A DNA stretch of 64,000 nt. Origin: Echinarachnius parma. Lineage: Eukaryota; Echinodermata; Echinoidea; Clypeasteroida; Echinarachniidae. The stretch's first letter is position 1. Every line of letters begins with the position of its first letter. The translations under genes and the position numbers were made by a program. Shown here one piece after another: positions 1-64,000 of this stretch. The stretch spans positions 58,424 to 122,423 of the forward strand of contig JBAMJV010011124.1 in the NCBI GenBank assembly GCA_037951105.1, in the 5' to 3' direction. Below the pieces are notes generated by a model. The model ran no database searches. It was given only the letters and a program-made list of their open reading frames with translations, and was not told where the DNA came from.

Positions 1-89
1 AATATTGATCTTTAATTCAAATATTCTCGTCATTTTCCTTAAAAAGCAGAAGTGTACAAAGAAAATGGAAATGTTGCACCAGTACTCAC

Positions 90-245
90 TTCTAACTTGT
101 AGAGTCTCTGTGATATGCCTGGGTATGATCCCGCATAAATTGTCATGTTCTCTTCTTTGATTAGCTCCTTCCACATCGTTGTGTTCTCTAGAATATCCTG
201 AAGTTTGACTAAGGAATCTTTGGCTTTCTGGATGTACTCTTGCTC
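90..245 (-). CDS. STARD3: STARD3-like exon 7: start of START domain
   Basis: 52 codons, phase 0 at both ends, between acceptor ctttag and donor gtgagt. The peptide starts EQEYIQKAKDSLVKLQDILE and aligns with the entry helix of the STARD3 START domain (human EREYIRQGKEA). The rest of START must lie left of position 1. Confidence 0.88.
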
Positions 246-3200
246 CTAAAGTAAAAAAAAAAAAAAACAGAAAGAAGGAAATGTTTAGCATAAAGTATCA
301 TATATATTTTTTTAAATACACATTTACTTTGTAGTACTTCACAAAAATGTAAACATAATTGTATATGATATTCATATCTTGCTTTCATGACTAGTTCCCT
401 ATTTGATCACTGTGTTCTCTGAGTGATGCTAAATCGCATTTTCTTTTCTGTCTCGTTCCTTCAAGATCGTTGTGTTTACTACAATTCCATCAAGGTTCAC
501 CGATGAGTCTTTGGCTTTCTGAATGCATTCTTGCTCTTATGAGTTTGATTGTCTTTGTGAGCCTCATCATGTTTTCTTCTCTGACTGCTACTACCACTTA
601 TAATAGACCGGCATTCAAATTGCGCCATCAATCTAGACAAATTATATTCCGAGGGCGCATCAAGCATTTCAAAGAATACAATTTCTGCCAGATACCCATT
701 TACTACACCTGGGTTGAGAGCAGCAAACACATGCTGCGGTTGCGAATCGAACCCACGACCCTTGTATTGAAAGATGAAGGTCCGAACCAACATACCACGA
801 CATTATATACTGCAATCTTCCATCCACCCTCCCTCTCCTTACACCCACCCTCTCTTTACACCCACCCTCTCCTTACAATAACTATACCGGCGCTGTAGCT
901 CGTATTAGAACTACAAGCTCAAGAAAGAATACCAACAGTCCTTTCCATGACTACCACAGTCCTTTTTAGGACTATCCTAGAAAGAATACCAACAGTCCTT
1001 CTCAGGACTCTCCAATCCTCCTCTCTCACATGGTGCAACCGCAAACCAAACATATTATATACTGCAAGTTTGCAACCCTGATATTCTGTTTTGGCAATGA
1101 TATTGTCTAGCAATTATTATGAGGAACTAGAAATACAATGCCATTTTGATGTTTCTGCTGGTTCTGACAAAGAGTAAACCACATGTACTCCACAGTTACT
1201 TTTCTGCAAGTGGCTCGTCGGGCAAGAATATTACTTTCTCTTATAGGCCGATTTGTGTTTTTGTTAATGTATTTTTTAAATTTTATTTTTTTATTCGTGT
1301 ATAGTTATCATATTATGTAATACTTTACAGGGGTTAGAGCTTTCATATAAGGAGCCATACTCCTTTCTGCTTACCCCTGTTAAACACTGTCATATGAATG
1401 TCTTATATGTTTTGTTTTTTTCTCTGTTATTTTGTATTTTATGCATTTGATGTATTTTATGAAAAGTGTTGAATAAACTGAATTGAATAGGAAGTATTTT
1501 GTTTCTCACCTGTATGGATGCAGCCAGGTCTATAGTACTGCCCCTCTGACTGTTAGGTAATGATTGGAAGTCACCCCGTGATGACTTGAAGCTTGTTCCG
1601 GATTGCTCGCTGTTTACCGATTCTGTGTCCGAATCTGAAAATATAAAGCAAATATAACATTCAAAGGGATCTAGTCGCTTTGTTGACATGTGCAAAAAGT
1701 GATGAATGGTTGATAAAATTTGAATTTTTGTGATCTGATATGTCTACTGGGTAAAGTGTGAATTTCATGTTAAATGGATGCTATAAGGCCAAGCAATGAG
1801 CAACAATGCAAACTAATATTTGAGAACTCATTGCACTGAATTTGTACACAGTTATAACTTTCCATTGGATAATTAAAAATCTGAACAGTTCGATCGTAAA
1901 ATATCTTTTTAACAAGGGAAATTTGAGAAGAAAAAGAAAAACAAAACCAGTTCCATGCCTCTATTGGTAATAGGAATACAAGAAGGTATGAGTGAACCCA
2001 CTAAAGTTCTAAGTAAGTTTTAAACCTACGTAAATAACCCAAACAACTGGCAGGGGCTTCATCCACACTGTCTGGAATAGCCTACCAAAGAATACAGTTT
2101 GAGAGATTTAATAGCGCTCAACAGAGCTCAGTCCTTCACGGGTTGTGTGCATCAGAAAATGTTGTGGCTGGAATCAAACGGATTAAAATTTCAAAATGGG
2201 ATACAAACCTCTTTGTGAATCATATGGCTAGTAGAATGCCTGTCCTCCTGGTAGGTCGTACCTCCTTCTCTTGCTGGGGTCTAGTAGTTGAGTTTGAGTT
2301 TATCATCTTATGGGCTATAATTGTTTATAAAAAAAAGGAAAAAGGGATCCAATACAAACCTCTTGGTGAATCATATGGCGAGTAGAACGCCTGTCCTCCT
2401 GGTAGATCATACCTCCTCATGTTGGGGTCCAGTAGTCGTCTCCTCTCATCCACTACTACACTGTGAGCTGCGTCTTCTGAACGAATGCGGGAGAAAGAAT
2501 AGGTACGGAGAGTTCAGTTGACTTTACACATCAGAGAGAAGTTTAAAGTGATTCTTTTTACCTTTTTCCCCCTCAAAAAGTAATATTTGAGACTTCAATC
2601 ATATACCTATTTCACTGTAAGATTCTTGAGAATGATATGTGAGAGCTTCATAGAAAAATAATGTTTACCTAGTGAAGACAAGAGAAAAATCGATGTCTGA
2701 TTTTATCCTGAATGTTCGCGTTGAGTATCTGAATTTGGATATTATTGATGATCGAGTATCCAAATTCAGATACCCTAGACTGCGTTCTAAAGCGTCCATG
2801 GACGCTTTCAAATTCAATGTTAAATATCTCCATAATTAGGGAGACATTTGAAAAATCTAAACCCATTTGATTATCTTAACTTAGAACAAAATAAGCCCCA
2901 TAACTATCAGTATCGTAGGCTTAAAAAAGGGATAATATAAACCCCTCAAAAAAAGTTCGGAAACTCAAGTTTGATCGATCATATCTCTCGTATTGTTATA
3001 CGAGCGTTTTGAAATGGGTCACTTTTGAGGCTCCCCCACATTCATCTCCCTGCAGCCGCCCTTTACTAAAATCATTATAAAATTTACATTTTCATACAGA
3101 AGAGTTGTTGGGCTTTCCGGTGATATCAATTTGAATCATGAATATTTTATTTGAAATGCTAACAAATCCTCCAAAAAGCTCGAAAAAAATGCAACGCTCT

Positions 3201-6200
3201 GATTTTGTGTCAACTTCATATCTTTTTGTTTGATTTCACACTCGACCCATCTCCATATTCCGGTTCGCTGCACACACCCCATTTGCATAATCCTTACGAT
3301 TAATATGCCATCGTAATGAAGAGATCATTTCCATTAAAATGGTATCAGATTCCAATGATTTTGATGAATGGAAAGGATGGCAGTATTCAATAGAAAGTGA
3401 ACTTTTAAAAAACTGGTCAGCACAGTCATGCACTCGTAAATTAAATGCATTGAGCCATTTTGCGACATTTCACTTCCTGCCTTCCCCTATTCTCTGGGCT
3501 ACTGCAATCGCCCCAATTGCATAATCACTACACATAATATAGGTATATAATGAGGCTTTATTGTGACACCAATTTCGAATATGCTAATTTTAAAATATGA
3601 GAGATATGATCGATCAAACTTGAGTTTCCGAACTTTCCGAACGGGGTTTAGTTACATAATCAAACCGCTTAATTGCTGTAGCAGTCGCTTTTTGCTTGGT
3701 ATAACTCTGAAATCAAAGACCCATACTTCTAGCCAGGATATAAGCAGACTACAGGTCAAGATGACTATGCTCATTAGAATACTGAAACATCAAACCTTAA
3801 ATTTATTAAAAAAGGGCCCCATTGCAGAAAGAGTTGCAAACGTTGCGATTAATTGCAAGTCAGAACATGGGACTCAATGCACAAATAGGATTGGTTAAAA
3901 TGTGCATATTTTCTGACTTTCAAATTGCAATTAATTGCAACTTTACAATCGATTGCAACTCTTCCGGCAACAAAGCCCTGGGGGGTGTTTCGCAAGGATT
4001 CTCTTAACTCTAAGTTGGACCGCACTATTATGGTAGGCCATTCATAGCCTTGGAATAAAACACATTCGAAAGCAAAAATGCAAGTTGTTTAGACTTTCAT
4101 AAATTTTACATCAAGAACATAACATTTCCTTGATAATAGAAAATATTATTTTTATTTGAATCCACATGTTATGCCTTTTAAAAGAACCTTTTCAAGAATC
4201 TTTCCAAGAAACTTACATCTTTCCATAATGTATAAGTCAAACTTAGAGTTAAGCTCAACTTAGGATCTTTGTGAAACACCCCCCTGGTCTATTAATTTCT
4301 TCAACACTAACAGCCACATCTTAATCTATTTTAGGACATAGATATATACATGTATATAGTTACTCCTTCGTACCGTTTAGTTGTTGTAGCATTCGCCTCT
4401 CGCTTGGTATAACTTTGAAATCAAAGACCCATAACTCCAGCCAGGCTATGAGTAGACTACAGATGAAGATGACGATGCTCATCAGCACACTGGAAGTATT
4501 CTCCGGGGCGCACTCCGGAGGATAACCATCAGTACCCTACGAGAGACAAGAGGGTATAATCTTTAGTTAGTACTACAAACAACAGATAGAAAATTAGGGG
4601 GAAATACAAATTAATTTTTAAGGGTCTACTTTTCAAGCTAGATTGCATGAAAATAGCACTCTAAAATTGGTTTTGCATTGAATTCTATAGAAATTTAAGG
4701 GAGCTCTGTGAAGATAATGAAATCAAAGACCCATAACTCCAGCCAGGCTATGAGTAGACTACAGATGAAGATGACGATGCCCATCAGCACACTGGAAGTA
4801 TTCTCCGGGGCGCACTCCGGAGGATAACCATCAGTACCCTACGAGAGAGGCAAGAGGGTATAATCTTTAGTTAGTACAAACAACAGATAGAAAGGTGAGA
4901 AAAATCAAAAATTTAATTTGTCAGGGTTTACATTTCAACAGAGGGTATACCGTAAATCCTCCTTTTTGGCCCCCCCCCCCCCCCAAAAAAAAAACAAAAA
5001 AAACAAACAAAACAAAACAAAATTTAAATTATTATTATTTTTAATTTTTTTTCTGTGCCTGTACATAAGACGCACCCCACACTTTTGCATTTTTCCGTCG
5101 GAAAAAAGTGTGTCTTATACACAGAGATTTACGGTAATCTTTAGTTAGTACAAACAACAGGGAACAATGCAAATTCATTTTTAAGGATCTACTTTTCAAG
5201 CTTGCTTGCACTAGAATAGCACTCTGGAATTTGTTTTGCGTTGAACTCTATGCAAAGCTCTTTTGGGCATTTTGGGGGTTACATCACCCTGAGCACTGGT
5301 GTATTTTTGTCACTGAAGAGTTATTAGAAACAAAGTGGGTAAAAACGTATTTCCCAGAAAAGGTACTATTAAGATAATAACAGTAGTATAAGATCTGATA
5401 AATGCAATCAATAATTTAGTATTAATGGTCATAATTCAATTTCAAATGAGAATTCTGAGAAGAGCATCTCGTTTATTTTTAATGTTATTAAATGGGAGTA
5501 TAAAATTGTGTTATTGTATGAATTATGTTCAAGTGGAAAACATGGCAGCTTCCAGTGCTCAGTCAAAACAGTTGATAGTGGTTTTAAAAACATTGATTAT
5601 TTCCATTATTAGCGATACCCAAGAGGAAATATACGACTTGAAGTGACAGGAATTCTACACTAGCAGTAACAACAAGCTGAAATTCCAGTTTTCCCTTCCC
5701 CTTTTACTCTCTTGATATTAATATGCTGCTCCACATTCATTATAACTTGCATTAATTATGGTATTTGCGAATGGGGAAGTGCAGTTTAACTCCACCTCGA
5801 TCAAATGTTATCATTGCAAAATAAAGCAGTTAGGATAATATATAATATCTTCCTCATACAAACAGATATTTCTTTTAAAGGGATCTAGTAACTTTGTTGA
5901 CATGTGCAAAAAGTGATGAGTGGTTGATACAATGTATATTGTTGTTATCTGATATGTCCACCGGGTGTTGTGTGAAAATTTCAAGTTAAATGGATGTTAT
6001 ATGGCCGAGTAATGAGCAAAAATGCAAAGTGATATTTACTAACTCATTGCACTCACTTTGTACACAGTTTTGATGGTCCAGTGCACAATTTAACATCTGA
6101 ACAATTCAATCGTAAATATCTTTTTAACGAAAGTGATATTTGAATAACCGAAACCTGTCCCATGCTTTTATTAATACGATAATACAACAAGGTATGAGGG

Positions 6201-9200
6201 AACCGCTAGAATTCCAATTGGATTTCAAAGGATTTGGCAATGTTACTATTAAAGTCCCTTTAAGTTTTTCATAATATTTCAGAGGACTTTCATTTTTATA
6301 TAATTCCTGATTATTGTTTAGTTCCTCATTTTCTTTTTTGTCATATTTTGTGCTCTTATATATATCTAAAATTTCAGGAATTTTTGTTTACTCTTTTTTT
6401 CTTCTACTGCTTATAACGTCGATCAAAAATTTTTGAGCGATGAGTGGGTCCGTCTATTAAGCAGTCCTGTAGTCCAGTCCGGACTCGAGACTGCTTTTGA
6501 TGGTCTTGTGACCAGAGACTACAGCCCTACTATTAACCCCTTGTCTACGGGAACCGAGTGGGTTCTGTACAAAGTCTATGGGGATTTCAGAATCTTGAAG
6601 GGAACAGGACCACCACTCTTCAAGATGTAAGGATAGCTTTAAAAGTAATGCCTTTAAAATTGATATTGTTTCCATAACTGGAAATGTGGAAATTAATCAA
6701 ATAATGTGAGAATAATGTAAAAGAAAGTCGAAGAGAAGAAAATAATCTTACCTCAAAATGTAAAAGAAATATATCAATCATATAGTTTCCATAACTCTTG
6801 TTGAAAATGTGGAAATTAATCAAATAATGTAGAATAATATCAATGAAAGAAAAAGAGTTAAAAAAAAATCTTACCTCAAAATGGAAAAGAAATATTTTGC
6901 TGATAAGAAGGCCACTCGTAGCTATTGTTGTTATCTGCAGGATATAAAAGTTGAAAATAGAAAATGAAATTATGAATTTTTTATAAAAATTGCATCAATA
7001 GTTGAAGTGATCCATTAATTAACTTTGTCAAATTTAAAGGGACTTAGCAACATTGTCCAAATACCGTGCGATAATCGTTCTTCTCGCAGCGGGCTCGCAG
7101 CCACTAAATTCAAACGAAAATCAGCGATTTCCAGTACACTTGAACAGATAATTACCTGATTAACATAATCGAAGGAAACAATCAACACATATTTCCGATA
7201 TAGAAATGCAGTGATCGGAACATGTTGGGATATTATTGCGGAGAGAGGCAAACTACGTATGAAAATCGACTGTGTGCTGTGTTGCGTTGCGAGATGACTT
7301 GTGTGTGTGTGTGTGTGTGTGAGTCGAGTGAGTGAAAATCCCAACGTCCATGAAACGGATTATGATTTCAATTCGTTTTAATTTAAACAATCAGATGATA
7401 TAACAGTTGTTAACTTTGTTGTCGGGAAAATCATGGAATGTTCCAATCCTCGGGATTTTAAATGCTATTTCGTGAAGAAAATAAGTCCCTCGACTGGGTC
7501 TCGGGATTTATAATCTTCCCTTAATAGCATTTAAAACTCTCGGAGTTGAACATTCCGTGATATCCCCTCCACCACCAGTTAACAACTGTATAATATTGTA
7601 TCAACCACTCATCACTTTTTGCAAAGTTACTAGATCCCTTTAACCATCGTCACTTGGAGCTTTCACATTTCTCTTGTACCTTGATGTTTGGCTTATGGTA
7701 ACAGAAGAGTGAAATGGGTTGTTATTTTTCAAATGTCTCCCTAATTATGGAGATATTTATGATTGAATGATATGCAATTTAGGAATGCTTTTCGATTGTA
7801 CATACAAAAAATCAATTATAATAAACAGCGTTCTTTTCTCTGAATCTACCACACATCCTTCAGAATAATATAACAATGAAATCGGTATTTGAAGTCTCAA
7901 ATATCACGTTTAGAAAATCAATGAAGTTAATGGGTTACTTTATTGTGATGATAAACAAATTGATACATCAGTGGAAAACATAGAAATACTATATATTGGG
8001 TAGTCTGTAGGAATGGGTGGATGTGAGGAACTATTTACATAAATCTTGGGTGAAAAATGCACAGCCTTGTAATATTACCATACTAAGCATATTTTAACAT
8101 AAATATTTTATCATTTAAAGGGATCTAGTAACTTTGTTGACATGTGCAAAAAGTGATGAATGGTTGATGCAATGTATAGTGTTGTTATCTCATATGTCCA
8201 CAGGGTATTGTGTGAAAATTTCAAGCCAAATGGACATTGCATGGCCAAGTAATGAGCGAAAATGCAAAGTGATATTGGGTGATATTCACTAACTCACTGC
8301 ATTTACTTTGTACAGGGATGAAAAACTCGCCCGGAGTTTTTCTTATCTGAATACTTTGATTGCACATATCTTTGTAACGAAAGGGAAATTTGAAAAACCA
8401 AAACCTGTCCCATGATTTTATTGTTAATACGAATCCAAAAGGTATATAGGAACCGCTAGAATTAAACTTTTATTTTGAGGATTTGGACAAGGTTACTATT
8501 AAAGTCCCTTTAATCATTGACTCAATAATTTCCCCATACTGTACAAAATTATGTTTACTGTTAGTAGCATGAAAATGATTTTAAACGTTTGATTACTCAT
8601 AGCCTCTAAGGTCAAATTTAAGGTAGCACATATTTATACAAAAGTACCAAATGCCAAGGATCAGAGAATATAAAATGGGCCATAGTACTAAAAATGGGGT
8701 CATGTCACTAATAAACAAAGATCACAAATTGCCAAAATATGCAATATGAGTAGAGAATGCGTGTAAGTCATAAACTTCTCAAGGACAGAATCGTGACATG
8801 TGACCACAAAGGCTCATGTGACTGAAATGGCTCATGTGACCAACATGGGTCCTGTGCGAAAATTAATCATAAATGTAAAAGAGCAAAGAAAACAGGGTGT
8901 TTTTTTTTTTTTGGGGGGGGGGGGGGGATTGGAACCCAAGACCTCTGGATTGATAGACCAGAGCTCTACAAGCTGAACTATAGAAAGCCCTTGTGCTGGT
9001 GTTCGTCCCTGAAACCCCTTATATGCTCGTGATGGTCAAGAGCTATTTATAAACATGACACAAACTTGAAGGATAAGTAATCATTTAAGGGATATGTGTG
9101 AGGAAGAAGGCCTATTTTGCTTGCTCTTTTCATTTATATTACATATTTCTTGGCAGTTTCCCTATGTTTATTTTATACATTATATACTATTTTACATGTT

Positions 9201-12200
9201 TCATTTATAATTATTATACATTTCTGGGCAGTTTCCCTATGTTTATTTTATACATTATATATTATTTTATATGTTTCATTTATATCATATATTTCTGGGC
9301 AGTTTCCCTATGTTTATTTTATACATTATATATTATTTTATATGTTTCATTTATATCATATATTTCTGGGCAGTTTCCCTATGTTTGAATGAAATAAATC
9401 ATTGACTATTGGGTCATGTGACTATTGGGTCATGTGACGAAAATGGGTCACAAGACTTTTCACATGGCTCTTTAATAGAATATACACGAATGTATCGTAA
9501 CTCTAGCATTATCAAGAGACAAACAAATTATTAAACATTACTCATTAAAAACAAATATCAGTTAGGACTTTAAATTGCCACTTGAAGAACTGATCACAAA
9601 ACGAAAAGTAAAACTTGAACTTGATATCGAGGACGCTATCAATTTCAAGCTTACCACTCGTGATTGCAGTTTGCTGCATATTTGTACTTTGGTCTCTTTT
9701 CGTTCAACACAAACTAGGTTATAATTTGTTATAATATGAAGATTTATATAGTTAAAGGTGAATGACAGTATTGGGAAACGCCCCACCCCCTAAAAATGAA
9801 ATGTACACTCTATTTACGCCCTATTTAAATACTTATTCAACAATATTGATCAATATAGATGTTTTCGGCTACTTTCCCAAAACTGTTATTCATCTTTAAG
9901 CACTTGTATAGTGGCTACTGTAAACAGGTGACCTCTATAGACAAGTTCCATAAACACTGTGTGTTATTTTTGTCCAGGGGATCAATTTTTATGCTTAAAG
10001 GGATACTGTAGTTGAGTTTTGGTATAGGAGGCGCTACACAAAATAATTTATTTGTGAGATAATGAAAAACTGAGTGTCAAATTTGAAAGAGCATGCAATT
10101 TTAATGACAGAATTAACTTTATTTGATCAAATCGGTTCAGAAATGGCTGAAATATCCATAAACATAACCATTTGTAATAATTGTGGGGCCCCACATTTTA
10201 ATCGAAAATTTGGAACCAGCCGTAAATATATTTTTTTTAATGCTTCCTCTTTTTAATAAGAGATTTACAAAAGAGGTTTTTAAATAGTTGTTGATTATCT
10301 CTCTAACTAATCACTAATTTTGTAAATTTTATATATATATATTTATATGATCATGGACAAGTTGCAGAAAGAGATACAATCAATTGTAAGTCAGAAAATT
10401 TGCGCATTTCAACCAATCAGATTTGCGCATTTAGTCACATGATCCGACTATCAATTAATTGCAACTTTACAATCGATTGAATCTGTTTCTGCAACGGGCC
10501 CATGTATATTTTTGAAAAAAGCAAGAGAAGAATCACACACACACACACAAAATTTTAATATTAGACTTACCGCAGCAAATATCCAGTGTTTGCTGACAAA
10601 GAGGGCGTATGCCAGGAGGAGCACGATCATGCGAAAGAACGCCATGGCAACGATGTCAAACAACGAGTACCTGAAGTTATACTTCTGGATCTGACAGTAG
10701 AAGCCTTTATTGATTCCCAGACCAACAAGCTGATGGATGGTGATGAGAGTTTGAGAAAATAAGATGAATGTAAAACAATTTAGAATTAGTCAACTACATT
10801 GAATAATTAATATGGAACAAACTGTTTGAGCATTTTAGGGACATGTTGCATTATTATACTTTTAAACTTGGACTGAATAAGATATACCCTATAATAATCT
10901 TTCATCATTAACGCCATAGCAACGATGTGAAACAGGGAGAGGGAGTACTTATAAAAGAACTTTATATTTCTGGATTTGACAGGAGAATAATTTTGTGACA
11001 GCAAGACCAACACGCCGATGGATGGTGATGAGAGAAAGAGACATTGGGGAATGGACGATGAATATAGAACATATATACATGTACAAAAAATTCCAACAAA
11101 ATAATACAGTATACGACATACCGTATACAGTATAAGACATACCGTATAACATACTGAGCATTTTAGAGATATCATGCATTATTACACTTGAATGGATTAT
11201 ATATATATGTTTTTGTCCTTGGATGTAGATTAACCAAAGGATGGCAAAGAGAACCTTTAAACAATTCCTGGAAACTTTCTTTTACATTCAAAATTTGAAA
11301 TAAATCCATACCTGGATGTAAATGAACCAGAAAATGGCTATGAGGAGCACATCAAAGGTTGCGAGGAGACAGAACACTGTCCGATAGCTTCCTCTGGTAG
11401 GCAGCAGGACACATTTTGAATCTTTTTGAAATACTTAAAAAAATTTGCACAAGATGATGTTTCAATGCCTCTGGATGTAGATGAACCAGAGAATGGCCAT
11501 GAGAAGCACATCAAAGGTTACTAGAAGACAGAAGACCCTTCTGCTGGCCGACAGCTTCCTCTGGAAGGCAGCAGGCATCTGGCCTTCTGAGGACACATTT
11601 TGAAACTCTTTGTGAACATTTGCAAAAGATGTTTTATAAATACCTGGATGTAGATGAACCAGAGAATGGCTATGAGGAGCACGTCAAAGGTTGCTAGGAG
11701 ACAGAACACCCTCCGGCTGGCCGACAGCTTCCTCTGGTAGGCAGCGGGTGTCTGGTCTTCTGTGGACACATTTTGAAACTCTTGAAACACCATGAATCTC
11801 TTTGTGAAAATTTGTAAAAGATTATGTTTTAATACCTGGATGTAGATGAACCAGAGGATGGCTATGAGGAGCACATCAAAGGTTGCTAGGAGACAGAACA
11901 CCCTCCGGCTGGCCGACAGCTTCCTCTGGAAGGCAGCAGGCATCTGGCCTTCTGTGGACACATTTTGAAACTCTTGAAACACCATGAATCTCTTTGTGAA
12001 AATTTGCAAAAAGATGTTTTTATTAATACCTGGATGTAGATGAACCAGAGAATGGCTATGAGGAGCACGTCAAAGGTTGATAGGAGACAGAACACCCCCC
12101 GGCTGGCCGACAGCTTCCTCTGGAAGGCAGCAGGCATCTGGCCTTCTGTGGACACATTTTGAAACTCTTTGTGAACCTTTTGCAAAAGATGATGTTTTAT

Positions 12201-12461
12201 AAATACCTGGATGTAGATGAACCAGAGAATGGCTATGAGGAGCACGTCAAAGGTTGCTAGGAGACAGAACACCCTCCGGCTGGCTGACAGCTTCCTCTGG
12301 TAGCCAGCAGGCGTCTGGTCCACCGTGGACACGGCAGGGTGGAGGCCATTCTGGGCTGGTGGACGGGCGAGTGGTGAGATGCGGGGGTCGTTGTAGAGGG
12401 CGTGGGCGGCGGCTCGCGCCTCCCGGTCCCTCTCGTCGGTGTGGGGCATCACGACCTCGTC
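90..12461 (-). CDS. STARD3: STARD3-like cholesterol-transfer protein gene (MENTAL + START), 7 exons, 3' end off left edge
   Basis: Spliced exons 12461-12207, 10729-10571, 6934-6875, 4536-4374, 2476-2360, 1634-1510 and 245-90 give 341 residues with consistent phases and GT-AG borders. Residues 59-80, about 102-122, 128-150 and 172-190 are the four helices of a MENTAL domain (motifs RRVFCLLATFD, FDIVAMAFFR, AWLELWVFDFKV). An acidic/Ser linker carries FYSP at 239-242, like the phospho-FFAT motif by which STARD3 binds VAP proteins of the ER. From about residue 290 the chain enters the START domain (EQEYIQKAKD), which continues beyond the window. STARD3 proteins sit in late-endosome membranes and move cholesterol at ER contacts; STARD3NL lacks START, so STARD3 is the better name. 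ATG at 12449 is the first in the exon, but the frame is open to the acceptor, so an upstream start is possible. Nearly every exon has nearby copies. Confidence 0.9.
246..379. other. Intron between exon 7 and its decayed copy
   Basis: AT-rich intron with a poly-A/T run near 250-265; no further feature is visible. Confidence 0.6.
380..536 (-). pseudogene. Decayed duplicate of STARD3-like exon 7
   Basis: Antisense reading gives EQECIQKAKDSSVNLDGI, clearly a copy of the exon at 90-245. The acceptor AG is lost (tcataa in place of ctttag) and the far half is scrambled, so it should not splice. It lies upstream of the true exon in gene orientation. Confidence 0.7.
585..830 (-). mobile_element. tRNA-derived SINE
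   Basis: On the minus strand a tRNA-like head has an A-box-like stretch near 815-800 and a B box GGGTTCGATTCGC around 745-757. It is followed by a non-tRNA body containing AACCCAGGTG and AAATGGGTAT, a layout common in invertebrate tRNA SINEs. The 3' end near 585 is uncertain. Confidence 0.6.
835..1030. repeat. Short degenerate tandem repeats
   Basis: CACCCTCTC-type units at 825-880, then several copies of a unit containing ACCAACAGTCCTT and AGGACT around 935-1010. Low complexity, no coding signal. Confidence 0.5.
1215..1487 (+). mobile_element. Probable LINE 3' tail
   Basis: AT-rich 3'-UTR-like sequence with a hairpin around AGGAGCCATACTCCT (1349-1363), ending in AATAAACTGAATTGAAT. It resembles in layout the 3' tail of the LINE at 54003-55207. 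No RT coding is present, so the call rests on layout only. Confidence 0.35.
1510..1634 (-). CDS. STARD3: STARD3-like exon 6: Ser/acidic linker
   Basis: Acceptor ttttcag, donor gtgag; enters in phase 1 and leaves in phase 0. Encodes the linker starting SDTESVNSEQSG, like human STARD3 GSDNESDEE between the FFAT motif and START. It is the only seen exon with no nearby copy. Confidence 0.85.
1661..2024. mobile_element. MITE family A, copy 1 (diverged)
   Basis: Begins TCAAAGGGATCTAGTCGCTTTG and shares with the copies at 5875, 8115, 17279 and 47994 internal words such as GTGCAAAAAGTGATGAATGG and CAAGAAGGTATGAG. The right terminus is worn. Confidence 0.7.
2209..2292 (-). pseudogene. Decayed duplicate of STARD3-like exon 5
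   Basis: Copy of the 3' part of the exon at 2360-2476 and its donor flank (gtttgtat). The FYSP codons read FY-stop-P, so the copy cannot supply the phospho-FFAT motif. It lies downstream of the true exon in gene orientation. Confidence 0.72.
2360..2476 (-). CDS. STARD3: STARD3-like exon 5: phospho-FFAT-like segment
   Basis: Acceptor cgttcag, donor gtttgt; phase 1 at both ends. Encodes DAAHSVVVDERRRLL and then GGQAFYSPYDSPR. FYSP matches the phosphorylation-dependent FFAT core known from STARD3 (QFYSPPE in human), the site that docks VAPA/VAPB. Confidence 0.87.
2938..3650. mobile_element. Foldback/MITE with about 50 bp terminal inverted repeats
   Basis: The left end (TAAACCCC...GTTCGGAAACTCAAGTTTGATCG) and right end (CGATCAAACTTGAGTTTCCG...GGGGTTTA) are near-perfect inverted repeats. 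The roughly 600 bp interior has no credible coding. A worn single end recurs near 50940-50985. Confidence 0.82.
3666..3781 (-). pseudogene. Diverged copy of STARD3-like exon 4, coding frame largely kept
   Basis: Antisense peptide MSIVILTCSLLISWLEVWVF, then DFRVIPSKKRLLQQLS, parallels exon 4 with mostly conservative changes and no stop. A GT follows at the equivalent donor position. The acceptor side is altered: the only AG (gtttcag, 3782) would enter out of frame from exon 3. It could be an old pseudo-exon or a cryptic alternative exon. Confidence 0.6.
3814..3979. mobile_element. MITE family B, copy 1
   Basis: Terminal inverted repeats around GGGCCCCATTGCAGAAAGAG and CTTCCGGCAACAAAGCCC. The interior has ATTAATTGCAA in both orientations. 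Same family as 10361, 12544 and 14931; this is the most diverged copy. Confidence 0.75.
3979..4287. mobile_element. MITE with GGGGTGTTTC termini
   Basis: Left end GGGGGGTGTTTCGCAAGGAT and right end ATCTTTGTGAAACACCCCCC are inverted repeats that extend imperfectly inward (TTAACTCTAAGTT / AACTTAGAGTTAA). It abuts the preceding family B copy directly. About 310 bp, AT-rich, non-coding. Confidence 0.78.
4374..4536 (-). CDS. STARD3: STARD3-like exon 4: fourth MENTAL helix
   Basis: Acceptor tctcgtag, donor gtacga; phase 0 in, phase 1 out. Encodes GTDGYPPECAPENTSSV, the helix VLMSIVIFICSLLIAWLELW and then VFDFKVIPSERR, matching human STARD3 AWLETWFLDFKVLPQE. Two copies lie on either side, at 4718-4838 and 3666-3781. 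Confidence 0.9.
4718..4838 (-). pseudogene. Recent, 3'-truncated duplicate of STARD3-like exon 4
   Basis: Nearly identical to the exon 4 region up to FDF, with the same acceptor (ctcgtag). The copy stops before KVIPSERR and has no donor, so it cannot be a normal internal exon. The very few differences point to a young duplication. Confidence 0.78.
4947..5137. mobile_element. MITE with TACCGTAAATC termini
   Basis: Inverted ends TACCGTAAATC and GATTTACGGTA flank about 170 bp with poly-C, A-rich and T-rich runs and the words AAGACGCACC and GTGTCTTATAC. It is inserted in the duplicated exon 4 intron flank. Confidence 0.75.
5690..5874 (+). mobile_element. LINE reverse-transcriptase relic
   Basis: Forward reading with interruptions gives NYGICEWGSA and LQNKAVRIIYN, the conserved C-terminal signature of CR1/Jockey-type LINE RT. 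It is cut off on the right by the family A MITE at 5875. Confidence 0.5.
5875..6263. mobile_element. MITE family A, copy 2
   Basis: Complete copy: TTAAAGGGATCTAGTAAC at the left, GTTACTATTAAAGTCCCTTTAA at the right. Flanking TTAA is part of the terminus, compatible with a TTAA target. Inserted in the intron between exons 3 and 4. Confidence 0.85.
6264..6667. other. Intronic stretch, no recognised gene
   Basis: Contains an open frame 6433-6630 of 65 codons with no family resemblance and no splice context. The word TGTACAAAGTCTATGGGGA recurs in related form near 40630, so it is more likely repeat-derived. Confidence 0.4.
6668..6782 (-). repeat. Partial duplicate of STARD3-like exon 3 and flank
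   Basis: A unit of about 120 bp (TTTCCATAACT...AATCTTACCTC) occurs twice, 6668-6752 and 6787-6875. The left copy carries the last codons of exon 3 (IFLLHFE) plus a good donor (gtaag at 6751), but the start of the exon is missing. Confidence 0.65.
6875..6934 (-). CDS. STARD3: STARD3-like exon 3: third MENTAL helix
   Basis: A 60-nt exon, 20 codons, phase 0 to 0, acceptor atcctgcag and donor gtaag. Peptide ITTIATSGLLISKIFLFHFE matches VTTLVSSAFLIVKVILSELL of human STARD3 in position and character. Confidence 0.87.
7034..7643. mobile_element. Element sharing family A termini, with another foldback inside
   Basis: Left end TTTAAAGGGACTTAGCAAC and right end GTTACTAGATCCCTTTAA match family A ends; the right 45 bp also carry CACTTTTTGCA. 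The interior is unlike family A, with a (TG)n tract at 7300-7321 and a separate palindromic insertion at 7402-7590. Confidence 0.6.
7402..7590. mobile_element. Foldback element nested in the family-A-like copy
   Basis: Ends ACAGTTGTTAAC and GTTAACAACTGT are exact inverted repeats. Inner arms also pair: GGAATGTTCCAA with GAACATTCC, and AAATGCTATT with AATAGCATTT. Confidence 0.72.
8115..8513. mobile_element. MITE family A, copy 4
   Basis: Complete copy with TTAAAGGGATCTAGTAAC and TTACTATTAAAGTCCCTTTAA ends. Like copies at 17279 and 47994 it carries a small internal hairpin, AAAAACTC...GAGTTTTT. Confidence 0.85.
8514..8924. repeat. Intronic stretch with repeated GTCATGTGAC-like words
   Basis: Several near-palindromic words of the type TCATGTGAC occur at 8700-8850 and again at 9410-9450, with spacers like AAAATGGG. 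No coding signal. Confidence 0.4.
8925..8996 (-). mobile_element. tRNA-derived SINE head fragment
   Basis: Minus-strand reading has an A-box-like TAGTTCAGCTTGTAGAGC, an anticodon-arm-like stretch and a B box GGGTTCCAATCCC, followed by poly-C and poly-A. It is too imperfect, and too poor in a closing acceptor stem, to be a functional tRNA. Confidence 0.55.
9128..9390. repeat. Minisatellite, about 71-75 bp unit, four copies
   Basis: The word GGGCAGTTTCCCTATGTTTA recurs at about 9152, 9227, 9297 and 9368, separated by AT-rich spacers (TTATACATTATATATTATTT). It translates as a hydrophobic repeat in several frames, which is a by-product of the repeat. Confidence 0.85.
9391..9750. other. Intronic stretch, no gene seen
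   Basis: AT-rich. Two direct copies of TTGGGTCATGTGAC at its left; otherwise no recognisable feature. Confidence 0.4.
9751..9899. mobile_element. Short MITE with TTAAAGRTGAAT termini
   Basis: Left GTTAAAGGTGAATGACAGT and right ACTGTTATTCATCTTTAA are inverted repeats that continue into TTGGGAAA / TTTCCCAA. The same terminus opens the larger element at 21651. Confidence 0.78.
10361..10502. mobile_element. MITE family B, copy 2
   Basis: GTTGCAGAAAGAGATACAAT at the left and ATTGAATCTGTTTCTGCAAC at the right, with paired internal AATTGTAAG/CAATTAATTGCAA. Inserted in the STARD3-like gene just below exon 2. Confidence 0.82.
10571..10729 (-). CDS. STARD3: STARD3-like exon 2: second MENTAL helix
   Basis: 159 nt, phase 0 to 0, acceptor catccatcag, donor gtaagt. 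Encodes 53 residues beginning LVGLGINKGFYCQIQKYNF, with helix FDIVAMAFFRMIVLLLAYAL and then HWIFAA. Human STARD3 has YNFKTSFFDIFVLAFFR and HWWVIA at the same places. Confidence 0.9.
10911..11014 (-). pseudogene. Decayed duplicate of STARD3-like exon 2
   Basis: Antisense RVGLAV then CQIQKYKV and LFHIVAMA recall exon 2, but across different frames. The acceptor AG is changed (catcgg) and the frame runs to a stop after CQIQKYKVLL. Flanking intron (catcaccatcc) is duplicated too. Confidence 0.72.
11312..11398 (-). pseudogene. STARD3-like exon 1 tandem copy E (most decayed)
   Basis: Carries PAAYQRKL and the TTTGATGTGCTCCTC helix codons with a GT donor (gtatgg). The start of the unit is deleted and an internal shift separates the two halves. 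Confidence 0.7.
11471..11586 (-). pseudogene. STARD3-like exon 1 tandem copy D
   Basis: 116 bp, open frame GQMPAAFQRKLSASRRVFC followed by LLVTFDVLLMAILWFIYIQ. The donor dinucleotide is AG instead of GT, so it should not splice normally. Confidence 0.75.
11644..11759 (-). repeat. STARD3-like exon 1 tandem copy C
   Basis: 116 bp with intact helix codons (RRVFCLLATFDVLLIAILW), acceptor-like gtccacag and donor gtattt. Entered after an upstream phase 0 exon it would be out of frame (needs phase 1, the first two bases completing a codon), so use would require a different upstream exon. Confidence 0.75.
11836..11951 (-). repeat. STARD3-like exon 1 tandem copy B
   Basis: 116 bp, peptide GQMPAAFQRKLSASRRVFC then LLATFDVLLIAILWFIYIQ, acceptor-like gtccacag and donor gtatta. 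Open and close to the functional exon. Confidence 0.75.
12030..12145 (-). repeat. STARD3-like exon 1 tandem copy A
   Basis: 116 bp, open frame GQMPAAFQRKLSASRGVFC then LLSTFDVLLIAILW, donor gtatta. It differs from exon 1 at a few residues, for example RG for RR before VFC. Confidence 0.75.
12207..12461 (-). CDS. STARD3: STARD3-like exon 1 (first seen coding exon): N-terminus and first MENTAL helix
   Basis: Acceptor ttgttcag, donor gtattt. ATG at 12449 gives 81 codons to the donor: an Arg/Ala/Pro-rich cytosolic N-terminus, then RKLSASRRVFCLLATFD and the helix DVLLIAILWFIYIQ. Human STARD3 reads RRTFCLFVTFDLLFISLLW here. This is the only copy with a long upstream coding part, so it is taken as the functional exon. 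An acceptor upstream implies at least one further 5' exon, not identified. Confidence 0.87.
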
Positions 12462-12543
12462 CTGAACAAGAACATTTAAAAAGAAGAAGGTTTAAAAATG
12501 CTGTCTTGCTCCCTTGAGGTGAAATGGTAAAACAAGAGACATC

Positions 12544-12709
12544 AGCCCCATTGCAGAAAGAGATAAAATCAATTGTAAGTAACAATTAATTGTAAGTCAC
12601 AAAATTTGTGCATTTCAACCAGTCAGATTTGCGCAGTTAGTTGTATGATCTGACTTACAATTAATTGTAACTTTTAATCGATTGTATCTCTTTCTGCAAC
12701 GGGGCCATG
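12544..12709. mobile_element. MITE family B, copy 3
   Basis: GCCCCATTGCAGAAAGAGAT and ATCTCTTTCTGCAACGGGGC termini. The interior again has the AATTGTAAG / CTTACAATTAATT pairing. Confidence 0.85.
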
Positions 12710-12795
12710 ATATGTGAAAATACTTTGTCAAATACAGACTACCCATGTATGTTCTCTAGGATGGTTGACAACAATTATGTGGTAATTAATTTAAA

Positions 12796-13095
12796 CTTTT
12801 AAAGGGATCTAGTAACTATGTCATCACATGAAACAAATTACAAGTGGTTTATAAATGTTGTCTGATATGCCCACTGAATAGTTTCAGTGTGTGCAATTTC
12901 TTTCATGATAAATAGATATAAAAGGGATAACTAATGAGCCAAAAATTCAAAGTGTTATAGTCGATCTGACTCTGGTCTGTAGACAGTTGAATGATTGAAT
13001 CAAGCTTGATTGATTCCTCACCATTTTTGTCAAATTAAATCATAAGTATCTCAATAAAGGAGTGGACATTCAAATGTACTGCAGCACTGCTTTTT
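12796..13095. mobile_element. MITE family A, copy 5 (diverged)
   Basis: Begins CTTTTAAAGGGATCTAGTAAC and follows the family A order for about 300 bp (GTCTGATATGCCCACTGAAT, ACTAATGAGC), but no clear right terminus is found. Confidence 0.55.
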
Positions 13096-13376
13096 GCCAT
13101 TGAATAAAATATCTACATGCCTACTATTAGTATATATTTAGTGACTTCAGTGCCCATAGTTCCGCCCTACACAAACCAAACTTTGAACTCACATGTAATT
13201 TCGATGATACTCAACATAAAAAAAGTGTGTATACATACATGTACATTGTATGTGCGCAGATACAAAATTAACTATGTGCAATGTAAACAAAGAATGATAA
13301 TAATTACTTCCTGCAAATGATGCCAATGATGTTAAGGACAAATATTAGAGGAACACATGAGGGAAATTAACCCGTT

Positions 13377-13571
13377 CAGGACTGGTCCCGAAAATACTCA
13401 GGCTTGTGAGAGAGAATGTATCTAATCTAGAGAATGCATGTTAAAGCAAAATCAATCACAAAAATAATCGGGTTCAAGGGGTCTATGAAAACTACATGTT
13501 ATGGCAAGCCCACAAGTAAATCCTTGGTTATGGCAAAATAAATGAGTCCTGAAACTGAAAGGGTCAGTTAA
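13377..13571. mobile_element. TTAA-flanked MITE with TTAACCCGTTCAGGAC end
   Basis: Left TTAACCCGTTCAGGACTGGT and right GAGTCCTGAAACTGAAAGGGTCAGTTAA are imperfect inverted repeats bounded by TTAA, as in piggyBac-type elements. A second copy lies at 59503-59598. Confidence 0.7.
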
Positions 13572-13711
13572 TATGTAATTCTAGAAGCACTTTGCTCAGG
13601 CGAATATAAAATAGCGTCGGTATAGGCCTTAATAGCATAGATCTACAGATATGTAACATTAATAATTAACAAAAAGATAACATTTATATAGTACTAATAA
13701 TAAGCATGAGT

Positions 13712-14891
13712 CATGTCGGAATTTTTTTGTTCCGGAATCCGCCGGTGTTGTGCCGGTCGGAATCCGGTATTCCGATAAAAAAAAACCTGCCAATGAATGA
13801 TACGGAACGAACACGCACTAGAAGGTCTGCCATAGTTTCGGCAGTGCAGGCAGGCCCCGCGCTGCGAGACAGGCCAACTCAACTGCCTTGACCTTGCAAG
13901 TTGCACTCTTAAAAAGTGCCGAAAAGGAACAAAAATGTAAGATTATTACGATCGCACCTATTCTAGACTATCTCTTATTTTACTTACATGTTTGTATGGC
14001 TTTTAAAATAAATACGAGAACAATTACCTGCAAAAACAGCAACAACAAAAAATGCGCTGATTATATCTCGGAACATTTTCTAACTCGCTCGGACCTCCAT
14101 GAACTGAAGCTAGTACAACGACACGAATAAATCAACACTAACAACACGTGCATGTGCTTATATCCACCGACATTAAAAAAAAGAATGTTGCATAAACTCA
14201 ACATGGCGGCAAATTTACTTTCTAAACTCCTACTGTTAGGACCAATAGCGCCATGTGATCGCTAGTATCCACCGATATCAAATAAAAGAATTGACATAAC
14301 CTCAAGATGGCGGCATATCTACATCATACTCGCGCCCGTTTTGTCCATTTCTCAGTACTGTGCGTACATAAAATATGCTATAAATGCAACATCCATTGAG
14401 ACTAAATATCGGTGCATAAACGCGCGCACGTATTCATCGTACGCTTTCTCCCTGCGCTCTAATATCAATACTCTTCGACTTTCGTGCTTGACTCAATAAC
14501 CCATATATTTGCATGTGCTTGTCAGCGGCGGGTGCCGCGGGCTGCGATGCCGTCTACATGGTCTATGGCAGTAGCTTCAGATACGGAGCGCAATACAGAC
14601 AATGCGTAACCACAGACTTATACAGTATTCAGCTCTATATGCGAAACTCATTAGTACAGTATTATAGATAGAGTACGAGAATCGCCATTCACGGAACACT
14701 AATAAATGCTTCAAGAAAATGTCCAAGACCTTCTCATTTATGATTGGTAAGATTTAATAAAACATACATGATATTATTAAGATATTCTTTATGTATTACA
14801 TGGTTTCATCGGAATACCGGAATGGAGAAAACAAAACCGGAACATGCACACACCGGACGGATTCCGGTATTCCGTCCGTTCCGACCCAGGC
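13712..14891. mobile_element. DNA transposon or large MITE with CCGGTATTCCGAT termini
   Basis: The left 80 bp (GGAATCCGGTATTCCGAT) and right 80 bp (ATCGGAATACCGGAATG ... CGGATTCCGGTATTCCG) are inverted repeats about 1.2 kb apart. The interior has no transposase signal. It holds a local duplication (14158-14215 and 14269-14320) with ATGGCGGC words in each half. Confidence 0.65.
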
Positions 14892-14930
14892 TTAACTAAT
14901 AAGAAACAACTACAATTATTACCCCGTTGC

Positions 14931-15084
14931 AGAAAGAGATACAATCGATTGTAAGTTGCAATTAATCATAAGTCAGATCACGTGTTCTAGATGCGCAAAT
15001 CTGATTGGTTAAAACACATAATTTTTCTGACTTACGATCAATCGTAACTTACAATCAATTGTATCTCTTTCTGCAATGGGGCCC
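14931..15084. mobile_element. MITE family B, copy 4
   Basis: CCCCGTTGCAGAAAGAGATA and TATCTCTTTCTGCAATGGGG ends, with internal ACAATCGATTGTAAG pairing to CTTACAATCAATTGT. The best preserved copy. Confidence 0.87.
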
Positions 15085-15663
15085 TGGTTACTGGGTACAA
15101 TTCAATTAACACATTGTAGTGCAATATCTCAACTCCCTGGGGAGAATACAGCCAACAGGCAGCCACAAAGAAATAAACATTAAAGGACCTAAAGAATACA
15201 ACATACTTTGACACTTATTCCATAGTTGATGACTTGAAACATAGGTCTGCCGAAAAAAAATACATATATGCAAATAAACACAGTTAGTGATTTAAGACTA
15301 GTTTTCTGATGCCAAATCTCACTTAGCAGCCAGTTTACGCCCCACCCACATTTAGGGTCCGGAATCGGCAGCGTGATCGACATGTGATTGACAATTCATT
15401 GGCTTACGTCATGACGCGTCATCTACAGAATTTAGTTCATTAGTACGTTCTTTAGATGACATCACATTTTGGCGATATAAAAGGGGCGTTCCCAGGACAA
15501 TTAGATATTTACTAATTACCCCAAAATTGATTGATTTCATGAGAAATGACTGCCAAATTCTTTTTCTTCGGGAAAAATTACATACAGAGAGCCGAATTGT
15601 GTAAATTAGGCCATCTAGACGCTGTAGTTCCTTTAAGGAAACTGAGCAGAAATAATCGAAGTA
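15085..15663. other. Intergenic stretch, no gene seen
   Basis: Mixed sequence with a TATATAAAAGGGGCG word at 15474-15488 that could resemble a promoter, but no supported coding exon follows. Confidence 0.35.
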
Positions 15664-15854
15664 CAGTCAAACCTGTGTATAGTGACCACCTAAAAGGGGA
15701 ACAAGAAAAGTGGCCACTGTTGGCAGGTGGCCTCTATTATATAGACAGGTTCTACAACATTTCTTTCCTCTGCAGGGGATCACTCTTAGTGGCCACTTTA
15801 TACAGGTTGGCTGCTCTAGACAGGTGGCCACTACATGTAGGACAGGTTTGACTG
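15664..15854. mobile_element. MITE with CAGTCAAACCTG termini
   Basis: Ends CAGTCAAACCTGTGTATAGT and ACAGGTTTGACTG are inverted repeats. The interior repeats GTGGCCACT/AGGTGGCC words. A fragment of similar sequence lies near 9905-9950. Confidence 0.82.
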
Positions 15855-15989
15855 CATCAGAATTCTTCCATTCAGGAATGTGGGTTAAGCACCAAATGCT
15901 CTGTGCATGTTTTGAGTCAAATTAACATGTAGCAATGAGCCATCACAAGCCAACTCGGGGGTCAATCGTTAGGGCTTTTAGAGTTTTAT

Positions 15990-16205
15990 AGCCCGGTCAC
16001 ATATCACCGGATTGCGTAAACGGATGTGAAATGGAGAGCTAAATTTTCCATCTGTCGTATGCGTTTCTTGTCGGGTGATGTACGTTGTTCTATGTTTTGT
16101 ACATGAATCAATGGAGACGACTTTCATCACCGGATAATTTCATTTCGCAAATTTTCTATTCGTTGAGCATTCGTTTCCGCTATCCGTTGATATGTGACTG
16201 GGCCA
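15990..16205. mobile_element. MITE with GGCCCAGTCACATATCA-type termini
   Basis: Left AGCCCGGTCACATATCACCGG and right TTGATATGTGACTGGGCCA are inverted repeats; inner arms (CGTAAACGGATGTGAAATGG / CATTCGTTTCCGCTATCCG) pair imperfectly. Confidence 0.78.
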
Positions 16206-17278
16206 CTAGTTCCTGATTATTCAATTGAACCATCTTGTACAAGTAATGATTATATCATTAAAACACAAAACACCTTTCAAATATGATGATGGCCATCAGA
16301 GTGGACAGTAAAAGTCTTGTTTGGTGAATGGTAATATTGTAAAACAAACCTGGCAATTCTCAACTTTTTCCAAATATATATTTGTATGTACAACTGTATA
16401 TATGTACATGTTTTACAAACACTTTTATTCCTTGAACTCATACAAAATTTAAGAAGAAAAAATAGAAAAAATAGTTTTTCCTGAGTTTGAAGGAAGAGCA
16501 AAATGACCTATATCTCTCCAGTAGTGGTAGATTTGTAGAATTTTGTTTAACAACCTGCTTTCATTTGTGTACAATATAGTACTTAAAGTAAATCACCAGT
16601 GATATTAGGACTTTGTACCTCACAATCACATGAGTGATTGGTTCAACAATGCTCTGCCTTTGCAGTACATATATTTCCACATAATTCACACAAAGTACAC
16701 TAATCAAAACTAATAATAACACAGGATATGCAAAGTGTTGCTAACTCTGACTTATCAAATGTACATAATGGCACAAGGTTGGTTCTACCTTTTTTGCAAC
16801 ATGTACGTAGTCTTGGCTTCTTAAAACTTGTTAGTACCTATCATGGTTGATAGACATGCATATTGTAGTAGATACTTCCTTTTAGTGCCAACGTCAGGCA
16901 AAAAGAAAATAAATATCACATCCTCTCTTAAAATCTGTATAATTAATGTACAATAATAACCTTTGTGAAGTTGTGACTAAGCTTGTACAAATAACAGAAT
17001 ATTGCACAAAAACATACACAGGAAATATTCCCTTGTGGAACTGTGATCTAACAGAATATCTTCTAAAGTTAGATTCACATTTGAACTGTTATTGTCAATT
17101 CAAACAATGGCTGATTTTGATCAAATTGGATCACATGAGGATTTCAAATTATGACACTATGCTTCTACAGTAGTAAATTTATAATGTACATTATACATGG
17201 CTGCCCTACTTTTATGTGTAAGAAATTAGATGTAGGTCGTAATAAAAAAAAAAAAAATTTTGAAACTTTCAAGGAGGA
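16206..17278. other. Intergenic stretch, nothing recognised
   Basis: AT-rich, no supported exon, no clear inverted repeat. A 75-codon open frame at 16946-17173 lacks any family resemblance. Confidence 0.45.
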
Positions 17279-17656
17279 TTAAAGGGATCTAGTAACTTTG
17301 TTGACATGTGCAAAAAGTGATGAAGGGTTGATGCAATGTATATTGTTGTTATCTCATATGGCCACAGGGTATTGTGTGAAAATTTCAAGTCAAATGGACA
17401 TTGCATGGCCAAGTAATGAGTGAAAATACAAAGTGATACTCACTGCACTCACTTTGTACACAGAAGAAAAACTCGCCCAGAGTTTTTCTTATCTGAATAC
17501 TTCGATCGTACATATCTTTGTAACGAAAGAGAAATTTGAAAAACCGAAACCTGTCCCATGATTTTATTGTTAATACGAATACAACAAGGTATGAGGGAAC
17601 CGCTAGAATTAAAATGTTATTTTGAGGATTTGGACAATGTTACTAAGTCCCTTTAA
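17279..17656. mobile_element. MITE family A, copy 6
   Basis: Well-preserved copy, TTAAAGGGATCTAGTAAC to GTTACTAAGTCCCTTTAA, 378 bp, with the internal AAAAACTCGCCC/AGAGTTTTT hairpin. Confidence 0.88.
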
Positions 17657-18611
17657 GATTAAGATTATACATACATGTTGTATATCAGTGAGCTCCACTA
17701 CCCTTCTCTCGTCTCGTTCATGAGCCTCCTTGAATTCCATTTTGAGCTACCATGTTGTAGGCTAATAGTTACTGCAGCTAGCTTGTCTACTAGATAGTAT
17801 ACATGTAGTAGATCTGCTTGAATTGTAATCAATGTCTATTTATGAAATGTTTAGATAAGCCACCTATACTATACATTTCAAGGTCAAAGTTTGTTTGTAC
17901 AGTATGTAAGTCTACTCTAATTGTGCAGCTAGCAAGGTTCCAAAGTCAAGGGTAAATATTGTTTACATTTGCTGAGGATACTTTAATAGTATCAGTCTTA
18001 TCTTGTTAAATTGTTAGTCTTAAATTACCATTTCCATTTGATAAGTACTATTGTAGCTATTATTTGTTCTATGAAGTTGTAGCTCTATCTAGATGATCAT
18101 TATCAATAACAATGTAAAACCATGACACATTATAGTGCTCACCAAATTATTAATTTACATATCATTGCAAATGTGATTGATGTACAATCTTTTTACAAAG
18201 CATTATTGGATTATTGACAAGGATAATCATATGTAAAATCAAGCAGTTATAGCTAGTTGCCTTCTGAAAACAAGTTTTCATAAAATAAACAGTTCAATCA
18301 AACTTGTTTTAATTTTGACCACCATCAATATATAAGCTTGCAAGCTTTGCCAGAGTATGAACATCGTTAACAAGTTAAAAATTAAAAGTTGATGGTTTCA
18401 AAAATGAATGATTAATTTGCGTTTTGACTCCTAATGAGCATCCACTTAGCACTTTAACTAAACATTTCAAATGAAGCATGTATCACTGTCAACAGCTGAA
18501 AGAAATGCACTCACAGACATATAATTAGCATATTCAACATTAATTTTTGCAAAAACATTCATACTTACACTTTATGTTTGCAAGTTGCTATTACATGTAA
18601 ATCTCTTAGCT
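17657..18611. other. Intergenic stretch, nothing recognised
   Basis: AT-rich sequence with repeated ACATGTA words; no supported feature. Confidence 0.45.
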
Positions 18612-18955
18612 ACCTTAAAAGTCCTTATTTCAGATGATGTGCGCAAGTTTATGACTGATACAAGTTTGTTCAGATATAAGCTTCCTGTATGAGCTTTAAA
18701 TTGCAAGCAGTGTTAATTGATGACTTGAGAGCGAACCATTCATGAACAAGTACATGTAAAAGAAAATTAAACAGGACTTGCAAGACCTTAAGTCCTTAGT
18801 TCAGATAACGTGCGCAAGTTTATGATACAAGTTTGTTTATAATAAAGCTTCCTGTATGAGCTTTAAGTAGTTAAAGAAGTGTTAATTGATAACTCCAGAG
18901 CAAACCATTCATGAACAAGCACATGTAAAAGAAAATGAAACAAGACTTGCATACA
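18612..18955. repeat. Direct tandem duplication, about 170 bp unit
   Basis: AAGTCCTTATTTCAGATGATG...ACTTGCA recurs as AAGTCCTTAGTTCAGATAACG...ACTTGCA. Shared words include GCTTCCTGTATGAGCTTTAA and ACCATTCATGAACAAG. Non-coding. Confidence 0.8.
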
Positions 18956-19250
18956 TGTAATGACTAACAGGCTTCACAGGATGTAGCTGGTGATGATCTA
19001 GCTGTACACAAAACAAGGAAAACAAATGAGGCACGATCATAGAAAACAGAGAAAGTTAATGTTTAAAGTAAATTGTCAACTTACCTAGCTTGAATTTCAT
19101 TTTGTTTTTATTTTAAATAACTGCACATTAAATGTTCAACTACAAAACAAAATAATGAGTTGTGATGTTCATAAAAAATAATTGGGGTTTGACTGATATT
19201 GTAATCATCATACACAAAGTTTGAACTAATAGTGGACTACAGGTATAGAA

Positions 19251-19444
19251 GTACCGTAAACCGGGGTGACTTTGGCCACTTTTTGAGAAGGATGAATTTT
19301 CATCAAGCCTCACTTTTTAGAACAAATTTCTGATTTTGTACATTACCCTATAAGTGTATAACAAACAATAATAAATTTGTTCCAAAAAGTGAGGCTTGAT
19401 GAAAATACACCCTTCTCAAAAAAAGTCACCCCAGTTTATGGTAG
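19251..19444. mobile_element. Foldback element with about 80 bp arms
   Basis: GTACCGTAAACCGGGGTGAC at the left and GTCACCCCAGTTTATGGTA at the right. The arms stay paired through CTTCTC/GAGAAGG and TCATCAAGCCTCACTTTTT / AAAAAGTGAGGCTTGATGA. The loop is short and AT-rich. Confidence 0.87.
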
Positions 19445-21650
19445 CGTATAAATGTATTTGTACATCAAATCAATAATGATGCGGTTTCACAGGCAAGAGA
19501 TTTGATAATAAAATGACATAAACATTTGACTAACTTACACTGTTGATTGACATTCCAGCAAAGGCAGCTTGTCAGAAAGAGAACCACAGGACGGTAGGGC
19601 CTCAAGAAAAACTCAAGATTTGGTCCTTTAAACTTTGCACTGAGAATTCTGGAAGTTTACTGCTTTACTACTGGCTGTTTTTTTAACCTCCTTGAAAGAC
19701 TTGGTTGAATGTGCAAAGTTCATGAAAGACGTTGTGTGATGTGTACAGTACTACAGTTCATGTCATATTATGCAGATATCCGATGTTAACATTCCATCTT
19801 TCTGCAAAGAAAAACAAACAAAGAGAAAGATTCTTTCAAAATAGTGGGAAAATGGGAGGCAATATTTCTGCAAGTATTTCCTGGCTGAGAATTGCTTTCT
19901 TGGGGAAAAAAAACAGATAATTGACAAACATAATAATATTCTCTCATATATTCTGACACTGAGGGATATGTAAACCATATATATATATCTGAATTTATTT
20001 CCTTTTCCCCTCTATTACTGTAAACGCCAATATTTTCGAGAATGAGAGGGCAACAGACATTTTAGCGCGTGGTTGATTTTGTGATACGTAATGCAACTTC
20101 ACGTGCAAGCGCAGCAGCGAAAAATGCATGTACGTGTATACAGGGTGCAGTGCATCACAAAATTCACAATCAATACGATGCGAATCAGACCTGGCACTTT
20201 TTTGCGCGCATTTTTCCTTTTTGTTTCAGTCCTTGCAGTCACGTATGTATGTAAGTAGAGGAAATAGATTGAGATGAAGTTCTAGTTCAGGTTAGATCTA
20301 GATAAATTGAGCTTCGACAGCTGCTTTCTTTTTTGCGGTAGCTACATGTACCAGACCACTACTTGATGTCTGCCATGGGACTGCCTGACCGAGTGCATGC
20401 GAATGCCCGCTGAGGCGCTGACAAGATCGTACAAATGACTAGCAATATTTTGGCGCGAAAATAAAACCCTTGCAAAATTAACAGCTTATAAAGTACTAGT
20501 ATATATCATACAAGAATAAAACTATGCATCAACATAACATGTCTTGTAGGGGATACCTACCGGCTACCCCTCCAACAGTCCCTTTAAATGTTGCCGTATT
20601 AGGCCAAATATAGTTTAACATATTTATTTATTCTTATTTTTTTGCAGTGTAAAACACGGTGCTTACACTATAAAAGTGTAAATATGTTCAGTTCTTGTAA
20701 AACAAGGTGCTAACACTAGATATAAAACAATGTTAATATGTTCAGTTCTCGTGTGGCTAACAATTGTCTCTTTTATTTGTAACATTTCATGTATAGCGAA
20801 CACACCCCAGGGATTGCCAAAAATCTCTAATGGCGGCCATCTTGAAAAATAAAAAATAAAAATAAAAAGCCCCTCTTCCTCCTTTTTTAAAAAACATGGA
20901 TGTGAAACATGTTTTGTTTTTTTTAACTCTGACTTAAGTGGAGATCACTGTGGTGCACTTTATTATTGGTCGTGAGACGTTTGAAGAAAAGATCTAATGA
21001 CTTCCTTGTTTAGATTCCTTCTGAGGATGAATTTGCGATAATTACTTTTACGATCCAACAACTAGTCCCCTGCTACAGTCATGGCTGTTGCTTTTCAAGT
21101 ACCTAACCAATTTTAAAGAATAGACATCCAACTTTACTTTAGCTTTATATACTTGTAAGCCTCCACAGTCCACGCTAACTTTTTGAATACTTGCCCGAAC
21201 AGAAAATTTAGTTATAATGTACATGCGGCGTAAATATGGTCATACTACCCAGTATGACCATTTACATTGTAGATGTGTCCAATACCACTAAACATTATTC
21301 AATGAAAACAGTCGACCATGATATTACTATTAGTATTTGGTTAATTGGATAAAGTAAAAGAATGCTGAATATTAATTTTAAGTAAAATGATTACCATATA
21401 CTGCCTGTTTTAGTAACCAGCTACTATTTTAGGAAGCTATGAACAAAATAATAAATCACTCACTTATTTATATACTTAGACTGAGCTATCAATATACTTT
21501 ATTTTTACTTCATGAATCATGGTGTAATCGATCATTGGAAGGCATTCAATCAGGATCTGATAATGCCATGATTGACACTTTATAAAGGCACACATTTTTG
21601 CTTTGTTTTGAATAGTAAATTAGTATTTATTTACTTCATTCATCGATAGT
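19445..21650. other. Intergenic stretch with MITE-like fragments
   Basis: TAAACGCCAATATTTTCG at 20030 and CAATATTTTGGCGCGAAAATA at 20441 are roughly inverted and may bound a worn 430 bp element. A GCGGCCATCTTG word lies at 20831. No supported exon. Confidence 0.4.
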
Positions 21651-22587
21651 TAAAGATAAATAACAGTTTTGGGAAAGTTACAGAAAACATTTATAATTTA
21701 TAATTTATAATTGATCAATGATCAATATTGTTGAATAAGTATCTAAAAATCCGAACCTAACGATGCATTAAATGCAGAAATATCGGAAGAAAATCCAATA
21801 CCCGCCCGTGAAATGTATAAATCCACCGCCCGTTCGCACCTGTCCGCGCCGCTAGCGCTGGACTTGAGTATCGACAACCTGGGGACAAGCCCGTATAGCG
21901 AACGCGCATGGTCAATAATGCACGTAGCGTATGCGCGATTCCGTGTTGGTGATATCTATCCGCAGCGGGACGATTTGATAATTTACCAAATATATCAATT
22001 AGTAGGCGGTTTCCAGGCAAAATTTGTATCATCACCTAATAGTAAAAACATATTCTTTCACATGATTGGTAATAAGAGCTTCCATTTCATTTTTCATTCA
22101 GTAAATTAGTATTTATTTTCTTCATTCATCGATAGTTAAAGATAAATAACAGTTTTGGGAAAGTTACAGAAAACATAATTGATCAAGATTGTTGAATAAG
22201 TATCTAAAAAGGGCTTGTGTGGTAAAATCCGAACCTAACGATACGTTAAATGCAGAAATATCGGAAGAAATCCAATACCCGCCTGTGAAATGTATTTATC
22301 CACCGCCCGTTCGCACCTGTCAGCGCCGCTAGCGCAGGACTGGAGTATCGACAAGCTGGGGACAAGCCTGTATAGCGAACGCACGTGATCAATAATGCAA
22401 GTAGCGTATGCGCGATTCCGTGTTGGTGATATCTATCCACAGCGGAACGATTTGATAGTAGGTTTCCAGGCAAAATTTGTATCATCCCGTATTAGTAAAA
22501 ACATATTCTTTCACATGATTGGTAATAAGAGCTTCCATTTCATTTTTTGAGATGGGGGCGTTTCCAAAACTGGCCCTATACCTTTAA
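21651..22587. mobile_element. MITE with TTAAAG termini and an internal 487 bp tandem duplication
   Basis: Left GTTAAAGATAAATAACAGTTT and right TTCCAAAACTGGCCCTATACCTTTAA are inverted, like the short element at 9751. Between them a GC-richer block (GCGTATGCGCGATTCCGTGT) occurs twice, at about 21613-22099 and 22100-22545. Confidence 0.7.
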
Positions 22588-23010
22588 TACAACATTATGT
22601 TTACAAATAAAACAAATTGATATATTATGTTTGTCAAATTGAAAAATTGGATAATAAATCACACTAAATAATGATGGTAGAATGAAGAATCATTTGTTTA
22701 TATACAAAAAAAATAATCCTATCGGAGAACGGGAACGGGATGGTTCCAAGAATTGGCCCATTCTCGGATAATTTGCGGAAGATGGTGGCGACCCATTTTC
22801 TCCATTAATAATAGAAATTTTGTATGTTTCAAAGTCTATTAAATTGCTATATTTTTCATGACAAATAACAATATCACTGCTTTGGCAAGGGCACATAATT
22901 GTTTGCATTCATATTAAAACAAAATTGACTTCGCCTTCCAGCTTCGATTGTAATGATTGCGGTACGATAACCCGCCAGGTGCTCGGCCGCTAGCACGCAG
23001 CTACGGAGGC
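22588..23010. other. AT-rich then GC-richer upstream stretch
   Basis: AT-rich to about 22900, then a GC-richer segment (CTCGGCCGCTAGCACGC) that could be a promoter for the candidate exon at 23011. No core promoter motif is clear. Confidence 0.3.
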
Positions 23011-23058
23011 ATGGCCGAGCCAGATCTTGCCGCTAGCAGTCCAAGTGATCGAAGTTAC
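23011..23058 (+). CDS. Possible first coding exon of an unrecognised plus-strand gene
   Basis: ATG in a GCATGGCC context opens 16 codons (MAEPDLAASSPSDRSY) up to a GTGAGC donor, leaving in phase 0. The exon at 28672 needs a phase 0 entry, so the two could join directly or through unseen exons. The call rests on splice context alone; the peptide matches no family I know. Confidence 0.25.
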
Positions 23059-25232
23059 GTGAGCCGCGCATTTCTTTATTTTTCGATAGTTGCCAATTTG
23101 CAGACTGCGTAGACTATGTATATAAAACGCACTACTACGCGTAGCTATTCAGCTTGCAAATTGGCAACGACCGAAAACGAGTGCTAACTTCAGCTAACTT
23201 TAATCTCCCCGGCCCTCCATACAGATAACTTCTCGAGTATCTCGGGCATTCGTTTTAACAGATATTTAGCGATATTCAGCGCAGTTATTTTGTTGTTTAT
23301 GCGTTAATTTTTTTTTCCTGTTTAGCTTTCAAATGACATGTGAAATCGTGTAAGTAGAATACAAAATCGTTAAGCATTGTGTAAATCATATAAATTATTT
23401 TTCACAACTTTTTGAATGTCTTAGCGCCCCAGCTAGATCAGCAGTGGCCGAGAGCATGATCATGACCCAGGACCAGACCTAGTTCCACTGATCTCTAGAT
23501 ATGCTTTACGGTTGAATAAGTAAGGGCGGAATGTGTGCTCTGCTACGTTCTGTTGATTTGTATGTAATTCTAGCATATTGACATCGATGAGTTAGAGCCA
23601 ATGATAATAATTACCATGGTAAATGTAGCTGGTCCGTAATCGGGCTCCTGCCCCCAGATAACTATTCAATGTCCCGCCGAGACAAGTCACCCGAGCCGGC
23701 GCTGGGCGTGGAACATGTACATGTATGATGATGAACAAACGATCAAGTTCTAGGTCCAATTTCCTCTGAAAATTTTTACTTTTCGTGCGAAACTGAGTTA
23801 ATTCTGGATAGACTGTGACGATTTTGCCATAAAGATTGGCATCCACCAAAGCATCAATATGTGTAATATTATTGGCATATAAAAAGAGAAATTATAAGCA
23901 TCAAACATTGCATTTTACCAATTACCAGGAACCGGGACGATCAGAGATAATGTTATCACTTTTGAATTCTACTGAGACGGTTCTGAGACTGGATTTTCTC
24001 TTTACCCAACAAGTAACAGTAAAGTCTAAGGAAAACGGAAAAAAGGAAGTGAAAGAAGGGAAAAACCCCTTCTTTCGGATCACAAAACGAAACCAACCAA
24101 CCAAGGTATAACAAAACAATAACAACAATTATTTTGTTTTGCCAAATAATTACAAATACGGTAGCACAAATAACCATTGCGAGCCAAATAAGTTTGGTTG
24201 GTACATGACATGTAGGGCTGTTATTTTGACTTAGTTTATAGTTCAGGTCATTCCATTGTCTTATCCCCCTTCTGGTCATCTTCACCCCCATTCCATCCAC
24301 ATCTGTTTGCATCCTTATTTCTTAATTTGATCAATGTCCATTCATGTCCACTGCTATTGTTTCCCTCTGGCATGCTGGACACTTGTATAGCCTCTCTCCC
24401 CCTCTCTCTCTTTTACTTTTACTTTCTCTATATGTGGACGCCACTTATCTACTCTATTGTGTTTGATCCCCTAATCACCTTTTCACATGCCATCATCATC
24501 TCATCTGTTATTGGTTATTTTGTATTTTTGTAGAATAAGGTTAGTCCATTTTAGATGTGTACGTTCTCATTTGGTTCATTTGCATTTTATATTGTTTGTT
24601 ATTGAGAGTATTTATTTGGCAGTATTGCCTTGAATAAACCAGTGCATATCCAGACTTGATCCGTTCCAGCACGCTTCTTCTGTTCTCATTGGCTTGCCTT
24701 AGACTTAGTTATGTGTTCTACCCTAGCTTTCTGTGGAGAAATACGAGAAGCTCTCACCTGCCGAGGTCGACGACGATGTCGCCGAGGACCACGAAGACCG
24801 ACGCCGACGTCGCTATACCGCGGGCGAGGCGAGAGGGTCGCTAATTCCCACGGGTTCAAACATACATAACAAATACACTATCTACTCCGCTGGATACTCC
24901 ATATCACAGCGCTACTAGTACACTACCTTATAACAAGCCCTAAAATACATCCTAACAAGTCCTACTACCGGTAGACATCACTAACAATTCGTACACACGC
25001 GATATAACTATTAACTGACTGACTACAACTGACTATAAACGGACTGTACTATAAACTATCAACTGGTACTTTCGCTGGTTTCCTGGTTCAACTCCCCGAA
25101 TCATGGCCGACATTAACGCTTTATAGCCGTCCGATCCACGGCGTCGCGCGCATCACTGCATCGCCATGCCCCAGTGCATGCCGTAGCTAGCTACACGCTC
25201 GGCTGCGCTGCAGCGTGACCGTCACGCCCTTA
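23059..25232. other. Intergenic or intronic stretch, no recognised gene
   Basis: Holds an inverted pair GTTGCCAATTTGCA (23089) / TGCAAATTGGCAAC (23155), an AT-rich middle and a GC-rich patch with Arg/Asp-coding open frame at 24733-24918 (61 codons, no family resemblance). AATAAA at 24631 lacks an associated coding exon. Confidence 0.35.
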
Positions 25233-25758
25233 CAAAAAAAAACCATGGTAATACCATGGTTTTCATGGTATTACCATGGTATTACCATGGTACACATGGT
25301 ATTACCATGGTATTACCATGGTACACATGGTAGTACCATGGTACACATGATTATACCATGGTAATACCATGGTAGTACCATGGTACTACCATGTGTACCA
25401 TGGTAGTACCATGGTACACATGGTAGTACCATGGTAGTCATGGTACTACCATGGTACTACCATGTGTACCATGGTACTACCATGGTACTACCATGTGTAC
25501 CATGGTACTACCATGGTACTACCATGTGTACCATGGTACTACCATGGTACTACTATGGCTACCATGGTACTACCATGTGTACCATGGTACTACCATGGTA
25601 CTACTATGGCTACCATGGTACTACCATGGTACTACCATGTGTACCACGGTACTACCATGGTACTACCATGTGTACCACGGTACTACCATGGTACTACCAT
25701 GTGTACCATACTGGTACTTCCATGATAACCACAGGGGCCGCGGAAAGGTTTTGAAAGT

Positions 25759-25793
<35 letters not shown>

Positions 25794-26015
25794 GGGGGGG
25801 GCTGACCTCATTTGGCCTGTTACTATAGTTATTATTTTGTGCTTATGTATTTCTTTGTTTTAAGCCAAAAAGTGGGGGGCTGCAGCCCCCCCCCCCCCCC
25901 CCCCCCCCCCATCCCCCCTCCCGGCTCCGCGGCCCCTGAACCACGACATTTTCATGGTAATACCATAATTAATACCATATGGCACAAATCAGTGACCGAC
26001 AACCCTATGGTATTA
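25233..26015. repeat. CCATGG-type palindromic array 1
   Basis: Dozens of TACCATGGTA-like palindromes. The spacer sense flips midway: GGTAGTACCATGG before about 25400, GGTACTACCATGG after about 25440, so the array as a whole is also an inverted repeat. Broken at its right by a MITE (25732-25938), after which ATGGTAATACC resumes briefly. Open frames here read MVLPWYYH-type repeats and are not genes. Confidence 0.9.
25732..25938. mobile_element. MITE with CAGGGGCCGCGG ends inserted in array 1
   Basis: CAGGGGCCGCGG and CCGCGGCCCCTG are exact inverted ends flanked by AACCA on both sides, a possible 5 bp target duplication. The interior is dominated by long poly-G and poly-C runs around a short unique core. 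Confidence 0.8.
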
Positions 26016-26644
26016 ATTACATTATATTCTATTTCACCATCTGTATTTAATTAGCTATAATAATAGAAATAGGATGCAAATTACATTTCTTATATGTTAT
26101 ACTGTTCTCTGCATATCTCACCAGGCGCGCCAGGCAATCTGCACACTTTCTAGGTACAATATGCATGTACCCCCTCCCCCCCCCCCCCCCCCCCCAGGTT
26201 AGGCAAGTCAGCAATGGTTCTGATTGGCCCAATATTGAGGGACTCATTTGAACAAGCGGCGGCAGCCATTGCTTTATGCAGGCCAAGCAATATGCATACA
26301 ATGAATGGCATGCTGCAGTAAGCTCTGTAGGTACCGTATGCACAGACTGCATGTACACACGCAGTTCTAGCTATCCTAGCTGTGTGTATGACATCCATTG
26401 TGGTGCTACATGCAGTGCAGTGCAATATCCGTTGTAGTGTCTAAAAGAGGTGTAGCTGTACCCTATATATTACAATTCAACAAGCTAGCTGAGGCCAGGG
26501 GAAATGTGTATTATAAGCATGGAGAGTGGAGGACTAGACTTGCAGTTGCATGGACATGATGGAGGATGAATTCAAATTTGAGTAGCATAATTCCCAGAAA
26601 AAACTGTTGGTAAGTATTATATAATTTATGCTTACATGTAGCTT
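26016..26644. other. Intergenic stretch, no supported gene
   Basis: Poly-C run at 26168-26195, TGCAGTGCAGTGCA words near 26410. A GT donor (gtaagt, 26611) follows a short ATG frame at 26519 but no coding unit can be supported. Confidence 0.35.
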
Positions 26645-26745
26645 ACAAATGTGATGTGATGTGACAGTGATGTGATGTGATTGTGATGTGATGTGATGTG
26701 ATGTGATGTGATATGATGTGATATGATGATGTGATGTGATGTGGG
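26645..26745. repeat. (TGTGA)n microsatellite
   Basis: GATGTGATGTGA repeated with occasional changes over about 100 bp. Confidence 0.9.
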
Positions 26746-27304
26746 TGATTTGATGCTAGTAATATATTACTAAACATGCTAAAGAGTCATTCTCTGTCAT
26801 ATGGACTATGGTCATCATGGACATGGTCATTGCAAATGAAAACAATTATGATTGAGTGACATACACATTGGCATCCCATTACTGTAATACATCAAAATGT
26901 CATTCTTTACTCACAGTCACACATCAACGAAATGGCGAAAGTTCTGATGTGGTTATCAGATTTGAGATTATCATTTTATAATTTGAGATATCACCTTCAA
27001 AGACAAAGTCACGTATTGTTTTTATTTGCTGTCCCATATCGCGTATCGTGGTGTTCATTGAAAACAGAACACCTCCAGACTAGTACAGTAGTACTAGTAC
27101 TCCCATTGACAATGCACACATCTCACAATTCTAGTGCGATGTTGGCATCATTTCACAATAGACATATCGGACAATCTACACATCATTTCACTTAAAAACT
27201 TCAGCCTGTGCACATTCTAAGTTTAGCACGCAAGTATCAGGTGTGCGATTTGTCACAACACACACAAACACAAAGTTGTCGCAGGATGCAATTAGTTTAC
27301 TTTA

Positions 27305-27581
27305 GTCAAGCCTCCACACTAAAAAATGTTTCTTCTTGCCCGTTTAGGCAAGCAGAATCATAACTTTTTAAACTTTTACCTGCCCGAAAAGAAAATGTAC
27401 TTGCCCTATTACTTCTAGATGAGATTTATTACACATTAGATTTTCATTATTCTCTCCTAGTTGAGCAAAAATTTAGTTGCCCAGTTGGGCAACCAAACTA
27501 GACCATTTATGAAACTTCTCTTGCCCGACATCAATTTTTACTTGCCCCGGGCAACAGGGCAAGTGGTAGTGTCGAACCCTG
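27305..27581. mobile_element. Probable MITE with CTTGCCCG words
   Basis: Right end GTGGTAGTGTCGAACCCTG and left end AGCCTCCACACTAA pair loosely. The interior repeats TTGCCC/GGGCAA in both senses. A related left end occurs at 21160-21210. Confidence 0.5.
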
Positions 27582-27749
27582 CTTTAGTACAAGTTAACAT
27601 TTCAATAACAATGATTTATCACTGTTATGTAAAAAATTGTAAATGCATGTCTTTACTGTTTGTCTTTTATATGCTGTGCATTTAAAAAAAATAAAATGGT
27701 GAGATACTTATAATATTCTCTTGATTTCTCTTTGTTATACAATGTACAG

Positions 27750-27917
27750 GGATGCACTTTCACCATTGAAAGCACCTCTACATCAGATGATAACGAGAGA
27801 GAAGTCATAATTGCCGTCGAGACGTGTCATAGAGCGGTCAAAGCACAACTTGAGCTGATTATCTGCATGAGAAAGAGAAGCGAGGGGTCAAGCCAAGCGA
27901 CTGAAGTTGAGCCTTAA
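27750..27917 (+). CDS. Possible terminal exon, unrecognised protein
   Basis: After acceptor aatgtacag the frame runs 55 codons (GCTFTIESTSTSDDNEREVI ... SSQATEVEP) to a stop, with phase 0 entry. An AATAAA lies at 28613. Composition looks coding-like, rich in Glu, Ser and Thr, but no family is recognised. It may be an alternative end of the gene that has exons at 28672 and 29436. Confidence 0.3.
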   Translation, partial: GCTFTIESTSTSDDNEREVIIAVETCHRAVKAQLELIICMRKRSEGSSQATEVEP

Positions 27918-28671
27918 ATTCCTGAAAAACAATTGAATGTGAAAACCTCTGTTAATGTATACACGTTAGAGTACATGATAGGTACGGCTGTTCCTTTCGC
28001 CTTCTCCAGCAGGCTGCATGGAAGTCTCCCAGCTGCTCGTTATACAATCATAACTGACACGGTGCCTGATTTACCATTGGGAGCTTGCCTCCAGTCACAG
28101 GCCACAGCGCACCAATAGCTTCAGCGAATCACCCACGTCGAGCGCAATCCATTGTAGCTCGTCTGAACGTACAACTTTTAAAGCACGGCCCATACAACAT
28201 CAAGCGACCCACTGAGCGCTTTGCATGGTCAACGGCTTCGATCAACTTTTCTTCTACTTTGGCCTCCGACAGGGAGCGACCCACTGCCTCTGCCAAGCAC
28301 CACAAATCGTTACCTTCTCTTCTTGACGGCGAACATCAACTCCATTATCACGAGTGTCGATCAGCGTCGACGACGCATACTTAACAAGTTTACAGCTCTT
28401 CAGCCACGACAACAAAGTCTTGCGGAGTGTGTGACTCAACTGGCAATGTAATTTGGAGTGATGAAAATCCTTGTGCCGTGGAAAATCCTGCATGATGCGG
28501 ATTCACGCTGCGCGCTTGGAGGGTTGAGCGCATGTGATGGAAAAATACTGAGTCACATCAAATTGGTAATGACCGGTTTACCCATCGAAGGTTAAGGTCA
28601 CGATAACATGAATACAATAAAGGCGAGAGTACTATGCATGAATTGTAAATTACAATTTTCCTTGCACCTAG
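27918..28671. other. GC-richer unassigned stretch
   Basis: About half G+C from 27980 to 28560, unlike its surroundings, with overlapping short frames on both strands (28221-28451 plus, 28254-28493 minus). Could be a 3' UTR, a decayed retrocopy or an unrecognised exon; no choice can be made from sequence. Confidence 0.3.
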
Positions 28672-28757
28672 CAGAAGAGGACCAGTATAGCTGTTGTGAA
28701 CGCCAGATTAGAACAGGAGTTGGCTAAACTGGTCACACCATATTTGGCCAAAAATTG
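28672..28757 (+). CDS. Candidate internal exon of a small plus-strand gene
   Basis: A strong acceptor (ttttccttgcacctag) and donor (gtaaga) bound 86 nt. Only one frame is open: QKRTSIAVVNARLEQELAKL and then VTPYLAKN, leaving in phase 2. The next exon supplies the third base (TG plus G, Trp). No family recognised. Confidence 0.5.
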
Positions 28758-28774
28758 GTAAGATTGCATTTGAA

Positions 28775-28918
28775 CAGGGATGCCAGTCTTCAGGCAAAAG
28801 CCTGAATTTCAGGCCCTGGGCACCTTCACATTCAGGCTCAATTGTACCATTTTGCATACAAACAAGGTACAAAGACTACATTTTCAGGCTCTCGACTTGC
28901 AGGTCACTGGCATCCCTG
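28775..28918. mobile_element. MITE with CAGGGATGCCAGT termini
   Basis: CAGGGATGCCAGT at the left and ACTGGCATCCCTG at the right are exact inverted repeats; the interior has TTCAGGC/GCCTGAA words. It lies in the intron between the candidate exons. Confidence 0.85.
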
Positions 28919-29435
28919 ATTTGAAGGAGTCTGCTATTTGGTTGCCTAGTCAGTGATAGGTTTTCAGGCCATGGCCAATGGAAAATCATGGAAAATCAGA
29001 TCATGTATCAAAACTGATTGATGCGTGAAGAACATTGATTGTGCAACTTCTTATAAAAAAAGTCCATCCAGTTGAACATGTGTGAATTAAGAAGCAAATA
29101 TTGATTACAATTCCTTGTAAGTATACATGCATGTGTCTGTCTACTTGAGCAGTAGACCTATGTACAATGTACTTTGTCAAGTATTGAGGTGGTAAATGGT
29201 AATCTTCCATGCCTTTTTGGTGGTAAACATTAATGCCATGGCCCAAAGAGGGCTTTATACAGACATACAATTGAACCTACATCTCCCATCTCTCTACCTA
29301 CATGTAATGTTATTTCTATGAAACATGTAGATTGTTCCAATACTGTTTCATTAACTTAGGATTTTTATCATAAGTGATGATTGAGATTCAATCATTTACA
29401 GAGTTTTCTTATTCTTCTAAATAATATATATATAG

Positions 29436-29631
29436 GTTTGAAAGAGTGAAAAATGATCACATGAATACATGCAGTTCATTTTATCCCATACTGCCCATTG
29501 ATTTTGACGACAAATACAAAGCATTCAGAAGCGCTTTTCATGTAATTCATGAATATTTGCAAACCTGGGGGACTTTTGCGAAGGCAAAACCTTGTGAAAA
29601 AGAATGTAAAGCTCTACGTGATATTGGCTAA
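29436..29631 (+). CDS. Candidate terminal exon of the same small gene
   Basis: After acceptor atatatatag, phase 1 base then 64 codons: FERVKNDHMNTCSSFYPILP ... YKAFRSAFHVIHEYLQTWG ... CEKECKALRDIG and a TAA stop. A polyA signal follows 28 bp on. The mix of aromatic and charged residues and Cys spacing look like real protein, but the family is not one I recognise. The phase match with 28672-28757 is the main support. Confidence 0.5.
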
Positions 29632-29658
29632 ATTTTACTTTAATGTTTGATTGTACTC

Positions 29659-29664
29659 AATAAA
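29659..29664 (+). terminator. PolyA signal AATAAA
   Basis: AATAAA 28 bp after the stop of the candidate terminal exon, in an AT-rich context. Confidence 0.5.
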
Positions 29665-29679
29665 AATTGCTGTATTAAT

Positions 29680-30976
29680 ATAAGGTTGTTAAATATTAAA
29701 TAATAATAATTTTTGTAGTTATGTAGGATGCCTGATACAAATGATTTCAAATAACAGGGGAGCCTCATCCTCATTTGTCTTTGTACACTTTTCAAGGGTG
29801 CAAAGACTGATGAAAAACTGCATATAACTGCACATTATTATCTAAGTGTGTATTTTTTTTATCAACGGGTTAAATTTAGCCTGTGTTAAACTTAACCCAT
29901 CACTTTATGGAGAGCCGCAATGCAAATAATGCACAGGTAAATGTGTGCTTGTTGCTACATGTAGATGTGCGCTTATCCTTGTCAAACGCCGTAATGTACA
30001 AAACCTATGATTTAACCATTGCGTGTGACGCATATTTTTTACGCCTACTGGCAAGCAGATTTTTAAAAAGTGTGTAAGAAAACTGACGATTATCGTCGAT
30101 TTTTTCTGATTTATTTCACTATTCATCTATATGATATGGTCTCGTCTCAAGGAAACCTCCATACCACTGCTGTCGAAACCAAATGTAGAATGCGTTTATT
30201 GAATTGATTACAAAATCAAGAAAATGCCAAGGAGACTGGTTGCAAAGCATCAATTACCCGGTTTTCCATAAGACACAGAGTTAAATTAAACCCACTTGTT
30301 CCTTAAAACGACGCAAATGACATGTTTTAGCACCATGCTGAATTTAACCTTTGATAATAATTCCACCCTAACAGTTTGTCCTACTGTACATAGCTCTTTC
30401 AAGTCAAATTTTTCACATGTATTAGTATGTAGGGAAAGTGGGCATTCAAAAAGCTATGAAAGTATCATGCAACATATCATAGAGAGTTCTTTATATTTTT
30501 GTTTGAAATAACTTGCATGAGTGCAGTATGACTTTCAATCCAAACCTTTACAATTGGAACTTCTTCTATTCAATTGTGATGTATGTTTTGTAGAAAATAA
30601 CTCTGATAGATGATGCATGTTTTGCGAATTTCATTTGGAGAACGAAAATTGAAGTACAATCATGTTCATATGTCTTATAAATGTTGGAACTTACCATGAC
30701 GTGTGAATGCACATATATCATCCAGATCTCAAAAGTTTGTTAAACTTGGAAGTATTACAAAATAATGTCCATCTACAGATGTTGCCATTCTAATAAATGT
30801 TTTTAATGCAATGTACACACATTACTAGTATTTCAGTCCTTTCAAACTGTCATGTATAAAGTGCATAATGATGATTTTGGAATGTATTTTGAACATTGTT
30901 GATTGATTGATTGTTTATGTTTTTTGATTGCTTGGTACTGCTGATAGTGTAATTAACAATTGTATGTTCTAAAGAA
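29680..30976. other. Intergenic stretch, nothing recognised
   Basis: AT-rich; no inverted repeat, exon or known repeat family seen. Confidence 0.45.
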
Positions 30977-31870
30977 ATACCATGGTATTACTATAGTACT
31001 ACCACGGTACTGTATACCGTGGTAGTACCATGGTAGTACCACGGTATATTACTGTAGAGGAACATGGTATTGTAGTACCATGGTAGTACCACGGTATAGT
31101 ACTGTGGTAGTACCACGGTATAGTACCGTGGTAGTACCATGGCATGGTAGTACCGTGGTAGTACCACGGTATAGTAGCATGATGGTAGTACCACGGTATA
31201 GTACCGTGGTAGTACCACGGTATGGTAGTACCATGGTATAGTACCGTGGTAGTACCACGGTATAGTACCGTGGTAGTACCACGGTATAGTACCGTGGTAG
31301 TACCACGGTATGGTAGTACCACGGTATAGTACCGTGGTAGTACCACGGTATGGTAGTACCACGGTATAGTACCGTGGTAGTACCACGGTATGGTAGTACC
31401 ATGGTATAGTACCATGGTAGTACCACGGTATAGTACCGTGGTAGTACCACGGTATGGTAGTACCACGGTATAGTACCGTGGTTGTACCACGGTATGGTAG
31501 TACCACGGTATAGTACCATGGTACTACCACGGTACTATACCGTAGTACTACCATGGTACTACCACTGTATTACCATACCATGGTACTACCACGGTACTAT
31601 ACCGTGGTACTACCACGGTACTACCTACTATGGTACTTCCACGGACCAACAAAACCACAATATTACCATGGTACTACCACGGTACTACGATGGTACTACC
31701 ATGGTATAATATATCGTGTTACTACGATGCCATGGTACTACCATGGTAATACCATGGTAATACCGCGGTATACCATGGTACAGAACCTGGGCCAATATAC
31801 CGTGTCAACACGGTATTGTACCGTGCCATGGTATTACCATGGTACTACCATGGTATTACCATGGTACTTT
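30977..31870. repeat. CCATGG/CCGTGG-type palindromic array 2
   Basis: About 900 bp of TACCATGGTA and TACCGTGGTA palindromes with GTAGTACC spacers, often in a 30-46 bp higher-order unit containing CACGGTATAGTACCGTGG. The spacer sense flips near 31515-31545, so the array forms one giant imperfect palindrome. Its right border is near-identical, inverted, to the left border of array 1. Confidence 0.9.
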
Positions 31871-31879
31871 TTTATAAGG

Positions 31880-32596
31880 GGCGCCTGAGCAGTCTCATAT
31901 TGGCCGATCGACAGACGGAATAGTACCCCGGCCTGATGGGCGGAAGAAGGGGGCCAAATCCGATCCCAAGTCTTCGAAACCAAAGTCGTCTGAGAAGACT
32001 TCAAAAAAGACTGACGCCGGGCCCGTTGTTGGTGCCCCAGCTTCAGCGGCAATTTTACCTCGCCCGAGTACTCGCTCGGCGGCCGTGCCCGCCGGGGTAG
32101 CGAGCGCCGCTCCGCCGCTCAATCCGTCCGCGGCCTATGGCTTCTTCGTTCAAGCACTCCAGTCCGTGCTTTCGTCCGCGCAGTCCCAGGGCGGGGCGGG
32201 CTTGCCGTTAGCCGCCCCAGTCCCTCCTCCTTCTAGCGGTCACTCGCTTGTTTCTCGGGCCCTTCCCGCACGGGCGGGCGATACCACAGGCCCGAAGGAA
32301 CGGATTCCCTGCACGATATCACGGGCTCCCGACTCTCCGCGGTCCGTCGGCTCCCCGCGTGGGGAGGATTGTGATACGGGGGCTCGCTCCCCGCGGCAAT
32401 CCCGCTCGCGTGTCCGGATATTCTCGAGTCCCCGTCGCCGCGAGTTTTCCCCGCCCCGCCGCCGGGGACGGGCTGAGGTCGGGTCCGTTCACCTGACTGA
32501 AGTCTCGGATGAGGAGTTTGGCTATCACCGCCCCCGGGTGTCGGCCCGGGCCGATTACTGGCGGGATGATGCCAGTGCTTCTTCTATCGAGTCCAG
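31880..32596 (+). mobile_element. DIRS ORF1 (gag-like) region, left part
   Basis: GC-rich, Ser/Pro/Arg-rich low-complexity coding sequence typical of DIRS ORF1 N-terminal regions. It is bounded on the right by the inserted DNA transposon. Part of the element at 31877-38890. Confidence 0.6.
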
Positions 32597-34195
32597 TGGC
32601 CATATTCATAAAACCCCGATAAGCTAGTTGGTTGATCAAATTACGATTTCGATGTCCGCTAGGCTTAACTGGTATTCACAAAAGGCCGATAGGCTAAATT
32701 CGCTATCGTAGTCAAGGCCTGGCCTAGCATGACAACCCATATGTCTAAATTCCACAAGCATTTGGTATTCCACGACATTGTTAGTCGAAATGCGAACAAT
32801 TACAACAATAGATCTGCGGTGCCGACTAAATGCATTGACATCTATTTATGCGGGACGTTCTGAATAGAGCTTTGTTGGACTTACAACAAAGGCGTGAAGT
32901 TGAATGCCGACTTAACACCCAGCTAATTTTTTCTTATTCACCAAAGCCAGATAGGACAAATTTTAGCGACACTGGACCAAAAATTTAGAGGTACTCTGAT
33001 GTACCTCTAAATTGCTAGCAAGTAACAATCTGCCCGGTTTCTGTGTGTATATGCGTGTGGCGCGATCGTGAACATGGCAAGGGGAATATTCGAATAAGGG
33101 ATATAAGAGATTTTTTTATGATAGCGTGATGTTAGTTCAAAATAGTTCCCCAAGTAACATACTTTTCCGTGTTTGCCCTAGCATCCTTGTACTTCAGCAA
33201 TAACATATTTTATCAGCTTAAATTACATGTTTTTATCTGGAGAGTAATTTACCTTTATTTGTCCTTTTTGTGACATATTAGCTTACTTTTGCAGTTCGGA
33301 TTGATTTTATGTGATTTAAATTCTGTGTTGATGAATCTATCTATATATAATACTATTTAATGCAATTTCGTTTCTGGTTTAGTCACTTTTCACTGCAATT
33401 GAATAGTTTCCCTTGTCATGCTATCATATTATAAGCGTGGAGGAGCTTGATCGTAATGAGGAGGGAGATGTATTTGGTTGTATTGGGGTGGCTATGAAAA
33501 CATGTGTTTACGCGTGATCCCCCCCCCCCCCCCCCCCGCCCCGCCCGAAAAAACCATCATTCACGCTCATATCTACAGTAACACCCTTACATTTAGGAAT
33601 TATAGCAAGCTTTTTGTTTTGGACACAAGTTACCGCCCCCCCCCCCCCCCCTCCCCCCCGTTTGACAATTATGTTCTACTACCCCCCCCCCCCCTTACTG
33701 CATCACGTTGTAGAACACATAAGACGCTTTTATGATTGGAACAATAAGGAACAATTCGTTCATTCACACGTTCGAGTAAACTGCGCTTTTATGCGATGTC
33801 AAACAAACTTGCAACAGATGGAATGTTACCATGACAGCCACGATGAATAAATTAGATCATCCGAGTTGTTAGCTTGTTATCGGTATGGTTAGCAGTGCTT
33901 CTTGAATTACGATTTAGCAACCCGCTACGAAGATTTTAAATGGCTATTGTATTACAGGGCTTAGACGCTCGTTGATTGGTCGATATGGTAAGGGCATAGA
34001 CAGCGTGCAGAATCTACACACATTACTAAAAACATATCTATGCTCGTGTGTGTTGTGCACTGGTTTGTGAAAACAAAGGTGATCACCCAAGCGAGTTGTG
34101 TGAGTTCCCCGCTAGTTATCGTCCAAACTGGCATTTTGGCAAGGAGATAAGGCCTAGCTGACAGATAGGCTATCGGGCTTTTATGAATATGGCCA
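32597..34195. mobile_element. Non-autonomous DNA transposon inserted in the DIRS ORF1 region
   Basis: CAGTGGCCATATTCATAAAA at the left and TTTTATGAATATGGCCACTG at the right are inverted ends, continuing into CCCGATA / TATCGGG. The 1.6 kb interior is AT-rich with long poly-C tracts (33518-33536, 33637-33658, 33682-33693) and no transposase. Its AT content contrasts sharply with the GC-rich DIRS on either side. Confidence 0.85.
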
Positions 34196-35258
34196 CTGCT
34201 CTCAATCTCAGAGATCCATAGAGATTATCTCGGATGAGATTCCCCCCGATTCGGCGCGTCCCTCGGAGGTTAGGGAGGGCAGCGCGGCCACGGATATTCT
34301 GATCAAATACTGCCCGCAGTTAAAGGCAGATTCAGTAGCCGAGTCGGACTCCGAGGCCAGACCGATCTTCTGCCTCGACTCTGATTTTAACCCGCCCAAG
34401 AGGTCACGGGCGGTGAAACTGGATACCCCGTTCTCGAGTCGTTATCATAGCCTGGCGGGCAAACCCTCTCGCGTGCAGCACGCGCGCTCGGATATGAGGT
34501 CGGATTTCCGTTTCGGTGACTCGTACTACGAGGAATATTTCAAAACCCCCAAGGTGCCGGAGTCGGCGTTCCAGGTTGGGGACGCCCGCGCCCGGGGTTC
34601 AGCTCGTAACCCTATGCGGGCCAGGGGTTTTAAAGAGGAGGAGCGCCAGATCTCTGCTATCGATCAGGCCGCTAGAGCCTCCATGAAACTGGCGGTGTTC
34701 CAGTCCTACCTATTGACGGCCCAGCGGGAGGAGGCCCGTCTCGGGGTCTCGGCCGATGACAGCAAGACAATTTCGGATCTTCTACGTCGAATTTCCGATA
34801 TGCAATTTGAGCAAGCGTCCAGGACGGCTCTCTTGTGCTCGAAACGGCGCCGCGCCCTGGTCCTCGATCAGCTGAAGCTTGAGAGGAGGGCAGAGGAGGT
34901 TCTGAGCAGTCTCCCGCTGTCAGGTCCTGATTTGTTCGCGGGCAAATTTCAATCGACGCTCGAGAAATCTATCCTCGATTCTAGCACGGCCGACAAGACG
35001 GTGCAGAAGCTAAGCAAGCCGTCATATTCGGGCAGGAAGGACAAGGTGTCGTTCTCTAGACCCTCTCGTGCGGAGCCCCCTGCTCGGGGTTATCCCTTTC
35101 GTGAACAAGGCCATCGTCCGGCCGCTAGTTCTGCCCCAGGCTCGTTCCGACGGGGGTCTGACAGGAGAGGGGGTGGACAATTCAGAAGACCGAGAGGTCA
35201 GGCCCCCCCCCCCTCTCGTCCATCGGGGCCATTCCGGGGCTTCGGCCCACGCCTATGA
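34196..35258 (+). mobile_element. DIRS ORF1 (gag-like) region, right part
   Basis: Long GC-rich coding stretch ending in an Arg/Gly/Pro-rich tail (GGGQFRRPRGQ) next to the RT region, a usual ORF1-to-pol arrangement in DIRS elements. It overlaps the RT frame slightly. Confidence 0.65.
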
Positions 35259-35259
35259 C

Positions 35260-37317
35260 TATGTCCGGGTCAAGGGCGGACGTCCCACAGTAGTGGGAGG
35301 CAGGCTCCAGTCGTTCGCCCTGTTTTGGCCTGCCGTGACTCAAAACGAAACGGTGCTGCGCATTATTCGCAAGGGATATTGCCCTCATCTGGTGGGCAAC
35401 TTCAAAAACCTACACAGACTGAGCAGAATAACGCCGCTACCCAAGAATCCAATGAAAAGGGCGGCTCTGCTCGGAGAAATAGCGTCCCTGGTAGAGAAGC
35501 GGGCCATAGTAAGGGTACGCAGCGCCCGGAGCCTCGTTCTCTCGCCAGTGTTTCTCACACCAAAAAAGAACGGCAAGTTCCGTATGGTTCTGAATCTCAA
35601 ACGGTTAAACAAGTCCGTTTTAAATTCGACCTTCAAAATGGAGACCCTTGCTCGGGTTCTGCCAATGTTGTCGCGGGGAGGATGGGCAGCGTCGATAGAT
35701 TTGACCGACGCCTACTTCCACATCCCTATCGCCCCGGCCGCTCAGCGGCTGTTCGGGTTCGCCGTCGGGGGCGCCTACTACAAGTATCGGGCTCTCCCGT
35801 TCGGGCTAAAAACCGCCCCTCGGGTTTTTACTCGGGTAGTGCAGGAGGTGGCAAAGTTCCTCCGGGAAAAAGGCGTCCAGATTTTCGTTTATCTGGACGA
35901 TTGGTTGCTGATCGCTCGTTCTCCAGACGTCCTTCGCGCTCATCTAAGGACCACTATCGAGACAGTGTCAGGTCTCGGGTTCCTCGTGAACCACGAAAAG
36001 TCTCAGCTCGAGCCCACCCAGGTCCCGGACTATCTCGGAGTCCAAATCGACCTGAATCGTATGCTCGCGCGCCCTCTTCCGCACAGGGTGGAAAGAGTGG
36101 TGGAGAGGGCTTCGACCCTGTTAGGCACTCCCAGGGCCCCGGCAAGGGCCTGGTTGCAGCTCCTCGGTTGCTTGGCGAGCCTGGTGGACTCGGTCCCTCA
36201 ATGCAGGCGGAGGATGCGAGTTCTTCAACTGGGTCTGATGGGCCAGTACCGCCCGCAGGTGGACACTATGCTAAAGACTGTAGTGCTAACGGCGCAGATG
36301 AGGTCAGCTCTGGCCTGGTGGCTGACTCCTGGCGCGCTGGTGCAGGGGAAACGGTTCGTTCCCGCCCCCACAACGGTAACGATCTTCACGGATGCGTCCT
36401 CGACAGGCTGGGGGGCTGTGTTGGGGCGTCAGAAGGCCGGGGGCCCCTGGGCCTTAGGCGAAATAGGCCAGCACATAAATCTGCTGGAATTGAGGTCGGT
36501 CTGGAAAGCACTGCAGACCTTTCTCGGGTCCGTAGTGGGACGTTCGGTTCTGATCAAGACAGACAACCTTACGGTGGTGTCCCACATCAACAAACAGGGG
36601 GGCACGAGGTCCAGGTCTCTCTGCAGGTTGACCCTGGACCTCCTGGATTGGTGCGAGGAGAATCGGGTCCTTATATCTGCCTCGCACGTCCCGGGCAAGG
36701 ACAATTACATAGCCGATTTCCTGTCCCGGGGACGGTACCTGCCTACGGAGTGGCAGCTGAATCGGGAGGTCGCACAGAGGATTTTCCTCGTGTTCGGGCA
36801 TCCAGACGTGGACCTGTTTGCGTCGATCCTGAACAAACAGCTCCCTCGATTTTGCACGAAGTACAGGGAGCCCTTGGGGCTAGCAACGGACGCGTTCTCG
36901 ATTCACTGGGCGGGCTTCCTGGGGTATGCTTTTCCCCCGTTCGCTCTGGTGCCCCAGGTCCTGCACAAGGTGCAGCAGGAGTGGGCCACGATCTACTTGG
37001 TAGCCCCGTGGTGGCCGAAGCGCCCGTGGTTCCCATCTCTGGTGGAGCTTCTCATTCACCCACCAGTCATCCTGCCGGACAGGGTGGACCTTCTGTCTCA
37101 GCCAGGGACACGAACCTTCCACCCCCTGCGCAATCTCGGATTAACACTCTGGATCATCTCAGGGCATCCGCGGCTCAGGCAGGCCTTTCAGTCAGGGCTG
37201 CCGATATGTCGGCGAGATATCTCAGGAAATCCTCAAGGGTCACTTACGATTCTAGACTGCAGGCCTTCTTCCGATGGTGTTCTGATCAGCAGATTGATCC
37301 GTCCACAGCTCCTCTAG
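35260..37317 (+). mobile_element. DIRS reverse transcriptase and RNase H region
   Basis: RT motifs in order: FLTPKKNGKFRMVLNLKRLN, SIDLTDAYFHIPI, LPFGLKTAPRVF and VYLDDWLLIA, the last holding the catalytic Asp pair. RNase H follows with IFTDASSTGWG, LLELRSVW and VPGKDNYIADFLSRG. A downstream segment (HPDVDLFAS, APWWPKRPW) is the conserved region that follows RNase H in DIRS-type pol. Confidence 0.88.
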
Positions 37318-38180
37318 GCTCGATTGCTGATTTCCTCATGTTCCTGTTTGACAAGAAGTTGGCGATGTCGACTATTAGGGGCTATAGATCGGCCGTCTCA
37401 GCGATCCATGCCGGTTTCCAGGACGGTGACTCAGTTGGCACGTCCATGCATTTGACTAGATTGATCAAGTCATTTTCCATCGCCAGACCCGCGTTCAAGA
37501 AGTTGGGTCCGGCTTGGAGTCTCCCGCGGGTCTTGCGTGGTCTTGCGAAGGCCCCATTCGAACCGATGCACAAGGCCTCGCTGTACAACTTGACCCTTAA
37601 GACTGTATTCCTCCTCGCGGTGGCCTCGGGGAGGAGACGAAGCTTCCTCCGGGCCCTCTCGGTGGCCGCAGGCCACGTTAGGTGGGAGGTGAGAGGGGTG
37701 CGGCTTGTCCCCCATGCGCGATTCATCGCGAAGAACCAAGCCGATGGAGGCTCTGCGGGGGAGGTTTTCCTCCCCTCGCTTAAAGCCTTCTCTTCGGTCC
37801 ACCAGGACAGGGCGTGGTGCCCTGTCCGGGCCCTGAAATGGTATCTGGAGAGGACGAAGACGTTGCGCTCGTCCGATCAGCTGTTCGTGAGTGTGAAGAA
37901 CCCCCACGGCGCGGTGGCTGTGGATACAATATCCAGATGGATTGTCCAGGCCATCAGGGCGGGAGGCCCAGAGGCGGTGCTGTCCCAGGGGGTCCGGGCC
38001 CACGACACGAGAGGAGTCGCTTCATCTTGGGCTCTCTTTCAAGGGGTCTCGGTGGAGGACATCATGAAGGCAGCGTATTGGCGGAACGCCAATACGTTCA
38101 CGTCATGTTACCTAACAGACGTCGCGTGTGCTGAGGCGGGTTTCGCCTCGGCAGTGCTCTCCTGCCCGAACGGACGATAG
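37137..38180 (+). mobile_element. DIRS tyrosine recombinase region
   Basis: Core-binding part with SRVTYDSRLQAFFRWC and TIRGYRSAVSAIHAGF, then catalytic-domain landmarks: GRRRSFLRAL (first Arg), HDTRG (His-x-x-Arg) and the Tyr in FTSCYLTDV. It overlaps the end of the RT/RNase H frame, as DIRS elements commonly do. Confidence 0.85.
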
Positions 38181-38524
38181 GGCAGGAGGTTGTATTATGT
38201 TATCCCCGTCCGGTGAGGTGATTGGCCGGTCCTGGGGATGTCTTTGTTCATTTCTTGGCACAAGCAGTGCAGTGGGGTGCTCCCTTAACCCCACCCTTGT
38301 TCTTTACCCGGTCCTCGAGTGTTAGGATCGGGTCTGTCGTCGTTTTTTCGTTCGCCTGTCGTCCGGAACGTTGTAGGATGGCTAGGCTGTAGGTATATGT
38401 ATACATACATATACATGTATATAGACGTTTAGGGCGTTAGTACCCCCGGTGATTTTTGGTTGTTTGTTGGTTATGTTCTCTGATTATGGACAAATTGTCC
38501 GCCCTTCCCACCGTCCTGCCTTTC

Positions 38525-38890
38525 TGTGGGAATCTGGCATTCATTACATGAATAGGTAGGTACAGCGAGGTGAAGTAGATATGTATGTTCTGTATGGAAC
38601 ATTTTATCTACGAGAGAGCTGTACCTACCTATAGGACCCCTCCCTCCTTCCCCTCTGGCGGATTTGTCCTTCGGCATAAAAGGAAGGATGATCGTTGCAT
38701 GATGGGTAGGGAGCAGGAAGTGGGGTGCCTGCGTGTCACTGGGGTCATGGGTTCAACAAACTTTATTGGTTGCCGGAACACTTCTAAGCAGGGCATAGAA
38801 CTGGCATTCATTACATGAATAGGTAGGTACAGCTCTCTCGTAGATAAAATGTTCCATACAGAACATACATTTCTACCGGAAGATGGGGAG
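38525..38890. repeat. Direct and inverted repeats at the DIRS right end
   Basis: GGCATTCATTACATGAATAG with GGTAGGTACAG occurs at 38537 and again at 38803. The following 40 bp at 38830-38870 (CTCGTAGATAAAATGTTCCA) is the inverse of 38582-38620. Split and inverted terminal repeats are typical of DIRS elements. Confidence 0.7.
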
Positions 38891-41160
38891 TGGAGGGGGG
38901 GGGGGGGGGGGGGGGGGGGCTCACGTCGGGCCACCCAATAATTTGACAAAACATTACAAACATGAGCGGACACATTTTAAATATAAACAAACAAAAACAA
39001 ACATAAGGTGTGCCTCCTGTCCAATCAGTCCAACGCACTTGGCCACTGCTCTTCTATAATCACATCACTCCACGAATAATTCTCCAGCTATTGCAACTTT
39101 GAATTGTACATCAAAAGGATTTATTGCTTTATTCAAAACGAAGTAAAACAAATTCTTATTTGTTAGTGAACACTAAGCTCTTATACCATGTATACCAATA
39201 ATAATAATCAACGCTATTTTGTGGTTGATGAGCAGAACGATTTTGACCACTTATTTTCTTAATCTACCGCTATAACTTCGATTTACCTTTCACCTTGTTG
39301 CTCTTCTATAATTCCCAAATATCCAGGACATTAGCGACTGAATAATACAATCTGAGAGTATAAACATCGAAATCACTCACATTCTACGTATAAGTCATAC
39401 AAATTCAGTCTTCCATACCATTATGAGTTATGCACTATAAAAACACTTACCGTATCTTACAGAATCGATCTATAATGACACATAATCGATCTACATAGTT
39501 ATATTACATCATCAAAATGTATACAATAATAAATCTTTGCACCAGACATACTCCTATTTTATCACCATGAGAATTATAACGAGTGCGAGTGTTTGATTTT
39601 TGCTTTTATCTAATGCTTGAAAACATGATTATTTGCAAATAATTATCCAACATAAAGCGATCAGCGTTGGTTTACAAATTATGACATAACAGGTAGCATA
39701 ATTATTTTAGCTCTTGAAATAATTTGTAAGTTCATTCAATCACATAACATTATTTTTGAACGGTACTTCATGTCTTACTCTAATAAATTGACTACTTGCA
39801 TTTTTATAATTACAACGTATATGGTCATGCGTCGTGAGGTCGCCTCCTTTTGCGTTACATGCCATTTTGGGCTTCTGCGGGACAATGTTACAGTTGGGAG
39901 CAAATATTTTCTGAGGAAGACCCCCTACCCTATCAAAACTATACATTTTCTGAAAGGAAATTGTCCAAGGAACCCAAATATGCACTCAGAATTAACACTG
40001 GGTGTACAGGTAATTATTCATATTAACCAAAACATGAAATTTTGTGTAGAGTTTTAGAGGTCAATAATTTCCTGATAACTTTTTCTAAAGTAGCTCTAGA
40101 CAAGAAATTATAATATTTTCTTGCAGAGCAGACTTAGACCTTTACAGCAATATAATATTGTATGGGGTAAATTATTATTTTACAAGAGATTTTTTCATTC
40201 ATACTTTTATTAATTTTTTGTTTTAATAATCATTAATTTTCAGTAAGTAGGAGTCACTAGATGAATGGAATATAGAGTAAAGCCTAAATATGATGAGCCA
40301 TAATACAGTTTGATAAGTAAGCTTTCTATTCATTTGATACCAAATTTGTTTTCTGAAACCTTCTATTTTTTAAGATATTAACGTTTTTACCAAGAATTCA
40401 CCAAATGTATCGGTCAAGATTGTGCCCCCCGCATTGAGTCTGTACATGAAACCCCCAATTGTCTTTGTTTGTGTTGATTTAATACAAATTTGATTTGGCA
40501 AAGACACTTTTCAATCATTTGACATTGAAGTTCAATGTTTTAGCTTTCATTTGATACCAACGTTGTTATACATCCAGTTTTCACAAAGTTATTGACGTTT
40601 TAGGAAAAATTACACTTTGAGAGGCATTTTCCCATAGACTTTGTACACGGGCGCCGCTTCCTGCGGCGCCGCTTCATGTGCCACCCTCTTGCTCCAACCT
40701 TCAAATAGCTGTATCTCCATTTTGGAAAGAGGTATACCTTTGAAACTCTGCATACAGATAGCATTCTGGTAGTTCTTTAAAATGATAACAAATTTGTTAG
40801 GAAGGGTTTTGTAGTTTTGAAAAAAATTAAAGAAAATGTTTGCAAAAAATCCCAAAATGTAACGGTGCCACCCTATTTGGGAGGCGAGTTCATGACACAT
40901 GACCATATAATTGTGTAAACTCCGAACAGATGGTTCTCATTTCGTAGGTAAACTAGTCATTAAACTACACTCGTATTAGACGTTCACATAATTTGTTGTC
41001 AAATAATGATTAATGTATGGTTTAATTCATAATTTGTGTCTGCTTCAGATTTAATTAAGTATCACCATTTCATTTTTTAAAAACATTACAGCACAGTGTA
41101 GTATATAGCATCGATAATAATGAATGGAAGACATTTAATGTCGTTGCAGTTGCAGTTGTT
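38891..41160. other. Intergenic stretch downstream of creatinase and DIRS
   Basis: Poly-G run at 38896-38919, then AT-rich sequence. The words CATTTGATACCAA (40335, 40549) and CCATAGACTTTGTACA (40632) suggest worn repeats. A GC-rich hairpin GCGCCGCTTC occurs twice near 40650-40672. No supported exon. Confidence 0.4.
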
Positions 41161-41167
41161 GTTGACT

Positions 41168-41173
41168 TTATTT
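41168..41173 (-). terminator. PolyA signal of the creatinase gene
   Basis: AATAAA on the minus strand begins five bases after the TAG stop. If used, the 3' UTR is extremely short. Confidence 0.5.
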
Positions 41174-41177
41174 CAGT

Positions 41178-41377
41178 CTATTTCTTGATGATGTTGTATT
41201 CCGGACCGTACGGATAGTGTGTAATATTTCTCGCGCCATCATCGGTGAGGACGAGGATGTTGTGTTCCCTGTAGCCTCCTGCCCCAGGCTCTCCTTCGGG
41301 TACGGTGATCATGGGTTCCATGGAAACCACCATATTGGGCTCGAGCACGGTCTCGATGTCCTCTCGGATCTCCAAGG
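41178..41377 (-). CDS. Creatinase exon 6 (C-terminus)
   Basis: Acceptor aaccaag; completes codon 405 and runs to TAG. Encodes LEIREDIETVLEPNMVVSME (Glu425), then GAGGYREHNIL and YPYGPEYNIIKK, ending like the bacterial enzyme (FPYGPEKNIIRK). Phase 1 entry. Confidence 0.92.
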
Positions 41378-44300
41378 CTTGGTTATTTAAAAAAAAGGAA
41401 GCAGACGTACATAGAATAGTAATTTGAGAATACAATTAAAGACATACAGAAAAGGTCGCGTTCAATTCAATTGATAATAATCCAATTCATAGTTTTGTAT
41501 TACGATGCACAGTTCTTAAAACGGTTGTTTTATTGTGTGTATTGATTTAAGCATATAACTTGGCCTCTAGATTTTGATATTTTTTGGGGTCAAAACTTTG
41601 AAGGGGTAGTATAATTTTGGTAAGACTGAGCTTTAGTAACCAAAGCCTGCAAAAAAAACATTACAGACTAATAGTTATAACTCCACCATGCTCAAAATGT
41701 ATAGAAAATGAACAACTAAGTGAAAAGGCTGTTATCATTCAAAATGAGCCATTAAAACACAAAAGAGCGCTTTCTAGAAAAGCATTAGTTTCAACAATAT
41801 TCCCTACAAAATTATGCATGTGATGTTTTGTTGAAAAAATCAGTAAATAGAGAGCATCAACAACTATTTAAAAACCTCTTTCGAATACTTCGGAAAAAGT
41901 GTAAGCATTTGGGTCGTTAATCATCTAATACATGAGGGTCCCAGATTTATTCCGATCGGGTATGTTTATTGATATTTCAGCCGTTTCCGAACCGATTTTG
42001 ATCAAAATAAAGTTTTGTTCTGTGTATGGTTTTTCAAATTTTACACTCACTTTTTCATTATCTAACAACACAATTATTTTGTGCAGCGCCCTCTATGCCA
42101 AACTGAACTACCCAATTAACACAGTTGCCATTTGTAAATGCATCAACAAAGATAAACTCCAATGAGATGGGACCATGAAACACAATCCTGTTTCATTTGT
42201 GAGTGCGAACGAGTTGCCCCTGTTTCTTAGATATTTAAATGAAAATTAAACAGTATCTGTCTCACCTGCTTCCCGACCATAGTAGTGGCTCAGCACCCCG
42301 AATGAGTGTCCGTAACCGAAGCTTCTGTACTGGAGCAAATCGTATTCCCGATACAACTCGTTCAGTTCCCGCGCAATGTCGCAGCATCGCACCCCCGGTT
42401 TGATGAGCGCCATCCCGCGGCGGTGCACCTCGCAGTTCTTCTCCCACAAGTCCAAGTGGCGGTCGGAGGTCACGTGATCGAAGAAGAGAGTGCGCTCTAG
42501 AGCGGTGTAGTACCTGCATGTGGTGGATGATAATGTTAAAAAGGGAGTTACATGCAGGTTTTTTGTTTGTCAACAGGCACGGATTAGATGGATTAGAGCA
42601 TAGATATTGTCAGGTATTTATTTCCTTTCGGGTATATCACCGATAATTATAATAATTACCCCCCAAATAAGTGTAAAATGTCCCCTGGCATTACTGCCCA
42701 CTGGAGGCTGCCACTACGTTGCATACGGACTCAAAATAAATGGGTAACGTAACCACTGACATAGCAGTGAAGGCAAAATTATCAGTTAAGTATTCCGCTC
42801 TTGCTGAGCCCGTATATGCAACGTCATTTAAACGTGGTCTGTTGCCAAACATGATAGACATGGCAGCCTCCAGTCCAGTGGCAGTAAAAGTAGTGGAGAG
42901 TGTCCTAAAGGGATCGATTATTTCACTTATGAGTAAACCAAAGATCGACGAGACGCGACATGATGTATGCTATGCTCTTTTATATCCTTCATCAATGAAA
43001 TCCTGTTCAGTGATTAGTCTACATTGCGTCATGTGACCACCAAACATATCATTGCAATGATGTTGATGATGTTAAAAACAAAATGCCCATGAAGAAAATA
43101 TGCTATACCGTGACGTCATTCATGGTATTAAACACAAATATATACCATGCACTGAGTGCCTCTAGTTGAAATTATGGATTTTGAGGTGTCAGGTAAAGCA
43201 CTATTTTCTGAGGGGCGCAGCCCCGAAGAAAATAGTTACCGAGGAATTTATCATTTCACTAGTAGATCGAAATAGTGCATGATATATTTGTTTTATATCC
43301 TTACAATAATACAAATGTTTACCATGTCACTTTAAGCCGATGATTCAGACCGAAGTCACATAATGCCTTCAATGCACAAGTACACACGGCCGTACACACA
43401 TTGACATTGCATGCACAGGCGTAAAAGTTCGCGACGCGACAAACTTGTTAAATCGTCAAAATTCACATTAGTGAGAGAGCAGTAGGCCTACTCCTTGAAT
43501 ATTGACAGTCCGTATATTGTGTTTTCACTATCTGTAGAACCGATCAATTCCTCTTAATCCTCGTGATTAATCAATCAATGTGAACCGATCTGAGGCTGCC
43601 ATTTTGATAGTTTGTTTAATGACAAAATATGGCATTGAATTCACTAGTGGCTCGAAAGTAGTGCTTTTTCTGTCACCGAGGAATCCATAATGTTACTAGT
43701 GGCTCGAAATAGCGCATGATATATTTCTTTTATATCCTTCGCATAATTATAATCGTCCCGCAAATAACTGATTTAAATTAAATTAAAGTATAATATTATA
43801 AAGCTGCGTTTCAATTAGAGCGAATTTCCGCCGCGAACATTCGTACGGACAAAATCAATGTTATTTATATATTATTCATATATATTATTCATATTACGTG
43901 GCGAATATTCGCAAGCGAATTTGTTAAATCGCACCTCAGAGCGATTTTTTCAATAATTTGCTGCGAAAAAAAAGTTCGCCGAAGAAATTCGCTCTAATGG
44001 AAACGCAGCTTAAAGGAAAACAAATCATTGATCATGGAACCATCACTGTACTGACTATAGTCGCATTCACACGATGAAAGCCAATTCTTAAGAGTTGCAA
44101 TTCTTAAGAATTGCAACTCTTAGGAATTGCAAAATGTGTGTTCAAACGATGCCAATTCTCGAGAGTTGCAATTCTTAAGAATTAAAACCGGAAGTAGTGC
44201 GCGCGCCTTTCTCATTTGAGGTCACGCGCGCTCACTTGACTTGTTTTCACACCGGAAGCATATCTCGGTCATGAGGTCAACTCAAACCACGAGTCTCGAA

Positions 44301-47300
44301 GCTGATTGTGTTCAGACCAGGGGGGTCATACTGCGCGCTAATCTTGGAAACTTTTATGGACTGGCTAACATGGAATTCTGGGATACGTTTAGTCTAGGAT
44401 CGAGACCCTCGATCGCATGCTGAACATAGCGCGACCAACGAGAGAGGTCTGCGTAACATCAGTGATCGCTGCTCACGAGGCCTCGGCTGGCAGCCATCAC
44501 TGCTGTTGTGCAGATCTCTCTCGTTGGCGGCTATCTATTATGGGTGGTGGGATTATTGTTAGCATGCGATCGAGGGTCTTAGATTACAGACTACAAAATA
44601 CCCAGCATTCCATGTTAGCCAGTCCATGAAGTTTCCCTAACCGGCCATGTTTGCTGCGTGTTAAGGCTATGGGAAAATTAGCGCGCAGTGCGTAGATTCT
44701 CTTCTAGTTATTTATATACTAGCCGTATTCAGACGATGAAAGCCAAGTTCTTAAGAATTGCAATTCTTAAGAATTGCAATTCTTAAGAACTTCAAAATGT
44801 GTGTTCAAACGATGCCAATTCTCGAGAGTTGCAATTCTTAAGAATTAAAACCGGAAGTAGCATGCGCGTCTTTCTCATTTGAGGTCACGCGCGCTCACTT
44901 GACTTGTTTTCACACCGGAAGCATATCTCGGTCATGAGGTCAACCCAAACCACGAGTCTCGAAGCTGATTGTGTTCAGACGGTAAAAAAAGTAGACTGCG
45001 CGCAGTCGCGCGCTTATCGCGCGCTCATTCTGCGCAAAATCTTACAAGTATCTTGTGGTTATCTTGTGGTTTGCAAACCACAAGATAACCACAAGATAAC
45101 CACGAGGTTGCGCATTTTTTGCAGTGTGCGCAATCTCGTGGTTTGGAAACCACAAGATAACCACGAGTTTTGCGTGTTCAAACGAGCGCAAACCACAAGA
45201 TATTCTTAAGAATTGCAAACCACAAGATAACCACAAGATAACCACGAGATTTGCTTTTATCGTCTGAATGCGGCTACTACTTCTATGGTTCAGACCTCAG
45301 ACGGTTACAAAAAATAGACTGCGCGCAGTCGCGCGCTCATCGCGCGCTCATTCTGCGAAAAATCTTACAAGTATCTTGTGGTTATCTACGTGGTTTGGAA
45401 ACCACAAGATAACCACGAGTTTTGCGTGTTCAAACGAGCGCTAACCACAAGATAACCACAAGATACCTCTAAGATTGCAAACCATGAGATAACCACAAGA
45501 TTGGCTTTTACCGTGTGAATGCAGCTATAAACAGGTTGGTTTGTTTATTCATAATTCTATGATTTGGAAATCACAAGATAACAACGAGTTTTGCGTGTCC
45601 AAACGAGCAAAAATCACAAGCTACTTACAAGATATCTTTAAGATTGCACTATTGTAAGTTCAATTCAAGCATACAATATATTATTTCTTTTATTTACTGA
45701 TTTCATTTTCTAATACTTCGTAGGTTATTCTTATAATATCAAGAACACAAACAATAAAGAGAAAGACCCAACATACCCTGCAATCATTGGGAACATGTTG
45801 AGACTGAGGATGTCTCCTTTCTGGACCTTCCGTGAAGTCCCAGGATTGTGCCCTCCATCGGTGTTGAGACCCGACGAGAACCAGGTCCATGCTGTGGTCG
45901 AGGAGAAATTAGTATGGTTAGACATCGCAATACACATATAAGCTTACATCCACAAAGAAGCTGTTCGTGTAAACCATGGTTTAAACAGTTTGTGGAATAA
46001 AACAATGAAGTGCCGCTTGGAGACAAATAAAAGGGAAACCACATTTGCTGATGCATTTACAATGAAATGGTCGTAAGTTCTTGCTAACCAGCGTCACATA
46101 AATACAGTTTTTCATATCTGAGAACTTAATAATACCTTTAAAGGGAGTATCTGAGATGTACAAAGCTTCTACAAAGTTAAAGTAGATATAGAAGGGTTAA
46201 GATGACACTCACGTGAAATATTGGATAAAATTACGCTGCAATTCGGATTTTACAAGTGAAAAACAACCATGAAAAGATGGAGAAAAAAATGTTTCTTTAC
46301 TGGACTACTTTTCAGCCACTAAATTTGTTTAGGTGATATATCATGATAATACAACAAAGTTTTTTTTTGTTGCAAGAAAGTTCGCAAACAGTTTTCATTG
46401 TCGCAAACAGTTTTTCTTGTCGCAAAGAAATTTTGAACATGTTCAAAATTTCTTTGCGAATTTATTTTTCCGCAAACAGTTGCAAGCGTTTGCAAAACAG
46501 TCGTAAGCCTTTGCAAACGGTTGTATGACGGTGTCACTGAAGTTCTTTTTGATTCGCCAATGATAGCGACCACATTACCATATGGTTCCTATATAAAATC
46601 GACCCATTGAGCGGCGAAAGGTTCGTCAGAAAAGTTGGCGAATCCAAAATTACTGTGATGTTAGAAGCTTCCGAATGTCAATTATTTTGTAAATTCCCAA
46701 CTTACTACAATATTAATTTATTATCAGAAAAGTGTTTAGCGTCGTATCTAGGAGAAATTGCACCCTGTTCAAACATAGGGTACACTGTCATTGCACTCGT
46801 ACTTGGTACGCAAAATCAACAATAAAATGAATCAGGTAGACCTTGCCATTAAACCAAATAATAAAGAGTATTTTCGTCCTAATCCTTACAGGTATATAAT
46901 CAGCTAAATACACGTTTAGGTGTTGAAATGTTAAAAAAGAGAGTTTCAAGTTGGAAATATTCGTAAAAACCGAGGAAAGCCTAAAACTGAGTTTATATTA
47001 TGTTTACTAGTCCATCATCCAAATCAATTGTCAGGCTGGAGTAAACTGATGTTACAAAAGCACGTTTGACAGACCGTGGCGAATGGAATCATACATGTAT
47101 ACTAGTCCATCATCCAAATCAATTGTCAGACTGGAGTAAACTGATGTTACAAAAGCACGTTTGACAGACCGTGGCGAATGGAATCATACATCTATAGTTG
47201 CATTGTATACCGTACATGGACTAGGGAACCGTAGTGTTATGGGTTGTTTATTTGTTCAAATCAGCCTGTTCATGCCATACTTGTATTGTATTTGATTTGA

Positions 47301-50300
47301 ATTTATTTCCATATTTGACAAATAATTTTTGAACAAGTAAATATACAAACAAACAATATATTCGTAAACGGAATACAATTTAAAAAAAACACAGAAGACT
47401 AATAATACAATCAATATTACATGATCAACAATTTGTTTGTAATTAACATGACATTTACGTGAAATATAGGGGAACCAAAAAGAAGCAAAGCTTGTAAAAA
47501 CATTTGTTTCCCTGGGGTAATTGTGTCTAATCAATATTGAAAAAGAAAAAAAAAAAAAAAAAACGATACAAGATCAAGTTAAAGAAGAGAAGGTGCCATG
47601 CCAAATAACAATATATTTTTAGACCACTATAGACAAGAATATTACAATCGATTCAACCGAATAAAACGAATACAAAAGTGGAAGCTTACTTATAAAGAGC
47701 AGTATAAATATGACATATAATGTGTTTATGTATTTAATGCAAATTAGTAAAAACTAACTTAACAATAATTATTTCGAGTACAAAATCAATGATAATGATT
47801 TTAAATTTTTAATTTAACGTTTAAATACAAAGAGATAGGGGCTTGTAGTCATTCTGTTGGTAGATCATTCCAACATTTTGGACCAGAATTTTGAGCAAAA
47901 TAGTGTACGTGTTCGTGGTAAATGGAAAGAACCACTCTGCCGAGTGGGGTAAATATGAAAATAATTATTCTTTTTGAATATCGTCATAAAACTTTAAAGG
48001 GATCTAGTAACTTTGTTGGTATGTGCAAAAAGTGATGAATTGTTGATACAATGTATAGTGCTGTTAACTAATATGTCCACAGGGTATTGTGTGAAAATTT
48101 CAAGTCAAATGGACATGGCATGGCCAAGTAATGAGCGAAAATGCAAAGTGATATTGGGTGATATTCACTAACTCACTGCATTCACTTTGTACAGGGATGA
48201 AAAACTCGCCCGGAGTTTTTCTTATCTGAATACTTTGATCGTACATATCTTTGTAACGAAAGGGAATTTGAAAAACCGAAACCTGTTCCATGATTTTATT
48301 GTTAATACGAATACAACAAGGTATGAGGGAACCGCTAGAATTAAAATGTTATTTTGAGGAATTGGACAATGTTACTAAGTCCCTTTAAGGTAGTTCATTA
48401 TTGGACAATTTATACATAAATATCCCAATATTATAAACAAAAACAAAAATCAGTTAGTTTCAATACTTTTGAATAAAATAATTATATTTTGTGAGCATAA
48501 AAACTTTTTTTTTTATTAACAATTCTAATAGCTCGTTTTTGTATTTTAACTGATTTATCAAGTAATAATAATGTACTATTGCCCCATGCTAAAATTCCAT
48601 AATACATGTAAGATAATATTAATGTTCCAAAAAGAGTAGGTAAAACAGTAGTTGGAAAACAAAACTCCTTAATTTATATACAATTCCAGTATTTCTAGAT
48701 ATCAAATTACATAAATGATTAATTATGTGATTTCCAAGATAAATCACTATCAATATATAAGCCTAGGAACTCGTTGTAAATGAATATCGTTTATTAAAAT
48801 ATGTCCAGGGAGGGAATTTATCGTGTTACTAAAAACCATATTATTGTGTTTTAACAATATTTAATGACAATTTATTAAAATGAATCCATTTCTGTACCAA
48901 TTCCATTTCATAATTAACTATATCTAACAAGGCCTCTGCATCACGATGTGAATTTTAAAAAAAGGTTATAATCGTCCGCAAAAAGTGTAAAAGATAGTAC
49001 TTGAGAAGCATTAAGAAAGTCATTCATGTATATACTAAAAAGAAGAGGGTCAAGGAGTGACCCCTGGGGGTAACTTGCTGATTGGTCTATGACAGCCATT
49101 TGGTCTACTAGAAAATTGTGAATTCAAGGTCGTATGATTTTAATTAGTGATTATAATTAGGGTCAGTGGTGTGAATTAGGGTTAGGGTTAGGTTTTTGGT
49201 TAGGGATCGTGTTTGGAGTTGGGGAAATTGAAGTTCAAGGCATCAGGTAGTAGACCAAATGAGTTGTAGACCAACTGAGTGTAGACCAAGCGAACATAAA
49301 CCCCCTGGGGTACTCCATAAGAAACAAATCTGTGGCTTGACTCATGGCAATTCACAACAACACATTGTTTTCTATTTTCTAAATAATTCCTAAGCCAGTC
49401 CAACGCATGCCCACGTATTCCATAATGATTTAACTTATATAATAATATATCATGATATATCCAACTGTATGTAATTGATCATCAATAGCATTAGCGATCT
49501 TATTAATAAATGAAAGCAACGCATGGGTTGTGAAGTATTTTTCTCTAAAACCAAATGTGTGAACTGGATATAATTTTACAATCATTTAAAAATGTAAGCG
49601 TACGTGTATAAGCCAACCTTTCTAAAATTTTCGAGAGGGACGATAACAAACAAATTAGCCTCTTTTGAGGATGTAATACTTTAATTATTACTTTCCAAGT
49701 ATTTTTTAGCATCCATCCTTTATATTTTAAATTGATTTCCACAATAACTTGTCTTTACAGCCTCTAAAACCTTAGTAAGTACAATGTGAATTTTAGTTTA
49801 TTTACTCATATTACTAAGAGTAGGTTTTTCATATTTATAATATCATTTTTTTTTTCTTATTAATATATTTTACTAAAGAATGACTTATCCAAGGGTGTCT
49901 AGGTATTTTATGATAATGTTTACGGGACGGTTTATTATTATATTCTTATTACCCGGGGTCTCAATTTCAATAAAGATTGTTTCAATATTTTCAATCATAT
50001 ACTTTATTTCTTTTAGTACCTTATATTTAAGATTATTTGTAACATAAAATCTAACTCCACCTCGCCGTTTGGTCGTTCTATTGTTAGTTATAAGAGAAAA
50101 ATCTATCAATAAAAAAGATAATTAGGGACATCAACCACAATCAACCACGTTTCCAATAATCCAATTATAGCCGATTCAAACTTTAATTCATTTATAAGTC
50201 CAGAAAACTTATCAGAATTCTTACTATATAAGACTTCTGATATTAAGGTGCATCAATAACAATTCATCACTAACATTTAAACTCGAATTAAAAATTACCT

Positions 50301-51968
50301 GCTGTTCCGTAAAATAAGCAGAATTAGTATTATTTACAAAAGGGTCATTCGTATCACAATCAAAGCGGCAAATCTAGGTCGATTACCTCGAGAGGATAGA
50401 GTACAATATCATTCATTGACCATTAACAAAAAACCTATTATGAGTATTAATGCATGAATATGTCTTCTATTCGGGTGGATCAACTTGACGTCAAAGTGAG
50501 GACTAAAGAAAGAATTATCAATTAACAAGTTGTCACAAAAATATATAAGAAAACATGGCAACTTGAGAAGAATAAAACGAAACAAACTAAAAGGAAACAA
50601 ATATGATAACATTCAGAAAAGCAGACGATTAATGGTTTTCCGGCCTCCGACATATGTGTGAGTCAGAAAGAAAAAAGCGAAGTAAATTTTAAAATAAGTA
50701 AGTCGAAGTAATAGAAAAGTAAAGTATCAAATAATCACAATATACGAAGCATATAAGTCATAGCATAATTTGTCAAATATCAAATACTAAATCAAATTTA
50801 AATTTCGTAAACAGAGTGCATTGCTTGGTAGCCTTATATCAAATAATACAATATATGATATGTTGCATAAATATATAATACTGTTAATGATCATAACCCA
50901 CAAAAGCTAAACAAGGATTTATACTATCCAACCCGTCAGAAAGGTCTGGAACTCAACTGTGATCGATCACATTATCACTCTTATTTTTAAATATTTAAAA
51001 TGTTTAAATGTTAGTGTCATTGCATTGAATATAATTTCCATTACAAATGATACATAAATTGTAATTTAGTTCAGTTTGGGGCATACGCTTGAGAATGGGG
51101 CATACTAATAGTCGTCGATCACCGGGGGTGGGGGGGGGGGGATATGTCCTCTCCCATATTCTGAGGCGTGGGAAGGCCTGCATTATTATCCCCCCCCCCC
51201 CTCAACAAAAAATTAAAATTAAAACATAAAAATAAATAAATACAAAAATAAATGAATAAATACAAAAATTAAATAAATACATGAATACAAAAATTTAAAA
51301 AAAAATAAAAAATCTAAGTATTTGGTATTCAGCAATATAAAATATCATATAAAAGATGCATAATTATAGGTTGCAGCTCATTAATGAGGTTTATATAAAC
51401 TAAAAATCAGCAAGATCTAGTCATGTATTGTGAGAGTGCAGATTATTATGAAATCTCCCACAGGCATTCCCCTCTCGCACGGTTATAGCATGCAGCTAGT
51501 GAAGAACCCTGCGACAATTGCGAAGAACCCTGGTCTCGGCCATGAAAATGTTTAAAATTCTCGGTCTCGCGGCTTCGAAAATTTTTGTCTCGGCCTCAAA
51601 AAATTGTGACCGGTCCTGGCCTCGGACTCGAAAAGTTGTGACCGGTCCTGGTCTTGGCCTCGAAAATTGTAAAAGTACTCGGCCTCCGCTTCAAGAATTG
51701 TCTACGGACACCCTCCCCCCCCCCGCCCCCCCCCCTTATAGGATTCTCAAGAAATGTCGAGAATTTGTGACCTGTCTTGGTCTCGGGTTTAAAAATGTTG
51801 AAGGTACTAATTGGTCTAGGCTTCCCCCGCTTACAGAAATTTATCTGACGAAATAACCCCCGCCCCCCCCCCCCCCCCCCCCCCTTGAATCAATCCTGGG
51901 TACGCCATTGTAGCTAGTACAAGTAGCTAGTTCGGATGTCAAATAATTTAAATTGATGTAATTAAATA

Positions 51969-52026
<58 letters not shown>

Positions 52027-55000
52027 GATTGATTGATTGATTGTTAGATTGAATGATTAATGTAAAGATTGACTCGATTCAATCACCATAATTCTAAATT
52101 ATTTAATTAAATCATGTTATTATTTTTAATCTCACTAGTCACTCACTCACTCACTTTCACATGTATGCACATACTACGACGCCGTTAACAGCCACGCGCA
52201 GACTAAGATCGCGGCAACTACTTGCGCGGAGTGAATGGTCCGCTGCGTAGAGCAGTTTCCAGCTGCATGCAAGGCAACACACTCAAAGCACGACAATATT
52301 GCAAATGGTATGGTTGTACATTTACTAAATGACAGAACTGCATATTATCGTCTCAGATTACTCTTATGCACATACATACCATAAACTTAATGATTGACAT
52401 TGATTTGATAAGGGGTTTCGGCATTTTAGTCGACATTTTTAACCCTGTATCTATGTCTAGTCTTAGTAACAAGCGCTTGCAATTGTAAAAATTTCGATTA
52501 AACGCTCACGTCACGTTTTGGTAAACGCGACTATTTGTGTTTTACCGGCGTGGAAAACAACGAATGGTAGGCCCTACACTTCGCAAATTAGAGTCACCTG
52601 TTTTACGAAATAGCGCAAAACGTGAACGTGATACGTGATACGTTTATATACGTGACCGTGCGTTGCAAGCCGAACCTAGGGTAGCATGTTTACCATACCG
52701 TGTTCACTTATTCGACCTGTGAGCAATTTCGATACAATCTTCGAAGTCGATATTACCCACTGACCATACTGGCCTTCGGTTTCTTGAATCTGATACTGGA
52801 CACTGGGTGCAACTATATGTGTGTGGAACACTTTCCATGATATATTTTATATATATAGCCGATCGAGCTCTTTTCCTCTCCGTCCCATAGGCGTACCCAG
52901 GGGGGGGGGGGTGGGGGGGGAGTTCAACCCCCCCCCCCCCCGCCTTTGACCCCAAAATGGCTGTTTTGGGGGGTTTGAACCCCCCCCCCCCCCCCCCCTC
53001 CTCCCCTTTTCAAATTGTAGCCGGATCTCGAGACCACTCTTAAAGGGAGAGATCCACTTTTGCAAGCCAAAATTCAAAAGTTGCGAGGTTATTGTCTTAT
53101 ATGAAAGGAAATGTCATTTAATAGCATGCCTGACAAAATTAGGGCTTGAAATCTCTTTTTCGTGGAGTTATAGACCTAAAACTGAATAAACTGAGGGACG
53201 TCGGTTAATTAGGTACATACGTATTTTCGGCCGGTGAGTAAGTTTGTACATAGATTATACGGAGTGCCAGATCGGTATGCATGACCCCTACGTGACCCGC
53301 GCTAGCTACGTGACTCGCGCATAAGTACTAATGTGTGAGCGTTTACCAAGCAAAATACCCAAACATCGCTTAAACTGACTACATGTAATTATATATTCTT
53401 TCTTTTTGAGATCTTTTTCCGTGACATACGCTAACAAATGTCGGCTTCAAAATACCTTTACGAGAATTAGTACTATATTGTTGTAATATTATGCTAAATC
53501 AGTTGAACTCCTTTATTGACCGATATATAGTTTAAATGGAGGGACGCATTCGTTTTTCATTCGAATAAACAAAATTAGAGGGCTGTTCGCTCTGATTTTT
53601 TTTTGCGTGTTACATTGATCCCCATCCGTCAACTGAAAGCTGTTCAGACGTTTTGTAAAAGTGGACCTGTCCCTTTAAGGTTTCTCGAGACCACTTTTAA
53701 GCGGTCTCGACCATCATAAACCTGGTCTCGGCCTCTAAAATTTGCGAAGAAACCCGGTCGCGGGCTCGAAAATGTTGACATTTCTTCTCGGTCTCGGCTT
53801 CAAAAATTGCAATGGTCTTGGTCTCGGTCTCGAAAATTATAAGGTACTTGGTCTCGGTCTACGGACACCCCCCCCCCCCCCCCCCCCCCCCCCCACTGAG
53901 AGGTTCTCAGTCAATGACCTTGGTGTTGGTCTCGACAAATTGTCAGTTACATGGTCTCGGTCTCGTCAATTTTGAAGGTACCTTGTCTCGGCTTCAAAAA
54001 TTATATTAATGATTTACCTAGATCATCAGACTACTATAATTTTCGACTCTTTGCTGATGACTCTAATATCTTTCATTCTTTTTTACCTAATCAAACAGAT
54101 ATTAACCTATTGGAAATAACTGATAACCTAATACACATTGATCAGTGGTGTGATGCGAATAAGATTACTATTAATATAAAGAAAACTAATTTCATGATTG
54201 TTAAGCCAAAGAGAAAAGAGTGTCGTATGGTTGGAGTTGTAAAAATTCAGAACGAGTTATTGAATGAAGTACAAGTATCTCTTTTTGTTGGAATATATAT
54301 TGATAGGCATTTGAGTTGGAATGAACATATAAATAATTTATGCTCTGTACTTCGTAGGAAAGTTGGAATTTTGTATAGACTACGACACTTTGTTCCGAAA
54401 CGAGTCCTTGTATTATTATATTATTCCTTTGTTCAGTCACATTTATCTTACGGCCTTGAAGTCTGGGGAAGTGCACCTTTGATGTTAATGAATAAGATAT
54501 TGATATTACACAAAATGGCTTTGAGAGCAATTACTTTTAATAATAGAATGGCATCATCTCCATTGTTTTATTAATTAGGTATATGGGATGTGTATAAACT
54601 GTATAAGTTTTGGGTAACAATTTTTATTTTTGAGTGTTCTCATGAACACTTACCACACTCAGTGTTTGAATATTATACCTTTTTTGAAAACTCTTATAGT
54701 ACAAGACAAAAGGATGGAAATATTTTGGTTAAGCCTAGGGTGAGAACAGAGCATGGAAAAACTTCAATCTCGTTTCAGGGTTCAGATATTTGGAATAGTA
54801 TGCCTTTAGAGATACGGAGACTTGATAGACTCAACCTTATTGAGATACATGTAAAAAAGTATGTATTAAGTCAATATGTATTGTAGTGTTTTGCGAATTG
54901 CTACCAAACATAAAGCAATTTGTATTCTCTTAATAAGATTTTACATGTTTTATATAAACTTATAGTTTAGTTGTTATTAGTGTGTCCACTATTGTAAATA

Positions 55001-56829
55001 CTTAGTGTAGAATGTTATTTAATCTTGCCTTAGTCAAATGTAAGCATATCGTCTATTCGTGTACATAGGGTCCTACGCCCCACTAGCAAAAGTTGCTATT
55101 TCTGTAGGGTCCTTTTACCAATTTGTTTGTCTGTCAACATTTCTTATATTCATGTATGATTGTTATATTGTTATCTTATTGGTAATAAAGTTATTCATTC
55201 ATTCATTCATACGTGCGATACTTACTGTCTTTCAGCTCCGCATGCGGGAACGACCTGGCGATTTCCCTCACCATCGCTTCCGTTGCGTAGAGAGCCACTT
55301 CATATTCTCCAGCACCCTCTACCGTAGCCTCGACCCCGGCCTCCCCACCGAGATCGCAGACCCTTGCTCCTTCCTCGATCAGGGCGATCTCCTCGTCCGA
55401 CTTGATCAACCTCCGCAGCATCAACGGAGTCCCGACATCAACTACGTCCTTGCCTTCAACGGCGATGTCCAGCTTGGTCCTGTTTTCCAGGGTCACGTGG
55501 TCGAACTCGCAACCGACTTTTCCCTGGGTCCCTGCAAGCGTTCGCTTAACGGCAAGCCAGAAGTTGTCCCGGTGCCAGTCCGTGTAGATGATGTTGTCTC
55601 CAGTGGCGGTTCGGCGCCAGGGCTGTCCCCCATCTATACCGGCAGAGATGCTCACCACCTTGTCCTGCGTAAGTATGACAGGCGGTTTGTGTAAAAAAAA
55701 AATTGACATGGTTAGACGTTGTAAGATTTGTAAAAATGTATAATAGCTGTAAATTAATAACAATACAGGACAATTCGATGTTGTTTTAACTGTTATAAGG
55801 AAGCAATTGATAACAATGTTGAAATATTGAAGGAACACATGTCTTGGTTTAGATGATTTACTTGTAAACAGCTAGTGTTTTTCATACCTGTGTCACGACG
55901 AGTCCATAGGGCCGCCCGAAGGAACAGTACAGGAAGTCGGAGAAGTAGTTGATGTTGTGCATGGACGTGAACACGGCGCCACCAATGCCATTCTCCTGCA
56001 TAAAGCCGCGGACTATCGCTATCCGTCGCTCCATTTCCTTCTGGGAGAATGTTGGTACCACCTAGAATGATCGAGATGCAGAATGAGATAACGAAGCAAC
56101 TGAGTAATGAGTATTGATGTAGCTCTGATCAGGCAACGTTCCTTGCCCCTTCCTACCGTCAAAATATGACGCGTTTACTGCGGATAAATATTTGTTGAAA
56201 TGTCTGTGCAGCCTTTCAACTCTTACACGTCAAAGCACAGCCCCCGCCCCCTCCATACATAATTCTTTAAAAAGCAAAACTCGGGGACAAAGTATGTGAA
56301 GTTTGGGCAAAAACATGTTATTTTAGAGCAAAAACGAGCATAATCCGTCGAATATAAACATACAATTTGGACCAAATTGTATAATTTTTGGGTAAAACTG
56401 TAATTCAGGGAAAATTTGGCAAGTTCATCATGTCATCATTTTTTGGGCAAAATCAGTTACTTGTCTGACTGCTAAAAGTAAACACAATAGTTTGTCAGGT
56501 AAACGAGTAGGATGATATTCCTGGAAATGACGTCAGCCCCTCTGGTAAACATGTGCCCTTTTTAATAAAGCACATTGCAACTAACTTTATACCTTTTCCC
56601 CATTCGGCATGGTGTACAGTTTGGGCATCTCATTGTCAGATTCCAGAATCGTTATAGACGAATACGACCGAATACCAGCCGGGACCCCTCCACAATTTCG
56701 TTGAACCGGAGGACACGCACCAGAGGTTGGCCTAACTGCAGCCTCCAATCCTGTCGCTGAGCCACCTGTCAGCAAGCGACCTTGACCACGAACTCCGGAG
56801 AGAAGTCTTCCAATGATGGTGCGGTGCAT
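41178..56829 (-). CDS. Creatinase (creatine amidinohydrolase), probably mitochondrial, 6 coding exons
   Basis: Exons 56829-56593, 56061-55888, 55664-55226, 45891-45777, 42513-42266 and 41377-41178 join in phase into 470 residues. Creatinase hydrolyses creatine to sarcosine and urea. From residue 67 the chain follows bacterial creatinase (403 residues) almost without gaps, including SDFLYCSFGRPY, DGGQPWRRT, MIAGYYTALERTLF and GYGHSFG. Residues known as catalytic in the Pseudomonas enzyme are all present: Phe127 and Arg129, His298, Glu328, His391, Arg402 and Glu425. Metal-ligand residues of other M24 peptidases are not kept, as in creatinase. Residues 1-58 are Arg-rich and nearly free of acidic residues, ending IRSYSS, a mitochondrial-type cleavage site. 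The introns and leader argue against bacterial contamination. Prolidase or methionine aminopeptidase are much poorer fits. Confidence 0.93.
42266..42513 (-). CDS. Creatinase exon 5 (catalytic core)
   Basis: Acceptor catgcag, donor gtgaga. Encodes YYTALERTLFFDHV (Glu328), IKPGVRCCDIARELNEL and LQYRSFGYGHSFG...YYGREA (His391, Arg402). Confidence 0.93.
42600..43798. repeat. Creatinase intron 5: repeated segments
   Basis: Two related segments (about 43138-43290 and 43640-43745) share ACCGAGGAAT, CGAAATAG and GCATGATATATTT, one with a GAGGGGCGCAGCCCCGAAG hairpin word. A 98-codon open frame at 42740-43036 has no family resemblance. Confidence 0.45.
43799..44013. mobile_element. MITE with AAGCTGCGTTTC termini
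   Basis: AAGCTGCGTTTCAATTAGAG and CTCTAATGGAAACGCAGCTT are inverted ends; arms continue into GCGAATTTC / GAAATTCGC. Confidence 0.85.
44056..45530. mobile_element. Nested MITE complex with micro-palindromes
   Basis: Outer ends TATAGTCGCATTCACACGAT and GTGTGAATGCAGCTATA. Inside, a close relative (44721-45277) has ends TAGCCGTATTCAGACGAT and ATCGTCTGAATGCGGCTA, and a separate foldback spans 44357-44628. Sub-terminal DNA is packed with AATTCTTAAGAATT-type and CCACAAGATAACCACAAG-type short repeats. Both levels carry GCGCGCAGTCGCGCGC. Confidence 0.8.
44357..44628. mobile_element. Foldback inside the outer MITE
   Basis: GGACTGGCTAACATGGAATT and AATGCTGGGT-type left arm pairs with CCATGTTAGCCAGTCC at the right. 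Inner arms GATCGAGACCCTCGATCGCATGC / GCATGCGATCGAGGGTC and AACGAGAGAG / CTCTCTCGTT also pair. Confidence 0.78.
45777..45891 (-). CDS. Creatinase exon 4
   Basis: Acceptor cgaccacag, donor gtatgt. Encodes TWTWFSSGLNTDGGHNP (His298) and KGDILSLNMFPMIAG, phase 1 in and phase 2 out. Confidence 0.93.
46421..46458. repeat. Perfect 38 bp palindrome within a GCAAACAGT-rich stretch
   Basis: CGCAAAGAAATTTTGAAC followed by AT and the exact reverse complement. Around it (46375-46520) GCAAACAGTTT-like words recur in both senses. Lies in the large creatinase intron. Confidence 0.8.
47005..47195. repeat. Direct tandem duplication, about 96 bp unit
   Basis: ACTAGTCCATCATCCAAATC ... GCGAATGGAATCATACAT occurs twice in succession with one or two differences. 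Confidence 0.87.
47994..48388. mobile_element. MITE family A, copy 7, inside the LINE
   Basis: TTTAAAGGGATCTAGTAACTTTG to GTTACTAAGTCCCTTTAA, very like copy 6 at 17279 and copy 4 at 8115. It is younger than the LINE it interrupts. Confidence 0.88.
49066..49307. mobile_element. Short element inserted in the LINE, flanked by CCCCTGGGG
   Basis: The LINE motif coding VPQG is duplicated at both borders (ACCCCTGGGGG and CCCCCTGGGGT), indicating insertion with target duplication of about 8-9 bp. Inside are inverted TGGTCTAC / GTAGACCA words and a short TTAGGGTTAGGGTTAGG run. Confidence 0.65.
50331..51517. other. Creatinase intron 3, middle part
   Basis: AT-rich with (AAAT)n-like sequence at 51200-51310, poly-G/poly-C runs near 51125-51140 and 51190-51200, and a worn end of the foldback family of 2938-3650 near 50940-50985. 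No exon seen. Confidence 0.45.
51518..51905. repeat. GGTCTCG-type degenerate tandem array, left block
   Basis: Units of roughly 30-35 bp with the pattern GGTCTCGGCCTCGAAAAATTGT, much degenerated, broken by poly-C runs at 51715-51734 and 51862-51884. Confidence 0.65.
51968..52052. repeat. (ATTG)n microsatellite
   Basis: TTGATTGATTGATTGATTG repeated nearly perfectly for about 80 bp. Confidence 0.95.
52053..53037. other. Creatinase intron 3, further stretch
   Basis: Unique-looking sequence to about 52880, then poly-G/poly-C runs (52901-52920, 52927-52941, 52981-53000) next to AGGCGTACCCAGG. GGGTACGCC also occurs at 51898, so these may be worn MITE ends. Confidence 0.4.
53038..53680. mobile_element. 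MITE with CTTAAAGGGA termini, 640 bp
   Basis: CTTAAAGGGAGAGATCCACTTTTG and TAAAAGTGGACCTGTCCCTTTAAG are inverted repeats. It shares the TTAAAGGGA core end with family A but not its interior. The insertion lies between blocks of the GGTCTCG array. Confidence 0.82.
53681..54002. repeat. GGTCTCG-type degenerate tandem array, right block
   Basis: Same unit as 51518-51905 (TCGGTCTCGAAAATTATAAG, TTGGTCTCGACAAATTGTCA), with a poly-C run at 53870-53893. Ends exactly where the LINE copy begins. Confidence 0.68.
54003..55207 (+). mobile_element. 5'-truncated LINE copy (CR1/Jockey-type RT C-terminus)
   Basis: Starts inside RT: YINDLPRSSDYYNFRLFADD (catalytic ADD), KTNFMIVKPK, SHLSYGLEVWGSA, then after a stop at 54574 a C-terminal part with GSDIWNSMPLEIR up to 54886. 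A 3' tail follows with a GGGTCC/GGACCC-type hairpin and ends in (ATTC)n at 55190-55209. Open over most of the RT stretch, so younger than the minus-strand copy. The (ATTC)n tail abuts creatinase exon 3. Confidence 0.82.
55226..55664 (-). CDS. Creatinase exon 3
   Basis: Acceptor cttacgcag, donor gtaagt; 146 codons plus one base. Encodes DKVVSISAGIDGGQPWRRT, IIYTDWHRDNFWLAVKRTL, LRRLIKSDEEIALIEEGARV and EYEVALYATEAMVREIA. Its donor lies only 17 bp from the LINE tail. Confidence 0.93.
55888..56061 (-). CDS. Creatinase exon 2
   Basis: Acceptor cattctag, donor gtatga; 58 codons, phase 0 to 0. Encodes VVPTFSQKEMERR and FTSMHNINYFSDFLYCSFGR, which holds Phe127 and Arg129 (Phe62 and Arg64 of the bacterial enzyme, reaching into the neighbouring subunit's active site). 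Confidence 0.93.
56062..56592. other. Creatinase intron 1
   Basis: No repeat or exon recognised; some GGGCAAAA words recur in 56310-56450. Confidence 0.5.
56593..56829 (-). CDS. Creatinase exon 1 with mitochondrial-type presequence
   Basis: 79 codons from ATG 56829 to donor gtataa. Arg at positions 3, 8, 14, 18, 33, 44 and 54, a single acidic residue before 60, and IRSYSS as a likely processing site. EMPKLYTMPNGEK then aligns with the N-terminus of bacterial creatinase. The upstream AG at 56870 (cttgtccag) may mark a 5' UTR intron. Confidence 0.85.
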
Positions 56830-56869
56830 CTTGATGTCTCTTCGGTCCGGCTACGATCGTCGACGCCTG

Positions 56870-57563
56870 GACAAGAGATGATGGAAAACGTACCATTATT
56901 ATTGCTATAATTGCAGTTACCATTATCATTAATATCAGCATTTTATGTTAACAGTAATAGAAGTAAAGGCAGGTGATAGTGAGCCCGATTCGAAACCGAT
57001 TGATGCCCCGAAAGCTACATTAATGTCCACCATTGCTGTCCTTTAGTATACCCAAGAGTTAAATGGGTACTTGGTCGATTGTTAATAAGTCTGTACATAG
57101 CGCTCTTGTGGAGCATTTCCATATAGTATGCTCCGAAGGGAGTTGAGGTAGTGCACAGCATATTGCGGGTTTTTAACTGCATGTACCTAATATTCAATAA
57201 GCGCCCCTTCTCGAATAGTTAGTAGAGACAGCTCATTCTAAATGCTATACGTTATTAGTTTTACATCAACATAACGATGCAGCTTGCTGCATTTTGTTCA
57301 ATATAATTTTGGTTAAAAAAGGCTTTAATATTTGCAATGAGAATACATTTCACCACACTTCATCTAATTTGGCTTACCAGTATTGAACACGCGGCCATTC
57401 TTAATAAATGTAAAATATACCGTATATCAAGATACACCCTAACGGTTCCTCAAAAGACCGATTTGAATAGATATATCAAAATAAAGCACCGCCATCGTCG
57501 GTTGTTTTGGGATCTTCAGTCGCCTCCCCCAATGGAATCGTCCAAAGTGCGTACCGAGTCTTA
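56870..57563. other. Upstream region of creatinase
   Basis: Likely 5' UTR or promoter side of the gene; (ATT)n-like words at 56895-56940. No core promoter element is clear. Confidence 0.35.
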
Positions 57564-57998
57564 TACAGGGTGGCCCCCCCCCAAAACGGAACGGGGCACT
57601 TCCCAAAATAACGTACCCAAATAATGATGTCCATTGGATAGAGTGTCTTTTACAATGAAACACAATACTAAGAACATTAATTTAGGGCGTGTAGTTTTTG
57701 CTTTAAGACGCTGTGAGTGACACCATGTCATGTGCCCATTTTTTTTCAATTTTTACCAAGTCAATGCCAGTTAATTCGCACTTCCAGTAAGTGCGATTTA
57801 ACAGGTACTTGGTGAAAGTTGACAAAAATGGGAGTCTGACATGGTGTCACTCACAACGCCCTAAAACAAATGCTACGCGACCAAAATTACTATTCTTGGT
57901 ATCGTTTTTCATTGGGAAAAACACCCTATCAGATGGACATATTTATTTTGGCACTATATTTTGCGAAGTGCCCCGTTCCGTTTTGGGGGTCACCCTGT
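57564..57998. mobile_element. Foldback element with ACAGGGTG ends and long arms
   Basis: ACAGGGTGGCCCC...CAAAACGGAACGGGGCACTT on the left pairs with AAGTGCCCCGTTCCGTTTTGGGGGTCACCCTGT on the right. Arms of about 190 bp stay recognisable (GTGAGTGACACCATGTCA / TGACATGGTGTCACTCAC). Confidence 0.9.
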
Positions 57999-59502
57999 TT
58001 ATGTACAATTTGATGAGCAACTTACAAACACATGTACAGCAGCAAAGTAATTGATTCAAATCCTTCACACTCCTAATTCTCTAACAGCAAACGTTGTTTA
58101 GTCGTCAGCTCGGATGTCAAGTGCGATATTGCTGCCAAAACGAGTCTCTATATAACAGTATATCCATGCATACCATGCGTTACACCCACACCTTATTCTC
58201 AATAATACATACCCGTATATAATAACTGTATACAAATATGGTCTGCAACAAATCTGCCTACAAAACATGAAACATGAGAATGAAATTTGCCTTTTGATTG
58301 TAATTGTTAGACTTTGCCCTGTAGTTCGTTGGGGTATAACATTTATTTACAGGGCTGCCAACTTTGAGCTAGAGGTGAGAGTGAGACATTGCGAGGGAGC
58401 GAAGCGACCGAGCGGGGAGAGAGTGTGGGAAGGGGTTATTCCTCCCACTCATGGTTATAATAGGGAGCTTTTGTATTTTGAGACTTGAAACTACATGTAG
58501 TTGCACTCTCGTGCTTACCTAGAGAAGAAATTCGGACTTTAGATTTATTGTATGTGGGTAAGCGTGTCATGATTGATTTGATCGATCGGGACTAATTTGT
58601 ATTATAATTTTTTCATGAAGATAATATGCAATTGGCACACTCGTTAAGGTAAAAATCTGTGATTCCACTCTTCAAGTTTGAGCGTTTAATTCAATATCTA
58701 TCTTGTTATTGCATGATACTAGGCTACTCGAATTTGTTATAATTGACAAGGCTGTTTATTCCCTTTCACATTTATACCGTTTTTACCTTGATTAAGTTGT
58801 TCAGAATGTGCAGTAGACCTGAATATGGAGCCATTGCCCACAGCCCATTCGCTCCGTCCCGAAAAGCCTTCTAGATTATCGTACACGTAGCCTACTCATC
58901 ATGTGAAAACCGTGAAAATGAATATTCATGAGCTCATGACAATTTTTTTTGGTCTCGCTATTTAACAGGCAAATCTGCCACTGAGAAGCATGGTTTTTTA
59001 ATCATTTGAAAGAAGAAGAACTATACTTTCTTATCATTATAATCATGGTTTCATAGATATTTGTAAAAAGGAGAAATTCATGCCTAAACTGAAATTTAAA
59101 ATGCATATTTTACTCATACTTTACGCTTTCTTATAAGGGCTTAAAAACACTTTTGATGCCCACAAAGCAACTCAAAAATTATATATGATATAAAGGATTA
59201 TGTTTTGTACTGAAATTAGTCTAAAGTTTTTCAATTTAATCTTTGAACGGGTCAGGTAGAAAGAAAAACTGGCCTTTTGTATATTCAATTTTATCAAAAA
59301 TGCAACGTTCGGAGGCAGCCGATATTTTACGCATCTGATTGGTCAATTTGGGATATCGTCGATCGTCTTTTCGCCAAGTGATTTTGTAATCGTACACTGA
59401 AGCATCCCATGAATTTCTCCTTTGAAGACTTTCTGCTTCGGTGAAACACAATTGACGATACTAACCAGAACAATGGTAAGCGATGCACTGCAGCAGGCCC
59501 GT
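57999..59502. other. Intergenic stretch, no gene seen
   Basis: Contains GCGAGGGAGCGAAGCGACCG at 58392 within a likely worn repeat (58355-58480). The remainder is AT-rich without recognisable features. Confidence 0.4.
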
Positions 59503-59598
59503 TAACCCTGTTCAGGACGGACTGATTTTGCTATAACATGCATTCTCCATAGAATAGTCCTGCCCGAGTATTTTCGGGACCAGTCCGGAACGGGTTAA
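59503..59598. mobile_element. Short TTAA-flanked MITE, relative of 13377-13571
   Basis: TTAACCCTGTTCAGGACGGACT and AGTCCGGAACGGGTTAA are inverted and bounded by TTAA. The interior shares CATGCATTCTCC and CGAGTATTTTCGGGACC-type words with the longer copy. Confidence 0.75.
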
Positions 59599-59639
59599 TG
59601 ATCCTTATTTTGCTGCGTGCACCATGGCCCTGGGAAACG

Positions 59640-59708
59640 TGGGTGCTGGGGGTGCTGCAGCACCCCCGGAAATTTTGCAGGGGGTGCGCAGCACCCCCTG
59701 CAAAATAT
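59640..59708. repeat. GGGGGTGC/GCACCCCC palindrome pair
   Basis: GGGGGTGCTGCAGCACCCCC (59649-59668) is a perfect 20 bp palindrome, followed by AAATTTTGCAGGGGGTGCGC and its partner GCACCCCCTGCAAAAT. Probably an element end; the other end was not found. Confidence 0.65.
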
Positions 59709-61061
59709 TTTGTATGTTATAATGTATATAATTATGCTTCGTTTACGAAATTGTCACACAGCCGACAGCCACAAATGACGGTTTTTTGTTTAAACTTTCT
59801 TTCACAGAATCCTATAACATGTATCCCTGGCACGCGACTCAATCGTAACAACTATACGACTTGTACATTTATATGAAATGTGCAGTAATGAATAAATGCC
59901 GAGAAGGAGAAAGAAAGACAAAAATCATGGAAGCCGAAGAACAGCGTATGCCTCAAAACTTTGTCATCCAATCGCAAATTTTAAAAATGATATCCTCAAG
60001 AAAGTGATGAATTAAGCTCACCACCTGACCGTTAAACCTCCTATGTATAGGTTAGGCCTATATAGATTTTCCCGCCCATTTTCGTCACCTCTTCATTCTA
60101 TTTTTAAAATTTGCTTTCAATTCCAACGTCGGCCTTTATATAGGACACGATCATTTGGACACCATAATTCCCGCCCTTCACTGGTAAGGGGGTCAGGGTG
60201 GATCCAGGGGGTGGGCCGGGGGGGGGGGGGGGGGGGGGGAGTCAGCAAATAAACGAAACAATTCTGCTGATTTTTTTTCTTCTGGCTTGTCAGAACAATT
60301 TGAATTAAAAGGGCACCCCAAATAGAGATCCATCAAAGCAAGGGTAAGATAATGTTGAGAACCTTTTGCCCCCATCTTGAAAATGATCCTTCTACATCAA
60401 GCGCATCGTTTACAGATCCACCTAACCATACAAAAATACGCCAGAAACAATAGTTCCACTAGGAGATACACATGGGATCAACAGCGTGTGTTTTAGTGTG
60501 TCCACGGGCGTATGATCTCGGGGGATAGGGGATACCTGGGGGGGGGGGGGGGGGGTACTCAAGTATATATTAGGTATACGGGGATGTGTCGCTGGGAAGG
60601 GTGACTTTTTCAAGAAAGATCCTTAGACATGGGTCCCATTTAAAAAAAAAAAACCTTAGACATTGGTGCCTTTTTTCATTTATTCCTTTTCCGTCTTTTC
60701 TCCCTCATTTTCTCCGGGATTTTGGGATTTGCCGATGTGAAATTGCTAAAATTTTCAAGCTCGCTCCGCTCGCTAACATACATAATATTTGACAACCTGT
60801 TCATATATAACCCTTCATAACGCCATATGATAAGCAATAAAAACGAATATACCCATACAATTATATTGAAACAAATGGCAATTTCCCACTGTGAAATGGG
60901 GTTTAGGGGGTTTAACCCCCCCCCCCCCCCCTTGGGCTGCCAAGTGAAAATGTGATGTGGAAAACATCACTTACGGGGGTTCAAAAAATCGTATGATTTG
61001 AATGATTAATAATTCATTAGGAGTTCATAACTGTTCAATATGCATAAAACAGCATTGTATC
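59709..61061. other. Intergenic stretch with homopolymer runs
   Basis: Poly-G runs at 60220-60239 and 60539-60555, poly-C at 60919-60931. No supported exon. Confidence 0.4.
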
Positions 61062-64000
61062 AATTCAATTCAAAACTTTATTTCAGACACAACTGCACAT
61101 GGCAGAGGTCCATAGAACAAACAAGTTACATGACATGGATATATATAAGTATACAGACATGAGTATAATAAAGACATATTTTATAAAAATATATTAAACA
61201 AAATAAACCGAACTAGACTATGTATATAAACTACAATCTAAACTCTAACAAACACAATATTCTAACTTATAACTGTATGAAAAACATACTTATTACAATC
61301 TACTGTGTACCATTAACCACATGCATGTATAAGGTTAAAGTACTTAAAACTATAAAGTGCATACCACTATATGATATGACTATCCCGGCTCATCAAGGCA
61401 ATGTACTAACATGTACTATAATAACAAGCAACAAGAATAAACTATACTGCACAAAAGTCCATGGGACATGCACAAAGTTATCAATCTCCATGAGCCAGCA
61501 GGCTACTAAGCCAAAATTTCCAAAGGCCTGATGTGTACCTAAGGCAACTATATGAGGGATTCACTAAAACATTAATAATACCATTCTCAGAGACATCCAC
61601 TCTGTGCATGAATTTGAACATGAGATTCCTTAATACAGCTTGACAGGCAGGGACATTTATTTCGGCAAACATTTGGCTAGCACTGAAGTATCTTGGTACC
61701 CTCAGAAGCATTCTCATGGCATCATTATAGGCTACAGTAAGCCTGTGCAGACTGCTCTTCTTAAAATTACACCACAGATGTGCAGTGTACAAAGGTGTAC
61801 AGTAAGCCCTAAATAATGCCACCTTCACATCCGGGGAACACATATGAAATTTCCTAACTAGCATATTCCCTTGAGCATATAATTTACGACACTGTCGACT
61901 AATATCTTTATCATCACTGAAATCATCAGTGAAGAAATGACCAAGATATCTGACCTCTGTACAAACATTGAGTTTAGCTCCGCATAAATAAAAATCAGGG
62001 AATACCAATCTACGGTGATCCTTACATCTAATAATCATAACATGACTCTTTTTTGCATTATATTTAACATCATTATCATCTCCATAATCAGAACAAATCT
62101 TGAGCAGACTCTGCAACCCAGCAGTGGAAGGGCTGATAACAACAAGATCATCGGCATACATTAAATGATTAACTACTGTACTGCCAACTACACAACCCGT
62201 TTTACAAGCATTCAGATTGTCGGATAGACCATCCATGTACAAATTAAATAGAAAGGGTGAAAGAATACCACCTTGTCTAACTCCATTACTAACATGGAAT
62301 GGTTCAGAGACACTACTTCCCCATCTAACCATCATAGATTGATGGGCATACCAAAATACAAGTATCCTAATCAAGTACTTAGGAATACCTCTATCAGCCA
62401 TTTTCTTAAACAACTTTTCATGGTTGATTCGATCAAATGCTTTGGAAGCATCAAGAAAACACAAAAACAAGGAAGAGTTCCTGCTGTGATAACTTGCAAT
62501 AATTTCCTTCAGGGCAAATATACACATGTCAGTACCATGTTTAGCTTTAAAACCAAACTGGTTATCTTTAGTAAGAATATACAACTCCAATCTACTAAGC
62601 AAAATCTTTTCGAGCACCTTGGACAGGACACTTGCCAATGCTATGGGTCTATAATTGTCTTTACTAGCAATTCGACCTGCTTTATCTTTAATGACTGGCA
62701 CCAAAACAACAGATATCATACTATCGGGTAAAATACCATGAACCAAAAATCCAGTAATGCACATTGAAAGCAATTGCATAAGCTTCAAACTTGCAAACTT
62801 TAAATGTTCAGCTGTAATAGTATCAAGACCACAAGACTTATTGTCATCCAATTGCCTAATAGCTTCTTGAACCTCCTCTGGGGAGACAATCATATTTACA
62901 TCAAAATCAACATCAGTAACATCTTGCACTGTTCCATGCACACAATTGAACAAATCTTTATAGTGACTACGCCACAATTCACTAATATTTACATCACCTG
63001 AGACACCTTCAACATTTGTCGGAAGAGGTGTTTTACTACTATTAACACATTTAATTTCCTTCCAAAAATCAAAATAACTGTTACCCTGCAATTTACGAGC
63101 AACAGAGTCTGCCCGCATAGCATTCTCATTATTCTTTATAAAACGTAGAGCATATTTAAACCGCGTATTGGCCCTCTTCTTTAACTCAAACAAAGGGCCC
63201 TGTTTATTTTTACCAGCTTCCACCCATAGTAGGTGAGCCTCACGAGCTGCAGAGTGGAGCTCTGCCACATGCTCATTCCAACCAGGTCTAGTATTATGCA
63301 CTCTGTTCTTGCATTGATAAAGAGAGTTGCTTGCATCACGTAAGCATTTCACAATTTTATCATATGTACTACATAAATCATTAGCATGATCATTATTAAT
63401 ACATTTGGAATCTCTACATAAAAATGCGCCATCTGCATGAACATTAATATCATTAAGCAACAAGTCAGTATCACGACAATAATTATTTCTACTATTCTTA
63501 TCAATCTTAGCCCAATCTAGTCTGCCTTTAATAAAGGCATTAGACTCACCTGATTCACATAACCCAGGCAAGTCATCAACAGCAATTGACAAATTAACAG
63601 GAATATGATCAGTTGTAGCAAATCTATACATAATTTCCATCTTCTCTATAGAAGCATTTGCATCTGCTGTACAAATACAATGGTCTAACCATGATGTGGT
63701 ATGCCATGCCTCACTAACGTAAGTATAACTATCTGCAGGTAAGGAATGCAGACTTGACAACACAAAATTATTATCACTACAAAAATGTCTCAAGTGATTA
63801 GCAAACAGGGAATTATTGTCCGAAATGTCTGCATTCCAATCACCAACCAAATAAACACTGGTCGTATCCAACTCAGAGACGAATGCAGCAATAAATGCTA
63901 TTTTCTCAAGATAATCACTTTCATTTTCAAGACATTCATAAGGAGAGTAAATATTAATAATAACAAACTTCTTATCCTCATACTTAATTTCTATACCAAC
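61062..64000 (-). mobile_element. LINE with open endonuclease-RT frame, continuing past the right edge
   Basis: The minus-strand frame is open from 64000 to the stop at 61481 (839 codons). Apurinic-type endonuclease: VIINIYSPYE, GDWNADISD, SWLDHCIC and TTDHIPV. RT: DNYRPIALASVLSKVLEK, FLDASKAFDRI (motif A), NGVRQGGILSPFLFNLYMDG (motif B), MYADDLVV (motif C), then RCKDHRRLVF, VRYLGHFF and LFRAYCTPLYTAHLW. The 3' tail ends near 61062 in GAAATAAAGTTTTGAATTG. Jockey-superfamily-like (CR1/L2 side), clade not assigned. No disabling change is seen in the visible part, so it is young. Confidence 0.9.

Follow-up and report, generated by a model that had tools for sequence, protein, structure and literature searches.

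The window, a stretch of 64,000 nucleotides of the Echinarachnius parma genome, carries on its minus strand a gene (copy A) that, judged from its sequence, probably belongs to a family of genuine creatinases (creatine amidinohydrolase, EC 3.5.3.3) that occupies four loci in an animal nuclear genome, with mitochondrial creatine hydrolysis as its predicted function. Creatinase, which splits creatine into sarcosine and urea, is best known from bacteria, and the textbook route of creatine loss in animals is spontaneous cyclisation to creatinine.

The first-pass annotation had proposed six spliced exons encoding a 470-residue protein, and this model holds: the six exons joined on the minus strand (56829-41178) give 1413 nt with a single, terminal stop, and all five introns are bounded by GT-AG (Table 1). 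A counterpart of exon 1 is present in A(C12217), B, C and D, and the TAGACTGAAATAAAG stretch around the possible polyadenylation signal is also found after copies A(C12217) and B. The Pfam architecture of the protein is Creatinase_N followed by Peptidase_M24, which is shared by the M24 peptidases; no Rfam model matches within the window at gathering thresholds.

Table 1. Features of copy A, in coordinates of the window.
Feature	Position	Strand	Content
Exon 1	56593..56829	-	Start codon, N-terminal extension (residues 1-66), core up to residue 79; ends in phase 0
Exon 2	55888..56061	-	Residues 80-137, including F127 and R129 (P. putida F62, R64); ends in phase 0
Exon 3	55226..55664	-	Residues 138-283: completes the Creatinase_N domain and opens the M24 domain; ends in phase 1
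Exon 4	45777..45891	-	H298 (P. putida H232), adjoined by the copy A changes A231G and V235G; ends in phase 2
Exon 5	42266..42513	-	E328, H391, R402 (P. putida E262, H324, R335); ends in phase 1
Exon 6	41178..41377	-	E425 (P. putida E358), C-terminus, stop TAG
Possible polyadenylation signal AATAAA	41167..41172	-	A few bases 3' of the stop codon

The assignment to creatinases proper, rather than to prolidases, rests on several comparisons. As the annotation had it, the protein follows bacterial creatinase from residue 67 onward: phmmer aligns residues 67-469 with residues 1-401 of a 1chm chain at 578.7 bits (E 7.6e-173), whereas the best prolidase reaches 70.1 bits, and two creatine amidinohydrolases follow at 564 bits (7yto, query 71-469) and 531.7 bits (1kp0, query 75-469). 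Among long plasmid matches (60 of 570 records listed), identity runs at 56-67% (H1-H44) and then falls to at most 27.4% (H45-H55). In a rooted tree, animal and bacterial creatinases form one clade with support 100/99 against five outgroup rows, most of which sit on very long branches, so the gene falls with the creatinases and not with prolidases or another M24 group. Scores against NCBIfam models lie below the curated cut-offs for the ectoine hydrolase DoeA (59.3 against 575 bits), the DMSP lyase DddP (28.9 against 600) and PepQ (75.7 against 630); this is weak evidence, because a creatinase model is absent among the NCBIfam matches, those of a bacterial creatinase (L043) included, and that bacterial enzyme is likewise far under the cut-offs (84.9 against 575 and 82.1 against 630 bits). 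A peptidase mislabelled as creatinase is ruled out by the gap in bit scores, the gap in plasmid identity and the tree, and chance resemblance by the score together with the recurrence of the gene structure at three further loci.

The active site points the same way. The correspondences listed in the first-pass annotation are all seven right by alignment (F127/62, R129/64, H298/232, E328/262, H391/324, R402/335 and E425/358, copy A/P. putida), and these residues, which we take to be the substrate and catalytic residues of creatinase, are identical in 6/6 animal and 80/80 bacterial sequences (for E262, 79/80 and one X). In place of the D-D-H-E-E metal site of Xaa-Pro peptidases (PepQ/AMPP), the protein reads N-A-H-E-H: positions 249, 260 and 376 are N, A and H in all six animal sequences and all 80 bacterial creatinases, and carry the M24 metal ligands D, D and E in three of the five outgroup rows (L132-L134). 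The remaining two outgroup rows (L131 and L135) have neither the D-D-H-E-E ligands nor the creatinase pattern, so ligand loss by itself is not unique to creatinases.

The genome holds four loci, A (in the window), B, C and D, with open reading frames intact at all of them (the start codon of copy D is assumed to be the first in-frame ATG). Five introns are common to the four loci, one of them slid by two codons in D, and between A and D 73% of exon bases align as against 2% of non-exon bases. Purifying selection acts on the family, with a core dN/dS of 0.105-0.187 in 15 of 15 pairs. For about 25 kb a second haplotype runs collinear with the first, 93-99% identical to it, and STARD3-like exons lie near copy A on the same contig. 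Copy A belongs to the host nuclear genome, as the annotation had argued; its spliceosomal introns, the four loci, the dN/dS values, the neighbouring exons and the collinear haplotype all bear this out. Gene conversion was considered for exon 5 of copy C, in which the synonymous difference between A and C is 0.36 as against 0.42-0.62 in the other exons, and is not convincing.

The same observations bear on two rival explanations. Sponge microbiomes are reported, in the portions concerned of two papers, to carry creatinase genes (PMC6742649; PMC11812461), and a potential creatinase domain is mentioned in part of a third (PMC7848895), while an excerpt on archaeal symbionts describes them as lacking a canonical creatinase (PMC6790972). 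That the gene comes from a contaminant or a symbiont is nevertheless contradicted by the five spliceosomal introns, the four loci, the haplotypes and the STARD3-like exons, and can be set aside as exceedingly improbable. That copy A is a decayed or silent pseudogene could be argued from its alterations at conserved sites; it is very unlikely, since the copy and its splice sites are intact, the former in both haplotypes, and the allele pair differs by 11.0 synonymous as against 4.0 nonsynonymous changes.

In all copies the basic N-terminus ends near RSYSS, RSYAS or RSFMS; the first 40 residues hold 4-7 K+R and 0-1 D+E, with a hydrophobic moment of 0.17-0.35, lowest in D (0.17), all read from composition only. 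By the same compositional measure the extensions look like mitochondrial presequences, and the protein may work inside mitochondria. In the mechanism that we propose, the basic extension would direct the protein to the mitochondrion, where a metal-free pita-bread dimer would use H298 as acid/base, E328 and E425 would bind the guanidinium group, and the carboxylate would be held by R402 and by the R129 of the partner subunit, these being the roles that the residues presumably have in creatinase. Creatine would thus be converted to sarcosine and urea in the mitochondrion, and sarcosine could then pass to mitochondrial sarcosine dehydrogenase.

Whether creatine is the substrate of every copy is a separate matter. 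In the bacterial set, which was chosen by similarity to copy A, so that the counts are biased, conservation is at least 97% at 146 near-invariant sites; B departs from these 3 times, C 20 times and D 19 times, the changes including H331N and Y332L in C and Y258F and S247V in D. Copy A itself carries A231G and Q223S at sites of this conservation, neither of them shared by B, C or D, as well as V235G; all three changes are near the catalytic histidine. These changes would suit a family shifted to another guanidino substrate, such as glycocyamine or a further phosphagen-related compound, in which creatine would remain the substrate of some copies only; the unaltered state of the seven substrate and catalytic residues in every copy and the near-complete conservation of B tell against such a shift, which we consider doubtful. 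In copy A two glycines stand beside the catalytic histidine, so that its hydrolysis of creatine is likely rather than certain.

Within the creatinases, the animal copies group together in a single clade. Relatives at the DNA level were drawn from prokaryote and plasmid collections only, and the bacterial loci are the best 80 of 594; in four of the 80 translations (L039, L077, L105, L116) in-frame stops were set to gaps for the trees. With rows thinned at 85% identity (39 of 87 kept), the careful unrooted tree gives the animal branch a length of 0.41, and among the rows used no close bacterial donor was found, the best bacterial identity being 63-69% among those best 80 of 594. Two candidate donor lineages fell away: L095 and L105 adjoin the animals in a quick tree (support 83) but not in the careful one, and Maritalea joins them in the rooted tree (seven rows added; 99/93) but on a branch of 1.26 among other long branches. 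The long animal branch, the lack of a close bacterial donor among these rows and the identity values would also suit an old gene of eukaryotes or animals that was passed on vertically and has since disappeared from most lineages. So would the test for nesting of the animal clade among the bacterial creatinases, in which holding the 35 bacterial rows to one clade is not rejected (p-AU 0.456); a passage of PMC9406637, which by bare assertion gives the nematode Haemonchus contortus more than one creatinase copy, leans the same way. To our knowledge, the best-studied animals have no creatinase, which tells against vertical inheritance; we hold this origin, compatible with either function, to be the less likely one though a serious contender. 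Entry of the family into the animal lineage, or an ancestor of it, would predate the introns and duplications, with an old bacterial transfer as the simplest route. Open reading frames were also scanned around four bacterial loci (L041, L043, L059, L095): at L043 the creatinase is accompanied by an FAD oxidoreductase and a BCCT transporter, and no sarcosine-type oxidase was seen among the frames given for the other three.

In the literature covered, which excluded most subscription papers, no study of an animal creatinase was found, and the single discussion sentence in the relevant part of PMC9406637 asserts that the H. contortus genome has creatine kinase and "creatinase" in multiple copies, gives the action of these enzymes as phosphorylating and dephosphorylating creatine and offers no sequence evidence in that passage; this "creatinase" may be an M24 label. 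Animal mentions of the name are often to the M24 peptidase family: in the relevant excerpts, a fish "creatinase" entry is Xaa-Pro aminopeptidase 2 (PMC3141667) and a moth gene with a "Creatinase/Prolidase N-terminal domain" is aminopeptidase P (PMC3161092).

Automated "creatinase-like" labels may occur in some marine invertebrate annotations. Labels mislead in both directions, as "M24 family metallopeptidase" hides real creatinases and "creatinase" can hide peptidases. If our reading is true, a creatinase family that is conserved, under selection and putatively mitochondrial would provide controlled recycling or disposal of creatine nitrogen in some animals, and it could serve as a clear example of an animal lineage in which a nitrogen enzyme of bacterial type has become fixed. 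A broader proposal, which we put forward as speculative and on balance improbable, is that some animals degrade creatine enzymatically in mitochondria through a horizontally acquired, duplicated creatinase family, which would connect their phosphagens with urea and with the one-carbon metabolism of sarcosine and glycine, with the diverged C and D hydrolysing other phosphagen guanidines.

Among known systems, the closest is the creatinase of Pseudomonas putida (1chm), with which the core of copy A aligns end to end at 64% identity; the two have their catalytic and substrate residues in common, and the metal ligands are lost in both in the same way. Copy A differs from it in the 66-residue N-terminal extension, the five introns, the nuclear multi-copy setting and the substitutions Q223S, A231G, V235G and D377N. 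The creatine amidinohydrolases 7yto and 1kp0 match over a similar range with scores somewhat under that of 1chm, and copy A is set apart from them by the same extension, introns and nuclear family. With the M24 peptidases (Xaa-Pro dipeptidase and aminopeptidase P) it has the two-domain architecture in common, but identity to them is at most 27.4% among the listed plasmid records, and the D-D-H-E-E site kept in three of five outgroup rows is absent in the animal copies.

The first-pass annotation had proposed a creatinase gene of six exons (copy A), and these exons do exist: every intron begins with GT and ends with AG, and the joined ORF of 1413 nt encodes 470 residues followed by one stop. 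The introns measure 531, 223, 9334, 3263 and 888 bases.

Coding features in the window
Feature	Position	Strand	E-value
Creatinase copy A exon 1	56829-56593	minus	
Creatinase copy A exon 2	56061-55888	minus	
Creatinase copy A exon 3	55664-55226	minus	
Creatinase copy A exon 4	45891-45777	minus	
Creatinase copy A exon 5	42513-42266	minus	
Creatinase copy A exon 6	41377-41178	minus	
MENTAL domain ORF	10454-10789	minus	6.5e-14
MENTAL domain ORF	11524-12069	minus	4.8e-17

Other elements are also present. A reverse transcriptase domain occurs in an 839-aa ORF (61484-64000, minus; E 4.8e-37), and a weaker fragment lies within creatinase intron 3 (53918-54571, plus; E 2.5e-4, below the cut-off). A GC-rich stretch (56-60%) at 34158-38180, plus strand, holds long ORFs of 366 and 973 aa, the latter with a weak integrase SAM-like match (E 9.3e-4, below the cut-off), and looks like a tyrosine-recombinase (DIRS-like) retroelement. 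YHGTTMVLP-type sequences, read as long ORFs in several frames at 25407-25825 and 30994-31885, are tandem repeats.

The protein contains the Pfam domains Creatinase_N and Peptidase_M24, a pair also found in peptidases, so that domain names are insufficient to decide its identity. Among solved structures, Pseudomonas creatinase 1chm scores highest (residues 67-469 against chain 1-401; 578.7 bits, E 7.6e-173), followed by two further creatinases, whereas the highest-scoring prolidase reaches 70.1 bits. In a tree rooted with five Xaa-Pro peptidase-family rows, mostly on very long branches, all creatinases, the six animal sequences (four copies and two second haplotypes) included, fall on one side (100/99), and the assignment to creatinase rather than prolidase is thus upheld. 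Plasmid matches, of which 60 records out of 570 were sampled at even steps along the ranking, comprise 44 (H1-H44) with 56-67% identity over 99-100% of the query, 11 (H45-H55) with at most 27.4% over 40-96%, and five short fragments (H56-H60; 9% of the query at 71%). Within this sample, H1-H44, many of which come from plasmids of Klebsiella and Acinetobacter, bear the names 'M24 family metallopeptidase' (26), 'aminopeptidase P family protein' (13), creatinase (2) or creatininase (2), and one is unlabelled. NCBIfam matches included no creatinase model, either for copy A or for a creatinase from a bacterium; this gap may account for the imprecise naming in annotated genomes.

Four creatinase loci are present in the genome assembly of 1.2 Gb and 14790 contigs: copy A, in the window and as another haplotype on contig C12217; copies B and C, in a tail-to-tail arrangement on C6535 with about 7 kb between them (loci L119-L122); and copy D, on C4964 with a haplotype on C5985. 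C12217 is collinear with 38.9-64.0 kb of the window, and segments longer than 250 bases match at 93-99% identity; the gaps are small, and a single short segment is displaced. ORFs are intact in every copy, and all five introns share codon and phase, except intron 2 of D, which lies two codons further on. Between A and D, 73% of exon bases still align vs 2% of non-exon bases; dS is 0.041 and 0.046 for allele pairs, 0.17 for A-B, 0.76 for A-C, 1.1 for A-D and 1.4-1.5 for C-D, and core dN/dS (Nei-Gojobori) is 0.105-0.187 in 15/15 pairs. The shared introns and these ratios indicate that the introns were in place before the duplication that separated A from D, and that selection has maintained the protein. 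The MENTAL ORFs are probably exons of a STARD3/STARD3NL-like gene, an animal gene; together with the spliceosomal introns and the collinear haplotype, they bear out the earlier claim of a host gene and form the basis for calling that host an animal.

The residues previously assigned to the active site are exact counterparts of P. putida F62, R64, H232, E262, H324, R335 and E358; they are identical in 6/6 animal sequences and, except for one unreadable E262, unchanged across 80 bacterial sequences (the best 80 of 594 by similarity to copy A). The metal-ligand positions of M24 peptidases read N, A, H, E, H in animal and bacterial creatinases vs D, D, H, E, E in three of the outgroup rows, L132-L134 (L131 and L135 have neither), a pattern predicting a metal-free enzyme for copy A. 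Departures from the bacterial consensus weigh against a straightforward functional assignment. At 146 near-invariant sites, each at least 97% conserved in that bacterial set, copy A differs at six (Q223S, A231G, I308L, L341I, D377N, F392Y), compared with three in B, 20 in C and 19 in D; B is the most canonical copy. An additional change in A, V235G, adjoins the catalytic histidine; copy C lacks H331 and Y332, invariant in 80/80 of the same bacterial sequences, and retains the seven catalytic/substrate residues.

Ahead of the bacterial-like MPK/MPR start, each copy has 67-94 residues, of which the first 40 include 4-7 basic and 0-1 acidic residues, as is typical of mitochondrial presequences, and the extension terminates near RSYSS, RSYAS or RSFMS. 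Copy D, its start taken as the first in-frame ATG, has a weak hydrophobic moment there. For A and B at least, the likeliest function is conversion of creatine into sarcosine plus urea, with mitochondria as the probable site; a mitochondrial creatinase would release sarcosine next to sarcosine dehydrogenase, itself mitochondrial. The chief rival is that the animal family has acquired a different guanidino substrate.

As to origin, the unrooted tree groups the animal sequences in a single clade (100/100, branch 0.41), and none of the bacterial rows used is closely related to it; the highest identities in the bacterial set are 63-69%. Given the known distribution of creatinase, bacterial transfer is the simplest reading rather than a demonstrated fact, because a tree uniting all 35 bacterial rows is not rejected (p-AU 0.456).

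Searches of an open-access library yielded no characterisation of an animal creatinase. A transcript screen of Yarrowia on carcasses is without creatinase (PMC5436106), the canonical enzyme is described as absent from archaeal symbionts (PMC6790972), and mentions in papers on fish (PMC3141667), Daphnia (PMC9321109), moth (PMC3161092) and nematode (PMC4404410) are generic M24 labels or domain names. Creatinase is reported from sponge microbiomes (PMC6742649, PMC11812461, and PMC7848895 as a potential creatinase domain), and one paper asserts creatinase copies in the nematode Haemonchus contortus (PMC9406637).
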